In this document: piece after piece, positions 1 to 64,000 of the stretch
Position numbering within the stretch: the first letter of the stretch is position 1
Layout: each line of letters starts with the position of its first letter
Origin: Acorus gramineus
Lineage: Eukaryota > Streptophyta > Magnoliopsida > Acorales > Acoraceae
Direction of reading: 5' to 3'
Length of the DNA: 64,000 nt
Assembly (NCBI GenBank): GCA_030737835.1
Contig: CM060847.1
Coordinates: 21,540,433 to 21,604,432, forward strand
Made by a program: the position numbers and the translations under genes
The notes under the pieces: model-generated
Seen by the model: only the letters and a program-made list of their open reading frames with translations
The model's database searches: none
Told to the model about the DNA's origin: nothing

Positions 1-1238
1 ATTGTTCATGTTTAGATTCGTCAAAATTAATACAAAAGGTTGGGATGAATGCTATCACAGCCTTTATATGGAACAAAATATTCATATTTTCATCTCAAAA
101 TTAGAACAATTGTCGCAGTTTATCCTGATTATTTTTTATACCAAACGTAGATAAATTATCCTCCCATCCATTTATCCTTATAATTACTTCTTATCTCACT
201 GGTTATCCCATTGTCAAACAAAAAAAAACAAAAATATTCTAAATTATATAAAAACATGGCTTAACAACTGTATAATTAGGGTTAAGCAAAGGCTGCTGCT
301 GTTGCTGATCAGTGGGAAAACGTGTTGTGGTTTTTCCGATTCGCAGTATTCTTTTCTTTGGAAATTCAAACTTGGTTGTCCTCTTCGATTTTGTGCCCAT
401 ACACACTCTGATTTTTCTTTTGTTTCTTTTTATGTCTTCTGCAAAACTCGTGAGAATCTGTGGTTTGTTTTCTCGAGTGGTCAAATGTTGGCTTTGTGTG
501 GGACCCACCCCCCCACTCCCCTCTGTCATGTCCCAGCATTGACCAGTCAAAGTTGCCTTCATTTACCCTCTACATTTAAATTTAAAATTAGTTTGGTAAA
601 TCTGGCAAATTGAAAAGAAATTTTATTTATATGAATCTTATTTTGATAGATTTTGTGAAATGAAAATGTTTTATGAGATATCTATGAATATTCTAGCAGA
701 AAGAGTGAAAATGAACGTCTGGTTATAGGCTCAATACTCTTGTTAGTTTAAGAAACGGGAGGTTTTGGAGAAAAGCTTAGTCTTAAAATAAATTTTTAGT
801 TAAATATAGATATAAATTGGAATAGTTATATGATAAGTGGGATTGAGATACCTATATGTGGGATTGAGATATAATTCACATACATAGAGAAGAGAGAGAA
901 GCCATGTGAGCAAACACATCTGAATCTTACAAAGCCCTCTCTGTCTCTCTCCCTACAGGCCCCACATGTTCTGTAGTCCCCTACTACTCTGCGTTGGATT
1001 TTCTTCTTTTTCTGTGTCCTTCGAATTGCTGCACCAGCAATTAAAGAACCTCCCAACATATTCCCCCATCAAATATAAACCCTTTAGTCAAGCCCTCGGT
1101 TTCTGCTCTCCACACCTCGGGATTCCCTCACAATAAATTAAATAAAAATTTAAAACAAAAAAGAATGTTCTTCCTGTCACCCATCCCCACCCTTTAAAGC
1201 CTATCAAGTTCCACACAAAACAAACATCAAAATCAAAT
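1..1238. other. Intergenic sequence and Dof upstream region
   Basis: No convincing coding sequence is visible. The stretch is AT-rich with short A and T runs. From about 880 to 960 it has alternating GA-rich and CT-rich tracts, which are common in plant core promoters and 5' leaders. The last 100 bases before the Dof start codon are purine- and A-rich and probably form the 5' UTR. I could not fix a TATA box with confidence. Short open frames on both strands near 239-613 have no recognisable domains. Confidence 0.5.
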
Positions 1239-2836
1239 ATGTTTAGTAATTCTGAAGAGATGGGTATCACTTCAATCCACAATGAAGACCTTCAACAACA
1301 ACAACAACAACAACAATTGTTGAAGTGTCCAAGGTGTGACTCAATGAACACAAAGTTCTGCTACTACAACAACTACAGCCTCTCCCAGCCCAGGCACTTC
1401 TGCAAGTCCTGCAAGCGCTACTGGACGCGCGGGGGGACCCTTCGCAATGTCCCCGCCGGCGGCGGCTGCCGCCGCAAGAACAAGCGACACAGGAGGCACA
1501 CCTTGATCAACACTTCTGATGATCAACAATCAATGTTCAATGGTGGTGGTGGTGGTGGTGGTGGGGGTGTCTCTGCTGCTGCTCCTCCTCCTTTGGTAGA
1601 CTTTTATGGGTTTCAATTCCTCCAGACCCAATTGGATGGCAGTCTTGGCCTTGGCTTTGACCATAGCAACACTGGTACCACCGTAGGAGCAGCAGAGGTA
1701 ACTCCATTTTTAGTTATGGATTTGAGCATTTGATTGCTGGTACATTCAGTGCTGTTTGCAGGCCATGGTCTTTCAATCGACTATATATTCCACCGGTGCA
1801 GTGTATGCTCGATTAAATTTTTTAAAAAATAAAAATATGTTATGATTTATTTATATATATATTTTATTTTTTATAATAATATGTAATTTATTAGACAATT
1901 GTATATTTAAAAGAAATCAAAACGGTTTGGTATTACAGATGGAGTTACAAACGTTGTTAGATAGGTAGACATGGAGACTAGGATTTATGTTGGCTGGAGA
2001 TTTTCTTAGAAAAATATTACACAACTCTATTTGCAGTCGCATTTATAATTTGTTTAAAACATATTAATTATATATCCCATCTAGTTCATAATTTTTTTAA
2101 AAGAGAATTATATACTTTAATAAATTATGCGGAGCCGTTTATATATAAAAAATGTGAAAATTTTATATGAAACTACATACTGGATTGTAAGCACGATTGA
2201 ATGTAATAGAGTGCTCATGACTAAGGAGAAAAAATATGTTTTTCCTTTTCTTTTTTTTTAAAAAACAGGATTACATTCTTCTACATATTAGATTCTCTCA
2301 TAATTAACCTTAGAGCTGGACTCTAATCTCTCTCACAACCTAATAGTGCATAGTCTCTCATTGTTATAAGAAATTCTGAAACACCCTCACATATATAACA
2401 CAAAAATTATAGAATTCAGATTTACAAGCGTATAAGAAAATTCCATAAAAGCATAACAATTCTCATTTTTGTGCAGTTCCTCCTTGGTGTCCAATCACCA
2501 GAATGCAAGACATCAACCCAACATCACCCGCTATTCGGATCTTCGCTGTTGTCATCCTTTGCGAAGGATTCGAAGTTTGGTCTGGCATCCGGAGATGGTG
2601 GTGTTGAAGTAGAACACACAGAATTGGCTTTGCCTTGTGATCAGGATCATCAATTCAAATTCTTTAATTCAGTTGACATGGTGGGATTGAACAACAATAG
2701 TGAGAATCACAACAGCAGAATGGGTTGGGCTTTGGAGGGTGGTGTTGATGATCCATCACCATCTCTCTATTGGAATGCCATGAGTTCTTGGTCTGATATC
2801 AACAGTTATGGTGCTTCTGTTACTCCTCTGATCTGA
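1239..2836 (+). CDS. Dof-type zinc-finger transcription factor, two exons
   Basis: Plant-specific DNA-binding protein expected to act in the nucleus on AAAG-core promoter sites. Exon 1 is 1239-1697 and exon 2 is 2477-2836. The 779-bp intron starts GTAACT, ends TGTGCAG and is phase 0, giving 272 residues. The Dof finger is complete: Cys30, Cys33, Cys55 and Cys58 in C-x2-C-x21-C-x2-C spacing, followed by the basic [20 protein letters not shown] segment and a KNKRHRRH tail that can serve as nuclear signal. Before the finger is a run of eight glutamines (19-26). After it come a nine-glycine run and an Ala/Pro patch. The finger exon is GC-rich against an AT-rich background, which is typical of this domain. 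If the intron were retained the frame would end at 1733 with 164 residues, keeping the finger but losing the C-terminus. The exact Dof subgroup cannot be named from the sequence alone. Confidence 0.93.
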
Positions 2837-3300
2837 CAAGTTTTACATGTTTTTTCTTTGGTTGATTTTGGTTGGTTTTCTTTTATATTTTGATTGGTGT
2901 GAGTGTGAGCTTATGAAGAGACTATATACAAGTTTGTTTTGATGAAGAGGCTCTTTGATTGGTCAGGAGCTTGGAGCTCCCGAGTTTTTTTAAGTAATTT
3001 TGGTATAAGTTTAGTCCTTTTTATAATCCGGAATTAGTCCCATAAATTTCATTGGAATTTTTTATTTTATAAAATAATGTTATTTAATTCATTAGATTAT
3101 ATACTTTATCTTTTATAAAAATATATACCTCATTAGATGAAGTATATGAATTTTTAAAAAATGCATCTTTAATCAAAAGCTAATTTGAAAGCTTGATTCT
3201 CACTTGGGGGATTTTGATTGGGTGATTAATTTGAATAAAATTAAGAAGCTGTCCATCTCTTCAATGAAACTCTTTTTAGAGACCAAATCACAACAATCAA
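2837..3300. other. Dof 3' UTR and AT-rich spacer
   Basis: T-rich sequence directly after the Dof stop, probably 3' UTR to about 2990. An AT-rich spacer follows, with a copy near 3127 of a short module (cctcattagatga) that recurs at 4917, 5022 and, inverted, near 6565. No gene is seen. Confidence 0.4.
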
Positions 3301-3469
3301 ACTCATCTCGTCAAGGTGCTTATGCTCTTCGACGACACGACTGATCGAACCCGAACCAGACGACTTAAAGGGGCATTTATATTCACCCCTTTTTATTTTT
3401 GTCCCACCCATTTTTCTAACCCACCCCCAAATTTTATAGACTATGACCCCGCCCTCTTTCTCTCTCTAT

Positions 3470-3500
<31 letters not shown>

Positions 3501-4440
3501 ACAAACTTTATACAATGCAACGCTAGCAAATTAGATTTTTCTTTCTCTCACTCTCTCCCTCCTTTGGTCCGAATCTCACTCACTCTCTCTGGCCCTCCGC
3601 TGGTCCCTTTCGTCACCTCCCCCTCTTGGCCACCACCCAACCTTTCACCCACTCAAGGACCCAATCATCCCCCCCATACACCCACCCAAACAAGACATGG
3701 TTGATGAGCACCCTCATCATTACCGGCTGTCGCACCACCCTTAGTGTGCCCGAGCGCTTCGTCTTCCCCTCCTCCAGATGTCCTCGCCACGACAAGATCC
3801 TCTACATCGACCGCCAATGATGGTCGTGCACAAGCTCATGAGTACTGTAAGGGGTGGGTTATGTGGGTTGAATTTCTCTCCTTTAAAAAAAAATTCTTAA
3901 TTTTAAAGGGGTAGGACGAGTAAACAAAGGCATGGAAGCTCAGACTGCTGCACATCTTTTAAGTCAGTGTAGGGTGTCAAGGGTCCTCTGGGAAGCAAGT
4001 AGTGGGGGAAGCCACGTTTTGGAGGCCTTCCTTCCTCGACAACGAAGGGCTTTGGGTGGCGGGGAAGGTTCTAAGTTAACCACAGAACTAGAAACTTCTC
4101 AACTCCATTATCCAATCAGTGATCCCTACGGTCACATAGGCGATCTAGAAAAGACGCAACGATGTGATTATTAAGAACTCATGGGTTTACATGAAAAACA
4201 TGTGGGAGATGATAGTGTTTTCCATCACAAAGCGAGGGTGCCAGGGCAAGTGGGGTCACACTCTCTTGAGTCCGATTGTTTATCACGTTGGGGGAGAGAC
4301 GTTATACATCCCGTCTATTGGTTCTTCCCTACCCTCAGTTTTTTTTCATGTTCTCTTTTTCAGTCTTCTTTTGCTTTCATTTGTTTCTTTATTTGTCTTA
4401 TCCCCACTTTAGACTTATAACCCACTTTATAATGAAATTG
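3300..4440. other. Unassigned CT/GC-richer block
   Basis: Composition rises above the AT-rich surroundings, with CT-rich tracts, a (CA)n run near 3471-3490 and two short plus-strand open frames (3626-3820, 64 codons; 3932-4174, 80 codons). The second holds a stretch (AAHLLSQCRVSRVLWE) faintly like the zinc-binding tail after LINE reverse transcriptases, where a His and Cys lie before a Trp. The rest of such an element is not seen, so this is only a hint. The first frame looks protein-like toward its end (ERFVFPSSRCPRHDKILYID), but I do not recognise it. The block could be gene fragments or decayed transposon. Confidence 0.2.
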
Positions 4441-5477
4441 TCCATAGCAAGATCTACATTTTCTAAAAAGGCATTATACTCATTCAAATCGATCTTAGAT
4501 AAAATATAAATATATTAAAAGATCTCAATATTATATTTAAATAAATCATATCAATATATTGAAATTTTAATTCAATATCAAAAATATATATTAAGTTTAT
4601 CTCAATTGAAATCTATGAAGATTTTTTACATTATTTTTATTATAACATGAAATAAACTATTATGTAGGACACAAATTTATTACCTATATATTAAATGTAA
4701 TGAGCTTTTTGAATAATTCAATATTTTATAAACATTTTTGTCTATAAAATTGTGTTATTTATATTAATTTCATAGTTACATCTTATACATTTAGGCCCAC
4801 TTTCATTTACCACGTGTATAAAACTTGTATTTCTATTATGAGTGCTATTACACTCAGTTTTTTTCTCAGTCCAAAACACAAACCTATATACCTCGTTACA
4901 GACTCAGTGAAGCATATACCTCATTAGATGATGTATATGTCTCACTAAAATATTTTTACACTTATTAGAAATGGGTTCATTCAACTCAAAATTGAGCCAC
5001 ATGCACTTTTCATCAAAGCATATACCTCATTAGATGATGTTTACTATTTTTAAAAAAATGAAAACACTTGAGGTATGAGTTTTGGTTAGCAAATGTTACT
5101 GAGTGTATCATTTTCTTTCTATTATATGAGTATATATCATATAATAGAAAATAAATAAAATAATGTGCATTCAATTGATTCAAATATATATTTCATGTTT
5201 TATGAAATTATATTTCATTAGACATGTACCTATTTTAAAAAATAACAAATTATGTATGTTCATATCACAAAAAGTGAGTGCAGGAAACGATTAATTTACA
5301 AGAGGAAAATGTTAAGCTTAGTTGTTTTTGTAGCCTTATTTGCAGCACACACATAATTTAAATTTTTTAAATCATATAATACTTAGCAAATGAAGCAATT
5401 TCTTTTATAAAAAAAGAATGAATTACATGTTCATATGAATTCGTATATATTTTTATGTTTTCATAAAAAATATATTA
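4441..5477. other. AT-rich intergenic sequence with short repeated modules
   Basis: No gene is seen. A roughly 27-bp module (gcatatacctcattagatga) occurs at about 4911 and 5016 in the same orientation. A (ta)-rich region lies near 5130-5230. The stretch also has the sequence attacactcag (about 4848), which returns in similar form near 6720 and 54722, so it probably contains pieces of a dispersed AT-rich repeat family. Confidence 0.35.
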
Positions 5478-6416
5478 CAGGCCCGGCCCTGGGTGTAGGC
5501 CGAGTAGGCGGCTGCCTAGGGCCCTACTAAGGGAAGAGCCCCCAAGCCCAAATGTCATATATATACTGTGTCTGTTTATAGACTTCAATCTGTCATGGCC
5601 CACTACAAATCTAGCTATTTTAAAATATCCAAGGCTTTAAATAGAAAGAAAAAATTACAATCAATCTTACCCATTCAATAGCTATAAATATTTATACATA
5701 ATTAATATTTAAAAATTTCTTTTTGGAAGGTGAATAATCACCCTCTTTAATTGGCGTTTATTTTTTTCTCCCCAATTGATATCTCTCTCTCATAATCTCT
5801 GGGTCACACTCTCTCTCTCTCTTCCCCTCTCTCTCACACACACCATATGTAACTTTCAACAATTTACCATTCTAAAGTCAATGAATCAAAATAAAGATTT
5901 TGTAACAAATTGATCTCCATTATAAGGTGCGTAACTCTTTTTTGAATCTTAGTTTTGTTTATTTATTTTTTGTTTTTGGATATATTTTTTTATAATTATA
6001 TTCACATATTACTGCTAATTAGTGATGATATTAAAAAGTTGGGCATGAAATCTCATTTTTTAAGATGATTGAAAATCCTTAATTAAAAAAATCAAATCAC
6101 CCACTCATATTCTTTTATAAAAGAGGGGACGAACAAAATAAACATGATCTATAAGGTGTAACCTATTTTTTAAAGACTTTTAATAGAAATATAAGATATT
6201 TATTGTCTATTTACTAATCAAAATGCTAGTTGAGTTTCTGAAATGAAGCTGATGAGATTATGTACTTATCTTTTATACTCTTTTAATTGATCAATGAAAA
6301 ATGACAATTTATTGAGTTATATTTAAACAAGATGATTTTTTTTTTTTTGTGATAGGGCTCCATTTTAAAAGATCGCTTAGGGCCCACCTAAATTTTCAAA
6401 TCTCAGGGCCGGCTCT
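5478..6416. mobile_element. hAT-like non-autonomous element with GC-rich ends
   Basis: The left end reads caggcccggccctg and the right end reads cagggccggctct, so the ends are imperfect inverted repeats. Both are followed inward by an agggccc motif in opposite orientation. GC-rich ends of this CAGGGCCGG type are known from widespread non-autonomous hAT-like elements of plants. The interior (about 900 bp) is AT-rich and non-coding. Flanks show similar AT-rich 8-mers but no perfect target-site duplication, so the exact ends are uncertain by a few bases. Confidence 0.5.
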
Positions 6417-7007
6417 CAATATATACTGACATAACTCATAAGCAATTGAGAAAGAGGCTACAAAATAGACTAAATGCATCAGCTCATGTATCATAAGGGA
6501 AAATGTTAGACTCAGTTCTGTTTCTAACCTCAAATGAAGCCTACACCGTTTTTTTAAAATAGTATATATCATCTAATGAGATATATATTTTTGTAAAATA
6601 TGAAGTATATACCCTAGTGATTTATATGAACTCATTTATATTATCAAACGTGTAAATTTTTTTTTAAGCAAGTGGCTTTTGAGGTATATGTGGCTATAAA
6701 ATAGGTCGAGTGTAATAGTATTAGAACACTTATACACTCAGTCCATTTTGTAACCCCATCTGTACTCCCATACACTGTGATAACGCAATGTATGTTACAC
6801 TATTTGTATATTGCTGCCCTATATAAGCTCTATAACAAAGAATGGGGCTGTAAATTTTTTTCATTTTTTATGGAAAATAGTGTATCTCAATGCATAGTTT
6901 AATTCGTATAACAATATATAGTTCAAAAAATGAATGCATATTGTTTTAAAAAATTAATGAACATGACACACAGGACTGCACATATCATTTTCCAATAGTA
7001 CTAATTG
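6417..7007. other. AT-rich intergenic sequence, repeat-derived
   Basis: No gene is seen. From about 6700 to 6860 there is a module (tacactcag, gttttgtaacc-like text, then ctctataacaaag) with a diverged relative at 61790-61900, suggesting a dispersed repeat family. The inverted form of the cctcattagatga module is at about 6560-6575. Confidence 0.3.
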
Positions 7008-7293
7008 TTATAAATCTAAGTAAAAGAATAAGATTCAACATACCAACTAGAAGAGAAGGTCAACCAAAAGAGAGAGGAGAGAGAGAAGTAATGGCTATTC
7101 TTTGTATTTCTTAATTCTATCTGTCTAGAATACAATGTATGCATATATTTATAGGCAACAAACATAATATTACAAGATATAATAAATGGGATTTGATTTT
7201 ATCAATCCCTTAAAATAAGGATGGAAGGTTACAAAGAATCAAAGAGAATATTCATAGTACACTGGTCATCCATATTTACAATATTTTACAACA
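7008..7293 (-). repeat. Ty1/copia 3' LTR (minus strand)
   Basis: A 286-bp segment that begins TGTTATAAAT and ends TTTACAACA on the plus strand, so it has TG...CA ends when read on either strand. Read on the minus strand it is directly preceded by a purine-rich polypurine tract (cgaggggag, 7294-7303), which identifies it as the 3' LTR of the copia element whose coding remains lie at 8758-10863. A short LTR is usual for Ty1/copia. No matching second copy was found within the window. Confidence 0.65.
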
Positions 7294-7558
7294 CTCCCCT
7301 CGGATTACCATCAAACATTATACTAAGGTAATTGTCTCGTTAAAACCATGCTTGGAAAAACACATTGAGAAAAAATCAAAGCAAAGGAAAACGAGTACAA
7401 TTACTTGATTTTAGTAATGTTGGACGCGTTTAATACTGCCTCATTAAAACCTTGCTGGAAAAACCCAGTGGGACAAAACCTAGATGAAGAAAAAGAGTAT
7501 AGTACGCAAAAGATGTTCATAGTCTAATATAGTCCTCTTTATTAGTTACTCCCCCTGA

Positions 7559-7567
7559 TTTTAGTAA
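7559..7567 (+). repeat. 9-bp target-site duplication, left copy
   Basis: TTTTAGTAA directly before the left end of the foldback element. An identical copy lies at 8709-8717. Nine-base duplications are the hallmark of Mutator-like elements. Confidence 0.85.
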
Positions 7568-7882
7568 GGGGATGGTTATTTATACCCCTGTTTAGTGGAA
7601 AACCCCAATTGGAAAGCCACCCAACCAATTTTTTAGAACACATAAAACCACCCCAACTAAATACTATTGTGTAAAACCAACCACACCCCATTTTGAACCA
7701 AGCCCACCTTCTGTACTATTCGACAAACATAGTGTCGATCAATGCTACATACGTCGACACTTCTAGTGTCGAACTGAAGGGTTACACAAACATTTTTTTT
7801 TTGTTATAATATAGACACATGTATTGTCGATATGTGTTAAACAAACGGATTGTCGATAATAGCAGATTATTGAAAAATAGAA
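7568..7882 (+). repeat. Left terminal inverted repeat of the MULE-like element
   Basis: Matches the complement of 8387-8708. It starts GGGGATGGTT and ends near agcagattattgaaaaata. Confidence 0.8.
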
Positions 7883-8386
7883 AGAATTATGCTTTTCAAA
7901 CTAACATCTTCTTCTTGTTTTTTTTTGTGTTATATTTTGTCCTTTGAAATCCTCGTTGATCAATGATTTTGATTCATTTTCTAATTATTAGTTTGATATT
8001 ATTTATTTATTATCTATATTCAAACCAGGCTGGCAATATAACCTAACAAGGACTCATTTTATTCAAATATGTATTTGATGTTAGTTTGAAAAGCATAACT
8101 CTTTATTTTGTGTGTATATAACTCTTAATTTCTTGTATATGATTGAGTATTTACTTAATTTTTTTACAGTGTAGTATGACTCCTCCCAAGGAACGTATTC
8201 AACCTACAGCTTTTAGTCGAAAAAATTATTCTAAGGACATGGCATCGAGTTCTCAAAATGATGAAGTTCAAGCATATTCATAAGAAGTAGCTTGCAATTA
8301 TCTATTGGTATCGACACTATCATTGTTAACCATTAGCATTTTTCTCGACATCTTATATGTCGACCGATACTTATTTTTTTATTTTT

Positions 8387-8708
8387 CAATAATCTGCTAG
8401 TATCGACATTCTGTTTGATGACATATTTAATACATATTGACAATACATGTGTCTATATTATAACAAAAAAAATGTTTGTGTAACCCTTCAGTTCGACACT
8501 AGAAGTGTCGACGTATGTAGCATTGGTCGACACTACGTTTGTCGAACAGTACAGGAGGTGGGCTTGGTTCAAAATGGGGTGTGGTCGGTAGGGGTGGTTT
8601 TACACCATAGTATTTAGTCAGGGTGGTTTTATATGTTCTAAAAAATTGGTTGGGTGGCTTTCCAATTGGGTGGTTTTCCACTAAACATGGGTTTAAATAA
8701 CCGTCCCC
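8387..8708 (-). repeat. Right terminal inverted repeat of the MULE-like element
   Basis: Matches the complement of 7568-7882 with a small number of differences. It ends AACCGTCCCC immediately before the right copy of the 9-bp duplication. Confidence 0.8.
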
Positions 8709-8717
8709 TTTTAGTAA
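8709..8717 (+). repeat. 9-bp target-site duplication, right copy
   Basis: TTTTAGTAA, identical to 7559-7567. Confidence 0.85.
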
Positions 8718-8757
8718 ATCTCAAACTGTCTGGTGATTGAGTCAACGAATACTAATT

Positions 8758-10863
8758 TTACGCATAATTGGATGAGATAGCCATCAATGTTTGCTTTGTA
8801 GATCTCCACAAGATGATGATATCATTACTAATATATACATAACCTGTCTGTGATCGATTTTTGTGAGGATCGGAGAGACAACCTATATCTGCACAACTAA
8901 CTAGATGCAAATTATTAGATTTATCATTTAAATAAAATAATCTCAAATTAATAGTTCCACATGGATCTTTTCGGATATCCAATAAAATATGCACTTCCTG
9001 TCTTAGAATCTAGTTTCTTTTCATGTGGATTATATAATCTAGCCTCTGCCTGACAACCCCACGTATGTAGGTGATTTAAACTAGGTTTCCTTCCTATCCA
9101 TATTTCAAAAGGTGTTTTTGGTACAGCCTTCGAAGGAATCCTGTTTAACAAATAAATAGCAGTTTTTAAGGCTTCACTCCACGAGAACAAAGGAAGTGAA
9201 TAATTACTAATCATACTCCTAACCATGTCCAAAAGAGTGCGATTCCTTCTTTCGGCAACACCATTTTGATTAGGTCTGCCTGGCATGGAATATTGTACTT
9301 GAATTCCACATCCTTCAAGGAACCTACCAATTGGACCTATAGCTCTTCCAGCTTCAGTGTGTCTACCATAATATTCACCACCCCTATCTGACCTTACCAC
9401 TTTGATTCTTTTATTTTGTTGGTTTTCTACCTCTGCCTTGAAACCTTTAAAGGCATTGATTGCTTCTGATTTCTCAGAGAGCATGTAGATATAACCATAT
9501 CTTGAGTGGGCTGTTTTCCCTTTATGCAGTCCACACATGTCCCAAAATCAGAGAAATCAAGTGAAGGTAGTATACCCTCTTTGACTAATCTCCGGATTCT
9601 CTCTTCTGAGTCATGGCCTAATCTTTTATGCCAAAGCATGGATGATGTTTCATCTATTCTTCCACGCTTAGTGCCAACATTTCTATGCAAGGCTAAAAGG
9701 GATTGCTGATAGGAATTATCAAGATGTAGTCTGTATAAACTATCCACAAGAATTCCAGAACCAGCTAATTGGGAATTATGGGAAATAGACAAACCACAAT
9801 TATTGAAATTAAATGAGAAACCAACACGATCCAGTCTAGCAACAGAAATCAAATTGCGGGAATAACTGGGAATAAAGAAAGTGTTCTCAAGGTCTAAAAC
9901 AAAACCACTGTCTAAGATCAATCTAAAGGATCCTACAGCCTCCACGCGTGAACGCATCCCATTTCCTGATATGATGCATCGTTCACTCTCAGTTGGAGTC
10001 TTTTGGGACAGAAAGCCCTGCATAGAATTGGCAACATGGATTGTGGCACCAGAATCAATCCACCACGAGTAATTTGGAACAAAAACCATATTCAATTGTT
10101 CACACACAAAAGCCAAATTATTACCTTTCTTGGCAAGCCATTTCTGATATTTCTGACAGTCCTTCATGTGTCCTTTCTTCTTGCAAAAGAAGCACTTTAT
10201 CACTGGTTTTCCGGTTTGATTCGGAATGGAACCAGAGCTTAAGCTTCCAACTTGGTTCTGAATAGTTGAAGCTTTCTTTGACTTCTTCTTGAAAGAGACA
10301 CCTTTTCCTTTTCCAGTATACTTGTTCTCCACATGAGAAGTTAAATTAACATTCTCCATATTCTCTTGCTTTAGCCTCTCTTCCTCTTGCACACACATGA
10401 TCAGAAGTTCATTGATTGACCAATTTTCCTTATGTGTGTTGTAGGAAATGTTGAATGGACCATATTGAGGCGGCAAAGAGTTGAGAACAAAGTGCACCAA
10501 GAAGGAATCAGAAATGGTTACTTTAAGTGTGTTTAATTGAGCAGCCAGATCTCGCATTTGCATTATGTGTTAACGAATGGCTCCGGATCCTTTATACTTC
10601 ATGGAGGACAATTTGTTCATTAGGGTGCTGGCCAAGGCTTTATTGGAGCTAACAAATTGTTTCTCCACATTTTTCAGATAAGATTTGGCTGTGTCACACT
10701 CAGGGATAGATCCTTGAAAGTTCTTTCCCACATACGCTTTCATCAGCAAAAGAGCTTGTAGATTTGAGCATTCCCATTTCTCATACTTGGCCTTTTCTTC
10801 TTGCGTGCTCTCTGCGTTGAGGGGAGTAGGTTTGTCCTCCCTCAACGCAAGATCCATATCCAT
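8758..10863 (-). pseudogene. Ty1/copia gag-pol remains (fossil)
   Basis: Read on the minus strand: a copia-type gag N-terminus (about 10863-10570, with MDMDLALREDKPTPLNAEST); the rest of gag with a zinc knuckle (about 10563-10130); an aspartic protease with the D-S-G-A-T active site (about 10060); a pre-integrase region (WHKRLGH, about 9640); the integrase core with RSDRGGEY and PNQNGVAERRN (about 9538-9100); then the RNase H tail (DPHKNRSQTGYV and WRSTKQT, about 8994-8758). The families of these parts are clear. The copy is broken with several interruptions, and not every pol domain is represented. The copia lineage cannot be fixed by eye. Confidence 0.8.
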
Positions 10864-11783
10864 CCACCCTAATATTAAATTGATTTGTTCTTTCCATTCA
10901 GTAAAGCTTGATCCATTGAGGATATGAATATTGCTATTATTACTTAAAACAAAAGTAGAAGAAATTGTGAAAAGGACAATATTGACTCACATCAGATATT
11001 AAATCAACCTAATGTCTTAAAATATAAGGCTACATATTATATCATTCATTCAATGCATATATTCCAAATTATGCAATGAATTCCAAATATGTATATGATA
11101 ACCTTAAATATACTTATTTGGTTGAGTGGTTAAGTAGCGACATTATAAACCCCTCCTTTGGGATTGAGTTTATAACTGCAATTAAACATACACTCATTTA
11201 GGTAGAAAGATTCTACGTGTAGAACTAGTGGTATATCCTACGTCTCAGTAACGAAGAGTCTTGACACCTTTGGGCAAGCCATAGACTCCTGGGTACATAG
11301 AATATAGGTTTGCTACTGTTCTATTCCATTTTATACCTAAATCACATTGGCCCTCCTTTGGGATTGACCTATGTGTCGGTTTATAAAATGCAATAAGATC
11401 GTCATTACTGATTTTATATGATTAATTCACTAATTTTAACATCTAAGGCCGCTTTGGCGTACTCATAAATATTAAAGTATGAATTAAATCATCCTAATGT
11501 AATGACAACTTTTACTTTAAGCATGTTAATTAAAAAAAAATGTCATACCATATATAACATGCATGTCAAAAGACCAAAATAATTAAATCATACAAATAAT
11601 TAACATGATATTTGTAGAGTTTAAAATTCATCCCAAAATCTGAACATCAATGGTATATTAACAAACTAATTATTTTGATTCCCTTAATAAAATGTGAATA
11701 ATAATTTTCACAGAAATCAGGGACTAAAATTTAATTTTACATAATATTAGGGTTCCGTTTGCAAAAGTGCCATTATCCATAAT
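10864..11783 (-). other. Probable copia leader sequence (5' untranslated part)
   Basis: No coding frame is seen. The stretch upstream of gag is AT-rich but includes two similar passages (about 11150 and 11350) sharing cctcctttgggattga, and a segment describing a long untranslated leader. A motif near 11750 (agggttccgtttgcaaaag) recurs in diverged form at about 14862 and 14905, on the other side of the Helitron-like block. This suggests that the leader continues there and was split by an insertion. Confidence 0.4.
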
Positions 11784-14048
11784 TCTATATTACTAGTTGA
11801 TGTACATGTGCGTTGCACAAAGAAAAACGTACATAAATGACATGTAAGTCTAATAGTATATGAAAATGCACATAGATGATGCTGAAGAAAAATATGACAT
11901 TATAAAAGATGTGAGTCACGTTTAAATATATCAAACAAATACACGTAATATCAAATATATCATTACGATATAGTGATAAACCATTTATAAAATTATTGAC
12001 ATGTATAATGTATTGTTCATAAATATAATTTCATCAGATTTAATTATTATATATATATATATATCATAAATTTCAAGTAAGTTATGATGTTTCTGACAAG
12101 AACAATGTATTTATAAACAATTATTTTACTTTAAATTATAATTAATCACTTTTATTCTCTTGAACTAATAACATCAGCTACCTTGACTACTTTATTTAGA
12201 TTACCAATCGATCACTGAAATTAAGCATCTTTTGATATAAATACATAATTAAGTTATAAATACTGAAGAGGAATCACATCTCAAATATTGAAATGAATAA
12301 AAGTACAGAAACAAACTAAAAATAATTAAAGGAATCACATCTCAAATATTTATAATTTGCATTGAAATTGCAAAAGTATTTTCATTCACAAAGCATGCAT
12401 GGATGTTTCAAACAAAAAAACAAACACCTCATGCGAATTCACCAAATCCATCAAGCAGTGATACGTGCAACACCTTCCTGACGATCTCGTCGGAGATTGT
12501 TGCATCATGTTTTTCAAACAAGGTTCCTATCAAAGTTCTGTGTTAATCCTGCGAAATAAAAGGCATACATCAAATCATTCTATATCCTGTGTATTTATCA
12601 CAAAGTCATGTCATGTTACGCAAAAGCTAGATCTTTCTCACGGCTTGCCAAATTAAATGCACACAGTAATAACAAAATATATTGTCATACAATTATAAAT
12701 CTGATATATCCCAAGGCCTGCATAACAAAAAAATTTGATATCATACACTAACAATATTCTTGACGAGTATAAAAAACTAATGGAAAAACATCACATCTCC
12801 ACATAATAAATCAAAGTCATATTTCTTTTTGGAGCATTCATGAATGATTAAATGATGAATATTTTTTTTAAAAAATCAACGAATTAACCATTTTGAGATC
12901 TAAAATTGACAAGGGGCTTCATAACATGAATTAGATGTAACTTGTTCGGCAAGGGAGGCGAAGGAGTCGAAGCAGTAAAGATAACAGGGCAGCGACGAAG
13001 GTGCTTATCATTGGTGACCTGAATATAGTGAGAATGAAGAGGTCCGAGAGGCGGTCAAAGTGATCCTCGGTGTTCGACATTGACAAGTGATCGTGAAGAC
13101 CTCGACAAGCTTCTTGAACTCTACCTCCTCCGCCTCTTCTCCTCCCCCTGCGCGGCCTCCTTTCATCTGTGCGTCAAGAAATTGTTAGGGTTTTCATTTT
13201 CATTTTGTAAGGTTTCATAAAAAGTAATAATTGACGACTCTTTGTAATCCCATCCCATCCGGGAATGCTAAGTTGAAAGAATGAATTGAATAGATTCAAC
13301 TACATAGCATTAAATGATAATTATTCATAATCTAAGTATTAATACATATATATTGTCAAGTATAAATAATTATATATTATAAATCAAGATATCATAGCGT
13401 GTATTAAATTAAATAATTATATATTATGAATATTTGTGAATAATATGATTATTTTGTTAACCATAATACAAATGGTATATCATAGCATGTATTATGATAA
13501 TCAAAATAAATACAAAACATCAAATGAAATACATTATGAATAATTTTGAATAGTATTATTTTAAAAGAATCACATTTTAATAGAGACTCAAATTTTATAA
13601 TACAGACTCATATTTTTTAATAAAAAATTCATGTTTTTCATTTGAATATATTATATAGAACAATTTATGTTCTATTTCAAATATATTGACGTGATATTAC
13701 TTGTGAGAAGAAGTGATGTTCTTGTAGGTGAACTTTTTAAATATGTTGGTGGAGTGGTCATTGTCTTGAGCCACGATGGTGAGAGAGGGGGGGCATTGTG
13801 GAGGACAGCGACGACGATGTTTTCGAGGCCAAGAATGTGCAGTTGACGGTTTGTTGGTGCTTTGGTGGATGACGTCAAAGTTGTGACCGACGGGATTTCT
13901 ACATCATGATATTATTGTTCAAAACAGAATAAATAAGAAATAAATCTTTGTAAAGGGGAAGTAAACGAAAGGTCTGAAAATACAATCAGTGGAGAGTAAA
14001 TGGGGAGGGGGATGAATCATTTAAGTAGCATACGTTTGGAAAGCGAGT

Positions 14049-14340
14049 GGCCAAAAAATGAAGGGTGATGGACTCTTTAATAATGCTAATAAATAATAAT
14101 AATAATTGAATAGTTGTAAGGGGGATGAATAGTTGGAATGTAATACATACGTTTGGGATAATGAAACGTTGGTGTAGAAAATGTTTGGGATGGCCAAGAA
14201 AATGAAGGGTGATGGACTCTTTAATAATACTAATTAATAAAAAATAATAATAATAATTGAATAGTTGTAAGGGGGATAAATAGTTGGAATCGAATACGTA
14301 CGTTTGGGATGACGAAACGTTGGTGTGGAAAATGTTTGGG
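14049..14340. repeat. Two-copy tandem repeat, about 143 bp unit
   Basis: Two adjacent copies start near 14049 (ggccaaaaaatgaag) and 14192 (ggccaagaaaatgaag). Each runs through an AAT-rich tract, aattgaatagttgtaaggg, and ends near tggaaaatgtttgggatg. They differ by scattered substitutions and AAT-number changes. Confidence 0.75.
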
Positions 14341-14389
14341 ATGAGGTCGTAGATACTTTTATATGTAGTGTGCATGTATAAATATACAC

Positions 14390-14403
14390 AGTGTGTGTGT
14401 GTG

Positions 14404-14437
<34 letters not shown>

Positions 14438-14482
14438 ATTATTTTAGAAATTTAGATATGTATATAATATATATAAAATTTA

Positions 14483-14570
<88 letters not shown>
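14390..14570. repeat. TG and TA microsatellites
   Basis: A (tg)n run at about 14391-14411 is followed by TA runs. The longest is an almost pure (ta)n tract at about 14488-14570. It explains the repetitive Tyr-Ile open frame there, which is not a gene. Confidence 0.9.
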
Positions 14571-14572
<2 letters not shown>

Positions 14573-14842
14573 GCTTTATATATAGGTTAATCCAGTAACA
14601 TGTGCGTTATATATAACATTAAGATTTTTTTATTAATTAAGATATATTAACTTGACCATAAACTTCATGTGTAAGTTTATTTATGATATTTTAATATATG
14701 CACATATTGGCATATAATTTGAAAGGGTAAATATGTCAAACAAAATATCATTTGGGATTGGAATGGATTTTAAAGAATTGGGAAGGGTAAATCTGTCAAG
14801 TGAATGTTTTTCTTGGATTGATACTTTTATAGGTAGTATAGA

Positions 14843-15709
14843 TTTACAGAACTTTAGGGTTCTTTTTACAAAAATATCTTTATCTTGAAATCACAAAATA
14901 TCAGGGTTTCTTTTGCAAAACTGTCATTATCATGAGATTTGTAAATCTTGATATCATCTTTAATTCTTTATTGGTTAATGAAATAACAAACTTGTAAAAT
15001 TTAAATTCATAACCATATCTTAATAAATCTCATAGATACTTGATTAGATTAAAGATAACTTTATAATCTAATATAAGATATGGATAATAACTACATCAAT
15101 CAAATGAAGATAACATTTATTCCATTCAAAATATGTAAATCTTAAATCTTTTTGCATACACATTCATAACAAACTTAATTTATTTATTTATTTAATTGGC
15201 ATTCATTTAACTCTTCATTAAAACAATAACATAAATGTCATACAAGGTTTAAGAATCCCGATTGACATGCCGATTAAAATAAATAAAATCAAATAATTAA
15301 ATCCAAATAGAAGAGATGATCATAACCAATCGGTCTCTACTGTAAATCATACACAGAATATATGAACAAGGTTCATTTCATTATCTTATATGCATATACA
15401 TGTATCAAAGCACAATTAATGAAGCCTTGGATGCTAATGTCAAGCATTCTCCATTAAAAACTATATACGGTAAGCATTTGATGTATTCCGTGTACATGCA
15501 TATATGAATAAGAACAGTTTCATGCACATGCCATGTAATCAAATAAATTCATATGCTAACATATTAAACCAATGTATCAGCAAATCAACCCGTATAGCAT
15601 ATACATGTCATGTACAATTCAAAAACAAAATTGAATTATTTAACATATAAATGATGAATAAAACTAGATATCACCATTAAAATATATCATTAAATAATTC
15701 TATAACCAT
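14843..15709 (-). other. AT-rich leader-like sequence, no gene
   Basis: AT-rich sequence continuing the leader-like motifs seen at about 11750 (agggttcttttt..., cagggtttcttttgcaaaa). It runs up to the primer-binding site at 15710 and would be the 5' untranslated part of a minus-strand copia element. No protein-coding potential is visible. Confidence 0.35.
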
Positions 15710-15721
15710 GCTCTAATACCA
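15710..15721 (-). other. Copia primer-binding site
   Basis: Minus-strand TGGTATTAGAGC, close to the initiator-methionine tRNA complement TGGTATCAGAGC used by most plant copia elements. It lies two bases from the LTR-like segment that starts at 15724. Confidence 0.6.
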
Positions 15722-15723
15722 AT

Positions 15724-16005
15724 TGTTATACTAAATTCACAGGATCGAAAACTTACGGATCGACATATTTAATCTGATTGGAGGTCGATCACGATCTGTC
15801 TCTATTATTCTTCTTCTGTCTTTTAAAGCCTGAAAAAATAAAAGGGTTAAAGAAAATATTTGACTTCCTCTCAAAAGATTTGACTTCTTCTCTTTAGCTT
15901 TTCTGGAATTGGGATAACTGATGGGATCCAATCCCTTTTATATGCTAAGAAGGGGGTCAAATCTCAGTAATGAGTTTTAGTTGATGAATGTGATTGAGTC
16001 TAACA
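15724..16005 (-). repeat. LTR-like segment next to a copia primer-binding site
   Basis: A 282-bp segment with TGTTATACTA and GTCTAACA ends, placed where the 5' LTR of a minus-strand copia element should be. Its length resembles the 3' LTR at 7008-7293 (286 bp), but apart from the first few bases the two are not alike. It therefore belongs either to a different copia family or to a chimeric element. No target duplication joining 7008 and 16005 was found. Confidence 0.45.
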
Positions 16006-16153
16006 TTTTCCATAAAATTAGTGTATATATTTATATTAACCTTGAAAATATTTAAAAACAGCAAGTAAATATGAATGCATGAAAAGGGATGACCGCAATT
16101 GTCCATGTGAAAAATTGATGTGGACCGTAGATGAATTACGGCCCATGTTTGGA
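16006..16153. other. Start of the OPR duplication unit (copy A)
   Basis: From about 16090 the sequence aligns with 55075 onward upstream of OPR copy B (gaccgcaattgtcca against gactgcaactgtcca), marking the left part of the duplicated unit. No coding sequence. Confidence 0.5.
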
Positions 16154-16167
16154 CACGTCATTGGTCC
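16154..16167 (+). promoter_or_regulatory. Conserved OPR promoter block, copy A
   Basis: CACGTCATTGGTCC, also present at 55143 and 62158 upstream of the other two OPR units. It joins the complement of TGACG (bZIP/TGA factor core) to ATTGG (CCAAT box complement). The function is inferred from motif and conservation. Confidence 0.5.
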
Positions 16168-16630
16168 AGCAGCCCACCAACCCATTCAAACTTAGAACGG
16201 AGGTGTATCACTGCCAATGTATAATATAAAGTGCGATCAAATATAAAATTAAAATATTGAGATTTTTAAAATTTTATCTTTAAAAATTATTATTTTATTA
16301 ATTTTTTAATAGTTAAATTTTTTAACATAAAAATATAAGATAATAATTAAAAAAGTTAAATATTGAAAATGGATTTGATGTGCGTTTGAAAATCTGTAAT
16401 TTTTTAATTTTTTAAACATATAATCTATCCAAACAGGCCTCACAGTCACATTTGATGGCATTCCAAGTAATAAATCACAAATATTGTTCCTTTTTCCACA
16501 TGTCTCTGCGGGATCTGCTTCCCCTTCACATATTTAATGTGTTACATCTGTTGTCTTCTTTCCTTATATAAGCACCACCTGGAAACCCCAAAAATGGCAT
16601 TGATTTTTGTGAGAAGAAGAGGAGGTGAAT

Positions 16631-16690
16631 ATGTCAAAAATACCCCTGACGACCCCCATATAAGATGGGCAAGTTTGATCTCTCTCACAG
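16631..16690 (+). pseudogene. OPR: OPR copy A, exon 1 (disabled)
   Basis: Nearly identical to exon 1 of OPR copy B: it starts ATGTCAAAAATACCCCTG and ends CTCTCACAG followed by the donor GTCAGTTC. One extra C in a C run (near 16651-16656) shifts the frame, and a stop follows at once. A TATA box at about 16565 lies in the same position as in copy B. The remainder of this gene is 34 kb away, at 51372-53719, because LTR retrotransposons landed in intron 1. Confidence 0.85.
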
Positions 16691-18470
16691 GTCAGTTCAC
16701 CACCATGTACCCCAATAGAGATGATTTGTTTTACTTGTTTTTTTGTGATTTGTTTTCTCACAATATTGATATTTTCAAACAGTTTTAATTGAATTATCTT
16801 TTGTAATGCATTTTGGATTCTTGGGGAATTTTTAGAGATTTTTGCAATTATACCCCCAATAAAATCTTATTTTGTCATTCCCTAAGTCACTGCATCCTTG
16901 CAGTCAACTTAGTTGTGGTGGTTAAGGGGCTCCGTTTCTGCACCATTAATTGAATGCAAAAATGTCACATAGATCCCCAAGGGAAAATGAGGGGGGGGGG
17001 GGGGGGGGGGGGAAGGCTTAGCAGTGTATTGATTTAGGCTCTGATTGGAAACCGGTTTAAGAGTTAATTTTTTTCTCATAAACTGGGTTTAAAATTGAAT
17101 TTGCAGGAAGTTATCTCTCCACGTATTATGAAAGAACTTACTTTTGAGTTTTTTTTTTTTTATGCAAAGGGGTGTTTGCGGCTTATAATTAAGCTACATC
17201 CTTTTTTTATTTGGAAGCGAGAAATGGGTTTGGGGAACTCAGCTTCCTTCAAAATCAAAAGCACCCCAACCTCGTTTCCAAATAGGGCCTTGGTTGAGGG
17301 TATTTTAGACTTTTCAGAATGTGTGATTACCCTATGTTACCAAGGTTGAGCCAGGGTATGGTTGCACTTATGTAAAAAATTTCAAGGTTATTTTGAAAAA
17401 ATTGGAGTTTTTAGGGTATATATGTAAAAAACCGTTATTTTAATGTATATACATATTTATAATGAAGTATATGCTTTCATTGTCTTATTTGGATTCCCTT
17501 CTGCTGTTTGTATTTGCTTTGAATTTCATTTATATTTATATACTTCATTTAATTAAATATGTAATTTTTCAAGAAAATCTAGTATATATTCGATAAATTG
17601 AGTGTACTATTTTTTCCAAAAAAATTATATATTTCACTAAATGATGGTAAGAAGGATGGCACATAACATTGCCATTTCATTGGATGTAACATTGACCATT
17701 GTCTCAATTATTTCATGTTCTCCGATGGGATGTTTTCACATGTAACCATCCAAAAACTCAGTTTTGTTAAATTACCTTTGTCAAAACCATCTTTACATAA
17801 ATACCCCTCAAACTGTTTAAGTGAGTGCATAGTAGTTGTTATGAATTTCTTGAAGACATTACTTTTTACCGTTACATATTGTGTAATATCCGATTGCCTA
17901 TAACAGAATCCTTCAACCTTTCAACATCTATTTATCCTCTTATCTCCCATCCCCCTTATTGCAAAAAAAAAAAAGTTTGCGAATTGAAGTACAGAAGAAG
18001 GGAAGAACAAACATACAATCACATGATTTATGTAATTTAACAAAGGATTGTCTATGTAGAGAGAGAAACAAAAGAGAGAATTTCACAGTTTTTTTGGGCT
18101 ACAAATTACACTGTGGTGAGGCTATAAATCTGATTCTCTTTCAAAACTCAAGACATCCTCTCAATGGTATGAGAAGTTTTAGCTTATGAAGGAGTATATA
18201 TATCTTGGATACATTACCACGATACCATTACACAATACATAAATGATAGAATTGCCATTACACATGTACAAAATACTGAATATGTCAATCATTTATGGGC
18301 AAACAATATTCCGACCATGGGGACAACTCTTATGTTGTAGTTTTTTTTTTTTTTGATGTTGTAGTTCTTCCTTAATGTCCACATCTCTTCACAAGCAATC
18401 TACATGAAGTTTATGCTCTTCATTTCTCATCCCTTCAACCCAAGCATCTTCATTTTTCAACCCTTCAACC
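16691..18470 (+). other. OPR copy A intron 1, left part
   Basis: Intron sequence aligned in many places with intron 1 of copy B (for example 18420-18475 with 56095-56149). A run of 22 G lies at 16991-17012. Some 400 bp here (about 17020-17640) have no counterpart seen in copy B. Short open frames in this stretch have no domains. Confidence 0.6.
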
Positions 18471-18475
18471 GAACC
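18471..18475 (+). repeat. Target-site duplication of the outer LTR element, left copy
   Basis: GAACC, repeated at 50685-50689. The unoccupied site survives in OPR copy B at 56145-56149. Confidence 0.9.
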
Positions 18476-19289
18476 TGTTATATATGTGTCACTTTTTAGC
18501 CTGCTGGTAACCGTTGGAGCGTTCTGGCAGTTTTTCGTTTTTTTCGGTTTTTCGATCGGTACCGCTTATTTCTGGACTATTAGCTATCATCCTGAGCTAG
18601 AGGACTCCGATTGAAAATCTAACTGCATATTTGGTGTCCTGGTGCCATTTTAGACCTCTCACGAAAATTTCGTTGAATTCCGGTAACGTTTCTGAAATTT
18701 CACAGTTCCGGGGCGTATCTGGGTTTTTAAGTCGCTCACTATATAAAGGTGGGATGTAAATTCCGAGTTACTGTTCATCATCTCCTACCTTGAGCCCTCT
18801 CTCTCCTCTCCTCCGTTTTTCTTCCGTTTGAGGCCCTTAGACCCCTCAAAACTTAAAACCTAAAACATAGGAAGTGTAGATCGGGTCCCGATCTACACTC
18901 CGGTGTTTTCAAATCCCAATTCCGGCGAGTTTTGCTCGTCCGTCCGCCCTCTCTTCGTCCCTGATTTGAGCCATCTCGGCGGAGGAGGTAGATCGGGGCG
19001 TAGGAGAGCCTTTGAGAAAGGTTTCGGCGCGCGGAGAGCCACCGGACTTCCCCTCCTCCCCTTGGTAAGCCCCCTTTCCCTCTTTTTCTTGCATAGATGT
19101 ATGCTAGGGGGGTGGTTTTGTGGTTGGGAGGTGGTTGGCGGCGGTGGGTGGCCGTCGGAGGGCTGTGGGAGGCGGTCGGAGGCTGTGGTGGTGGTCGGAG
19201 GTGGGTGGTAGAGGAGCTCGGGCTCGGGCAGGATGGCAGGGCAGCAGCAGCAGGCGCAGCAGCCGCAGGCGCAGCAGGCAGGGCCGCTG

Positions 19290-20050
19290 GCAGGGCATGC
19301 GCGTGCGTGCGCGCGGGCGTGCGCGCGGGCGTGCGCTCGGGCTGGCGCTGGGCGTGCCTGGTGCTGGGCGTGCAGGGCTAGTCGGGTGCTAGGCTGGCAG
19401 GGCTAGCTGGGTAGGCTGGGAGCAGGGCACCAGTTTGCTGGGCGCGCGAGCGCGTGCGCGCGGGGGCGCCCGCGGGCGTGCGCTCGGGGGGTGCAGGGGC
19501 GCTCGGGCATCAGGCGGGCAGCGCCCCGGGCGTGCAGGCGAGCGGTGCTCGGGCCACTCGGCGACGCGCGCAGGCAGGCAACGCGGGCAGCAGCGCGGGC
19601 AGGCTGGCAGGCGCGCTGGGCGAGTGCTGCCAGGCGCGCTGGGCGCGTGTTGCGCGGGCGTGCGCGTGGACGCTGGGTGAGGGTCCCGGGCGCTGGGCGC
19701 TGGGTCGCGGGTGCCGGGTGCTGGGCGCTGGGCGCTGGCGGGCGCAGTCGTGCGCGGGTGCGTGCGCGCGGGTGCGCGGGTGCGCGCGGAGTGGGTGTGC
19801 GGGTGCGCGCGGGTGCTGGCGCGAGCGGGGGTGTGCGCGGGAGTGCGCGCGGGCGTGCGCGCGCGCGGCCAGTGCGCCTGGGCGCTGGGCAGGGAACCAG
19901 TGCGCGCGCGCGCGTGCATGCGCGTGCGTGCGCGTGCTGGGGCGTGCTGGGGCATGCTGGGGCGTGCTGGGGCAGTGCGGGGCGTGTGCGCGGGGGCCAT
20001 GCGAATGGCTGCCCGAGGGTTCGGGTAGGTGTCGGGGCACTCGGACTCGC
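19290..20050 (+). repeat. GC-rich low-complexity island in the 5' LTR
   Basis: Dominated by gcgcgggcgtgcgcgc-like text. The scarcity of A and T removes stop codons in all frames, so long open frames rich in Arg, Ala and Gly appear on both strands but are not genes. Alternating purine-pyrimidine runs could favour Z-DNA. The matching part of the 3' LTR is 48022-48830. Confidence 0.85.
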
Positions 20051-20975
20051 GTGCGTACGCGCGTGCTCGCATGCGTGCGAGCCCGTATGCATGCTTATCC
20101 GAGTTTTGGGTATTTCTATGCATTTCTATGTATAAATTGTGTGGTTTCTCACCATATTGAATGTCTGTCTTGCAGATCTAGACGGACGGTCGCGCGACGA
20201 CCCCGATCTCGGTGAGTGGGACAATCCAACCCAGTAGAGAGGTGTTATACGCACTTGGGCGTATACCGACCTCTCCTGGGCACCATGGATAAATATTGAC
20301 ATGTTGTAATATGTATATCATGCGAGCATGAATAATTGTAGAATGCATGTTACCCTAGACTTTGCATGTTAGGGACTTGCACCCTTAGGATATGTGTATG
20401 AGCCATGCAGCATGTCCCCTGGTTCCATGTTAGGAAGCCCGACCGATGCATGTGCCCTACTAGTTTATTTATTAAATTAAATGCTAGTAATTTGTTAAAT
20501 TGCATGTTATAGTGAATATTATAGGGGAGGGGCCTTGCGAGGACAGCGGTGAGACCCGGGTTAGGGTACACCGTGTTCCTTGTTTGGTTGTCGGGGTGCC
20601 CTATAACGGGAACTCACGCTGCCCTCCCGAGTTTCTTTCCCCAATGATATTCCACCCTTGTTATAACCTTATGCATGTTCCCCGCATCGTAGTTATGCGC
20701 CCTGGTGGGTTCTGAGGAATTCAGAACATTAGTGTTGTTATAATGTGCCGTCTGCGGATCCAAGTGGATCATATGCGATGGGTAGGCTGTTCTGTTCCCT
20801 TCGTTGGATCCGGTAGAGACTACCCCAGCGTTAGACAGGCCTTCCTGACAGAGGGCTCCCATCAGTAGGCACCTCCTGATTTAGGACGGACTGTGCTGAA
20901 TGTGGGAGTAGACCAGGCGGCCTACGGAGTGGAGGAGAGACTATCGGTGGACCAAGGGTGACCAACAGCCTAGTC

Positions 20976-21330
20976 AGTCCCAAAATCCTATGTCACCCAT
21001 TGAAGGGTGAGGGTGAGGGTGTAGTGGGTTGGCGATGAACGACCCACTGGAGTTGTGATTGGATGCTTGTAAGTCCCAAAATCCTATGTCACCCATTGAA
21101 GGGTGAGGGTGAGGGTGTAGCGGGTTGGCGGAAGCGACCCGTTGGTTTTTGGTGCAGTTAGTCCCAATATCCTATGTCACCCATTGAAGGGTGAGGGTGA
21201 GGGTGTGGCGGGTTGGCGGAAGCGACCCGCTGGTTATGTGTAGCCAGTCCCAATATCCTTTGTCGCCCATTGAAGGGTGAGGGTGAGGGTGTAGTGGGTT
21301 GGCGATTGAGCAACCCACGGCTTTGAGTTG
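20976..21330 (+). repeat. Tandem repeat in the 5' LTR, four units of 86-96 bp
   Basis: Units start at 20976, 21072, 21160 and 21246 with agtcccaa and share tgtcacccattgaagggtga. Each ends in a block (gggttggcg ... gaccc) that can fold on itself. The same array is in the 3' LTR at about 49802-50155 and, on the other strand, at about 63140-63290. Confidence 0.9.
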
Positions 21331-21859
21331 TGCTATCATTTGTGGATTAAGTAATGTGGTTGTGGATTATAAGGATATCTGGTTGTGGTCAATATTGTCT
21401 GTGATGCATGGGTTGTGCCGTTCACTGAGCGTGTGGCTCACCCCTCGCACAATATTTTTCTTCAGTGTCATCTGAGTCGGATCTGGAGGAGGAGCTCCCC
21501 GAGGGACTTCATCAGTAGCGGAGTAGCGCCACGTCCCGCGAGTTTCTGAGGCTATCAGCATCCCTTGTACCAGTATGTATTATTTTCCGTGCTTGGGCAC
21601 GCGTTTGTGTTGTATTTGGACGTCTTTGTATGTATATTGGCTCTCACAGGACATGTGATTATGTATGGAGTCTGTAGTGTGTTTTGATTACAGATTCAGT
21701 CTTTAGTTATCCGCATTTGGTGTATATATCATGTCAGCCCTGCTTTTGTTGTCTGTGTGTCATTTTGCTTGTGTATGATATTATTGACCTCCTGTGTAGA
21801 TTCTGATATTTTATATACACTTGTCGTGTCTCGGGGACGCCCGGGGCGTGACAAAAAGG

Positions 21860-21871
21860 TGGTATCAGAGC
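21860..21871 (+). other. Primer-binding site of the chromovirus
   Basis: TGGTATCAGAGC, complementary to the 3' end of initiator-methionine tRNA, seven bases after the 5' LTR. Confidence 0.9.
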
Positions 21872-21928
21872 CTGGTCCTGTCAGAGCCAATGGTCTTCTT
21901 TCGTAGAGATGAGTCCTAGGATTTTGAT

Positions 21929-23140
21929 ATGAGTATTCTGATCCTAGAGTCTGGTTTTCTTAGGATTGCTGATATGTCTCCTCGTGGAGGACGGCGCGGA
22001 CATGGTCCCTCTCGACCTTTGGAGGTTTCCGGACCTGCTAGAGGCGAGGATGCTACTGGAGAGTCCACGGCTGTGAGGCCAGGATCGGCGCAGGAGCCTC
22101 CCGCACGGGAACGTGCGTTCGCTCGGATAGCGGATTCGGTGGAGACTCGGATCAAGGCACTGGAGGCGCAGACCAGAGCGTTGGTAGAGCAAGCGCGGGA
22201 GATCCGGGAGCTGAGGGCGGCCCGTGATGCAGTTCCACAGGTCCCCTTGGCAGCAGATCCGTCTGTGGTACCCGAAGTACCCCCAGTCCCCGTGGTGATT
22301 CCAGCGGCGAGGGTTCAGGATCCCCTGGCGAGGGAGGTGGGGCTAGAGGCTGCAGCGCGGGTGCAGCAGAGTGGCCTCGCAGCCTTTTTGAAGCTCCATC
22401 CTCCCGAGTTCTATGGCCAGTTGGCGGATCCCCTTGCCCCAGAGCGATGGTTGATGGAGGTGGAGGTGATCTTCTCGACCATGCTTTGCACCGATCGCCA
22501 GCGAGTCTCTCTGGCCACCTTCATGCTGAAGGGTAGCGCTGCCGACTGGTGGGCTACCCGAGTGGTGGACATTCCAGAGGGAGTGGAGCAGCTTTCTTGG
22601 GCAGGATTCCAGAGGTATTTCCTGGAGGAGTACTTCCCGTTCTCGGCGCGGCAGATCGTGGTGCAGGAGTTTGAGCGGTTGACGCAAGGCTCTATGTCTG
22701 TCGCCGATTACTCCACGCGCTTCACAAGGCTATCCAGGTTCGCTCCAGCCTTGGTGATGGACGAAGAGGCGCGGTGCCGCCGTTTCGAGCTTGGTCTCTG
22801 CAGCGCCATTCGGGTGCATGTCTCCTCCCAGGCTTTCTCGAGGTTCTCGGACTCGGTGTCTCGAGCGAAGACAGTCGAGCGAGACCTCGGGATCATCGTG
22901 GGGGTTCCGACCCTTTCTGCAGATCAGGGTTTTTCCGGGAGTTGGGACCTGGGGCAGCGCAAGAGGAGGAGGCCCCGTTTCGATCAGTCAGCGGCTGTCT
23001 CTCCTCCAGCGGATGCGGTGCCAGAGTGGGATCCAGCACCCATTGCGACAGTGCCCATCCAGTCCCGGTGACCAGAGAGGTGGCGCTGCTTCCATTGTCA
23101 GCGCATCGGGCATATCAGATACAATTGCCCTGATGCTGGC
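21929..23140 (+). CDS. Chromovirus gag (fossil part)
   Basis: Structural protein of the outer element. A likely start is at 21974 (MSPRGGRRGHGPSR); an earlier in-frame Met is at 21929. It begins with an Arg/Pro-rich and then coiled-coil-like N-terminus. The retrotransposon gag domain lies at about 22384-22800 (hallmarks PPEFYG, PERWL, WWATR, FLEEYFP, LTQGSMSVADY). A CCHC zinc knuckle is encoded near 23085-23125. The domain order is that of Tekay/Del-type gag. It belongs to a broken element, so current function is not implied. Confidence 0.8.
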
Positions 23141-23379
23141 CGACCCCGTGTGCTACCTCAGCAGCGGCAGCCGGCGAGGCGTGCTCTTGCTCCTCTGCCG
23201 CAGTTTGTTCAAGGCAGGGTTGCAGCGCTTTCGGCTGAGGAGGCGCAGGTTTCGGGCGTCATGGTTCGAAGTAATGTTTTGTTCCCAGCTCCCTATGAAT
23301 ATATGTGTGTTGATTGCGGTTAAGCATGTGTATGATGTCTCGTTGAGCGGGTAATGAGTGTGGTTGTTTGAGTTAAGGA

Positions 23380-24340
23380 AGCCGGGTTGTAGCCGTCCTG
23401 GCAGGAGGCTCTCATCCGTAGGTACCGCCGATGCAGTCGGAGGGGTACTGATCGTGGGAGTATGTCAGGTAGGGGCTAACCCGGAAATGGATTAATGAAT
23501 GGTGCCGCGAGCGTGGAATCGCTCTCCCCTTCGTCGGATCCGCGTAGTACAGCCCCGGCGTTAGACAGGCTCCCGGTCAGAGGACCAGGCGAGCTACGGA
23601 GCGGGGAGAGGCTACCGGTGGACCAGGGGTAGAGAGCAGTCTAAGTCTCTCCCAAAGTCCCAAAATGTCTCCTTTCGGGAGTGAGGGTGTGGATGAGGCG
23701 AAGACGGGTCGCTCGTGACCAAATGGTTTATTCGACCATTCCCGATGATGTTGGGTTCGGTCCTGTAATGGATGATGTCGCGAGTATGGAATCGTTCTCC
23801 CCTTCGTTGGACCCGAGTAGGGACTCCTCAGCGTTAGAGAGGCCTTCCTGACAGAGGGCTCCCCTCAGTAGGCACCTCCTGATTTGGGTTCGGACTGTGC
23901 TGAATTGTGGGAGCGGACCAGGCGGCCTACGGTGTGGAGGAGAGGCTACCGGTGGACCAGGGGTGAAGAACAGTCTAAGTCTCTCCCAAAGTCCCAAATG
24001 TCTCCTGATGGGAGTGAGGGTGTGGATGAGACAAGACGCGTCGCCTCGTGACCCAATTGTGGTTCGACCGTTCCCATAGAGGTTGGGTCCGGTCTTGAGA
24101 TGGATGTCGAAGGATATCGGTGGGTGATTATCTAGGTGTAGATGATCAAATGCGGTTGGTGGTATTCTTTAGGGCTGATGTCTTCTTCTAGTGTTCCTTT
24201 CTGGATTAAGGGGCCTTGTGAGGTCAGCGTTGAAACCCGGGCTAGGGTACTTCGTGTTCCTTGTTTGGTTGTCGGGGTATCCTATATCGGGATTTCATGC
24301 TGCTTTCCCGAGGTTTCTTTTCCCAGTCAAGGGATACCCT
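23380..24340 (+). repeat. LTR-derived modules inside the chromovirus internal region
   Basis: Two diverged passages (about 23400-23720 and 23770-24060) resemble the LTR text at 20780-21030 (ggctccc.tcagtaggcacc, accaggcggcctacgg, accggtggaccaggggt, cccaaagtccc). A third (24205-24320) resembles LTR 20530-20640 (ggggccttg.gagg, cgtgttccttgtttggttgtc). Parts of the LTR, or of a related older one, are thus present between gag and the 3' LTR. Confidence 0.7.
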
Positions 24341-24479
24341 GGAAGCATCAGCTGGTGATGGATCAGGTGTGAGTTTTGGTTGGAGGTTAAGGCCTTTTGG
24401 GCTGAGTAATTTCTGGTAAAGGCATATCTGTGGACCCGGGCAAGACGCTCGTCGCGTCTATTGGCGTCGACCGTCGAAC

Positions 24480-24956
24480 CCTGCTAGGATTCGGAGCTTT
24501 CCGAGTTTGGCGGGTTATTGCAGGAAGCTTGACGAGGGTCTCTCGAAGATAGCTGTTCCTCTTAACCGCCTTACTTGGAAGGGTGTCCGGTTCGAGTGGT
24601 CCCCATCTTGCGAGGAGAGCTTCCTGGAGTTTACTCGGAGGCTCACCTCAGCGCCAATTCTTACCTCTCCGTCTTGGAGTGGTGGGTTCGCAGTTGGGTA
24701 AAGGTGTCCACGATCCTGCTCACGTCATCCCGTTCGAGCCGCTTGTCTCTGAGCCGGACAGTCATTCGTGGAGCAGTCGATTGAGATCATGGACCGCCGC
24801 GTGAGGAGGCTCTGCACCAAGACCGTCCAGTTGGTCGAGGTGCGATGGCAGCACCGTTCCGGTGTTAAGGACACATGGAAGCTCATGGATGCCAGGTGTG
24901 ACGCATCTTTTCCCCTCCTAGATGTTTTTGCATATTTTGAGGACAAAATTTCCTAA
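24480..24956 (+). pseudogene. Chromovirus pol relics (fossil)
   Basis: At about 24507-24690 the reading matches the reverse transcriptase to RNase H connection (AGYCRKLDEGLSKIAVPL, then RRLTSAPILT). At about 24775-24950 it matches the C-terminal chromodomain-like tail of Tekay-type integrases (DRRVRRL, VEVRWQHRSGVKDTWKL). These confirm the lineage of the outer element. The remainder of pol is not seen. Confidence 0.65.
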
Positions 24957-24967
24957 GGGGGGAAGAA
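24954..24967 (+). other. Polypurine tract of the chromovirus
   Basis: Purine-rich aaggggggaagaa directly before the 3' LTR. Confidence 0.8.
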
Positions 24968-25795
24968 TGTTATATATGTGTCACTTTTTAGCCTGCTGGT
25001 AACCGTTAGAGCGTTCTGGCAGTTTTTCGTTTTTTTCGGTTTTTCGATCGGTACCGCTAATTTTTGGACTGTTAGCTATCGTCCTGAGCTAGAGGACTCC
25101 GATTGAAAATCTAACTGCATATTTGGTGTCCTGGTGCCATTTTAGACCTCTCACGAAAATTTCGTTGAATTCCGGTAACGTTTCTGAAATTTCACAGTTC
25201 CGGGGCGTATCTGGGTTTTTAAGTCGCTCACTATATAAAGGTGGGATGTAAATTCCGAGTTACTGTTCATCGTCTCCTACCTTGAGCCCTCTCTCTCCTC
25301 TCCTCCGTTTTTCTTCCGTTTGAGGCCCTTAGACCCCTCAAAACTTAAAACCTAAAACATAGGAAGTGTAGATCGGGTCCCGATCTACACTCCGGTGTTT
25401 TCAAATCCCAATTCCGGTGAGTTTTGCCCGTCCATCCGCCCTCTCTTCGTCCCTGATTTGAGCCATCTCGGCGGTGGAGGTAGATCGGGGCGTAGGAGAG
25501 CCTTTGAGAAAGGTTTCGGCGCGCGGAGAGCCACCGGACTTCCCCTCCTCCCCTTGGTAAGCCCCCTTTCCCTCTTTTTCTTGCATAGATGTATGCTAGG
25601 GGGGTGGTTTTGTGGTTGGGAGGCGGTTGGCGGCGGTGGGTGGCCGTCGGAGGGCTGTGGGAGGCGGTCGGAGGCTGTGGTGGTGGTCGGAGGTGGGTGG
25701 TAGAGGAGCTCGGGCTCGGGCAGGATGGCAGGGCAGCAGCAGCAGGCGCAGCAGCCGCAGGCGCAGCAGGCAGGGCCGCTGGCAGGGCGCGCGCG
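24968..25795 (+). repeat. 3' LTR of the chromovirus, first part
   Basis: Matches 18476-19300 of the 5' LTR, with a TATA box at 25232-25239. It stops where the Tat element begins and resumes at 48027. Confidence 0.92.
25791..25795 (+). repeat. Target-site duplication of the Tat element, left copy
   Basis: GCGCG, repeated at 48022-48026. The host sequence is GC-repetitive, but the position abuts exact LTR ends on both sides. Confidence 0.8.
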
Positions 25796-26068
25796 TGTAG
25801 ATACCCCATTTTGATCGGTCAGAACTGTGAAACACTTATCATTTGTGATATCTTAGTTTGCAGGTCTAAGCCCTGATGATCTTCCCGGAGCTAGAATAAT
25901 CATTTGAGTAGGGAAAGGGAAGAAAAGAAAGCATGAGCGCAACAAGTTCTTGGAGGAAAGCTTAAGAAAAGCAGTACCATTGCCCAGAACGGTTAAGTCT
26001 TGAGTTGTTGTATAAGACGTCTGAAAATCTGTCTGGTGACTAAGACGAGCGATCTCCCACTCGTCGTA

Positions 26069-26300
26069 CTGGACGATCTTTCTGAGGATTGTCGACTTCG
26101 ACGATCTTTGAAAGGATTGTCGAACTGGACGATCTTTCTGAGGACCGTCGACTTCGACGATCTTTAAAAGGATTGTCGAGCTGGACGATCTTTCTGAGGA
26201 CCGTCGACTTCGACGATCTTTAAAAGGATTGTCGATCTGGACGATCTTTCTGAGGATTGTCGACTTCGACGATCTTTGGGGGGATTGTCGACCTGGACAA
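26069..26300 (+). repeat. 56-bp tandem repeat, just over four copies
   Basis: Copies start ctggacgatctttctgagga at 26069, 26125, 26181 and 26237, with a partial copy at 26293. Each holds GTCGA and TCGACGA words. The counterpart in the 3' LTR is at 45849-46080. Confidence 0.9.
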
Positions 26301-26473
26301 TGGGATGGCGGATCGTCAAAAAAACTGGGATAAGTTCAGCTCGGAAAGGACGGCATGGCTTGCATTTTTTCGCCTCTCCACCAACGTCAGCCACTTCGGG
26401 TGAATGTGGGAGCGTCGTGGGGCACTCATGACTTCCCCAAACAGGTGTCAAGAAGGTGGTGGTCGTTTGGGGC

Positions 26474-26480
26474 TATAAAA
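26474..26480 (+). promoter_or_regulatory. TATA box of the Tat 5' LTR
   Basis: ggctataaaaggga context; TATAAAA about 680 bp into the LTR. It is conserved in the 3' LTR at 46254-46260 and is the likely start site for element transcripts. Confidence 0.6.
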
Positions 26481-26578
26481 GGGAGGCTTTGGTGGAGGAA
26501 AAAATTAATCTTTAACTCATCTTTACCCACCTTTTACTCTCCAAAGCCTCTCCTAGCCACCCCACTCGAGACCAGCGA

Positions 26579-26990
26579 CCTTTCACCACTCTCCACCCTC
26601 CATTTCCGAGCACCACCACCTCCTACACCAGCAGCCACCCCAAACAACCACCCACCACTCTCACCTACCACCTAACCCCTCCCATTCCTCTCCAAAAGCC
26701 ACCCATCCGAACCCACCTTGCTCTTTATCACCAACAGCCCTCTCAACACCCTCCACCCTCCGTTTCCGAGCACCACCACCCCCTACGCCGGCAGCCACTC
26801 CAAACAACCACCCACCACTCTCACCTACCACCTAACCCCTCCCATTCCTCTCCAAAGCCACCCATCCGAACCCACCTTGTTCTTTATCACCAACAGCCCT
26901 CTCAACACTCTCCACCCTCCGTTTCCGAGCACCACCACCCCCTACGCCGGCAGCCACTCCAAACAACCACCCACCACACCTCCCTACCCT
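26579..26990 (+). repeat. Tandem repeat of about 160 bp, 2.5 copies
   Basis: Pyrimidine-rich, stop-poor units starting near ctccaccctcc at about 26590, 26750 and 26911. They encode Pro/Thr-rich frames by composition only. The counterpart is at 46368-46745. Confidence 0.85.
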
Positions 26991-27446
26991 CACTTCCCTT
27001 CCCTTTCCTTTTTTTTCTTCTCTTTTTTTACTTAAGAGAACTTGTATAACATATCATTTCCTAAAAGAACTTGTATAAGGTTGTAACAAACTTACTAAAT
27101 CTAATAAATATAAGTTTAATCAAAGTTGAGAGTGTTGGAGTACATCATTGGACTTTTATCAGTTCTTTTGGAAACTATACGCAGCTGGCGGACGACCCTA
27201 ACTTGGATCGTTGGTCAGTTGGTCTAGGGACCATTTGAACACTCCCCTTTGCAAGTTTGGGTATCTCCCAAGGACTACTAACCCTTTTTGTTTTATTTTT
27301 GTTTACTTTATTCGTCATTTACTGCTTTATATGTTTGTTATTACTCTTTTATATACTGTTTATATGCTGCTTTTTTTTTGTTTTTCTTCGTTCCTTGCTA
27401 ACATAAACCTCCCACTAATTTTGTTAAATTTTTTTTTTTTTTTGGA

Positions 27447-27850
27447 GTTAACCCTCGACAACCCCCCTGGTTCGTCGACCTCGACAATCCCCCTGTACTC
27501 GTCTAACTTGACAATCCCCCTGTAACTCGTCAAACCCGACAACCCTCCTCTAACTCGTCAACACCGACAACCCTCCTCTAACTCGTCAATACCGACAACC
27601 CACCTTTAACTCGTCAAACCCGACAACCCTCCTCTAACTCGTCAAACCCGACAACCCTCCTCTAACTCGTCAAACCCGACAACCCTCCTCTAACTCGTCA
27701 AACCCGACGACGCCCCTCTAACTCGTCAAACCCGACAACCCCCCTTTAACTCGCCGAACTCGACAATCCAATCATAGTTCGTCGAACCCGACCATCCATC
27801 CATAGTTTGTCAATCTCGACAACTCCCCCGTGGTTCGTCGAGACCAACAA
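27447..27850 (+). repeat. 28-bp tandem repeat rich in TCGTC and CCGACA
   Basis: About fourteen units of the form actcgtcaaacccgacaacc, exactly 28 bp apart in the central part (27611, 27639). The counterpart in the 3' LTR is 47229-47645. Units are adjacent with no spacers, so this is not a CRISPR array. Confidence 0.9.
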
Positions 27851-28236
27851 TCCCTTCTAGTTCATCAACCTCCAGTCTATTGACCAGAAAGAACACCTTT
27901 TTTATCCCATTTGCCAACCTTGCACAAAAAAAAGTATCTTTCTCTCTCTTTGGGTTTGCAGGATCAATCTGAGCTTAAACACCTCAAGGCACGGCCGGCC
28001 GTGATCCTTGAGAGGAGAACCCGCATCCCTCGTTGAAGGCGAGTAATAACAGAAGAAATCTTCTTTTCTTGCTTTTGAAGAAAAGCAAGTGGCGATCACA
28101 CCAACGTCCCTGGAAGCGGTCGGGCAACCTTGGACGATCCATCAAGTGGTGATTCGAAGCGCCGTGCACGTAACGGAACCAAACTTGAAGGAACCTGGAT
28201 TCACGACCAACGCCGTGTCAAAATCCAACACCGACA

Positions 28237-29122
28237 GTCTGGCGATCACGGTGGGACGATCCTTTGTGAAAAGCTCAATCAGGTTGGTCCTCTAAAACCC
28301 TTAGGCAGAGAGTAGTGCTAGTTTGAAAAGAATTCCTGCGACTTTCACTAGACATCAATAAGACTGAGTCTAATCTGTTTCATGAATGCATGATGGTGGT
28401 TGTTGTATGCTACTGAATATTTGTACTGTGTTAACTCCTGGACAAACCCCCTAGGTGGTCGTCGAAGTTTCTGTTTCTTTCTTGCTTTCATCTGATTCTA
28501 GCTACTCGTTTATCGCCCTTCTTTTCTTCAATCAAAATTTCTTGCCTTCCTGTTCCAAAAAAAAAATTATTGTCTTTCTGATTTCCTATTTTTGTAAAAG
28601 AAATCCCCTCTTTTTATTGCACTGTCTGTCAAAATTTACTGTCTTTCTGCTTTCCTATTTTCGCAAAAAAAAAAAAAAAAAAAAAAAAAAATTCTTACTT
28701 TTTATTTGCACTATTTTGAACTTCAGTTCCTATTTTCTGTTTTCCTCAAAATTTTCCTTCCCTTTTCTTCTGATTAAAAAAAATTTCTCTTACTTGCTTT
28801 TCCAAAAAAAAAAAAATTTTCAAAATCTCTTGTACCAAATTTCTCTTTCCTTCACTAACTCTTTTTCCAAAATTTCCTTCAGTAAGAAAAAAAAAAAAAA
28901 AAAACTTGCTCTTCTGTATTTCAAAATTCTAGAATCTTCGACGTCCAGCCCTTGCTGACCCAGTTAGGTGTTCTGTCCAAGAGCCATCAACATCCCATTA
29001 CTATCTGATTTCTGAAGTTTCATGCTCTGTTAGATTGTGGAATTGCTTGCTTGATCTGTTAAGTTGTTGAATTGTGTGCTTTCCATCTCTATATCGCTTG
29101 CTGCTCACCCCGAAACACACAC
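28237..29122 (+). other. Tat leader between LTR and gag
   Basis: Apart from the primer site this is T- and A-rich sequence with poly(A) runs at about 28665-28690 and 28885-28905. An open frame here is caused by poly(T) and poly(A) composition. No gene is seen. Confidence 0.6.
28240..28257 (+). other. Possible primer-binding site of the Tat element
   Basis: TGGCGATCACGGTGGGA begins three bases after the 5' LTR. A TGGCG start is common for Tat primer sites, but I could not match the remainder to one tRNA, so the primer is undetermined. Confidence 0.45.
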
Positions 29123-30523
29123 ATGGATCCCTTCCCTAGACCTGAAGGTTCAAGGGTAGACATGGGGTATGATTTTTATGAGAACCAAGTGTTTCCCGAT
29201 GCCAGAATGCCCCATGGGCAAGCCACGCGCAACCAGGAAACCACTGAGACCTCAGAAAGACCAGCCTGGAGGAGACTCGAGGAAAGAATGGAGGCCATGG
29301 GATATCACTCAATTGATGAAATGATGAATGCCTTCGACCACCTCAACCGATTGCACTCAGCCTCCCGGAATCCAAATCCCACTACTCTTCAACCCCCTCC
29401 TCCTCCACCACAGCCAAGAGTCCAACCCCACCCCCAACCTATTGAAACCTTGGATGACACTGTCCGAAGGATAGTGTCAGAACTCAACCCGACCTTGCTC
29501 CAAACCTCCCACCCGTCCAATTTACGCCAAATTCCCCCCATTGCTCTCCCACTCGACCTTAAAATCCCCAAGTACCGCAGATATAATGGTCGAGGAGATC
29601 CAGATGCTCATTTGACTGCTTTTTATATGGACTCACGTCCATTCCTGGGAGATGAGTCACTTCTAGTATTCCTTTTCCAGAAGTCTCTTGAAGGAGAGGC
29701 AGTTCAATGGTATGCGACCCTCCCGGTCGAATGCCTCCATGATTTTTCTGCTGTGAGCGAAAGGTTTCTCCGGCGATATGGGTATCAGAGAATGCGCATT
29801 CCATCCCTATCAGACCTTACAGCAGAAAAGATGAGGCCGCGTGAAGAGTTTGAATCTTTTGTGGCACGTTGGCGCATGTTGGTGCACAGGACGGGATTGC
29901 AATTGACAGAAAGCCAGGAAATAGACATGATGCTGCAAAATCTCACTCCAGAGTTGCGAATGAATCTCGCCTATGGTGATTGCTCTACTTACGAAATGCT
30001 GATTGATCGCCACAACGGCATTCAGCATTGTGCTGGCACTACCACTGCTTCACCAACTGGCAACCAGCGCCCTCCCTTCAAGAAAAACCATGTTCCATCC
30101 TCCACAATAGAAGGGGTCACCCCACAAATCTCAGCGTTCTACCCAAATGGATCACCAGCTTCTGGTCGAGGACCGGTAACAAGGCCGTATGCACCTGGAC
30201 CATCTAGGTATACTCCGCCTCGACCAGTAACCCGTTACCAAGGGATTGCTCCTCAACAGACGCTAGTGCACCATCCGACACGCCCCACACCAATTTCCTC
30301 ATTCCCAACCCACCACCCACCTCTCCGCCAACCATTCCAGTATCACCACTCAGCTCCCCAAGCCCAACCCATTCGAGCCTCGCAACCCAATCAAATAACT
30401 CCCCGACCAATCCCCAATACACAGCTGTTCCTCCACCCACATCTTACCAGGCTCGAAGGATGGGCAAACGTGATACTTACCCACCACTGCCAGAGTCCTT
30501 GCCCGACATTTTTATGGCACTGA
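29123..30523 (+). CDS. Tat gag (fossil part)
   Basis: Capsid-type protein of the element, about 466 residues from the chosen Met (MDPFPRPEGSRVDMG). The frame is open further upstream, to a Met at 29072. It has a Pro-rich segment (about 29385-29440), then the Ty3/gypsy gag domain at about 29545-30040 (KIPKYRRYNGRGDPDAHL, then EGEAVQWY, then FLRRYGYQRM). A Pro/Gln-rich C-terminal part follows. The domain is typical of Tat and Athila gag. Its end overlaps the next open stretch (30460 on), which carries a zinc-binding motif. Confidence 0.8.
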   Translation: MDPFPRPEGSRVDMGYDFYENQVFPDARMPHGQATRNQETTETSERPAWRRLEERMEAMGYHSIDEMMNAFDHLNRLHSASRNPNPTTLQPPPPPPQPRVQPHPQPIETLDDTVRRIVSELNPTLLQTSHPSNLRQIPPIALPLDLKIPKYRRYNGRGDPDAHLTAFYMDSRPFLGDESLLVFLFQKSLEGEAVQWYATLPVECLHDFSAVSERFLRRYGYQRMRIPSLSDLTAEKMRPREEFESFVARWRMLVHRTGLQLTESQEIDMMLQNLTPELRMNLAYGDCSTYEMLIDRHNGIQHCAGTTTASPTGNQRPPFKKNHVPSSTIEGVTPQISAFYPNGSPASGRGPVTRPYAPGPSRYTPPRPVTRYQGIAPQQTLVHHPTRPTPISSFPTHHPPLRQPFQYHHSAPQAQPIRASQPNQITPRPIPNTQLFLHPHLTRLEGWANVILTHHCQSPCPTFLWH

Positions 30524-31431
30524 TGGAATCCAGCAGCATCACCTTGCCACCCGAGAGACCCTCACCCCCTGGTGTCGATAGTTCACGCTACTGCCCATAC
30601 CACCGAATGCATGGTCATGACATCTGTGGTTGCTACACATTTCGAGATTTTGTTTATGATCTTCATGAACAAGATCGCATTGATTGGGCACTATTGCGAA
30701 ATATCATCACTAGGTCCCGCTCGGCCCACCCTGTTCAATCCTCCACTTCATCCGCACCTCTTGGCATTCATATTGACCCACTCCCTTCCCATACTCAGCC
30801 GTCTACTTCATCTGGTCCAGTTGTCAACTTCATTGGGACCGACCCTCCATCCCCCAACCAGTCCAACTCCTCATCACACCTCTGGGCCAACCTTGTTACC
30901 CCACCGGCAACACCTGATAGTGGTAAATCCAAATCTGAAGAGGAACCCATGGAAGAAGACGAGCCAGAAGAAGAGCCAGAAGAAGACCCTGAGAAACCAG
31001 AAGAGGACCCGGAGGAGGAACCAGAAGAGGACCCGGAGGAGGAGGAACCAGAAGAGGACCCTGAGGAGGAGGAACCAGAAGAGGACCCGGAGGAGGAGGA
31101 ACCAGAAGAGGACCCTGAGGAGGAAGAACCAGAAGAGGACCCTGAGGAGGAGGAACCAGAAGAGGACCCTGAGGAGGAGGAACCAGAAGAGGACCCGGAG
31201 GAGGAGAACCAGAAGAAGACCCTGAGGAGGAGGAGCCAGAAGAAGACCCTGAGGAGGAGGACCAGAAGACCCTGAGGAGGAGGACCAGAAGAGGACCCGG
31301 AGGAGGAGGAGCCAGAAGAAGACCCTGAGGAGGAGGAGCCAGAAGAAGACCCTGAGGAGGAGGAGCCAGAAGAAGACCCCGAAGAGGAGGAGCCAGAAGA
31401 AGACCCTGAGGGGGAAGTATCTGAAGACGAG
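30460..31431 (+). CDS. Tat zinc-binding motif and long acidic repeat (fossil part)
   Basis: The first part carries CPYHRMHGHDICGC (about 30590-30640), a Cys/His cluster like the one following the gag domain in Tat elements. From about 30937 the sequence becomes a 27-bp tandem repeat coding for Glu-Pro-Glu-Glu-Asp-Pro-Glu-Glu-Glu with small variations, more than fifteen units long. The opposite strand is open over the same stretch (Ser/Gly-rich or Leu/Phe-rich frames), but only because of the repeat. Such repeats change length easily. Confidence 0.6.
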
Positions 31432-31434
31432 CTC

Positions 31435-34245
31435 ATGGAAGAGCCGGAAGAACTGGCATTTGGTGAAGATGCCCTTGAGCAAGAACCATCTGAGCAGTCC
31501 ACATTGGCAAGCACAATTCAAGAACCAGAAGCATCAACCGGAACTGTTGATGGCCCGGTGGGACCGCCACCTATTGTGTTCCTCGAGAGCGAGCTCGCCC
31601 CACCAGCAATGCGTAATCGCCCTCTTCGTATCATGGTGGAGATAGCAGGGATCCCCTTCAGATATACATATATTGACACCGGGGCAGGAGGAAACATCAT
31701 GGCATATGGAGTTTATTGCTCATTTGAAGATGTGGAGGACCGTCCTGAACTTGAGCCCTCTAATGAGTTCATAGAAGCATATGACGGCACCAGACGACCG
31801 GTGGTCGGAACAGTTACGATTCCTTTGATGGTAGGCCCGTTGCACACTGAGGTATATTTTCATGTCGTAAAGCTCGAAGGGGGCGTCCACAACATAATTC
31901 TCGGGAGGGCGTGGCTCAATAATGCCAGAGCAGTTCCATCCACTCGTCATCAATGCCTTCGGTTTCCACTATGGGGAAAGATTGTCTCCGTATGGGGGGA
32001 AAACATCCTTTGGGGGGGACCGAATGAACCAAATTGGACTGTTAATGCGTTAACCGTTGGCTCAGAAGGGGGGATAGAAAGGGTGATGAAAGAAGAGTCG
32101 AAAGAAGAAATACGAGAGGAGGAGCTTGAAGAAGACTCCTTGAATTTTGAGCCATCTGGCTCCCCAACATCAACAGAAGACTCATCAGAGGAGCATGACA
32201 CGATCACTTGCTTGACATGTTCCCCTTCCATCACATTCGCTCCTCATGAGCTCGCCGAGCCTAGCATACGCACATGCCCCCTTGTGATCAAAGTAGCCAT
32301 TGCCGGTAAAATTCTCCGAAATGTCCTCGTGGACACAGGCGCTGGAGTAGACATCATGACCCATTCCACCTACTGCAAGCTTCGGCGTGGGCTCCCCAAG
32401 CTCCAACCATCAGAAACCCTTCTCCACGCATATGACAGCTCAAGCCAATCTTCATGCGGGAGGATCTCTTGTGTTCTAAAGGTGGGGCCAGTATGTACCT
32501 CTGTAGACTGCGAGGTCGTGAAGATCGAGTCGCCTCATTCCATGATCCTTGGGAGGCCCTGGCTTGACAATGTCGAAGGTGTCTCTTCTACGCGTCATCA
32601 ATGCTTGCGTTTTCCAAGCAATGGGGACATCATCTCGGTATGGGGGGAGGCACGCCGCCATGACTGGTCAAGGTTCTTCAATTGTCAAATGTGCGAGCTA
32701 AATACTGGGCCAAAGAACTGTGCATATCAGCCTCAGACGATCCTCCACCCCAGATCATACCAGGTGGCATCATCCGTTCAGCTCCTAGAAGTCGGTTCCC
32801 TCCATGAACCCGCCACCAATCCGGAGTCCCATCCGAGCTAGCAGCCTCAGCCCCATCCGGCCACTTTTGTCCTCCTGGCATCATTGTCCCAATACTGCAG
32901 TTCTCCACACCACCAGGACAGGACGCATCTTCAACAATATGCCCTCTCAAGTTCTCCGACAGACCAATCAGAAGCGGAAGTGGAAGAAGGGAGAGCTGGT
33001 GATAAGGTGGACTTGCTTGAACAATTGCGCAAAATCCCAGCCAAGATCTCGATATTGGAGCTGATCGAGACTTCAGAACACCATCAGGAGGCGATAAGGG
33101 CTTTCCTGGAAAAGGTCAAGGTGGACCGCCACATTTCTGCCTTTAATGTGCCAGCTGCGCTAGTTTCTGAAGGATTGGGCCCTGTGATCTCATTCTGGCC
33201 CAAGGAAGTCATCGATGATCCCCTCACCAACATTTCGGCACTTTGCGTCACCGCCTTGGTGGAGAAAACATTGGTTAATCGAATCCTTGTTGATACTGGT
33301 GCGGGTGTCAACCTCATGTCCCTCCAGACGTTCCAGCACGTCAATGGTGATATCACTTCACTAGCGGAGTCCGATACGCGAATTTTTGCCTATGACAGGA
33401 GTGCTCGACATGTGGTGGGCTTCCGTTCATTTAGCTTGGAGATCGGTCCCCTCAAGACCACGTTTGAAGCCTATGTTCTGGAGATGGACTCTGATTATAG
33501 CATGATCTTGGGAAGAAAATGGTTGGCGACAATCCGAGGTGTTTCCTCCCCACTCCACCAATGCCTCAAATTTCCTGTTGGAGAACAGATCATCACAATA
33601 GGCGGGGACGCTGTCAAAGGCATCCGGTATGAAGCAGAAGAAGCAGAGGCTATCACAACAGTGAAAAGCCCTTCCAGGAGAGAAGGCAAGCAGCCAGTCG
33701 TGCACATATCAGAGTTTCCACCCGATTGGGCGCGTGATGGGGCACTACAGGTAAGCACTTTGGGCAAAGGTAAAGCACGCGCATCAACTGACAGTAATCC
33801 AGGATGGCGGCTCATGGAACAAATGGGTTATCATCGAGGCCAAGGTCTGGGACGGTACAATCAAGGCACCACAGACATCATTCACAACTTCATATGGCCG
33901 GACCACATGGGCATCGGATCACTCACAGTTTATGATTGGGGACCATTCTATGGCATTACGGATTGGAGCTTGGAAGAACATTTTATCCGTAGCACTGGAT
34001 CAGAACAACCCGCATCCAGTCAACTGACTCCCATTGAGAGCCAATCAGGATCCTCCTCTTCAGTTCCACCAGAGGAAGACATTGATTCTCTGATTGAGAC
34101 TCTTGACCAGTTATTTTCTGAATCACATGAACAATTGCCCGGCGATTCTCATAAATTGCCAGAATACTATGTTGAAGACCCGGATTCTGCTGATGAGATG
34201 CCCCATTCATGCAGTTCAGGAGCATTGGGGAGCAAGACTCTCTAG
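31435..34245 (+). CDS. Tat protease region with three retropepsin-like domains and a G-patch-like motif (fossil part)
   Basis: Three successive copies of an aspartic protease fold are readable: about 31617-32010 (D-T-G-A-G at 31674, ILGRAWL downstream), 32275-32665 (D-T-G-A-G at 32332, ILGRPWL) and 33235-33625 (D-T-G-A-G at 33292, ILGRKWL). Each ends in a similar HQCLRFP or HQCLKFP stretch, so they look like ancient duplications. After the third lies PGWRLMEQMGYHRGQGLG (about 33798-33870), matching the G-patch pattern of aromatic, glycine and GLG positions. G-patches are otherwise known next to proteases of betaretroviruses. A Ser/Pro-rich tail follows. The region is spread over two open stretches. 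Confidence 0.7.
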
Positions 34246-34318
34246 GGTGATTGGATTGAACTCAGCCCTCAACCTTGCAAAAGGATGATCTATTTTCTCT
34301 ATTCTTGAGGGTGCCATT

Positions 34319-34650
34319 CAGGTAAGTACTCTCTTCCCATATCTAAGGTTCATTTATTTCCTGTCTTTCATTGTATATAGATCCTGCGCACTCTAATCTT
34401 GCATATTAAAAAAAAAAAAAAAAAAAATCAATTTCTGCTTGTACATGAAATTTCCTTGCTTTATTTCTTGCTTTGCTTGCTAAAAAAAAAAAAAAAAAAA
34501 AAAAAAATCAATTTCTGCTTTACTTCTTGCTTTGCTTGCTAAAAAAAAAAAAAAAAATATTTCTGTTTGTACATAAAATTTCTTTGCTTTTACTTCTTGC
34601 TTTGCCTGCTAAAAAAAAAAAAAAAAAAAACTCAATTTTAAGGGAGGGGT
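34319..34650 (+). repeat. Poly(A)-bearing repeats between protease and reverse transcriptase, with a donor-like site
   Basis: About four units of cttgctttgcttgct followed by 15-27 A residues (34400-34640). Just before them, at 34320, is a strong donor-like sequence (CAGGTAAGTA). Ogre elements are known to splice an intron between protease and reverse transcriptase, and the position fits. A clear acceptor was not found by eye. Confidence 0.45.
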
Positions 34651-37600
34651 GGGATCTAAAAATGGACAATGTAGAACAACCTAAGACATTAGGTTCCCTG
34701 TTTGAGATAAAGGATGACGCTTTGGTGGTCTGGCACCCCTCGCTTTTTAATTCTGATCTCCTGGACAAACTGCGGAGTTTGGTCGACCCTCCTAAGGCGT
34801 CAATGCCCCATGTGTCTCAAGGACCTGGCAAGGCTTCACGATTTCAAATCCCTACTCGGATTATCGATGACATCGGGGAACGTATTCACGTAATCCATGG
34901 AATAGAACGATCCGAGTCAATAGCTGTCATCGAAGAACCTGATTTGGAGGACCTTGGAGATTTCGATGACGGCTTGGGGGTATTTGAGATTTGTGACGAT
35001 GATGAAGAAGCAGAGCAAGAAGAGGAGATGTCAAAGGGGTTCGCAGAAAGCCTTCAGCACTTTGATGAGCAGACGGCAAGTGAGGAGGAAAGGATGGAGG
35101 AGCTGAATCTCGGGACCGCCACTGATCCTAAGATCATCTTGATCAGTGCGGAACTAAATCCGAGCGAGCGAGAAAGTTTGGAGAAGGTGTTGAGGAGCTA
35201 TTCGGATGTGTTCGCCTGGTCTTACGAAGACATGCCTGGTCTTGACCCTTCATTGGTTGAGCATAGGCTAGTTCTGGAACCAGACGCCAAACCAATAAAG
35301 CAGAAGCTAAGGCGGCTCCATCCGAAGTTGGCCATAAAGGTGAAGGAGGAAGTAGATAAGTTACACCAGGCAAAGTTTATCAGGGTGGTGCTTACCCAAA
35401 GTGGATAGCCAACATTGTCCCGGTAAGCAAGAAAGATGGCAAAGTCCGTGTGTGTGTAGACTTCCGAGATCTCAATCGGGTTTGCCCGAAAGACGATTTC
35501 CCTCTTCCACACATTGACATTCTTGTTGACAATACTGCAGGACACGAAATGCTGTCCTTTATGGATGGTTTCTTGGGTTATAATCAGATCCATCTAGCAG
35601 AAGAAGATCAGGAGAAGACATCATTCATCACTCCTTGGGGGACCTACTGCTACGTTGTAATGCCCTTCGGCCTTAAAAATGCCGGGGCAACGTACCAGCG
35701 CGCCATGACCTCGATTTTCCACGACATGATGCACAAATTGATGGAAGTTTACGTGGATGACATCTTGGTCAAGTCTAAGACGCAGGAAGGTCATGCAGGG
35801 ACACTTGAAAGGGTTCTACATAACTGTAGAAAATTTAGTTTGAAAATGAACCCTAAGAAGTGTAGGTTTGGAGTGTGGTCTGGAAAGCTATTGGGATTCA
35901 TGATAAGTAAGAGGGGGATTGAAGTCGATCCATCTAAAGCAAGAGCGATCGCTCAAATGCCCCCTCTGGAAAATTTGAAGGAGCTTGGGGGACTCATCAA
36001 TCGGCTGCAATTTATTCATCGATTCATTTCACAGCATGCCGAACGGTGTAAACCCTTCTACAAGCTGTTAAAAGGAGGGACTGAATTCATTTGGGATGAC
36101 AAGTGTCAACAAGCATTTGATGAACTTAAGAAATACTTACTCAGCCCCCCTGTTCTCTCAGCCCCTGTCCCTGGGCGTCCGCTACTTCTCTACCTGGCGG
36201 CCACTGAAGAAGCTGTTGGCGCAGTGCTCGCACAACACGATGAAGAAGGAAGGAAGGAAAAGGCTATCTATTATTTGAGCAAAACTCTGATTGAATATGA
36301 GCAGGCCTACCCGCTCATGGAAAGGACATGTTTAGCGCTGGTATGGGCCTCTCAGAAATAGTGGTGTGGGCCTACGCCACTATTTCCTTGCGCACCAAGT
36401 AAAGTATCTGGCAAAGATGGATCCGGTAAGGTATCTGTTTGAGAAGGCATCAGTGACTGGTCGGCTAGCTCGATGGCAGGTCCAACTAAATGAGTTTGAC
36501 ATCACGTATGTCACTCAAAAATCCATCAAGGGACAAGCCATCGCCGACCACCTTGCTCACCTCCCACTGCCGGATTATGAGCCTGTCAGGACGGATTTCC
36601 CTGACGAAGAGTTGTTTGCATTAGTTGAGGAAGATGACCGCAAGACATGGACATTGTATTTTGATGGAGCGGTCAATCAGAAAGGAAGAGGAATTGGAAT
36701 TGCCTTGCTCTCCCCTGAAGGTGTCATCATCCCGCGCGCTTTTCAACTTACTTTTAATGCTACTAACAATATTGCGGAGTATGAAGCATTGATTGCAGGT
36801 TTAAAGTCAGCCCTAGCTCTTGGAGTTCGTCATCTAAAGATTGTTGGAGATTCACTCTTAGTAATTCGCCAAACTTTGAAGAAGTGCCAGACAAGGGACC
36901 CGAAGCTCAAGCCCTACAGAGAACTGACTATTATCCTGTTGCGCCAGTTTCAAGAAGTGATCCACATTTTCACGCCTCGAGCCGGCAACATCCTCGCCGA
37001 TGCCTTGGCCTCGTTGGCCTCCTCACTCACCCTCCCGATATCCAAAAAGGCGGAGACTGTCATCATCCAAAGACTAGAAACTCCGGCCACTGACCTTCGA
37101 GACTGCAAGATTCAAGACCTAATGGAGCAGCAAGAGAAGAAAGATGAGATTCTTAAGTTTGTTTCCGCAATAGATTTGGAGGAGCCTGATGATGGAAATC
37201 CTTGGTTCTTCGACATCAAGAACTACCTTGAAGATGGCTCCTTTCCGGAGTACGCCACCAGTGATGATCGAAAAGCTGTTAAAAGAATGGCGACCAAATA
37301 TTGTCTTCGAGGAGGCATTCTCTTTCGCATGTCCTTCAATGGAGAGTTGTTGAGATGCTTGGAAGATGAAGAAGCATTCACTATTGTGAAAGAGGCACAT
37401 TCCGGAGTTTGTGGAGGCCATGTGAATTCACAGATGCTCGCAAAGAAAGTTCTAAGGATGGGTTACTATTGGCCCACAATGGAGGGGGATTGCCACAAAT
37501 TCGTCAAACGGTGTGTTCAGTGCCAGACCCATGCCAATAAGATCCATGCACCCGCCTCCGCATTGCATTCCATGACCTCTCCTTGGCCTTTCTCCATGTG

Positions 37601-38465
37601 GGCTCTCGACATCATCGGCCCCTTTAGGGATACAGTTGAAAACACCAGTCAGAAAGCCTTCATCCTCACTGCCACAGAATACTTCACCAAATGGGCCGAG
37701 GCTGAGTCGTACATAGTGATCAAGAGTTCTACTCTTGTTCGCTTCGTTCGTACTCATATCCTCACACGATTTGGCGCTCCGAAGGTAATCATTACTGACA
37801 ATGGTCCTCAGTTCATTTCTCAGGAATTTCAAGACCTCTGCAACAAGCACCACATTGAGCTGCATCACTCCACCCCATATTATCCCCAAGGGAATGGACA
37901 AGCGGAGGCTACGAACAAGACTCTCCTGAAGATCATCAAAAAAACCGTGGAGACGCATAAGGCTACCGATTGGCCGGACAAGCTAGTTGATGCACTTTGG
38001 GCTTATCGCACCTCCATCAGGACCCCCACAGGTCAGACTCCTTACTCCCTTACTTTTGGGATGGAAGCGGTGGTTCCCTATGAAGTGCTTATCCCATCTT
38101 TGAGAGTGGAGTTGGACAAGGATTTACAACCCGAGGATAGGAGGGAAGCGCTCCTTCTACAACTTGAACTATTAGATGAGAAAAGGTTGCGAGCAGCCGA
38201 ACACGCCCAAATTTACCAAAGGAGAATGTCCAGAGCCTTCCAGAAAAAGGTAATTGAAAGAAAGTTCCAAGTTGGGGAAATGGTGCTCAAGCAGCTCATG
38301 CCTTCTCGACAACCACACCCAAGAGGAAAACTGCAACCAATTTGGGAAGGACCTTATGTAATCACCCATGCCTATTCCGGGAATGCTTATCGCTTGGTGA
38401 ACGCCGAAGGGGACGAGGTCTCAGGTACATGGAATGCACTGTATTTGAAAAAATTCTATGCTTAA
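34651..38465 (+). CDS. Tat pol: reverse transcriptase, two RNase H domains, integrase (fossil part)
   Basis: Reverse transcriptase at about 35150-36000 (CVDFRDLNRVCPKD; active site YVDD at 35750). First RNase H at about 36100-36560. A second, archaeal-like RNase H at about 36645-37030 (LYFDGAVNQKGRGIG, EYEALIAGL) is a known feature of the Tat lineage. The integrase has its zinc-binding part at about 37390-37540 (H, H, C, C) and a DDE core: WALDIIGPF near 37600, ITDNGPQF near 37795, GNGQAEATNK near 37890. It ends with a GPY-type motif (WEGPYVI) and the stop at 38465. No chromodomain follows, as expected. About two breaks are visible in the region. Confidence 0.85.
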
Positions 38466-39857
38466 TACTTGATGTTTGAGAAATTTTACCATTACTTACT
38501 GTGAATCCTAGTATCTATGCCTGATGATATGATTTGATAGCCTTAAGGATAGCATGTGTTTTATATAGACTCATACTCACCGCTCTTACCACTGTCATCA
38601 CACTTATACAGTTTAAGACCTGGTTCACTGATAGATAAAAGATCGCCCACAACATTAGACTGGGGCAATTTGTAATTGTCATTCTTTTGTTTGTATTTTA
38701 ACTCGTGTTGCCTATGATCCATGAAAATACCTTAGTCTTGGCGCATGTCCCAAAAGAGCTGGCTCTGGCACTGTCGATGCTTCCAAAGAGAAGGTAAAAA
38801 ACAAAAATACCCTCCAAAATAGGGCAAGTTGGCCATTATAAAAAAAAATAGAACAAAAAAAAAAGAGTATAAAGTGGGTATCCAATGCGGGCCTGCGTCC
38901 TCCACCCTTTAATATATATATATATATATATAAAAAGCAGTAAAGAAGAAAGCTGGGGGGACCGAGTGACTTAGGACATGTGCTAGGACTGGGGCAATTT
39001 TTTAGTTGGTTCAAGGAGGACACTACTCTCACCCCCATTCATTCACTTCCCCCCTTTTTGTGACAAGATATGAATTAAACCAGTTCTTTTGGGTCAAGTG
39101 AAATTTTCAGTCTAGAGGTGAGCCACTTCTTAAACTGCTACCACACACTGCACATGAGTCTACTTAAAACCTTGTTCATCTAAAAGTCGGTCTTTGAATG
39201 TTATCCTGGCACATTTATGGAGTTCTCAGTACATTTTGGTAACATGATCAAGCATACAAGAACTTCCAGACTTGGGAACTATCCCCATCGACAAAACCAC
39301 GCAAGGTATCCTTGATATGGCAAACAGTTGATCACCATGAGTCCTTTTAATAACTGGTAAGAATCTCTCATTGCTGACATCAAGGTCAAGATAGCACCAT
39401 GCATCATCAGGTTTGTTTCTCCATAACCCATTACCCCCAATTTTATCATTATTTGGGCCCTTGACAAATTAACAAGGAGAAATAAAAAAAAATGAGCAGG
39501 GGCCCAAACGGAACAGATATGATCATTTGGTCTAGTCTCTTAAGTTGTTTTGTAGGGCCTAGGAGAAGCAAGAAGGGAACGGACGAATGAACGATCATTA
39601 AACAAGCAGACAGAACTTGCGTGGTCCCCCTAGATGGATATCAATTCAAACAGTTTCCGTATGGATTGTCGATAATCTAAACAAAGGCCATCTTGTAATT
39701 TTAAAAGGGGAGTATTGAAGTGTGAACATATGCTTAATTGAGTGGGTATATCTACTTAGCTCTGTGTTTAATGTTGTTGTACAGGGTCCAGAGGAAAGGA
39801 GAACAGAGCAAGAATACAAGAGAACAAAAAACCAAACAAGACTGGACACATACTTCT
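38466..39857 (+). other. Tat spacer downstream of integrase
   Basis: Non-coding AT-rich sequence with an (at)n tract near 38910-38930 and A runs. No domain is seen on either strand. Confidence 0.6.
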
Positions 39858-40130
39858 GGACGAATCTTGGTGTGAACGGCGACTTAGACAATCCAGATGG
39901 CGAACGTCGATGGGGACGAACCTGGCGGTGAACGTTGACTAAGACAACTCCTCATGGAACGTCGACGGGGACAAGCCTGGCGGTGAACATCGACTGAGAC
40001 AACTCTGCGTGGAACGTCAACAAAGACAACTCTGTGTGGAACGTCGACAAAGACAACCCTGGTGTGAACGTCAATAGGGACGATCCTGTTGATATACGTC
40101 GACAAAGACAACCCCATTGGAGGATCGTCG
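39858..40130 (+). repeat. Degenerate GTCGA-rich tandem repeat in the internal region
   Basis: Seven or so units of about 33-39 bp of the type gaacgtcgacaaagacaac. The core words resemble those of the 56-bp and 28-bp arrays in the LTRs, so the element carries related repeat motifs in three places. Confidence 0.75.
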
Positions 40131-40185
40131 AGCCATTTTTCAGCAACAACTTTACCTATCAAAAATGTTCCCTGGTCACCCTGCA

Positions 40186-40780
40186 AATTCAAATCACCTG
40201 TCTATCCACATTCCATACACACATTCACAAAGCCAAAAAAAACAGAGAGAAAAGAGAGAGAGCATATGGCCCCTACTATTGCTTATTTCAAACACTTGGA
40301 CCATTCTATATCTCTAAACTATCAGTCAAAATCACCTGTCTATCCACATTCCATACACACATTCACAAAGCCAAAAAAAAAAAAACAGAGAGAGAAAGAG
40401 AGAGAGCATATGGCCCCTGCTATTCCTTATTTCAAACACTTGGACCAGTCCATTCTATATCTCTAAACTATCAGTCAAAATCACCTGTCTATCCACATTC
40501 CATACACACATTCACAAAGCCAAAAAAAAAAACAGAGAGAGAAAGAGAGAGAGCATATGGCCCCTGCTATTCCTTATTTCAAACACTTGGACCAGTCCAT
40601 TCTATATCTCTAAACTATCAGTCAAAATCACCTGTCTATCCACATTCCATACACACATTCACAAAGCCAAAAAAAAACAGAGAGAGAAAGAGAGAGAGCA
40701 TATGGCCCCTGCTATTCATCATTTCAAACACTTGGACCAGTCCATTCTATATCTCTAAACTATCAGCCAAAATCATTCAC
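40186..40780 (+). repeat. Four-copy tandem repeat of about 140-148 bp
   Basis: Copies start aatcacctgtctatccacat near 40190, 40329, 40478 and 40627. Each includes an A run, a GA-rich tract (agagagaaagagagag), gcatatggcccct and tcaaacacttggacca. The copies are nearly identical, so the array is recent. The open frame crossing it is a product of the repeat. Confidence 0.9.
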
Positions 40781-40850
40781 CCACTAGGAGGAGTAAATCT
40801 GGGATGAGGTACGAGTTATAGCCCAAAGGAATCCAAAGGAGGAAGGAGAA

Positions 40851-43800
40851 TCAAACCTGTTGTTGGAAGTCACCACCCTGAACCGAAGGAGGACGAGGAG
40901 GTTGTCCTGGGGCGGTCTCACCCCCTTGAAAATCCTGTCTCGCTGGAGTAGGTCTCGAAGTGGCGGATCCTTCAACCATCGAGGGAAGACGAGGGGGGGC
41001 CATTGAGTAGGAACGTGATGCACCGCTTCGAAAGGACACCGAGCCTGACAGCCCCGACATCTCGAGAAATTTAAGGTCATCCTCTGTAAATACCCCTGCG
41101 GAGTTTATCTTCATCCTCACAGTAGCCACAATAGACCGATACAAGCTCAACTCTTTGTTCCTCCTCTCGACCCGCTGCTGGGAAAGCCGGAGATCGTCTT
41201 CCATCTTGTGCTTATTTTCTTCTGCTCTCTGCCTATCCTCCTCCGTCCTCTGTTGGAAGCGTCTGAGATCCTCCTCCGACCTCCGCCGGTCCTCCTCCGC
41301 TCTCTGTCTACCATTTCTCTCACTCTCCAAAGAAGACTGAAGGGTATGGATGAACTCTCGCTGCAAACCTGGGTCGGATGCACCTGAGGATGCCTCGAAG
41401 TCTGCTACTCTGGATTGCAAGTCGTCCCTCTCACGGGTCAAAGCAAGGACGTCATTCCTTGTCCTAAGAATCTCCCTCTGAAACTGCGCTACCTCATTCT
41501 CTTGTCGGTCCCTAGCCTCTACAAGCTGCATCCTAACATCCATCAACTCGTTTTGAGCCTCTTGCAGTTGACCCAACAGTACAAGTTCTTGACCCGAAGA
41601 TGATGGTAACAATCCGGCAACTCGAGCTTGCTCTACTCCCTCAAGATGTGCCTCAAGATCTCCTATTCTCTGCAAGAGTCGCTGTTTCTCCACCTGGAGT
41701 TCACTCACCAATGAAGTTTGAACTGCAAGCTCCTCGCTCACAGTCTTAAGTCTCCGAGCAACGGCAGATCGCCCGCCCTGATTAAAGAGAATTTGAATAA
41801 TCATTCTTTATGAGAAGCATTATGAAAAAAAAAAGCAAGTTTTGAAGGAAACAAACATGCCTACCTCTATGTCAGGCATCAGTTCTTCGAATATCCCAAG
41901 ATCCTTTGCATGCTCCTTGCGATACCATTCCATGTAGTCATCACTACTGTCAAGATCCGCCGGTGGTCTAACTGGGTGGCCTTTCTCTTCCCATAACTTC
42001 AAGTGTTCAGAAAAGTCATCCTCTGGAAAAAAGGCTCTTGGGATCCCTCGTAGAGTCAGACGAGGAGAAGTTGGAAGAGGACCAGGGATCCATTGGTGAA
42101 AGCCTAGCTGGCGTGCTACGCGACTAGCACAGTGGTAGAGAACCTCATTAAAGAAAACAAGCCATGTATCGCAGACTAGTTCATCAGGAATCTCCTCCAT
42201 GTATGGCCTCCATGTCATCTGAAATAGTAACAAGCGCATGGGACGCTAAGCTGAAAGAATGCACCCCTCAAGGAAAGTTTGATGAAGCAAGAGAACGTAC
42301 CTTCTCCTCAGTCAGCAAGAGAAAATCCTCGCGGAGAAGAGCTAGAGTCCTACCATAATTTGCTTCTGGCGCAACCCACCGCATGGCACGAGGGAAAGAT
42401 GGGTCACAAAGATCCATTGATTGTGGACGAGCAATAACAATATGCTCGTACCCAAAGAGCTGTTCACAAAAAGGGGACGATGAGAAAAATCAATTACAAG
42501 TTCAAAGATAAGCAAATGCAAGCATCGAGCAAGTTATACCTGAAGAAATGCAATGAACCCACCAAGACTCTTGTCCTTTGCCCGTTGCTTCTTTCTTGAT
42601 AACTCAGCAAATAGATGAGCCAACATCGCTGCTCCCCAAGCATAGTCTCCCATTTGCACCAGATCCTCCATAAGGGTCAAAAAGTGTAAAGAAACTCGGT
42701 CTGAGGAATTACAGAAGAGCACGCGCCCAAAGAAAAATAAATAAAAGGCCCTCAGTTCTCTTTGGGCTCGCACAGGATCGGCCACTGTCTTCCTTTGTTT
42801 CGTCATGAGGTCTCGGGCCACAAATTGCGCCTCCGTCTCTTTTGGCCGACGCAAGAGGAACCTCCCCAAGCCATATTGAGCAGCGAGACGCCCTAAAGGA
42901 ATGCGGGTGAGAGTTTTCCCTCCATCAATGAGATCCCAAGCACCGATTAACTCCTGAAATTTTCGACGGTAATTTCCAAGTGTCTTCCCTGTCACCGGGC
43001 GACCCGTGACTGGAAGACCAGTGATCCGGAGGACATCTTCTAAAGTAGGCATCACTGCGCCAGTCGGAAGGATGAAAGTGCAGCTCCTTGGATCCCACCT
43101 CTCGCCTAAAGCCTCTATATATCCTCGGTCCACACTAAAAGGCTCAATCTGAAAGAAGGCCCGAAACCTGGCCCCGTCTACAAGCCCTTGCTCAACAGGT
43201 GCTAGGTCCTTATACCAGTTTCGCACGCCATGCCAAAAAGAACATGATCTCAGCGGCCGCTACAAGACAAAGGTAAGTAAAAAAAAATTAAAAATGATAA
43301 TTCCCTACTAATATTTAATTTCTCCTTTCAGGAGTAATAAAAAAAATGGGGAGGGAGAATCATGTTTACCAAGGCACGACGATAGGCACCCGCCACTTCC
43401 TCCTCGTCGTCGCCCTCGCCGTCACCCCCCGCCTCCAAATCAAGCATGGCAACCCGTTCATCAGCCCCTCCAGCTTCATTAGGCTCATCAACCCCTGTGT
43501 TCGCACCCTCAGACTCGTCCGAGTCCGAACCACCCTCTGCAGCGTCTTGCCCAAAGCCACCCGCACCCGCGACAACGCCCGCAAACACATCAATGCTTAC
43601 GTTGCCCCCCTCGACCTCATCTATCTTTGTGCTTTCGTCTGTGGATCTGTTAGTACCTATATTATCACCAGATTCTGCTGCAGTCGACTCATCCCATGAT
43701 ATCTCCTCCGACCCATTAGTCTCCATATTCACCCTCGCCGCGACAATCCCCGCACTCGCCGCTCCCGCCTCCACCCCTGACACTCCTCTCGTTGCCACAT

Positions 43801-44473
43801 CATTGACAACCCCCGAGACTCCCACTAGGTACACGCCCGCATTACTCTCAGCCTCCATGCCCGCCCCCGCTTCGGGTATAACCGCTGCCCTCATCTCCCT
43901 TTTTCCCGCGTCCGCACCCGTCACCCCCATGCGTGCGCCGGCTGCCCCCGACGTTTCGCCGCCCTCCGCAACCGCTGTGTCACCTCCTACTGCCTCCCCC
44001 ATCACCGTCATCAGCCTTGTTTCCACCATCGCCGTCATAATGGTCTCACGGTCCCTCTCGGGCATTTCACCAAACACCTCTCGCGCACCCTCCGTTCCTT
44101 CTTCTCCAACACCACCCCGGCCCCCACCGCTGCTGCCCATGGCCTCCGGCGCGGCTGACCCCATCACCGTCATCAGCCTTGTTTTCACCATCGCCGTCAT
44201 AATGGTCTCACGGTCCCTCTCGAGCATTTCACCAAACACCTCTCGTGCACCCTCCTTTCCTTCTTCTCCAACACCACCCCGGCCCCCACCGCTGCTGCCC
44301 ATGGCCTCCGGCGCGGCTGAACTTGCTTCCATGATCCCTGCCACCACACCCCTCACCTTCGGAACATCAAGGGCCGCCTTCGGATCATTATTGCTTTTCC
44401 CATGTTGCCCCACCGAACCACCCGCGGAAGTCTTCCGCCACTTTCGCTCCAAGCGCTCGGTCCTCGGCGGCAT
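40851..44473 (-). CDS. Antisense five-exon gene with plant mobile domain, inside the Tat element
   Basis: Exons on the minus strand: 44473-43370, 43259-42540, 42459-42301, 42218-41865 and 41777-40851. All introns are 75-110 bp, GT-AG and phase 0, and together the exons give about 1,087 residues with no interruption. Residues 1-368 are low-complexity Ala/Gly/Glu-rich with a 54-residue internal duplication. About 380-735 match the plant mobile domain (FILPTGAVMPTLEDVLRITG, then RAMRWVAPEANYG, then RVARQLGFHQWIPG), a family found both in host MAIN/MAIL-type proteins and in transposons. About 785-1010 are coiled coil (heptads of Leu with Glu, Arg and Gln). Antisense extra genes are known in Tat elements. 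Their role is unknown; chromatin or silencing interference is a guess. The start was chosen at the first true ATG (MPPRTERLERKWRKTS). The 3' end could include a further exon, since CAG/GTTTGA lies at the stop. Confidence 0.65.
44140..44462 (-). repeat. 162-bp in-frame duplication in exon 1 of the antisense gene
   Basis: Two adjacent copies of 162 bp (54 codons; shared text around ccatggcctccggcgcggct at 44138 and 44300) encode APEAMGSSGGGRGGVGEEG and following residues with a few changes. The frame is preserved. The exact outer limits are approximate. Confidence 0.75.
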
Positions 44474-45558
44474 CTCAATTGCGTTTTGAATAGGTGAGGA
44501 AGATGAAGGGAGGTCTGTCCAAAAAAAAAAGAAGGATTCGGGGAGGATGAATTTCCTAGAGTTGATGACACCCCGACGACGGGTTGGATGAGCGGGTAAG
44601 TATTCTTTCACGTTTTATGTAAGCCAAAACTCATCACAGGCATGTCTAAGTCACCCCTATATATATATGCACCTATATCTATCTAAATAACCATGTATTT
44701 AACTTGAGTTGAGTCAAAACCCACCACAGGTATATCTAAAACACCCCTATATATATGCACATGTATCTATCTAAATAAACATGTACTTAATTTGAGTTTA
44801 TATAGTTGTGCCTTGGAAACATCTTTGAACACTTTATCTCACGTATCTCCAATGGATTTCGGACGTATTTTTCAGATTTTCGGATATTTATTTTCAAATT
44901 TTAGACATTTATTTTCAGATTTTGGATATTTTCAAGTGTTATATTGCCTATATCAATGAATATTCTGATTTTCTGTACTCTCTTTATGTTTTGAGCACCT
45001 TTTGGGCATTCTGTTGCATAATTTTCAAAGCAAATTTTTTTGACACATCTTTTGGGCATCTATAAGCATTCTATTATATATGTCAGTTGCATTTTGGTAC
45101 ATTTTCAGGATTTTCATTAGGGCTACGACATTTAAACCTGGGCATTTTGTCTCTCAGTACATGCAAGTCAGGATTGATTTCCCATACTCCAATTTTCTTT
45201 GAGTTATCAATAAAATGATCCTTCTCCAATTATTCGAAAGTATCCCCTTTTTATTTCTGTCATGATATCCCCCTGTTTGCTGAGTTGCAACGCACGGTAG
45301 GCACAGGGAATCCAACGCCGGGTTGCAGTACACGAAGGCTAGGAACCCCAACCGAGGGTTGGATCACTCATTGACATTTAGATCAAACATTTCCTTCTCC
45401 CTTCAATGATCATTTCATTAATGGATCATAAGAAAATTGCTTCCATGTTTATCTCCTGACTTGTATTTACCAGAAAACAATGCCAGATGGTTAAACCGAT
45501 CAAAATGAGGTCTCTCTTCTTATCCTCGAATGGTGCTTCAAGCTTCACTTAAAACACC
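44474..45558. other. Tat region upstream of the antisense gene
   Basis: AT-rich, no coding sequence. A direct duplication of about 85-90 bp is present at 44623-44705 and 44715-44800 (cacccctatatatatgcac, atctatctaaata). Since the antisense gene starts at 44473, its promoter would lie here. Confidence 0.5.
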
Positions 45559-45575
45559 ATCCGAGGAGGGGCAAT
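45559..45575 (+). other. Polypurine tract of the Tat element
   Basis: ccgaggaggggcaat directly before the 3' LTR start TGTAGATACC at 45576. Confidence 0.8.
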
Positions 45576-48021
45576 TGTAGATACCCCATTTTGATCGGTC
45601 AGAACTGTGAAACACTTATCATTTGTGATATCTTAGTTTGCAGGTCTAAGCCCTGATGATCTTCCCGGAGCCAGAATAATCATTTGAGTAGGGAAAGGGA
45701 AGAAAAGAAAGCATGAGCGCAACAAGTTCTTGAAGGAAAGCTTAAGAAAAGCAGTACCATTGCCCAGAACGGTTAAGTCTTGAGTTGTTGTATAAGACGT
45801 CTGAAAATCTGTCTGGTGACTAAGACGAGCGACCACCCACTCGTCGTACTGGACGATCTTTCTGAGGATTGTCGACTTCGACGATCTTTGAAAGGATTGT
45901 CGAACTGGACGATCTTTCTGAGGACTGTCGACTTCGACGATCTTTAAAAGGATTGTCGAGCTGGACGATCTTTCTGAGGACCGTCGACTTCGACGATCTT
46001 TAAAAGGATTGTCGATCTGGACGATCTTTCTGAGGATTGTCGACTTCGACGATCTTTGGGGGGATTGTCGACCTGGACAATGGGATGGCGGATCGTCAAA
46101 AAAACTGGGATAAGTTCAGCTCGGAAAGGACGGCATGGCTTGCATTTTTTCGCCTCTCCACCAACGTCAGCCACTTCGGGTGAACGTGGGAGCGTCGTGG
46201 GGCACTCATGACTTCCCCAAACAGGTGTCAAGAAGGTGGTGGTCGTTTGGGGCTATAAAAGGGAGGCTTTTGGAGGAAAAAATTAATCTTTAACTCATCT
46301 TTACCCACCTTTTACTCTCCAAAGCCTCTCCTAGCCACCCCACTCGAGACCAGCGACCTTTCACCACTCTCCACCCTCCATTTCCGAGCACCACCACCCC
46401 CTACACCAGCAGCCACCCCAAACAACCACCCACCACTCTCACCTACCACCTAACCCCTCCCATTCCTCTCCAAAAGCCACCCATCCGAACCCACCTTGTT
46501 CTTTATCACCAACAGCCCTCTCAACACTCTCCACCATCCGTTTCCGAGCACCACCACCCCCTACGCCGGCAGCCACTCCAAACAACCACCCACCACTCTC
46601 ACCTACCACCTAACCCCTCCCATTCCTCTCCAAAAGCCACCCATCCGAACCCACCTTGTTCTTTATCACCAACAGCCCTCTCAACACTCTCCACCCTCCG
46701 TTTCCGAGCACCACCACCCCCTACGCCGGCAGCCACCCCAAACAGCCACACACCACACCTCCCTACCCTCACTTCCCTTCCCCTTCCCCTTTTTTTTTCT
46801 TCTCTTTTGTTACTTAAAAGAACTTGTACAACATATCATTTCCTAAAAGAACTTGTATAAGATTGTAACAAACTTACTAAATCTAATAAACATAAGTTTA
46901 ATCAAAGTTGAAAGTGTTGGAATACATCATTGGACTTTTATCAGTTCTTTTGGAAACTATACGCAGCTGGCGGACGACCCTAACTTGGATCGTCGGTCAG
47001 TTGGTCTAGGGACCATTTGAACACTCCCCCTTGCAAGTTTGGGTACCTCCCAAGGACTACTAACCCTTTTTGTTTTATTTTTGTTTACTTTATTTGTTAT
47101 TTACTGCTTTATATGTTTGTTATTACTCTTTCATATACTGTTTATATGCTGCTTTTTTTTTGTTTTTCTTCGTTCCTTGCTAACATAAACCTCCCACTAA
47201 TTTTGTTAAATTTTTTTTTTTTTTTTGGAGTTAACCCTCGACAACCCCCCCTGGTTCGTCGACCTCGAAAATCCCCCTGTACTCGTCTAACTTGACAATC
47301 CCCCTGTAACTCGTCAAACCCGACAACCCTCTTCTAACTCGTCAACACCGACAACCCTCCTCTAACTCGTCAATACCGACAACCCACCTTTAACTCGTCA
47401 AACCCGACAACCCTCCTCTAACTCGTCAAACCCGACAACCCTCCTCAAACTCGTCAAACCCGACAACCCTCCTCTAACTCGTCAAACCCGACGACCCCCC
47501 TCCAACTCGTCAAACCCGACAACCCCCCTTTAACTCGGCGAACTCGACAATCCAATCATAGTTCGTCGAACCCGACCATCCATCCATAGTTTGTCAATCT
47601 CGACAACTCCCCCGTGGTTCGTCGAGACCAACAATCCCTTCTAGTTCATCAACCTCCAGTCTATTGACCAGAAAGAACACCCTTTTTTATCCCATTTGCC
47701 AACCTTGCACAAAAAAAAAGTATCTTTCTCTCTCTTTGGGTTTGCAGGATCAATCTGAGCTTAAACACCTCAAGGCACGGCCGGCCGTGATCCTTGAGAG
47801 GAGAACCCGCATCCCTCGTTGAAGGCGAGTAATAACAGAAGAAATCTTCTTTTCTTGCTTTTGAGGAAAAGCAACTGGCGATCACACCAACGTCCCTGGA
47901 AGCGGTCGGGCGACCTTGGATGATCCATCAAGTGGTGATTCGAAGCGTCGTGCACGCAATGGAACCAAACTTGAAGGAACCCGGATTCACGACAACGCCG
48001 TGTCAAAATCCAACACCGACA
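45576..48021 (+). repeat. 3' LTR of the Tat element
   Basis: 2,446 bp, almost identical to 25796-28236, with the same arrays: 56-bp units at 45849-46080, TATA at 46254-46260, units of about 160 bp at 46368-46745 and 28-bp units at 47229-47645. The few differences seen are mostly single substitutions and a three-base change near 46271. Confidence 0.92.
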
Positions 48022-48026
48022 GCGCG
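48022..48026 (+). repeat. Target-site duplication of the Tat element, right copy
   Basis: GCGCG, matching 25791-25795. Confidence 0.8.
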
Positions 48027-50684
48027 GGCGTGCGCTCGGGCTGGCGCTGGGCGTGCCTGGTGCTGGGCGTGCAGGGCTAGTCGGGTGCTAGGCTGGCAGG
48101 GCTAGCTGGGTAGGCTGGGAGCAGGGCACCAGTTTGCTGGGCGCGCGAGCGCGTGCGCGGGAGTGCGCTCGGGGGGTGCAGGGGCGCTCGGGCATCAGGC
48201 GGGCAGCGCCCCGGGCGTGCAGGCGAGCGGTGCTCGGGCCACTCGGCGACGCGCGCAGGCAGGCAACGCGGGCAGCAGCGCGGGCAAACTGGCAGGCGCG
48301 CTGGGCGCGTGCTGCCAGGCGCGCTGGGCGCGTGTTGCGTGGGCGTGCGCGTGGACGCTGGGTGAGGGTCCCGGGCGCTGGGTCGCGGGTGCCGGGTGCT
48401 GGGCGCTGGCGGGCGCAGTCGGGCGCGCAGTCGTGCGCGGGTGCGTGCGCGCGTGTGCGCGGAGTGGGTGCGCGGGTGCTGGCGCGAGCGGGGGTGTGCG
48501 CGGGCGCGCGCGGGGGCGCGCGGGCGTGCGCGCGCGCGGCCAGTGCGCCTGGGCGCTGGGCAGGGAACCAGTGCGCGCGCGCGCGTGCATGCGCGTGCGT
48601 GCGCGTGCTGGGGCATGCTGGGGCGTGCTGGGGCATGCTGGGGCAGTGCGCGGGGTGCTGCGCGAGGGGCGCGGGCTGGACGCGCGGTGCGCGTGGGCGC
48701 GCGCGAGCGTGCGCATGCGTGCGGGTGCGCGTCTGGGCGCGCGGGCAGGCGCGCGACAGTGCGCCGATGGTGCCGGGGTGTGTGCGTGCGTGCGCATTCG
48801 TGCGTGCGCATGCGGGGGGCCATGCGAATGGCTGCCCGAGGGTTCGGGTAGGTGTCGGGGCACTCGGACTCGCGTGCGTACGCGCGTGCTCGCATGCGTG
48901 CGAGCCCGTATGCATGCTTATCCGAGTTTTGGGTATTTCTATGCATTTCTATGTATAAATTGTGTGGTTTCTCACCATATTGAATGTCTGTCTTACAGAT
49001 CTAGACGGACGGTCGCGCGACGACCCCGATCTCTGGTGAGTGGTACAATCCAACCCAGTAGAGAGGTGTTATACGCACTTGGGCGTATACCGACCTCTCC
49101 TGGGGCACCATGGATGAATATTGGCATGTTGTAATTTGTATATCATGCGAGCATGATTTAATTGTAGAATGCATGTTACCCTAGACTTTGCATGTTAGGG
49201 ACTTGCACCCTTAGGATATGGGTATGAGCCTTGCACCATGTCCCCTCTTTCCATGTTAGGAAGCCCGACCGATGAATGTGCCCTACTAGTTTATTTATTA
49301 AATTAAATGCTAGTATTTGTTAAATTGCATGTTATAGTGAATATTATAGGGGAGGGGCCTTGCGAGGACAGCGGTGAGACCCGGGTTAGGGTACACCGTG
49401 TTCCTTGTTTGGTTGTCGGGGTGCCCTATAACGGGAACTCACGCTGCCCTCCCGAGTTTCTTTCCCCCAATGATATTCCACCCTTGTTATAACCTTATGC
49501 ATGTTCCCCGCATCGTAGTTATGCGCCCTGGTGGGTTCTGAGGAATTCAGAACATTAGTGTTGTTATAATGTGCCGTCTGCGGATCCAAGTGGATCATAT
49601 GCGATGGGTAGGCTGTTCTGTTCCCTTCGTTGGATCCGGTAGAGACTACCCCAGCGTTAGACAGGCCTTCTTGACAGAGGGCTCCCATCAGTAGGCACCT
49701 CCTGATTTAGGACGGACTGTGCTGAATGTGGGAGTAGACCAGGCGGCCTACGGAGTGGAGGAGAGACTATCGGTGGACCAAGGGTGACCAACAGCCTAGT
49801 CAGTCCCAAAATCCTATGTCACCCATTGAAGGGTGAGGGTGAGGGTGTAGTGGGTTGGCGATGAACGACCCACTGGAGTTGTGATTGGATGCTTGTAAGT
49901 CCCAAAATCCTATGTCACCCATTGAAGGGTGAGGGTGAGGGTGTAACGGGTTGGCGGAAGCGACCCGTTGGTTTTTGGTGCAGTTAGTCCCAATATCCTA
50001 TGTCACCCATTGAAGGGTGAGGGTGAGGGTGTAGCGGGTTGGCGGAAGCGACCCGCTGGTTGTGTGTAGCCAGTCCCAATATCCTTTGTCGCCCATTGAA
50101 GGGTGAGGGTGAGGGTGTAGTGGGTTGGCGATTGAGCAACCCACGGCTTTGAGTTGTGCTATCATTCGTGGACTAAGTAATGTGGTTGTGGATGTTAAAG
50201 ATTATCTGGTTGTGGTCAATATTGTCTGTGTTGCATGGGTTGTGCCGTTCACTGAGTGTGTGGCTCACCCCTCGCATAATATTTTTCTACAGTGTCATCT
50301 GAGTCGGATCTGGAGGAGGAGCTCCCCGAGGGACTTCATCAGTAGCGGAGTAGCGCCACGTCCCGCGAGTTTCTGAGGCTATCAGCATCCCTTGTACCAG
50401 TATGTATTATTTTCCGTGCTTGGGCACGCGTTTGTGTTGTATTTGAATGTCTTTGTATGTATATTGGCTCTCACAGGACATGTGATTATGTATGGAGTCT
50501 GTAGTGTGTTTTGATTACAGATTCAGTCTTTAGTTATCCGCATTTGGTGTATATATCATGTCAGCCCTGCTTTTGTTGTCTGTGTGTCATGTTGGTTGCT
50601 TGTGTATGATATTATTGACCTCCTGTGTAGATTCTGATATTTTATATACACTTGCCGCGTCTCGGGGACGCCCGGGGCGTGACA
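48027..50684 (+). repeat. 3' LTR of the chromovirus, second part
   Basis: Continues the LTR interrupted at 25795, with the rest of the GC-rich island (to about 48830), the four-unit array (49802-50155) and the end GGGGCGTGACA. It carries about 100 bp more in the GC-rich part than the 5' LTR, so that island is length-variable. Open frames in the island are compositional. Confidence 0.9.
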
Positions 50685-50689
50685 GAACC
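50685..50689 (+). repeat. Target-site duplication of the outer LTR element, right copy
   Basis: GAACC, matching 18471-18475. Confidence 0.9.
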
Positions 50690-51371
50690 CACATCCCTTT
50701 AAAGCCTTTTATGTTTCAATGGAAATGAATCAACACATCTCTTCAACCAAACCCCCACCCCCATCTTCATTTCTTCATTTCTCACCCCTTTGATTGAACC
50801 CCAAATCAACCAAGATGAGTTTTTCAACCCAAGCATCTTCAATATTTGATGATCAACCTAAACTCACTTTGTTATTGTGTTGTATCTTGATTCAGAAACT
50901 TTTCAACAATCAATGGATAGAGTTTGAAAGAGAGGATGAGGAAAGAGCAATGGAATTCAAAAAGGGGAGAAAAAAAAGGGATTAAAATGGGGGACTAGAT
51001 TTAGGGATTTAACAGAGGATTCGATTTAGGGGAGAAGTGGTGGAAAAGGAATGAAAATTTAAAAAACTTAAATCCGGGAAATTTCCATTACATCCATGTA
51101 AAGGTAAAATGTCATTGCATATTGGTTATTGAGGTAACCATGATTGAGTTCATAAAGTTAAAGGTGTCTATGGAGAGGCACCTATGCACTCACATAAACA
51201 ATTTGAGGGGTATTTAACAGTTTTAACGTGGATAAGTTGACAAAATTGAGTTTTTTAGAGGGGTATGCATAAAAAAATGTCTCTTCTTTTATTTATTAAT
51301 TGCTAGCTCTCCAACAAATTCCAAATCCTCAAGTCCTCCCAACATATTTTTTTGATACAAACATATTTCAG
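50690..51371 (+). other. OPR copy A intron 1, right part
   Basis: Aligned with 56150-56838 of copy B (cacatccctt, ttttatgtttcaatggaaat, caagatgag...ttcaacccaagcatcttc). It resumes intron 1 exactly where it was cut at 18475. The short open frame at 50794-50985 is intronic. Confidence 0.8.
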
Positions 51372-53719
<2,348 letters not shown>

Positions 53720-55142
53720 ACATTTATATGTGTTGGACAAAAAAAAAAAGAGGAATTTGTGAAGATAATTTGGTGTTTTTTTTTTTTTTGGGGGGGGGGT
53801 TTTGGAATTGAATAGCCCAGGCCATTGTCAAGTTGTGTGAAACCAAATAAGCTGGCCTGTATAATGTGTGCATTGACTTGCAAACATGAACATTTGGATT
53901 GTTTATATTTGAATCACAAATAATACAGAACTTGAAAGGGTGAAGTTTTTGTAATATGTAAAGTAAAACTACAACAAATATGACCTTTTAGACTCAATAG
54001 ATGAATACTCAAAAGGATACCATCTGCAAGCCTCTAGACAGTGGGAGGGTAGAGAGATCAAACCCAGTTGTGTGTAGGGTGAAAAAAAAAAAAGGGATTT
54101 AATCCTATGAGAGCTGATTTATAAGCCCATTAGGGGTTAGTCAATAGGCTTAAAAGCCTGTTTGTTTGTTCAATGTCTTCTAGACCCAAGTCTCATCCCT
54201 ACTCATAATAAGAAACTATATAGTCTGTCTGACTTGAGCCAGATGATGAGGAATTGCTTTAGATACCGTCTTCCTATATATGATAATATGGAGGCCCATG
54301 CAACCTGTGTGGATCGCGTATAGACGGTCCGATCGTGTAAATTACAAGATTGGACGGTTCCTTTTTTATGATACTCTTGTCAGTTAGAGTTTGTGAAAAT
54401 ATGACTATTCACAATCAGACGGTCCATACGTGATGCCACACAATGCTCCTTTGTCCACAGGATGCACCCCAATCCGTACCTAATTACTTCTCTACACACA
54501 CACACACAATGCTCCCTTGTCCGCAGGGTGCACCCCAATCCGTACCTAATTACTTCTCTACACACACACATACACTCACCCACCCCGCTGCCCGTGTCAA
54601 AATAACGATAGTACACATATTAGTCAATAGTCATTCTTGCGGTCTCGGCCAAATAAAATCTTTAATAGAGTAGATACTTTATAATGTGAATATATATATA
54701 CCATATTAAAAAATAGCTCTATTACACTCAAATTTTTTTACGGTCTTAAATGTAATCTTAAATACCTCATTAGACCTTCTCACTCATTATATTGAGATAT
54801 ATATATTTCATTAAAAATCTTTTATTTTTCTATGAATGATATCATTCAATTCATTGAATTATAACTTCATATTTTATAAAAATACGGAGATAAGATATAT
54901 ATAATTTTTTTTAAAAAATAAGAAAAACTTGTGCGATGGCTTTTTAAACGGTAAAATAAATTACGCGGAACATTTTTTATTAAAAAATAAAAAATATGCA
55001 TTCAAGTTTTTTTTTTTTTTTTAGTTATTTATTTCACTAATATTAAAAAAATTAAAAAAAAGCAACTGATTGTGAATGTGACTGCAACTGTCCAGATGCA
55101 AAATTGAATGTGGACCAGAAATGAATTACTGCCCTGTTTGGC
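53720..55142. other. Intergenic sequence between OPR copies A and B
   Basis: 3' region of copy A (to about 53950, matching 61359-61600 after copy B), then AT-rich spacer. It contains a 66-bp tandem duplication with CA-rich ends at 54440-54571. Near 54714-54790 is a module with attacactcaa and acctcattaga that relates to repeats at 4850-5040 and 6700. No gene is seen. Confidence 0.6.
54440..54571. repeat. 66-bp tandem duplication
   Basis: Two copies starting acaatgctcc at 54440 and 54506, each with gcaccccaatccgtacctaa, acttctctacacac and a CA run. Confidence 0.9.
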
Positions 55143-55156
55143 CACGTCATTGGTCC
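55143..55156 (+). promoter_or_regulatory. Conserved OPR promoter block, copy B
   Basis: CACGTCATTGGTCC, 288 bp upstream of the start codon and identical in all three OPR units. It contains CGTCA (TGA-type bZIP core on the other strand) and ATTGG (CCAAT box). OPR genes of this class are known to respond to oxylipins and xenobiotics through TGA factors, so the site is a plausible control point. Confidence 0.5.
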
Positions 55157-55358
55157 AGCCCACCAACCCACCCAAACTTGACGCATCGTCTGTCGTCACT
55201 TATTTCCGGTTTACCCAGTGAGAAGCCAATTATTTACAATCACATATGATGGTATTCCATGTAATAAATCACAAATCTGGTTCTCTTTTCCACTGGTATC
55301 TTCTGTTTCTGCTCCCCTTCACGTATTTCATGTGTTCCCTCTGTTGTCTTTCTTTCCT

Positions 55359-55366
55359 TATATAAA
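55359..55366 (+). promoter_or_regulatory. OPR: TATA box of OPR copy B
   Basis: TATATAAA 65 bp before the start codon, followed by a C-rich run (55367-55388). Copy A has the same layout at about 16565. Confidence 0.6.
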
Positions 55367-55430
55367 CCCCCCCCCCCCCCGCCCCCCCAAAAAAATAGCA
55401 CTGGTTTCATGAGAAGAAGAAGAGGTGAAA

Positions 55431-61358
<5,928 letters not shown>

Positions 61359-62084
61359 ACATTTATTTGTGTTGGACAAAAAAAAAAAATAGAATGGGGA
61401 GCAATTTGTGAAGATGATTTGGTGTTTTGGGGGTTGGAATTGAATAGGCCAGGCCACTGTCAAGGTGTGTGAAACCAAATAAGCTGGCATGTATAATGTT
61501 TATTTTGATTTTCAAACATAGAACATTCGGATTGTTGTATCTGAAACACAAATAATACAGAATTTGAAAAAATAATGTTTTCTGTTTCTCTGTTTCTGGT
61601 ATTAGGATCTTTTGATACTTTACATGTGCAGGCACAGATTATATTGAGTTGAGTGGATGTTACACTTTATACTATAATGGTGTCCAGTTGAATTACACTT
61701 CATTAGTCTAGAACCATGTACATTTAACATGTGAATAAAACTAGTGTAAATATTTATATTAATATTAATCAATATTGAAAAAATTAAGAAGAGTGATACA
61801 CTCATTCTGTTTTGCGGTCTCATATATTTTGATAATGTAATATATAATGTGTTATCATTATGTATCACTGTATGAGGTTCTATAATAAAGTATGCATAAA
61901 AAATTTTGTTATTTTTTTAACGGGACAAAAAATACTTTAGTGCAACTTAATATATAATTCATTTCATATAATTGTATATATTTCAATAAGAGTGCATGAT
62001 TTTTTTTAAAACAAGATGGTGTGGACTGTTATTAAAGCTGTACAGTAAAAAACTAGACACGGTCACTTGAGACACGGTCACTTT
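61359..62084. other. OPR copy B 3' region and spacer
   Basis: Probable 3' UTR to about 61600, similar to the sequence after copy A. AT-rich spacer follows, with a module at 61790-61900 (gatacactcattctgttttg...gttctataataaag) related to 6715-6840. No gene is seen. Confidence 0.5.
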
Positions 62085-62474
62085 TCAATTAAGATAAGAA
62101 ACCAAGCGACTGCATGTGAAATGCATTGAAAGTAATGAATGACGGCCCATGTTTGACCACGTCATTGGTCCAGCCCATTCTCAAACTTGGACACGTCACT
62201 TCTTTTACGATTTCAACCCTCCAGAAGCCAATTATTTGCAGTCACATATGATCTGCGGGTTCATGTATATTCAATGTGTTGTATTGTTTGATCTCTCTCA
62301 CCAGAGATGAATTATTTAATTTAATTTTTTCAGAATATTGATATTTTTGAACAGTTTTAATTGCATTATCTTTTATAATTTTTTTTTTGGATTTTTAATG
62401 AATTTTTATGGGTTTTTGCATTTATGCCCCCAATAAAATATTATTTTGTCATATTCCGTGTATCCTTGCAGATA
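62085..62474 (+). pseudogene. OPR: Third OPR unit (copy C): promoter and exon 1 remnant
   Basis: Aligned with 55080-55680 of copy B and 16090-16880 of copy A. It keeps the promoter block at 62158-62171 and agaagccaattatttgcagtcacatatga. It then jumps to gtttgatctctctcacc, the end of exon 1, with the start codon, TATA box and most of exon 1 missing. Intron-1 text follows (atattgatatttttgaacagtttta, atgcccccaataaaat). The remainder of the gene is not in the window. A remnant of tandem duplication, not an expressed gene. Confidence 0.75.
62158..62171 (+). promoter_or_regulatory. Conserved OPR promoter block, copy C
   Basis: CACGTCATTGGTCC, as in the other two units, although the gene behind it is lost. 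Confidence 0.45.
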
Positions 62475-62612
62475 GTGATAGCAACAAGGTGGGTTGGGAC
62501 GAGTTTTGAGTCCACTCACAAAAACCCATCCCAAACCCATAATGGGTTTAGTTTTTTCATTCCAAACTCATCTTAACAAACATGTAAAAAAAAACTCAAA
62601 TCTGCCTTGACC
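62475..62612. other. Junction sequence between OPR remnant and LTR fragment
   Basis: Short stretch with imperfect GGTGGGTTGGGACGAG and complementary cccatcccaaaccca words that can form a hairpin (62493-62560), suggesting a small unclassified repeat. No gene. Confidence 0.3.
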
Positions 62613-64000
62613 TGTGCTGGACGCGGCAAGTGTATGTATCATATCAGAAGCCTACACAGGAGGTCAATAATATATATCATACACAAACAACTAGAATGAC
62701 ACATATGCAACAAAAGGGGCTGACATGATATATACACCAAATGCGGAAGCAAAAGACTGAATCTGTGAATAAACATTCTACAGACTCGATACTCAATCAT
62801 CTGTCATGTGAGAGCCAATATACACAAATACAACTGAACATATACAAACACGTGCCAAGCACGGAAATCAAATACATACAGTCAAGAAGGGATGCTGATA
62901 ACCTCTGGCACTCGCGGAACGTGGCGCTGCTCCGCTACTGAAGAAATCCCTCGGAAAGCTCCAACTGCTGCTCCGGCTCTAGCTCAGGCTCAGTGACCAC
63001 TGGGGAAAAACATGTGCGAGGGGTGAGCCACACGCTCAGTGAACAGCACAACCCACGCATCACAGACAATATTTACCAATATTCCATTATTTTATCCAGC
63101 CATCAATACATAACAACAAAATCCAGTGGTTCGTACTTCGCCGAACCACCACACCCTCACCCTCACCCATCAATGGGTGACATAGGCTATTGGGACTGAT
63201 AATCATTCATTCACAAATCCAGTAGGTCGCTCATCGCCAACCCACTACACCCTCACCCTCACCCTACCACGGGTGACATAGGATTTTGGGACTGACTAGG
63301 CTGTTGGTCACCCTTGGTCCACCGATAGTCTCTCCCTCCACTCCGTAGGCCGCCTGGTCTACTCCCACATTCAGCACAGTCCGAAACCAAATCAGGAGGT
63401 GCCTACTAATGGGAGCCCTCTGTCAGGAAGGCCCTGTCTAACGCTGGGGGTAGCCTCTACCGAATCCAACGCAGGGAACAGAACAGCCTATCCATACGCA
63501 TATGATCCACTCGGATCAGCCAACTACATATCATTACAACTCAAATGTCATGAATTCCTCTGAATTCAACCAGGTGCATCATCAAGATGCGGGGAACATG
63601 TACAAAAATCAGCAAGGCTGGAATATCATTGGGGGAAAGAAACTCGGAAGGGCGGCGTGAGTTCCCGTTATAGGATACCCCGACAACCAAACAAGGAACA
63701 CGGAGTACCCTAACCCGGGTCTCACCGCTGTCCTTGCAAGGCCCCTCCCCTATAATATCTACCAACTATACTAATAATTATACCAATCATACAATCATTA
63801 CATATAATATTATTGGGACTAGAACCTTGGGAGGGCAGCCCGAGGTCCCGATACAGGACATCCCGACAACCAAACAAGGAACACGGAGTACCCTAACACG
63901 GGTCTCAGCGTTGACCTCGCAAGGCTCCTCCCTATAATATTATCCTAAGGCATGCGATCTAACAGATACCAGCATTTAATTTAATAAATAAACTAGTAGG
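62613..64000 (-). mobile_element. Chromovirus LTR fragment (Tekay/Del family), minus strand, runs off the window
   Basis: Complement of the LTR text at 20470-21830: acacaggaggtcaataa, tgacatgatatatacacc, the tandem units (cacccatcaatgggtgaca at about 63160 and 63260), accgatagtctctccctccac, and gacaaccaaacaaggaacacgg. The GTGACA end is not preserved, so the left edge is uncertain by some bases. The sequence is clearly more diverged from both LTRs of the nested element than they are from each other. The passage at 63640-63770 recurs at 63830-63940, a duplication absent from the other LTRs. Broken; an older insertion or another subfamily. Confidence 0.8.

Follow-up and report, generated by a model that had tools for sequence, protein, structure and literature searches.

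The window analysed here, a 64-kb stretch of the Acorus gramineus genome, contains an Ogre-like element of 22.2 kb that carries, opposite to gag-pol, a five-exon gene with a plant mobile domain (PMD). The element lies on the plus strand between LTRs of 2.44 kb, the 5′ LTR at 25796–28236 (TG...CA; aligned with one extra base at its 3′ end) and the 3′ LTR at 45576–48021, with the purine-rich GAGGAGGGG just upstream of the latter. Over 2439 aligned columns the LTR pair shows 41 substitutions and 8 gap events; at a K2P distance of 0.017 the element is not very young, contrary to the very recent insertion that a preliminary description of this DNA had entertained. GCGCG is found on both outer LTR flanks, but the GC-repeat character of the flank makes it a weak candidate for a target duplication.

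Along the plus strand, a gag match (Retrotrans_gag, PF03732; 29675–29944) scores 22.7 bits, just below the curated cut-off of 24.1, and is followed by an aspartic protease domain (PF13975; 32287–32568; 28.7 bits, cut-off 28.2) and, late in the gag-protease open segments, a G-patch (PF01585; 33793–33918; 34.5 bits); a second, weaker protease-like match lies at 33280–33525. The open segments stop at 34245 and restart at 34449, at the position expected for Ogre elements, which are described as carrying an intron at the gap between the gag-protease and RT-side ORFs (PMC6317226); on this ORF layout the interval 34246–34448 is a putative intron, in a copy that has other breaks too. Farther along are reverse transcriptase (PF00078, 107.3 bits) and the first RNase H (PF17919, 82.5 bits), matched in parts within 35426–36358, a second RNase H (RVT_3, PF13456; 36660–37016; 59.7 bits), and the integrase zinc-binding (PF17921, 41.1 bits) and core (PF00665, 47.4 bits) domains at 37368–37886. 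The order RT_RNaseH, RVT_3, Integrase_H2C2, rve displays the aRH trait of the Ogre lineage, a trait common to Retand, the site between RH and integrase being the position given for the second RNase H in both Ogre and Retand (PMC6317226). Large size, long LTRs and 3′ tandem repeats likewise agree with the Ogre lineage; the repeats comprise four 147-bp units at 40191–40775, just 3′ of the antisense gene, and tandem repeats downstream of gag-pol have been described for Ogre elements (PMC7004042). Several sense frames are interrupted, as the preliminary description held, and Rfam and tRNA scans of the 64-kb window returned no matches.

The antisense gene occupies the minus strand between integrase and the 3′ LTR, its five exons running from 44473 to 40851. 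Exon 1 (44473–43370, 1104 nt) begins with an ATG at 44473 and encodes a low-complexity, Gly/Glu-rich N-terminus; exon 2 (43259–42540, 720 nt) covers PMD profile positions 6–180, exon 3 (42459–42301, 159 nt) the middle of the profile and exon 4 (42218–41865, 354 nt) positions 240–347; and exon 5 (41777–40851, 927 nt) encodes a coiled-coil-like C-terminus ending at a TGA stop. All five exon lengths are multiples of three and the joined frame of 1,087 amino acids is stop-free, while the four introns (110, 80, 82 and 87 nt) are all GT-AG and phase 0, with 39–46% T and an in-frame stop in each, reproducing the gene model of about 1,087 residues first proposed. When each exon was shuffled 2000 times under a second-order Markov model, the frame came out open 0, 2, 368, 0 and 0 times for exons 1–5, respectively. 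A TATA-like box at 44658–44668 (minus strand), inside an 88-bp duplicated unit, is a candidate promoter element for the gene, and TATATATA recurs in each of the 8 copies inspected, out of 20 in the alignment. More TATA-like sites occur near 44755 and 44804.

Scanned singly, exon 2 matches the PMD profile (PF10536) at 96.6 bits and exon 4 at 26.8 bits, below the curated cut-off of 34.9, and exon 3 alone, recognisable only when spliced, gives no PF10536 match. Joined, exons 2-3-4 score 159.3 bits against that cut-off in one stretch spanning profile positions 6–347 of 347, compared with 120.4 bits in two stretches when exon 3 is skipped; splicing in exon 3 thus adds 39 bits and turns two partial matches into one complete match, bearing out the predicted PMD. 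The DUF7745 and DUF1985 matches of exon 2 fell below their cut-offs, the five exons scanned separately gave no match to PF04195 (Transposase_28) at E up to 1, and with exon 2 alone as query, PDB sequences gave a single, non-significant match (E 0.14). Searches of plasmids, viral contigs and prokaryote genomes confirmed no relative of exon 2; 44 pattern matches in one of these searches were unconfirmed. The protein of exon 5 is charged and, in its first 240 residues, proline-poor; its heptad signal is modest (a simple ad hoc score gives z 2.4 relative to shuffles), leaving the long coiled coil previously described plausible and unproven. A basic stretch at residue 590, from one simple pattern, is the sole basis for a nuclear signal.

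Conservation and selection among genomic copies

For comparison we used 23 other close copies from the same genome, ranked by exon-2 match, a sample that favours intact exon 2. Exons 2–5 are open with all splice sites in 17 of the 23, and all five exons are open in 8, so the open state is not special to the window copy. The exon 1 ATG is kept in 21 copies and the exon is open and in frame in 13; in the other 10 it is frameshifted or stop-bearing, implying either a loose N-terminus or dead copies. Exon 5 ends three codons earlier, with a stop at aligned codon 306, in 12 of the 23. The 54-residue duplication in exon 1 (two 162-nt units at 43997–44320, minus strand; 98%) is real but private to the window copy: it is absent in 22 of the 23 others (L026, with upstream exon 1 unaligned, cannot be judged) and is therefore not the distinguishing trait of the gene that it was taken to be.

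Indels per kb, counted in 20 of the 23 copies, number 0, 0, 0.14 and 0.49 in exons 2–5 and 2.4 in exon 1, against 2.4–16.4 in the introns and 6–15 in the flanks. Substitution divergence is 0.019–0.033 in the exons, 0.033–0.054 in introns 2–4 and 0.12–0.13 in the flanks; that of intron 1 (0.012) lies below the exons.

Mean pairwise dN/dS for PMD exons 2–4 is 0.195 (253 pairs, which share ancestry), not near 1 as expected had the gene been drifting across the family, with a pN/pS bootstrap, over codons only, of 0.14–0.29. By exon, dN/dS is 0.585, 0.181, 0.142, 0.284 and 0.490 for exons 1–5. In a matched set of 16 copies, PMD exons 2–4 give 0.151 and reverse transcriptase a nominally higher 0.278. 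The neutral N:S expectation for exons 2–4 stays at 2.5–2.7 with CpG boosts up to 15-fold; methylation bias therefore does not explain the low dN/dS, ruling out a CpG-mutation artefact for these exons. For exon 1 the expectation shifts with the boost from 2.57 to 1.71, making its dN/dS less secure. Shared changes had a lower N:S than singletons in 7 of 7 exon sets, none significantly (smallest p 0.09), and we left this comparison out of the evidence for that reason.

The gene extends to distant relatives, 17 copies about 60% identical, which have the same intron borders, keep 60 of 61 checkable splice dinucleotides and show an exon-2 dN/dS of 0.126 among themselves. Between the close and distant classes dS is incomputable in 15 of 17 comparisons, synonymous sites being saturated, and dN/dS values are used only within one class or the other. 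Taken together, the open copies, the low dN/dS and the borders kept in relatives about 60% identical make this, as far as sequence can tell, almost certainly a protein gene belonging to an Ogre-lineage Ty3/gypsy element, spliced and under selection.

Among 26 elements in which both flanking segments were found, 8 have 356–369 bp between them and 18 have 4.4–7.6 kb. The gene-less deletion form, near-identical in its integrase, has also multiplied; thus the gene seems dispensable in cis and its product may act in trans. Besides that of the window, 5 of 6 stop-free full-length integrase pieces have no scored PMD match nearby.

A possible function in trans

The interpretation that we consider probable is of a PMD accessory gene with its own antisense promoter and five exons, perhaps acting in trans on silencing or transcription. 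Read from that promoter, the transcript would be spliced from five exons and encode a PMD protein ending in a coiled-coil-like tail. Being antisense, the gene would have its introns reversed, and hence unspliced, in the sense genomic RNA, so that they would survive retrotransposition. The protein would be nuclear and work in trans on the element's transcription or silencing; as the likeliest mechanism, it would compete with host PMD proteins of the MAIN/MAIL1-PP7L type or imitate them. Host MAIN and MAIL1, with PP7L, are reported to be needed in TE silencing (PMC7156037, PMC5418596), and counter-silencing by Ogre PMD genes has already been proposed in print (PMC8616336). A role for the protein in silencing or transcription is a serious candidate, if short of an even chance; counter-silencing in particular is more tentative; and it is doubtful that the protein overrides the host MAIN/MAIL1-PP7L pathway, with the gene-less form a cheater using its siblings' protein.

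The deletion form can also be read in the opposite sense, as having escaped a brake: the antisense PMD protein might dampen the transcription or copy number of its own family. The multiplication of gene-less elements, the five integrase pieces lacking a nearby PMD match and the part played by host PMD proteins in silencing (PMC7156037, PMC5418596) all fit, yet a brake is expected to be easily lost and the PMD exons are selected in the diverged subfamily too, leaving this the best of the alternatives and still an unlikely one. Slightly weaker is the proposal that the protein helps replication, acting in the particle or at the integration step with no silencing role; its dN/dS, which does not exceed that of reverse transcriptase in matched copies, accords with this, but deletion derivatives have multiplied, though helpers can be supplied in trans, and expressing a spliced antisense gene would require a transcript apart from the genomic RNA. 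We think it highly improbable that the antisense transcript, as a regulatory or siRNA-generating RNA, matters rather than the protein: the gene runs opposite to the 3′ portion of the genomic RNA, so that a duplex could form, but a translated product is indicated by dN/dS of 0.15–0.2, by kept splice borders and by the scarcity of indels in exons 2–5 when introns 1, 2 and 4 and the flanks have many. A functionless passenger or chance ORF, open through young insertion, can be set aside with near certainty, for although LTR divergence is only 1.7% and a copy with broken sense genes need not function, the gene is open in many copies, under purifying selection and shared, exon borders included, with distant relatives, and the Markov shuffles and dN/dS together reject it.

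The locus offers one Ogre PMD gene whose dN/dS does not exceed the reverse transcriptase value of the same copies and whose splice borders are kept across a deep split, together with a natural deletion series within one genome, in which expression, methylation and recent spread can be compared between elements that have the gene and elements that lack it. The printed idea of counter-silencing therefore becomes directly testable.

Relation to known PMD and antisense genes

Extra ORFs in Ty3/gypsy elements were reportedly described by Steinbauerova et al. in 2011, whom several papers cite for them. PMD eORFs are common in Ogre elements, at 57% in one survey (Neumann et al. 2019, PMC6317226), which raises the question whether the extra ORFs of LTR elements have a function. 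Our element resembles the Ogre elements described there in its second RNase H between RH and INT, the short gap between gag-protease and pol, and the PMD extra ORF; the survey scored eORFs of at least 250 codons, whereas here five exons are resolved and selection is tested, and its relevant passages leave the strand of the PMD eORFs unstated, whereas here the gene is antisense. An antisense, intron-containing PMD gene in a Tat/Ogre element, as first suggested for this locus, is supported, the gene being intact and selected.

Ikeda et al. (2017, PMC5418596) described the PMD-A1/A2 clades as encoded exclusively by Gypsy elements. The present gene likewise lies inside a Gypsy element, a genomic context that agrees with Gypsy-encoded PMDs as against the PMD-C of MAIN/MAIL. 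The TRP28 genes of Retand (Vicient 2025, PMC11963269) are also antisense between pol and the 3′ LTR, in a region with tandem repeats, and some have Smc-type matches; their domain, however, is Transposase_28, not PMD, and the words "PMD" and "plant mobile" are absent from the main text of that paper. MAIN and MAIL1 share the Pfam domain but are host genes with a standalone PMD, outside LTR elements (PMC7156037). Among the titles and abstract openings covered by a partial literature search, none dealt with how an antisense PMD gene is divided into exons or with its dN/dS. The gene is a well-preserved example of the already known Ogre PMD genes, not a new kind.

An antisense gene with five predicted exons and a plant mobile domain

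On the minus strand opposite gag-pol, between the integrase and the 3' LTR of the Ogre-like element, the preliminary description had placed a five-exon gene with GT-AG borders and phase-0 introns, a structure that stands (exons at 44473-43370, 43259-42540, 42459-42301, 42218-41865 and 41777-40851) and gives a joined product of 1,087 residues. The introns are short (80-110 nt; 39-46% T), and every one holds an in-frame stop. Exon 3 alone (53 residues) has no Pfam match; inserted between exons 2 and 4, it raises the score of the plant mobile domain (PMD; PF10536, profile length 347) from 120.4 to 159.3 bits and merges two stretches into one complete match, the strongest evidence for splicing that the single sequence offers, and one that bears out the PMD assignment across spliced exons 2-4. 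Charged residues abound in exon 5, which also has a modest heptad signal. Upstream of the gene lies an 88-bp duplicated unit with TATA-like boxes in the antisense direction; such boxes also occur in the eight copies inspected, of 20 aligned.

With exon 2 as the query we searched the window's own genome (398.6 Mb in 137 contigs), scoring the best 150 of 1086 candidates: 37 close copies at 85-100% identity, the window copy counted, and 113 at 54-62%. Our close set comprises the 23 other matches covering the whole of exon 2 (13 partial ones were left out) and our distant set the 17 matches next in rank, a ranking biased towards an intact exon 2 and less towards intact exons 3-5. All eight splice dinucleotides are intact in 22 of the 23 close copies, the remaining one being truncated after exon 3. 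Exons 2-5 are open with good splice sites in 17, and all five exons are open in eight, plus the window copy in each case (exon 5 being counted as open if it ends at 290-320 codons); ten have an exon 1 that is interrupted or has lost its frame. The 54-residue duplication in exon 1 (43997-44320), earlier taken as a distinctive trait, proved not to characterize the family: it is absent in 22 of the 23 close copies, and in the other, L026, upstream exon 1 is unaligned and cannot be judged.

Selection and depth of conservation

Selection, already raised as a possibility, emerges from dN/dS among family copies. Mean pairwise values over the close copies (excluding the heavily damaged L020, and using L029 for exons 1-3 only) are 0.195 for exons 2-4, 0.490 for exon 5 and 0.585 for exon 1, with pN/pS codon-bootstrap intervals of 0.14-0.29, 0.31-0.82 and 0.45-0.75, respectively; the neutral N:S ratio for exons 2-4 stays at 2.5-2.7 with CpG mutation raised up to 15-fold. 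RT was alignable in 15 of 20 elements, five having none inside the stretch taken, and in these 15 and the window dN/dS is 0.278 for RT and 0.151 for PMD exons 2-4 (point values, RT without an interval). Relative to the window, 20 close copies (L020, L026 and L029 left out) have 0-0.5 indels per kb in exons 2-5, 2.4 in exon 1, 16.4, 9.4, 2.4 and 14.4 in introns 1-4, and 6-15 in the flanks; the corresponding substitution divergences are 0.019-0.022 (exons 2-5), 0.033 (exon 1), 0.033-0.054 (introns 2-4) and 0.12-0.13 (flanks). Intron 1 (within 41778-43369) has diverged by only 0.012, below the exons, despite its many indels. Private and shared changes among the close copies do not differ significantly.

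Across the 16 copies compared for RT, PMD exons 2-4 (41865-43259) have a synonymous divergence of 0.043, 2.6 times the 0.016 of RT (35396-36358), which suggests that the 3' part of the element has a history different from that of pol, for example through template switching between element lineages.

The gene extends to the 17 distant copies, whose exon 2 is 54-62% identical to the window's: exon 3 is found in 11 (36-50%), exon 4 in 15 (mostly 38-55%) and exon 5 in 13 (28-33%), with no counterpart of exon 1 in any of the 17. Over the exon-2 acceptor and the borders of introns 2 and 3, 60 of 61 checkable same-place splice dinucleotides are canonical (exon-2 acceptor 15/15 and donor 17/17, exon-3 acceptor 11/11 and donor 7/8, exon-4 acceptor 10/10). 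Exon-2 dN/dS is 0.126 among these copies at a mean dS of 0.72; compared with the window copy they show a dN of 0.34-0.44, with synonymous sites saturated. Two of them, scanned singly, match the PMD at 96.9 and 95.9 bits. One (on contig C60) lies 3.9 kb from an integrase that shares 78% identity with that of the window, and in opposite orientation to it, as in the window element, where the spacing is 4.1 kb; for others the integrase is farther away, at 7.3 kb (81% identity), 8.3 kb (75%) and 18.5 kb (74%). When the genome was searched with the PMD profile (best 117 of 1381 candidates scored), the matches listed included many other PMD loci, in which the match halts near profile position 181 and restarts at 238-239 (the start of 27 of 33 C-terminal stretches among the matches listed). 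These breaks coincide with exon borders of the window gene, suggesting that the introns at these places are old within the PMD family.

Elements without the gene

Of 63 integrase matches entered, 23 had a scored 3' LTR junction. Thirteen of these carry the antisense gene, with 6.5-20.6 kb to the LTR; the other ten have no scored PMD match, an absence checked by eye against all 150 scored exon-2 matches, and only 2.34-2.57 kb to the LTR, too short for the gene. An independent test used 40 matches to segment 38980-39760, of which 26 also had segment 44800-45500, at a spacing of 356-369 bp in eight and 4.4-7.6 kb in 18, with none in between; of the remaining 14, six showed a short LTR distance only (1.04-1.23 kb) and eight neither. 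The near-constant 356-369 bp suggests that the short form arose by a single deletion and later multiplied. Integrase identity to the window copy is 97-99% in nine of the ten short elements and 90% in the other. Because a diverged subfamily carries the gene, its absence is best read as loss, and because the form without it multiplied, the gene seems not to be required in cis.

Among the matches listed, five of the six full-length stop-free integrase pieces besides the window's have no scored PMD match nearby (C54:1682563, C10:1287573, C1:1695056, C3:30826294 and C63:2412902 of the same genome); in these small numbers, better preserved integrase pieces tend towards elements without the antisense gene.

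The carrying element, candidate roles and known relatives

The element spans 22.2 kb between two 2.44-kb repeats, the 5' LTR (25796-28236) and 3' LTR (45576-48021), both beginning TG and ending CA. Aligned over 2439 columns, they show 41 substitutions and 8 gap events (K2P 0.017), which corresponds to an insertion age of ~0.66 million years at a substitution rate of 1.3e-8 per site per year. GCGCG on both outer flanks is weak evidence of a target duplication, because the surrounding DNA is itself GC-repeat. That GC-rich tandem-repeat block (25617-25788 and 48041-48811) resembles one ~6.5 kb upstream (19127-19990), and each is followed by similar 88-bp repeats (21072-21304 and 49898-50130), a pattern that may reflect duplication of a larger unit. 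Elsewhere in the window lie two host-like genes, a Dof zinc finger (1146-1730) and an FMN-binding NADH:flavin oxidoreductase fragment (60699-61355), and minus-strand copia-type fragments (8951-10986).

As had been described, the sense genes of the window copy are broken by several interruptions. A second aspartic-protease-like match, below cut-off, lies ~0.7 kb from the first in the gag-protease region (32287-32568 versus 33280-33525), and the gag region holds 16 copies of a 27-bp repeat (30991-31415) whose unit would be Glu/Pro-rich if translated in one of its frames.

A spliced coding structure, a PMD, selection, deep conservation and absence from a multiplied derivative are all evident in the DNA itself. 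Antisense placement would keep the introns safe from removal during retrotransposition, since genomic RNA carries them reversed, and the predicted PMD product would act in trans. Among host proteins, MAIN and MAIL1 act jointly with PP7L in transposable-element silencing (PMC7156037, PMC5418596); the domain points to that pathway, and the predicted product may break silencing, limit the element itself or help replication.

Scanned one by one, the open segments match Pfam domains in the order gag, protease and G-patch and then, beyond a gap, RT, two RNase H domains and integrase. An additional RNase H placed, as here, between the first one and integrase is described as a mark of Ogre and Retand alike; for Ogre the mark given is two ORFs with a short gap between them, an intron in pea and Medicago (PMC6317226). 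In the window element the layout of open segments leaves a gap at 34246-34448, in a copy whose frames are broken elsewhere too. PMD-encoding extra ORFs are recorded in 57% of surveyed Ogre elements (PMC6317226), Gypsy-encoded PMD clades are on record (PMC5418596), the PMD is the commonest atypical domain in another survey (PMC9289625), and in the Retand lineage antisense ORFs between pol and the 3' LTR are reported as the rule, some with Smc-type matches (PMC11963269). The present gene family joins these known cases; the evidence that it is under selection is unusually clear, and it comes with a useful natural series of deletions.
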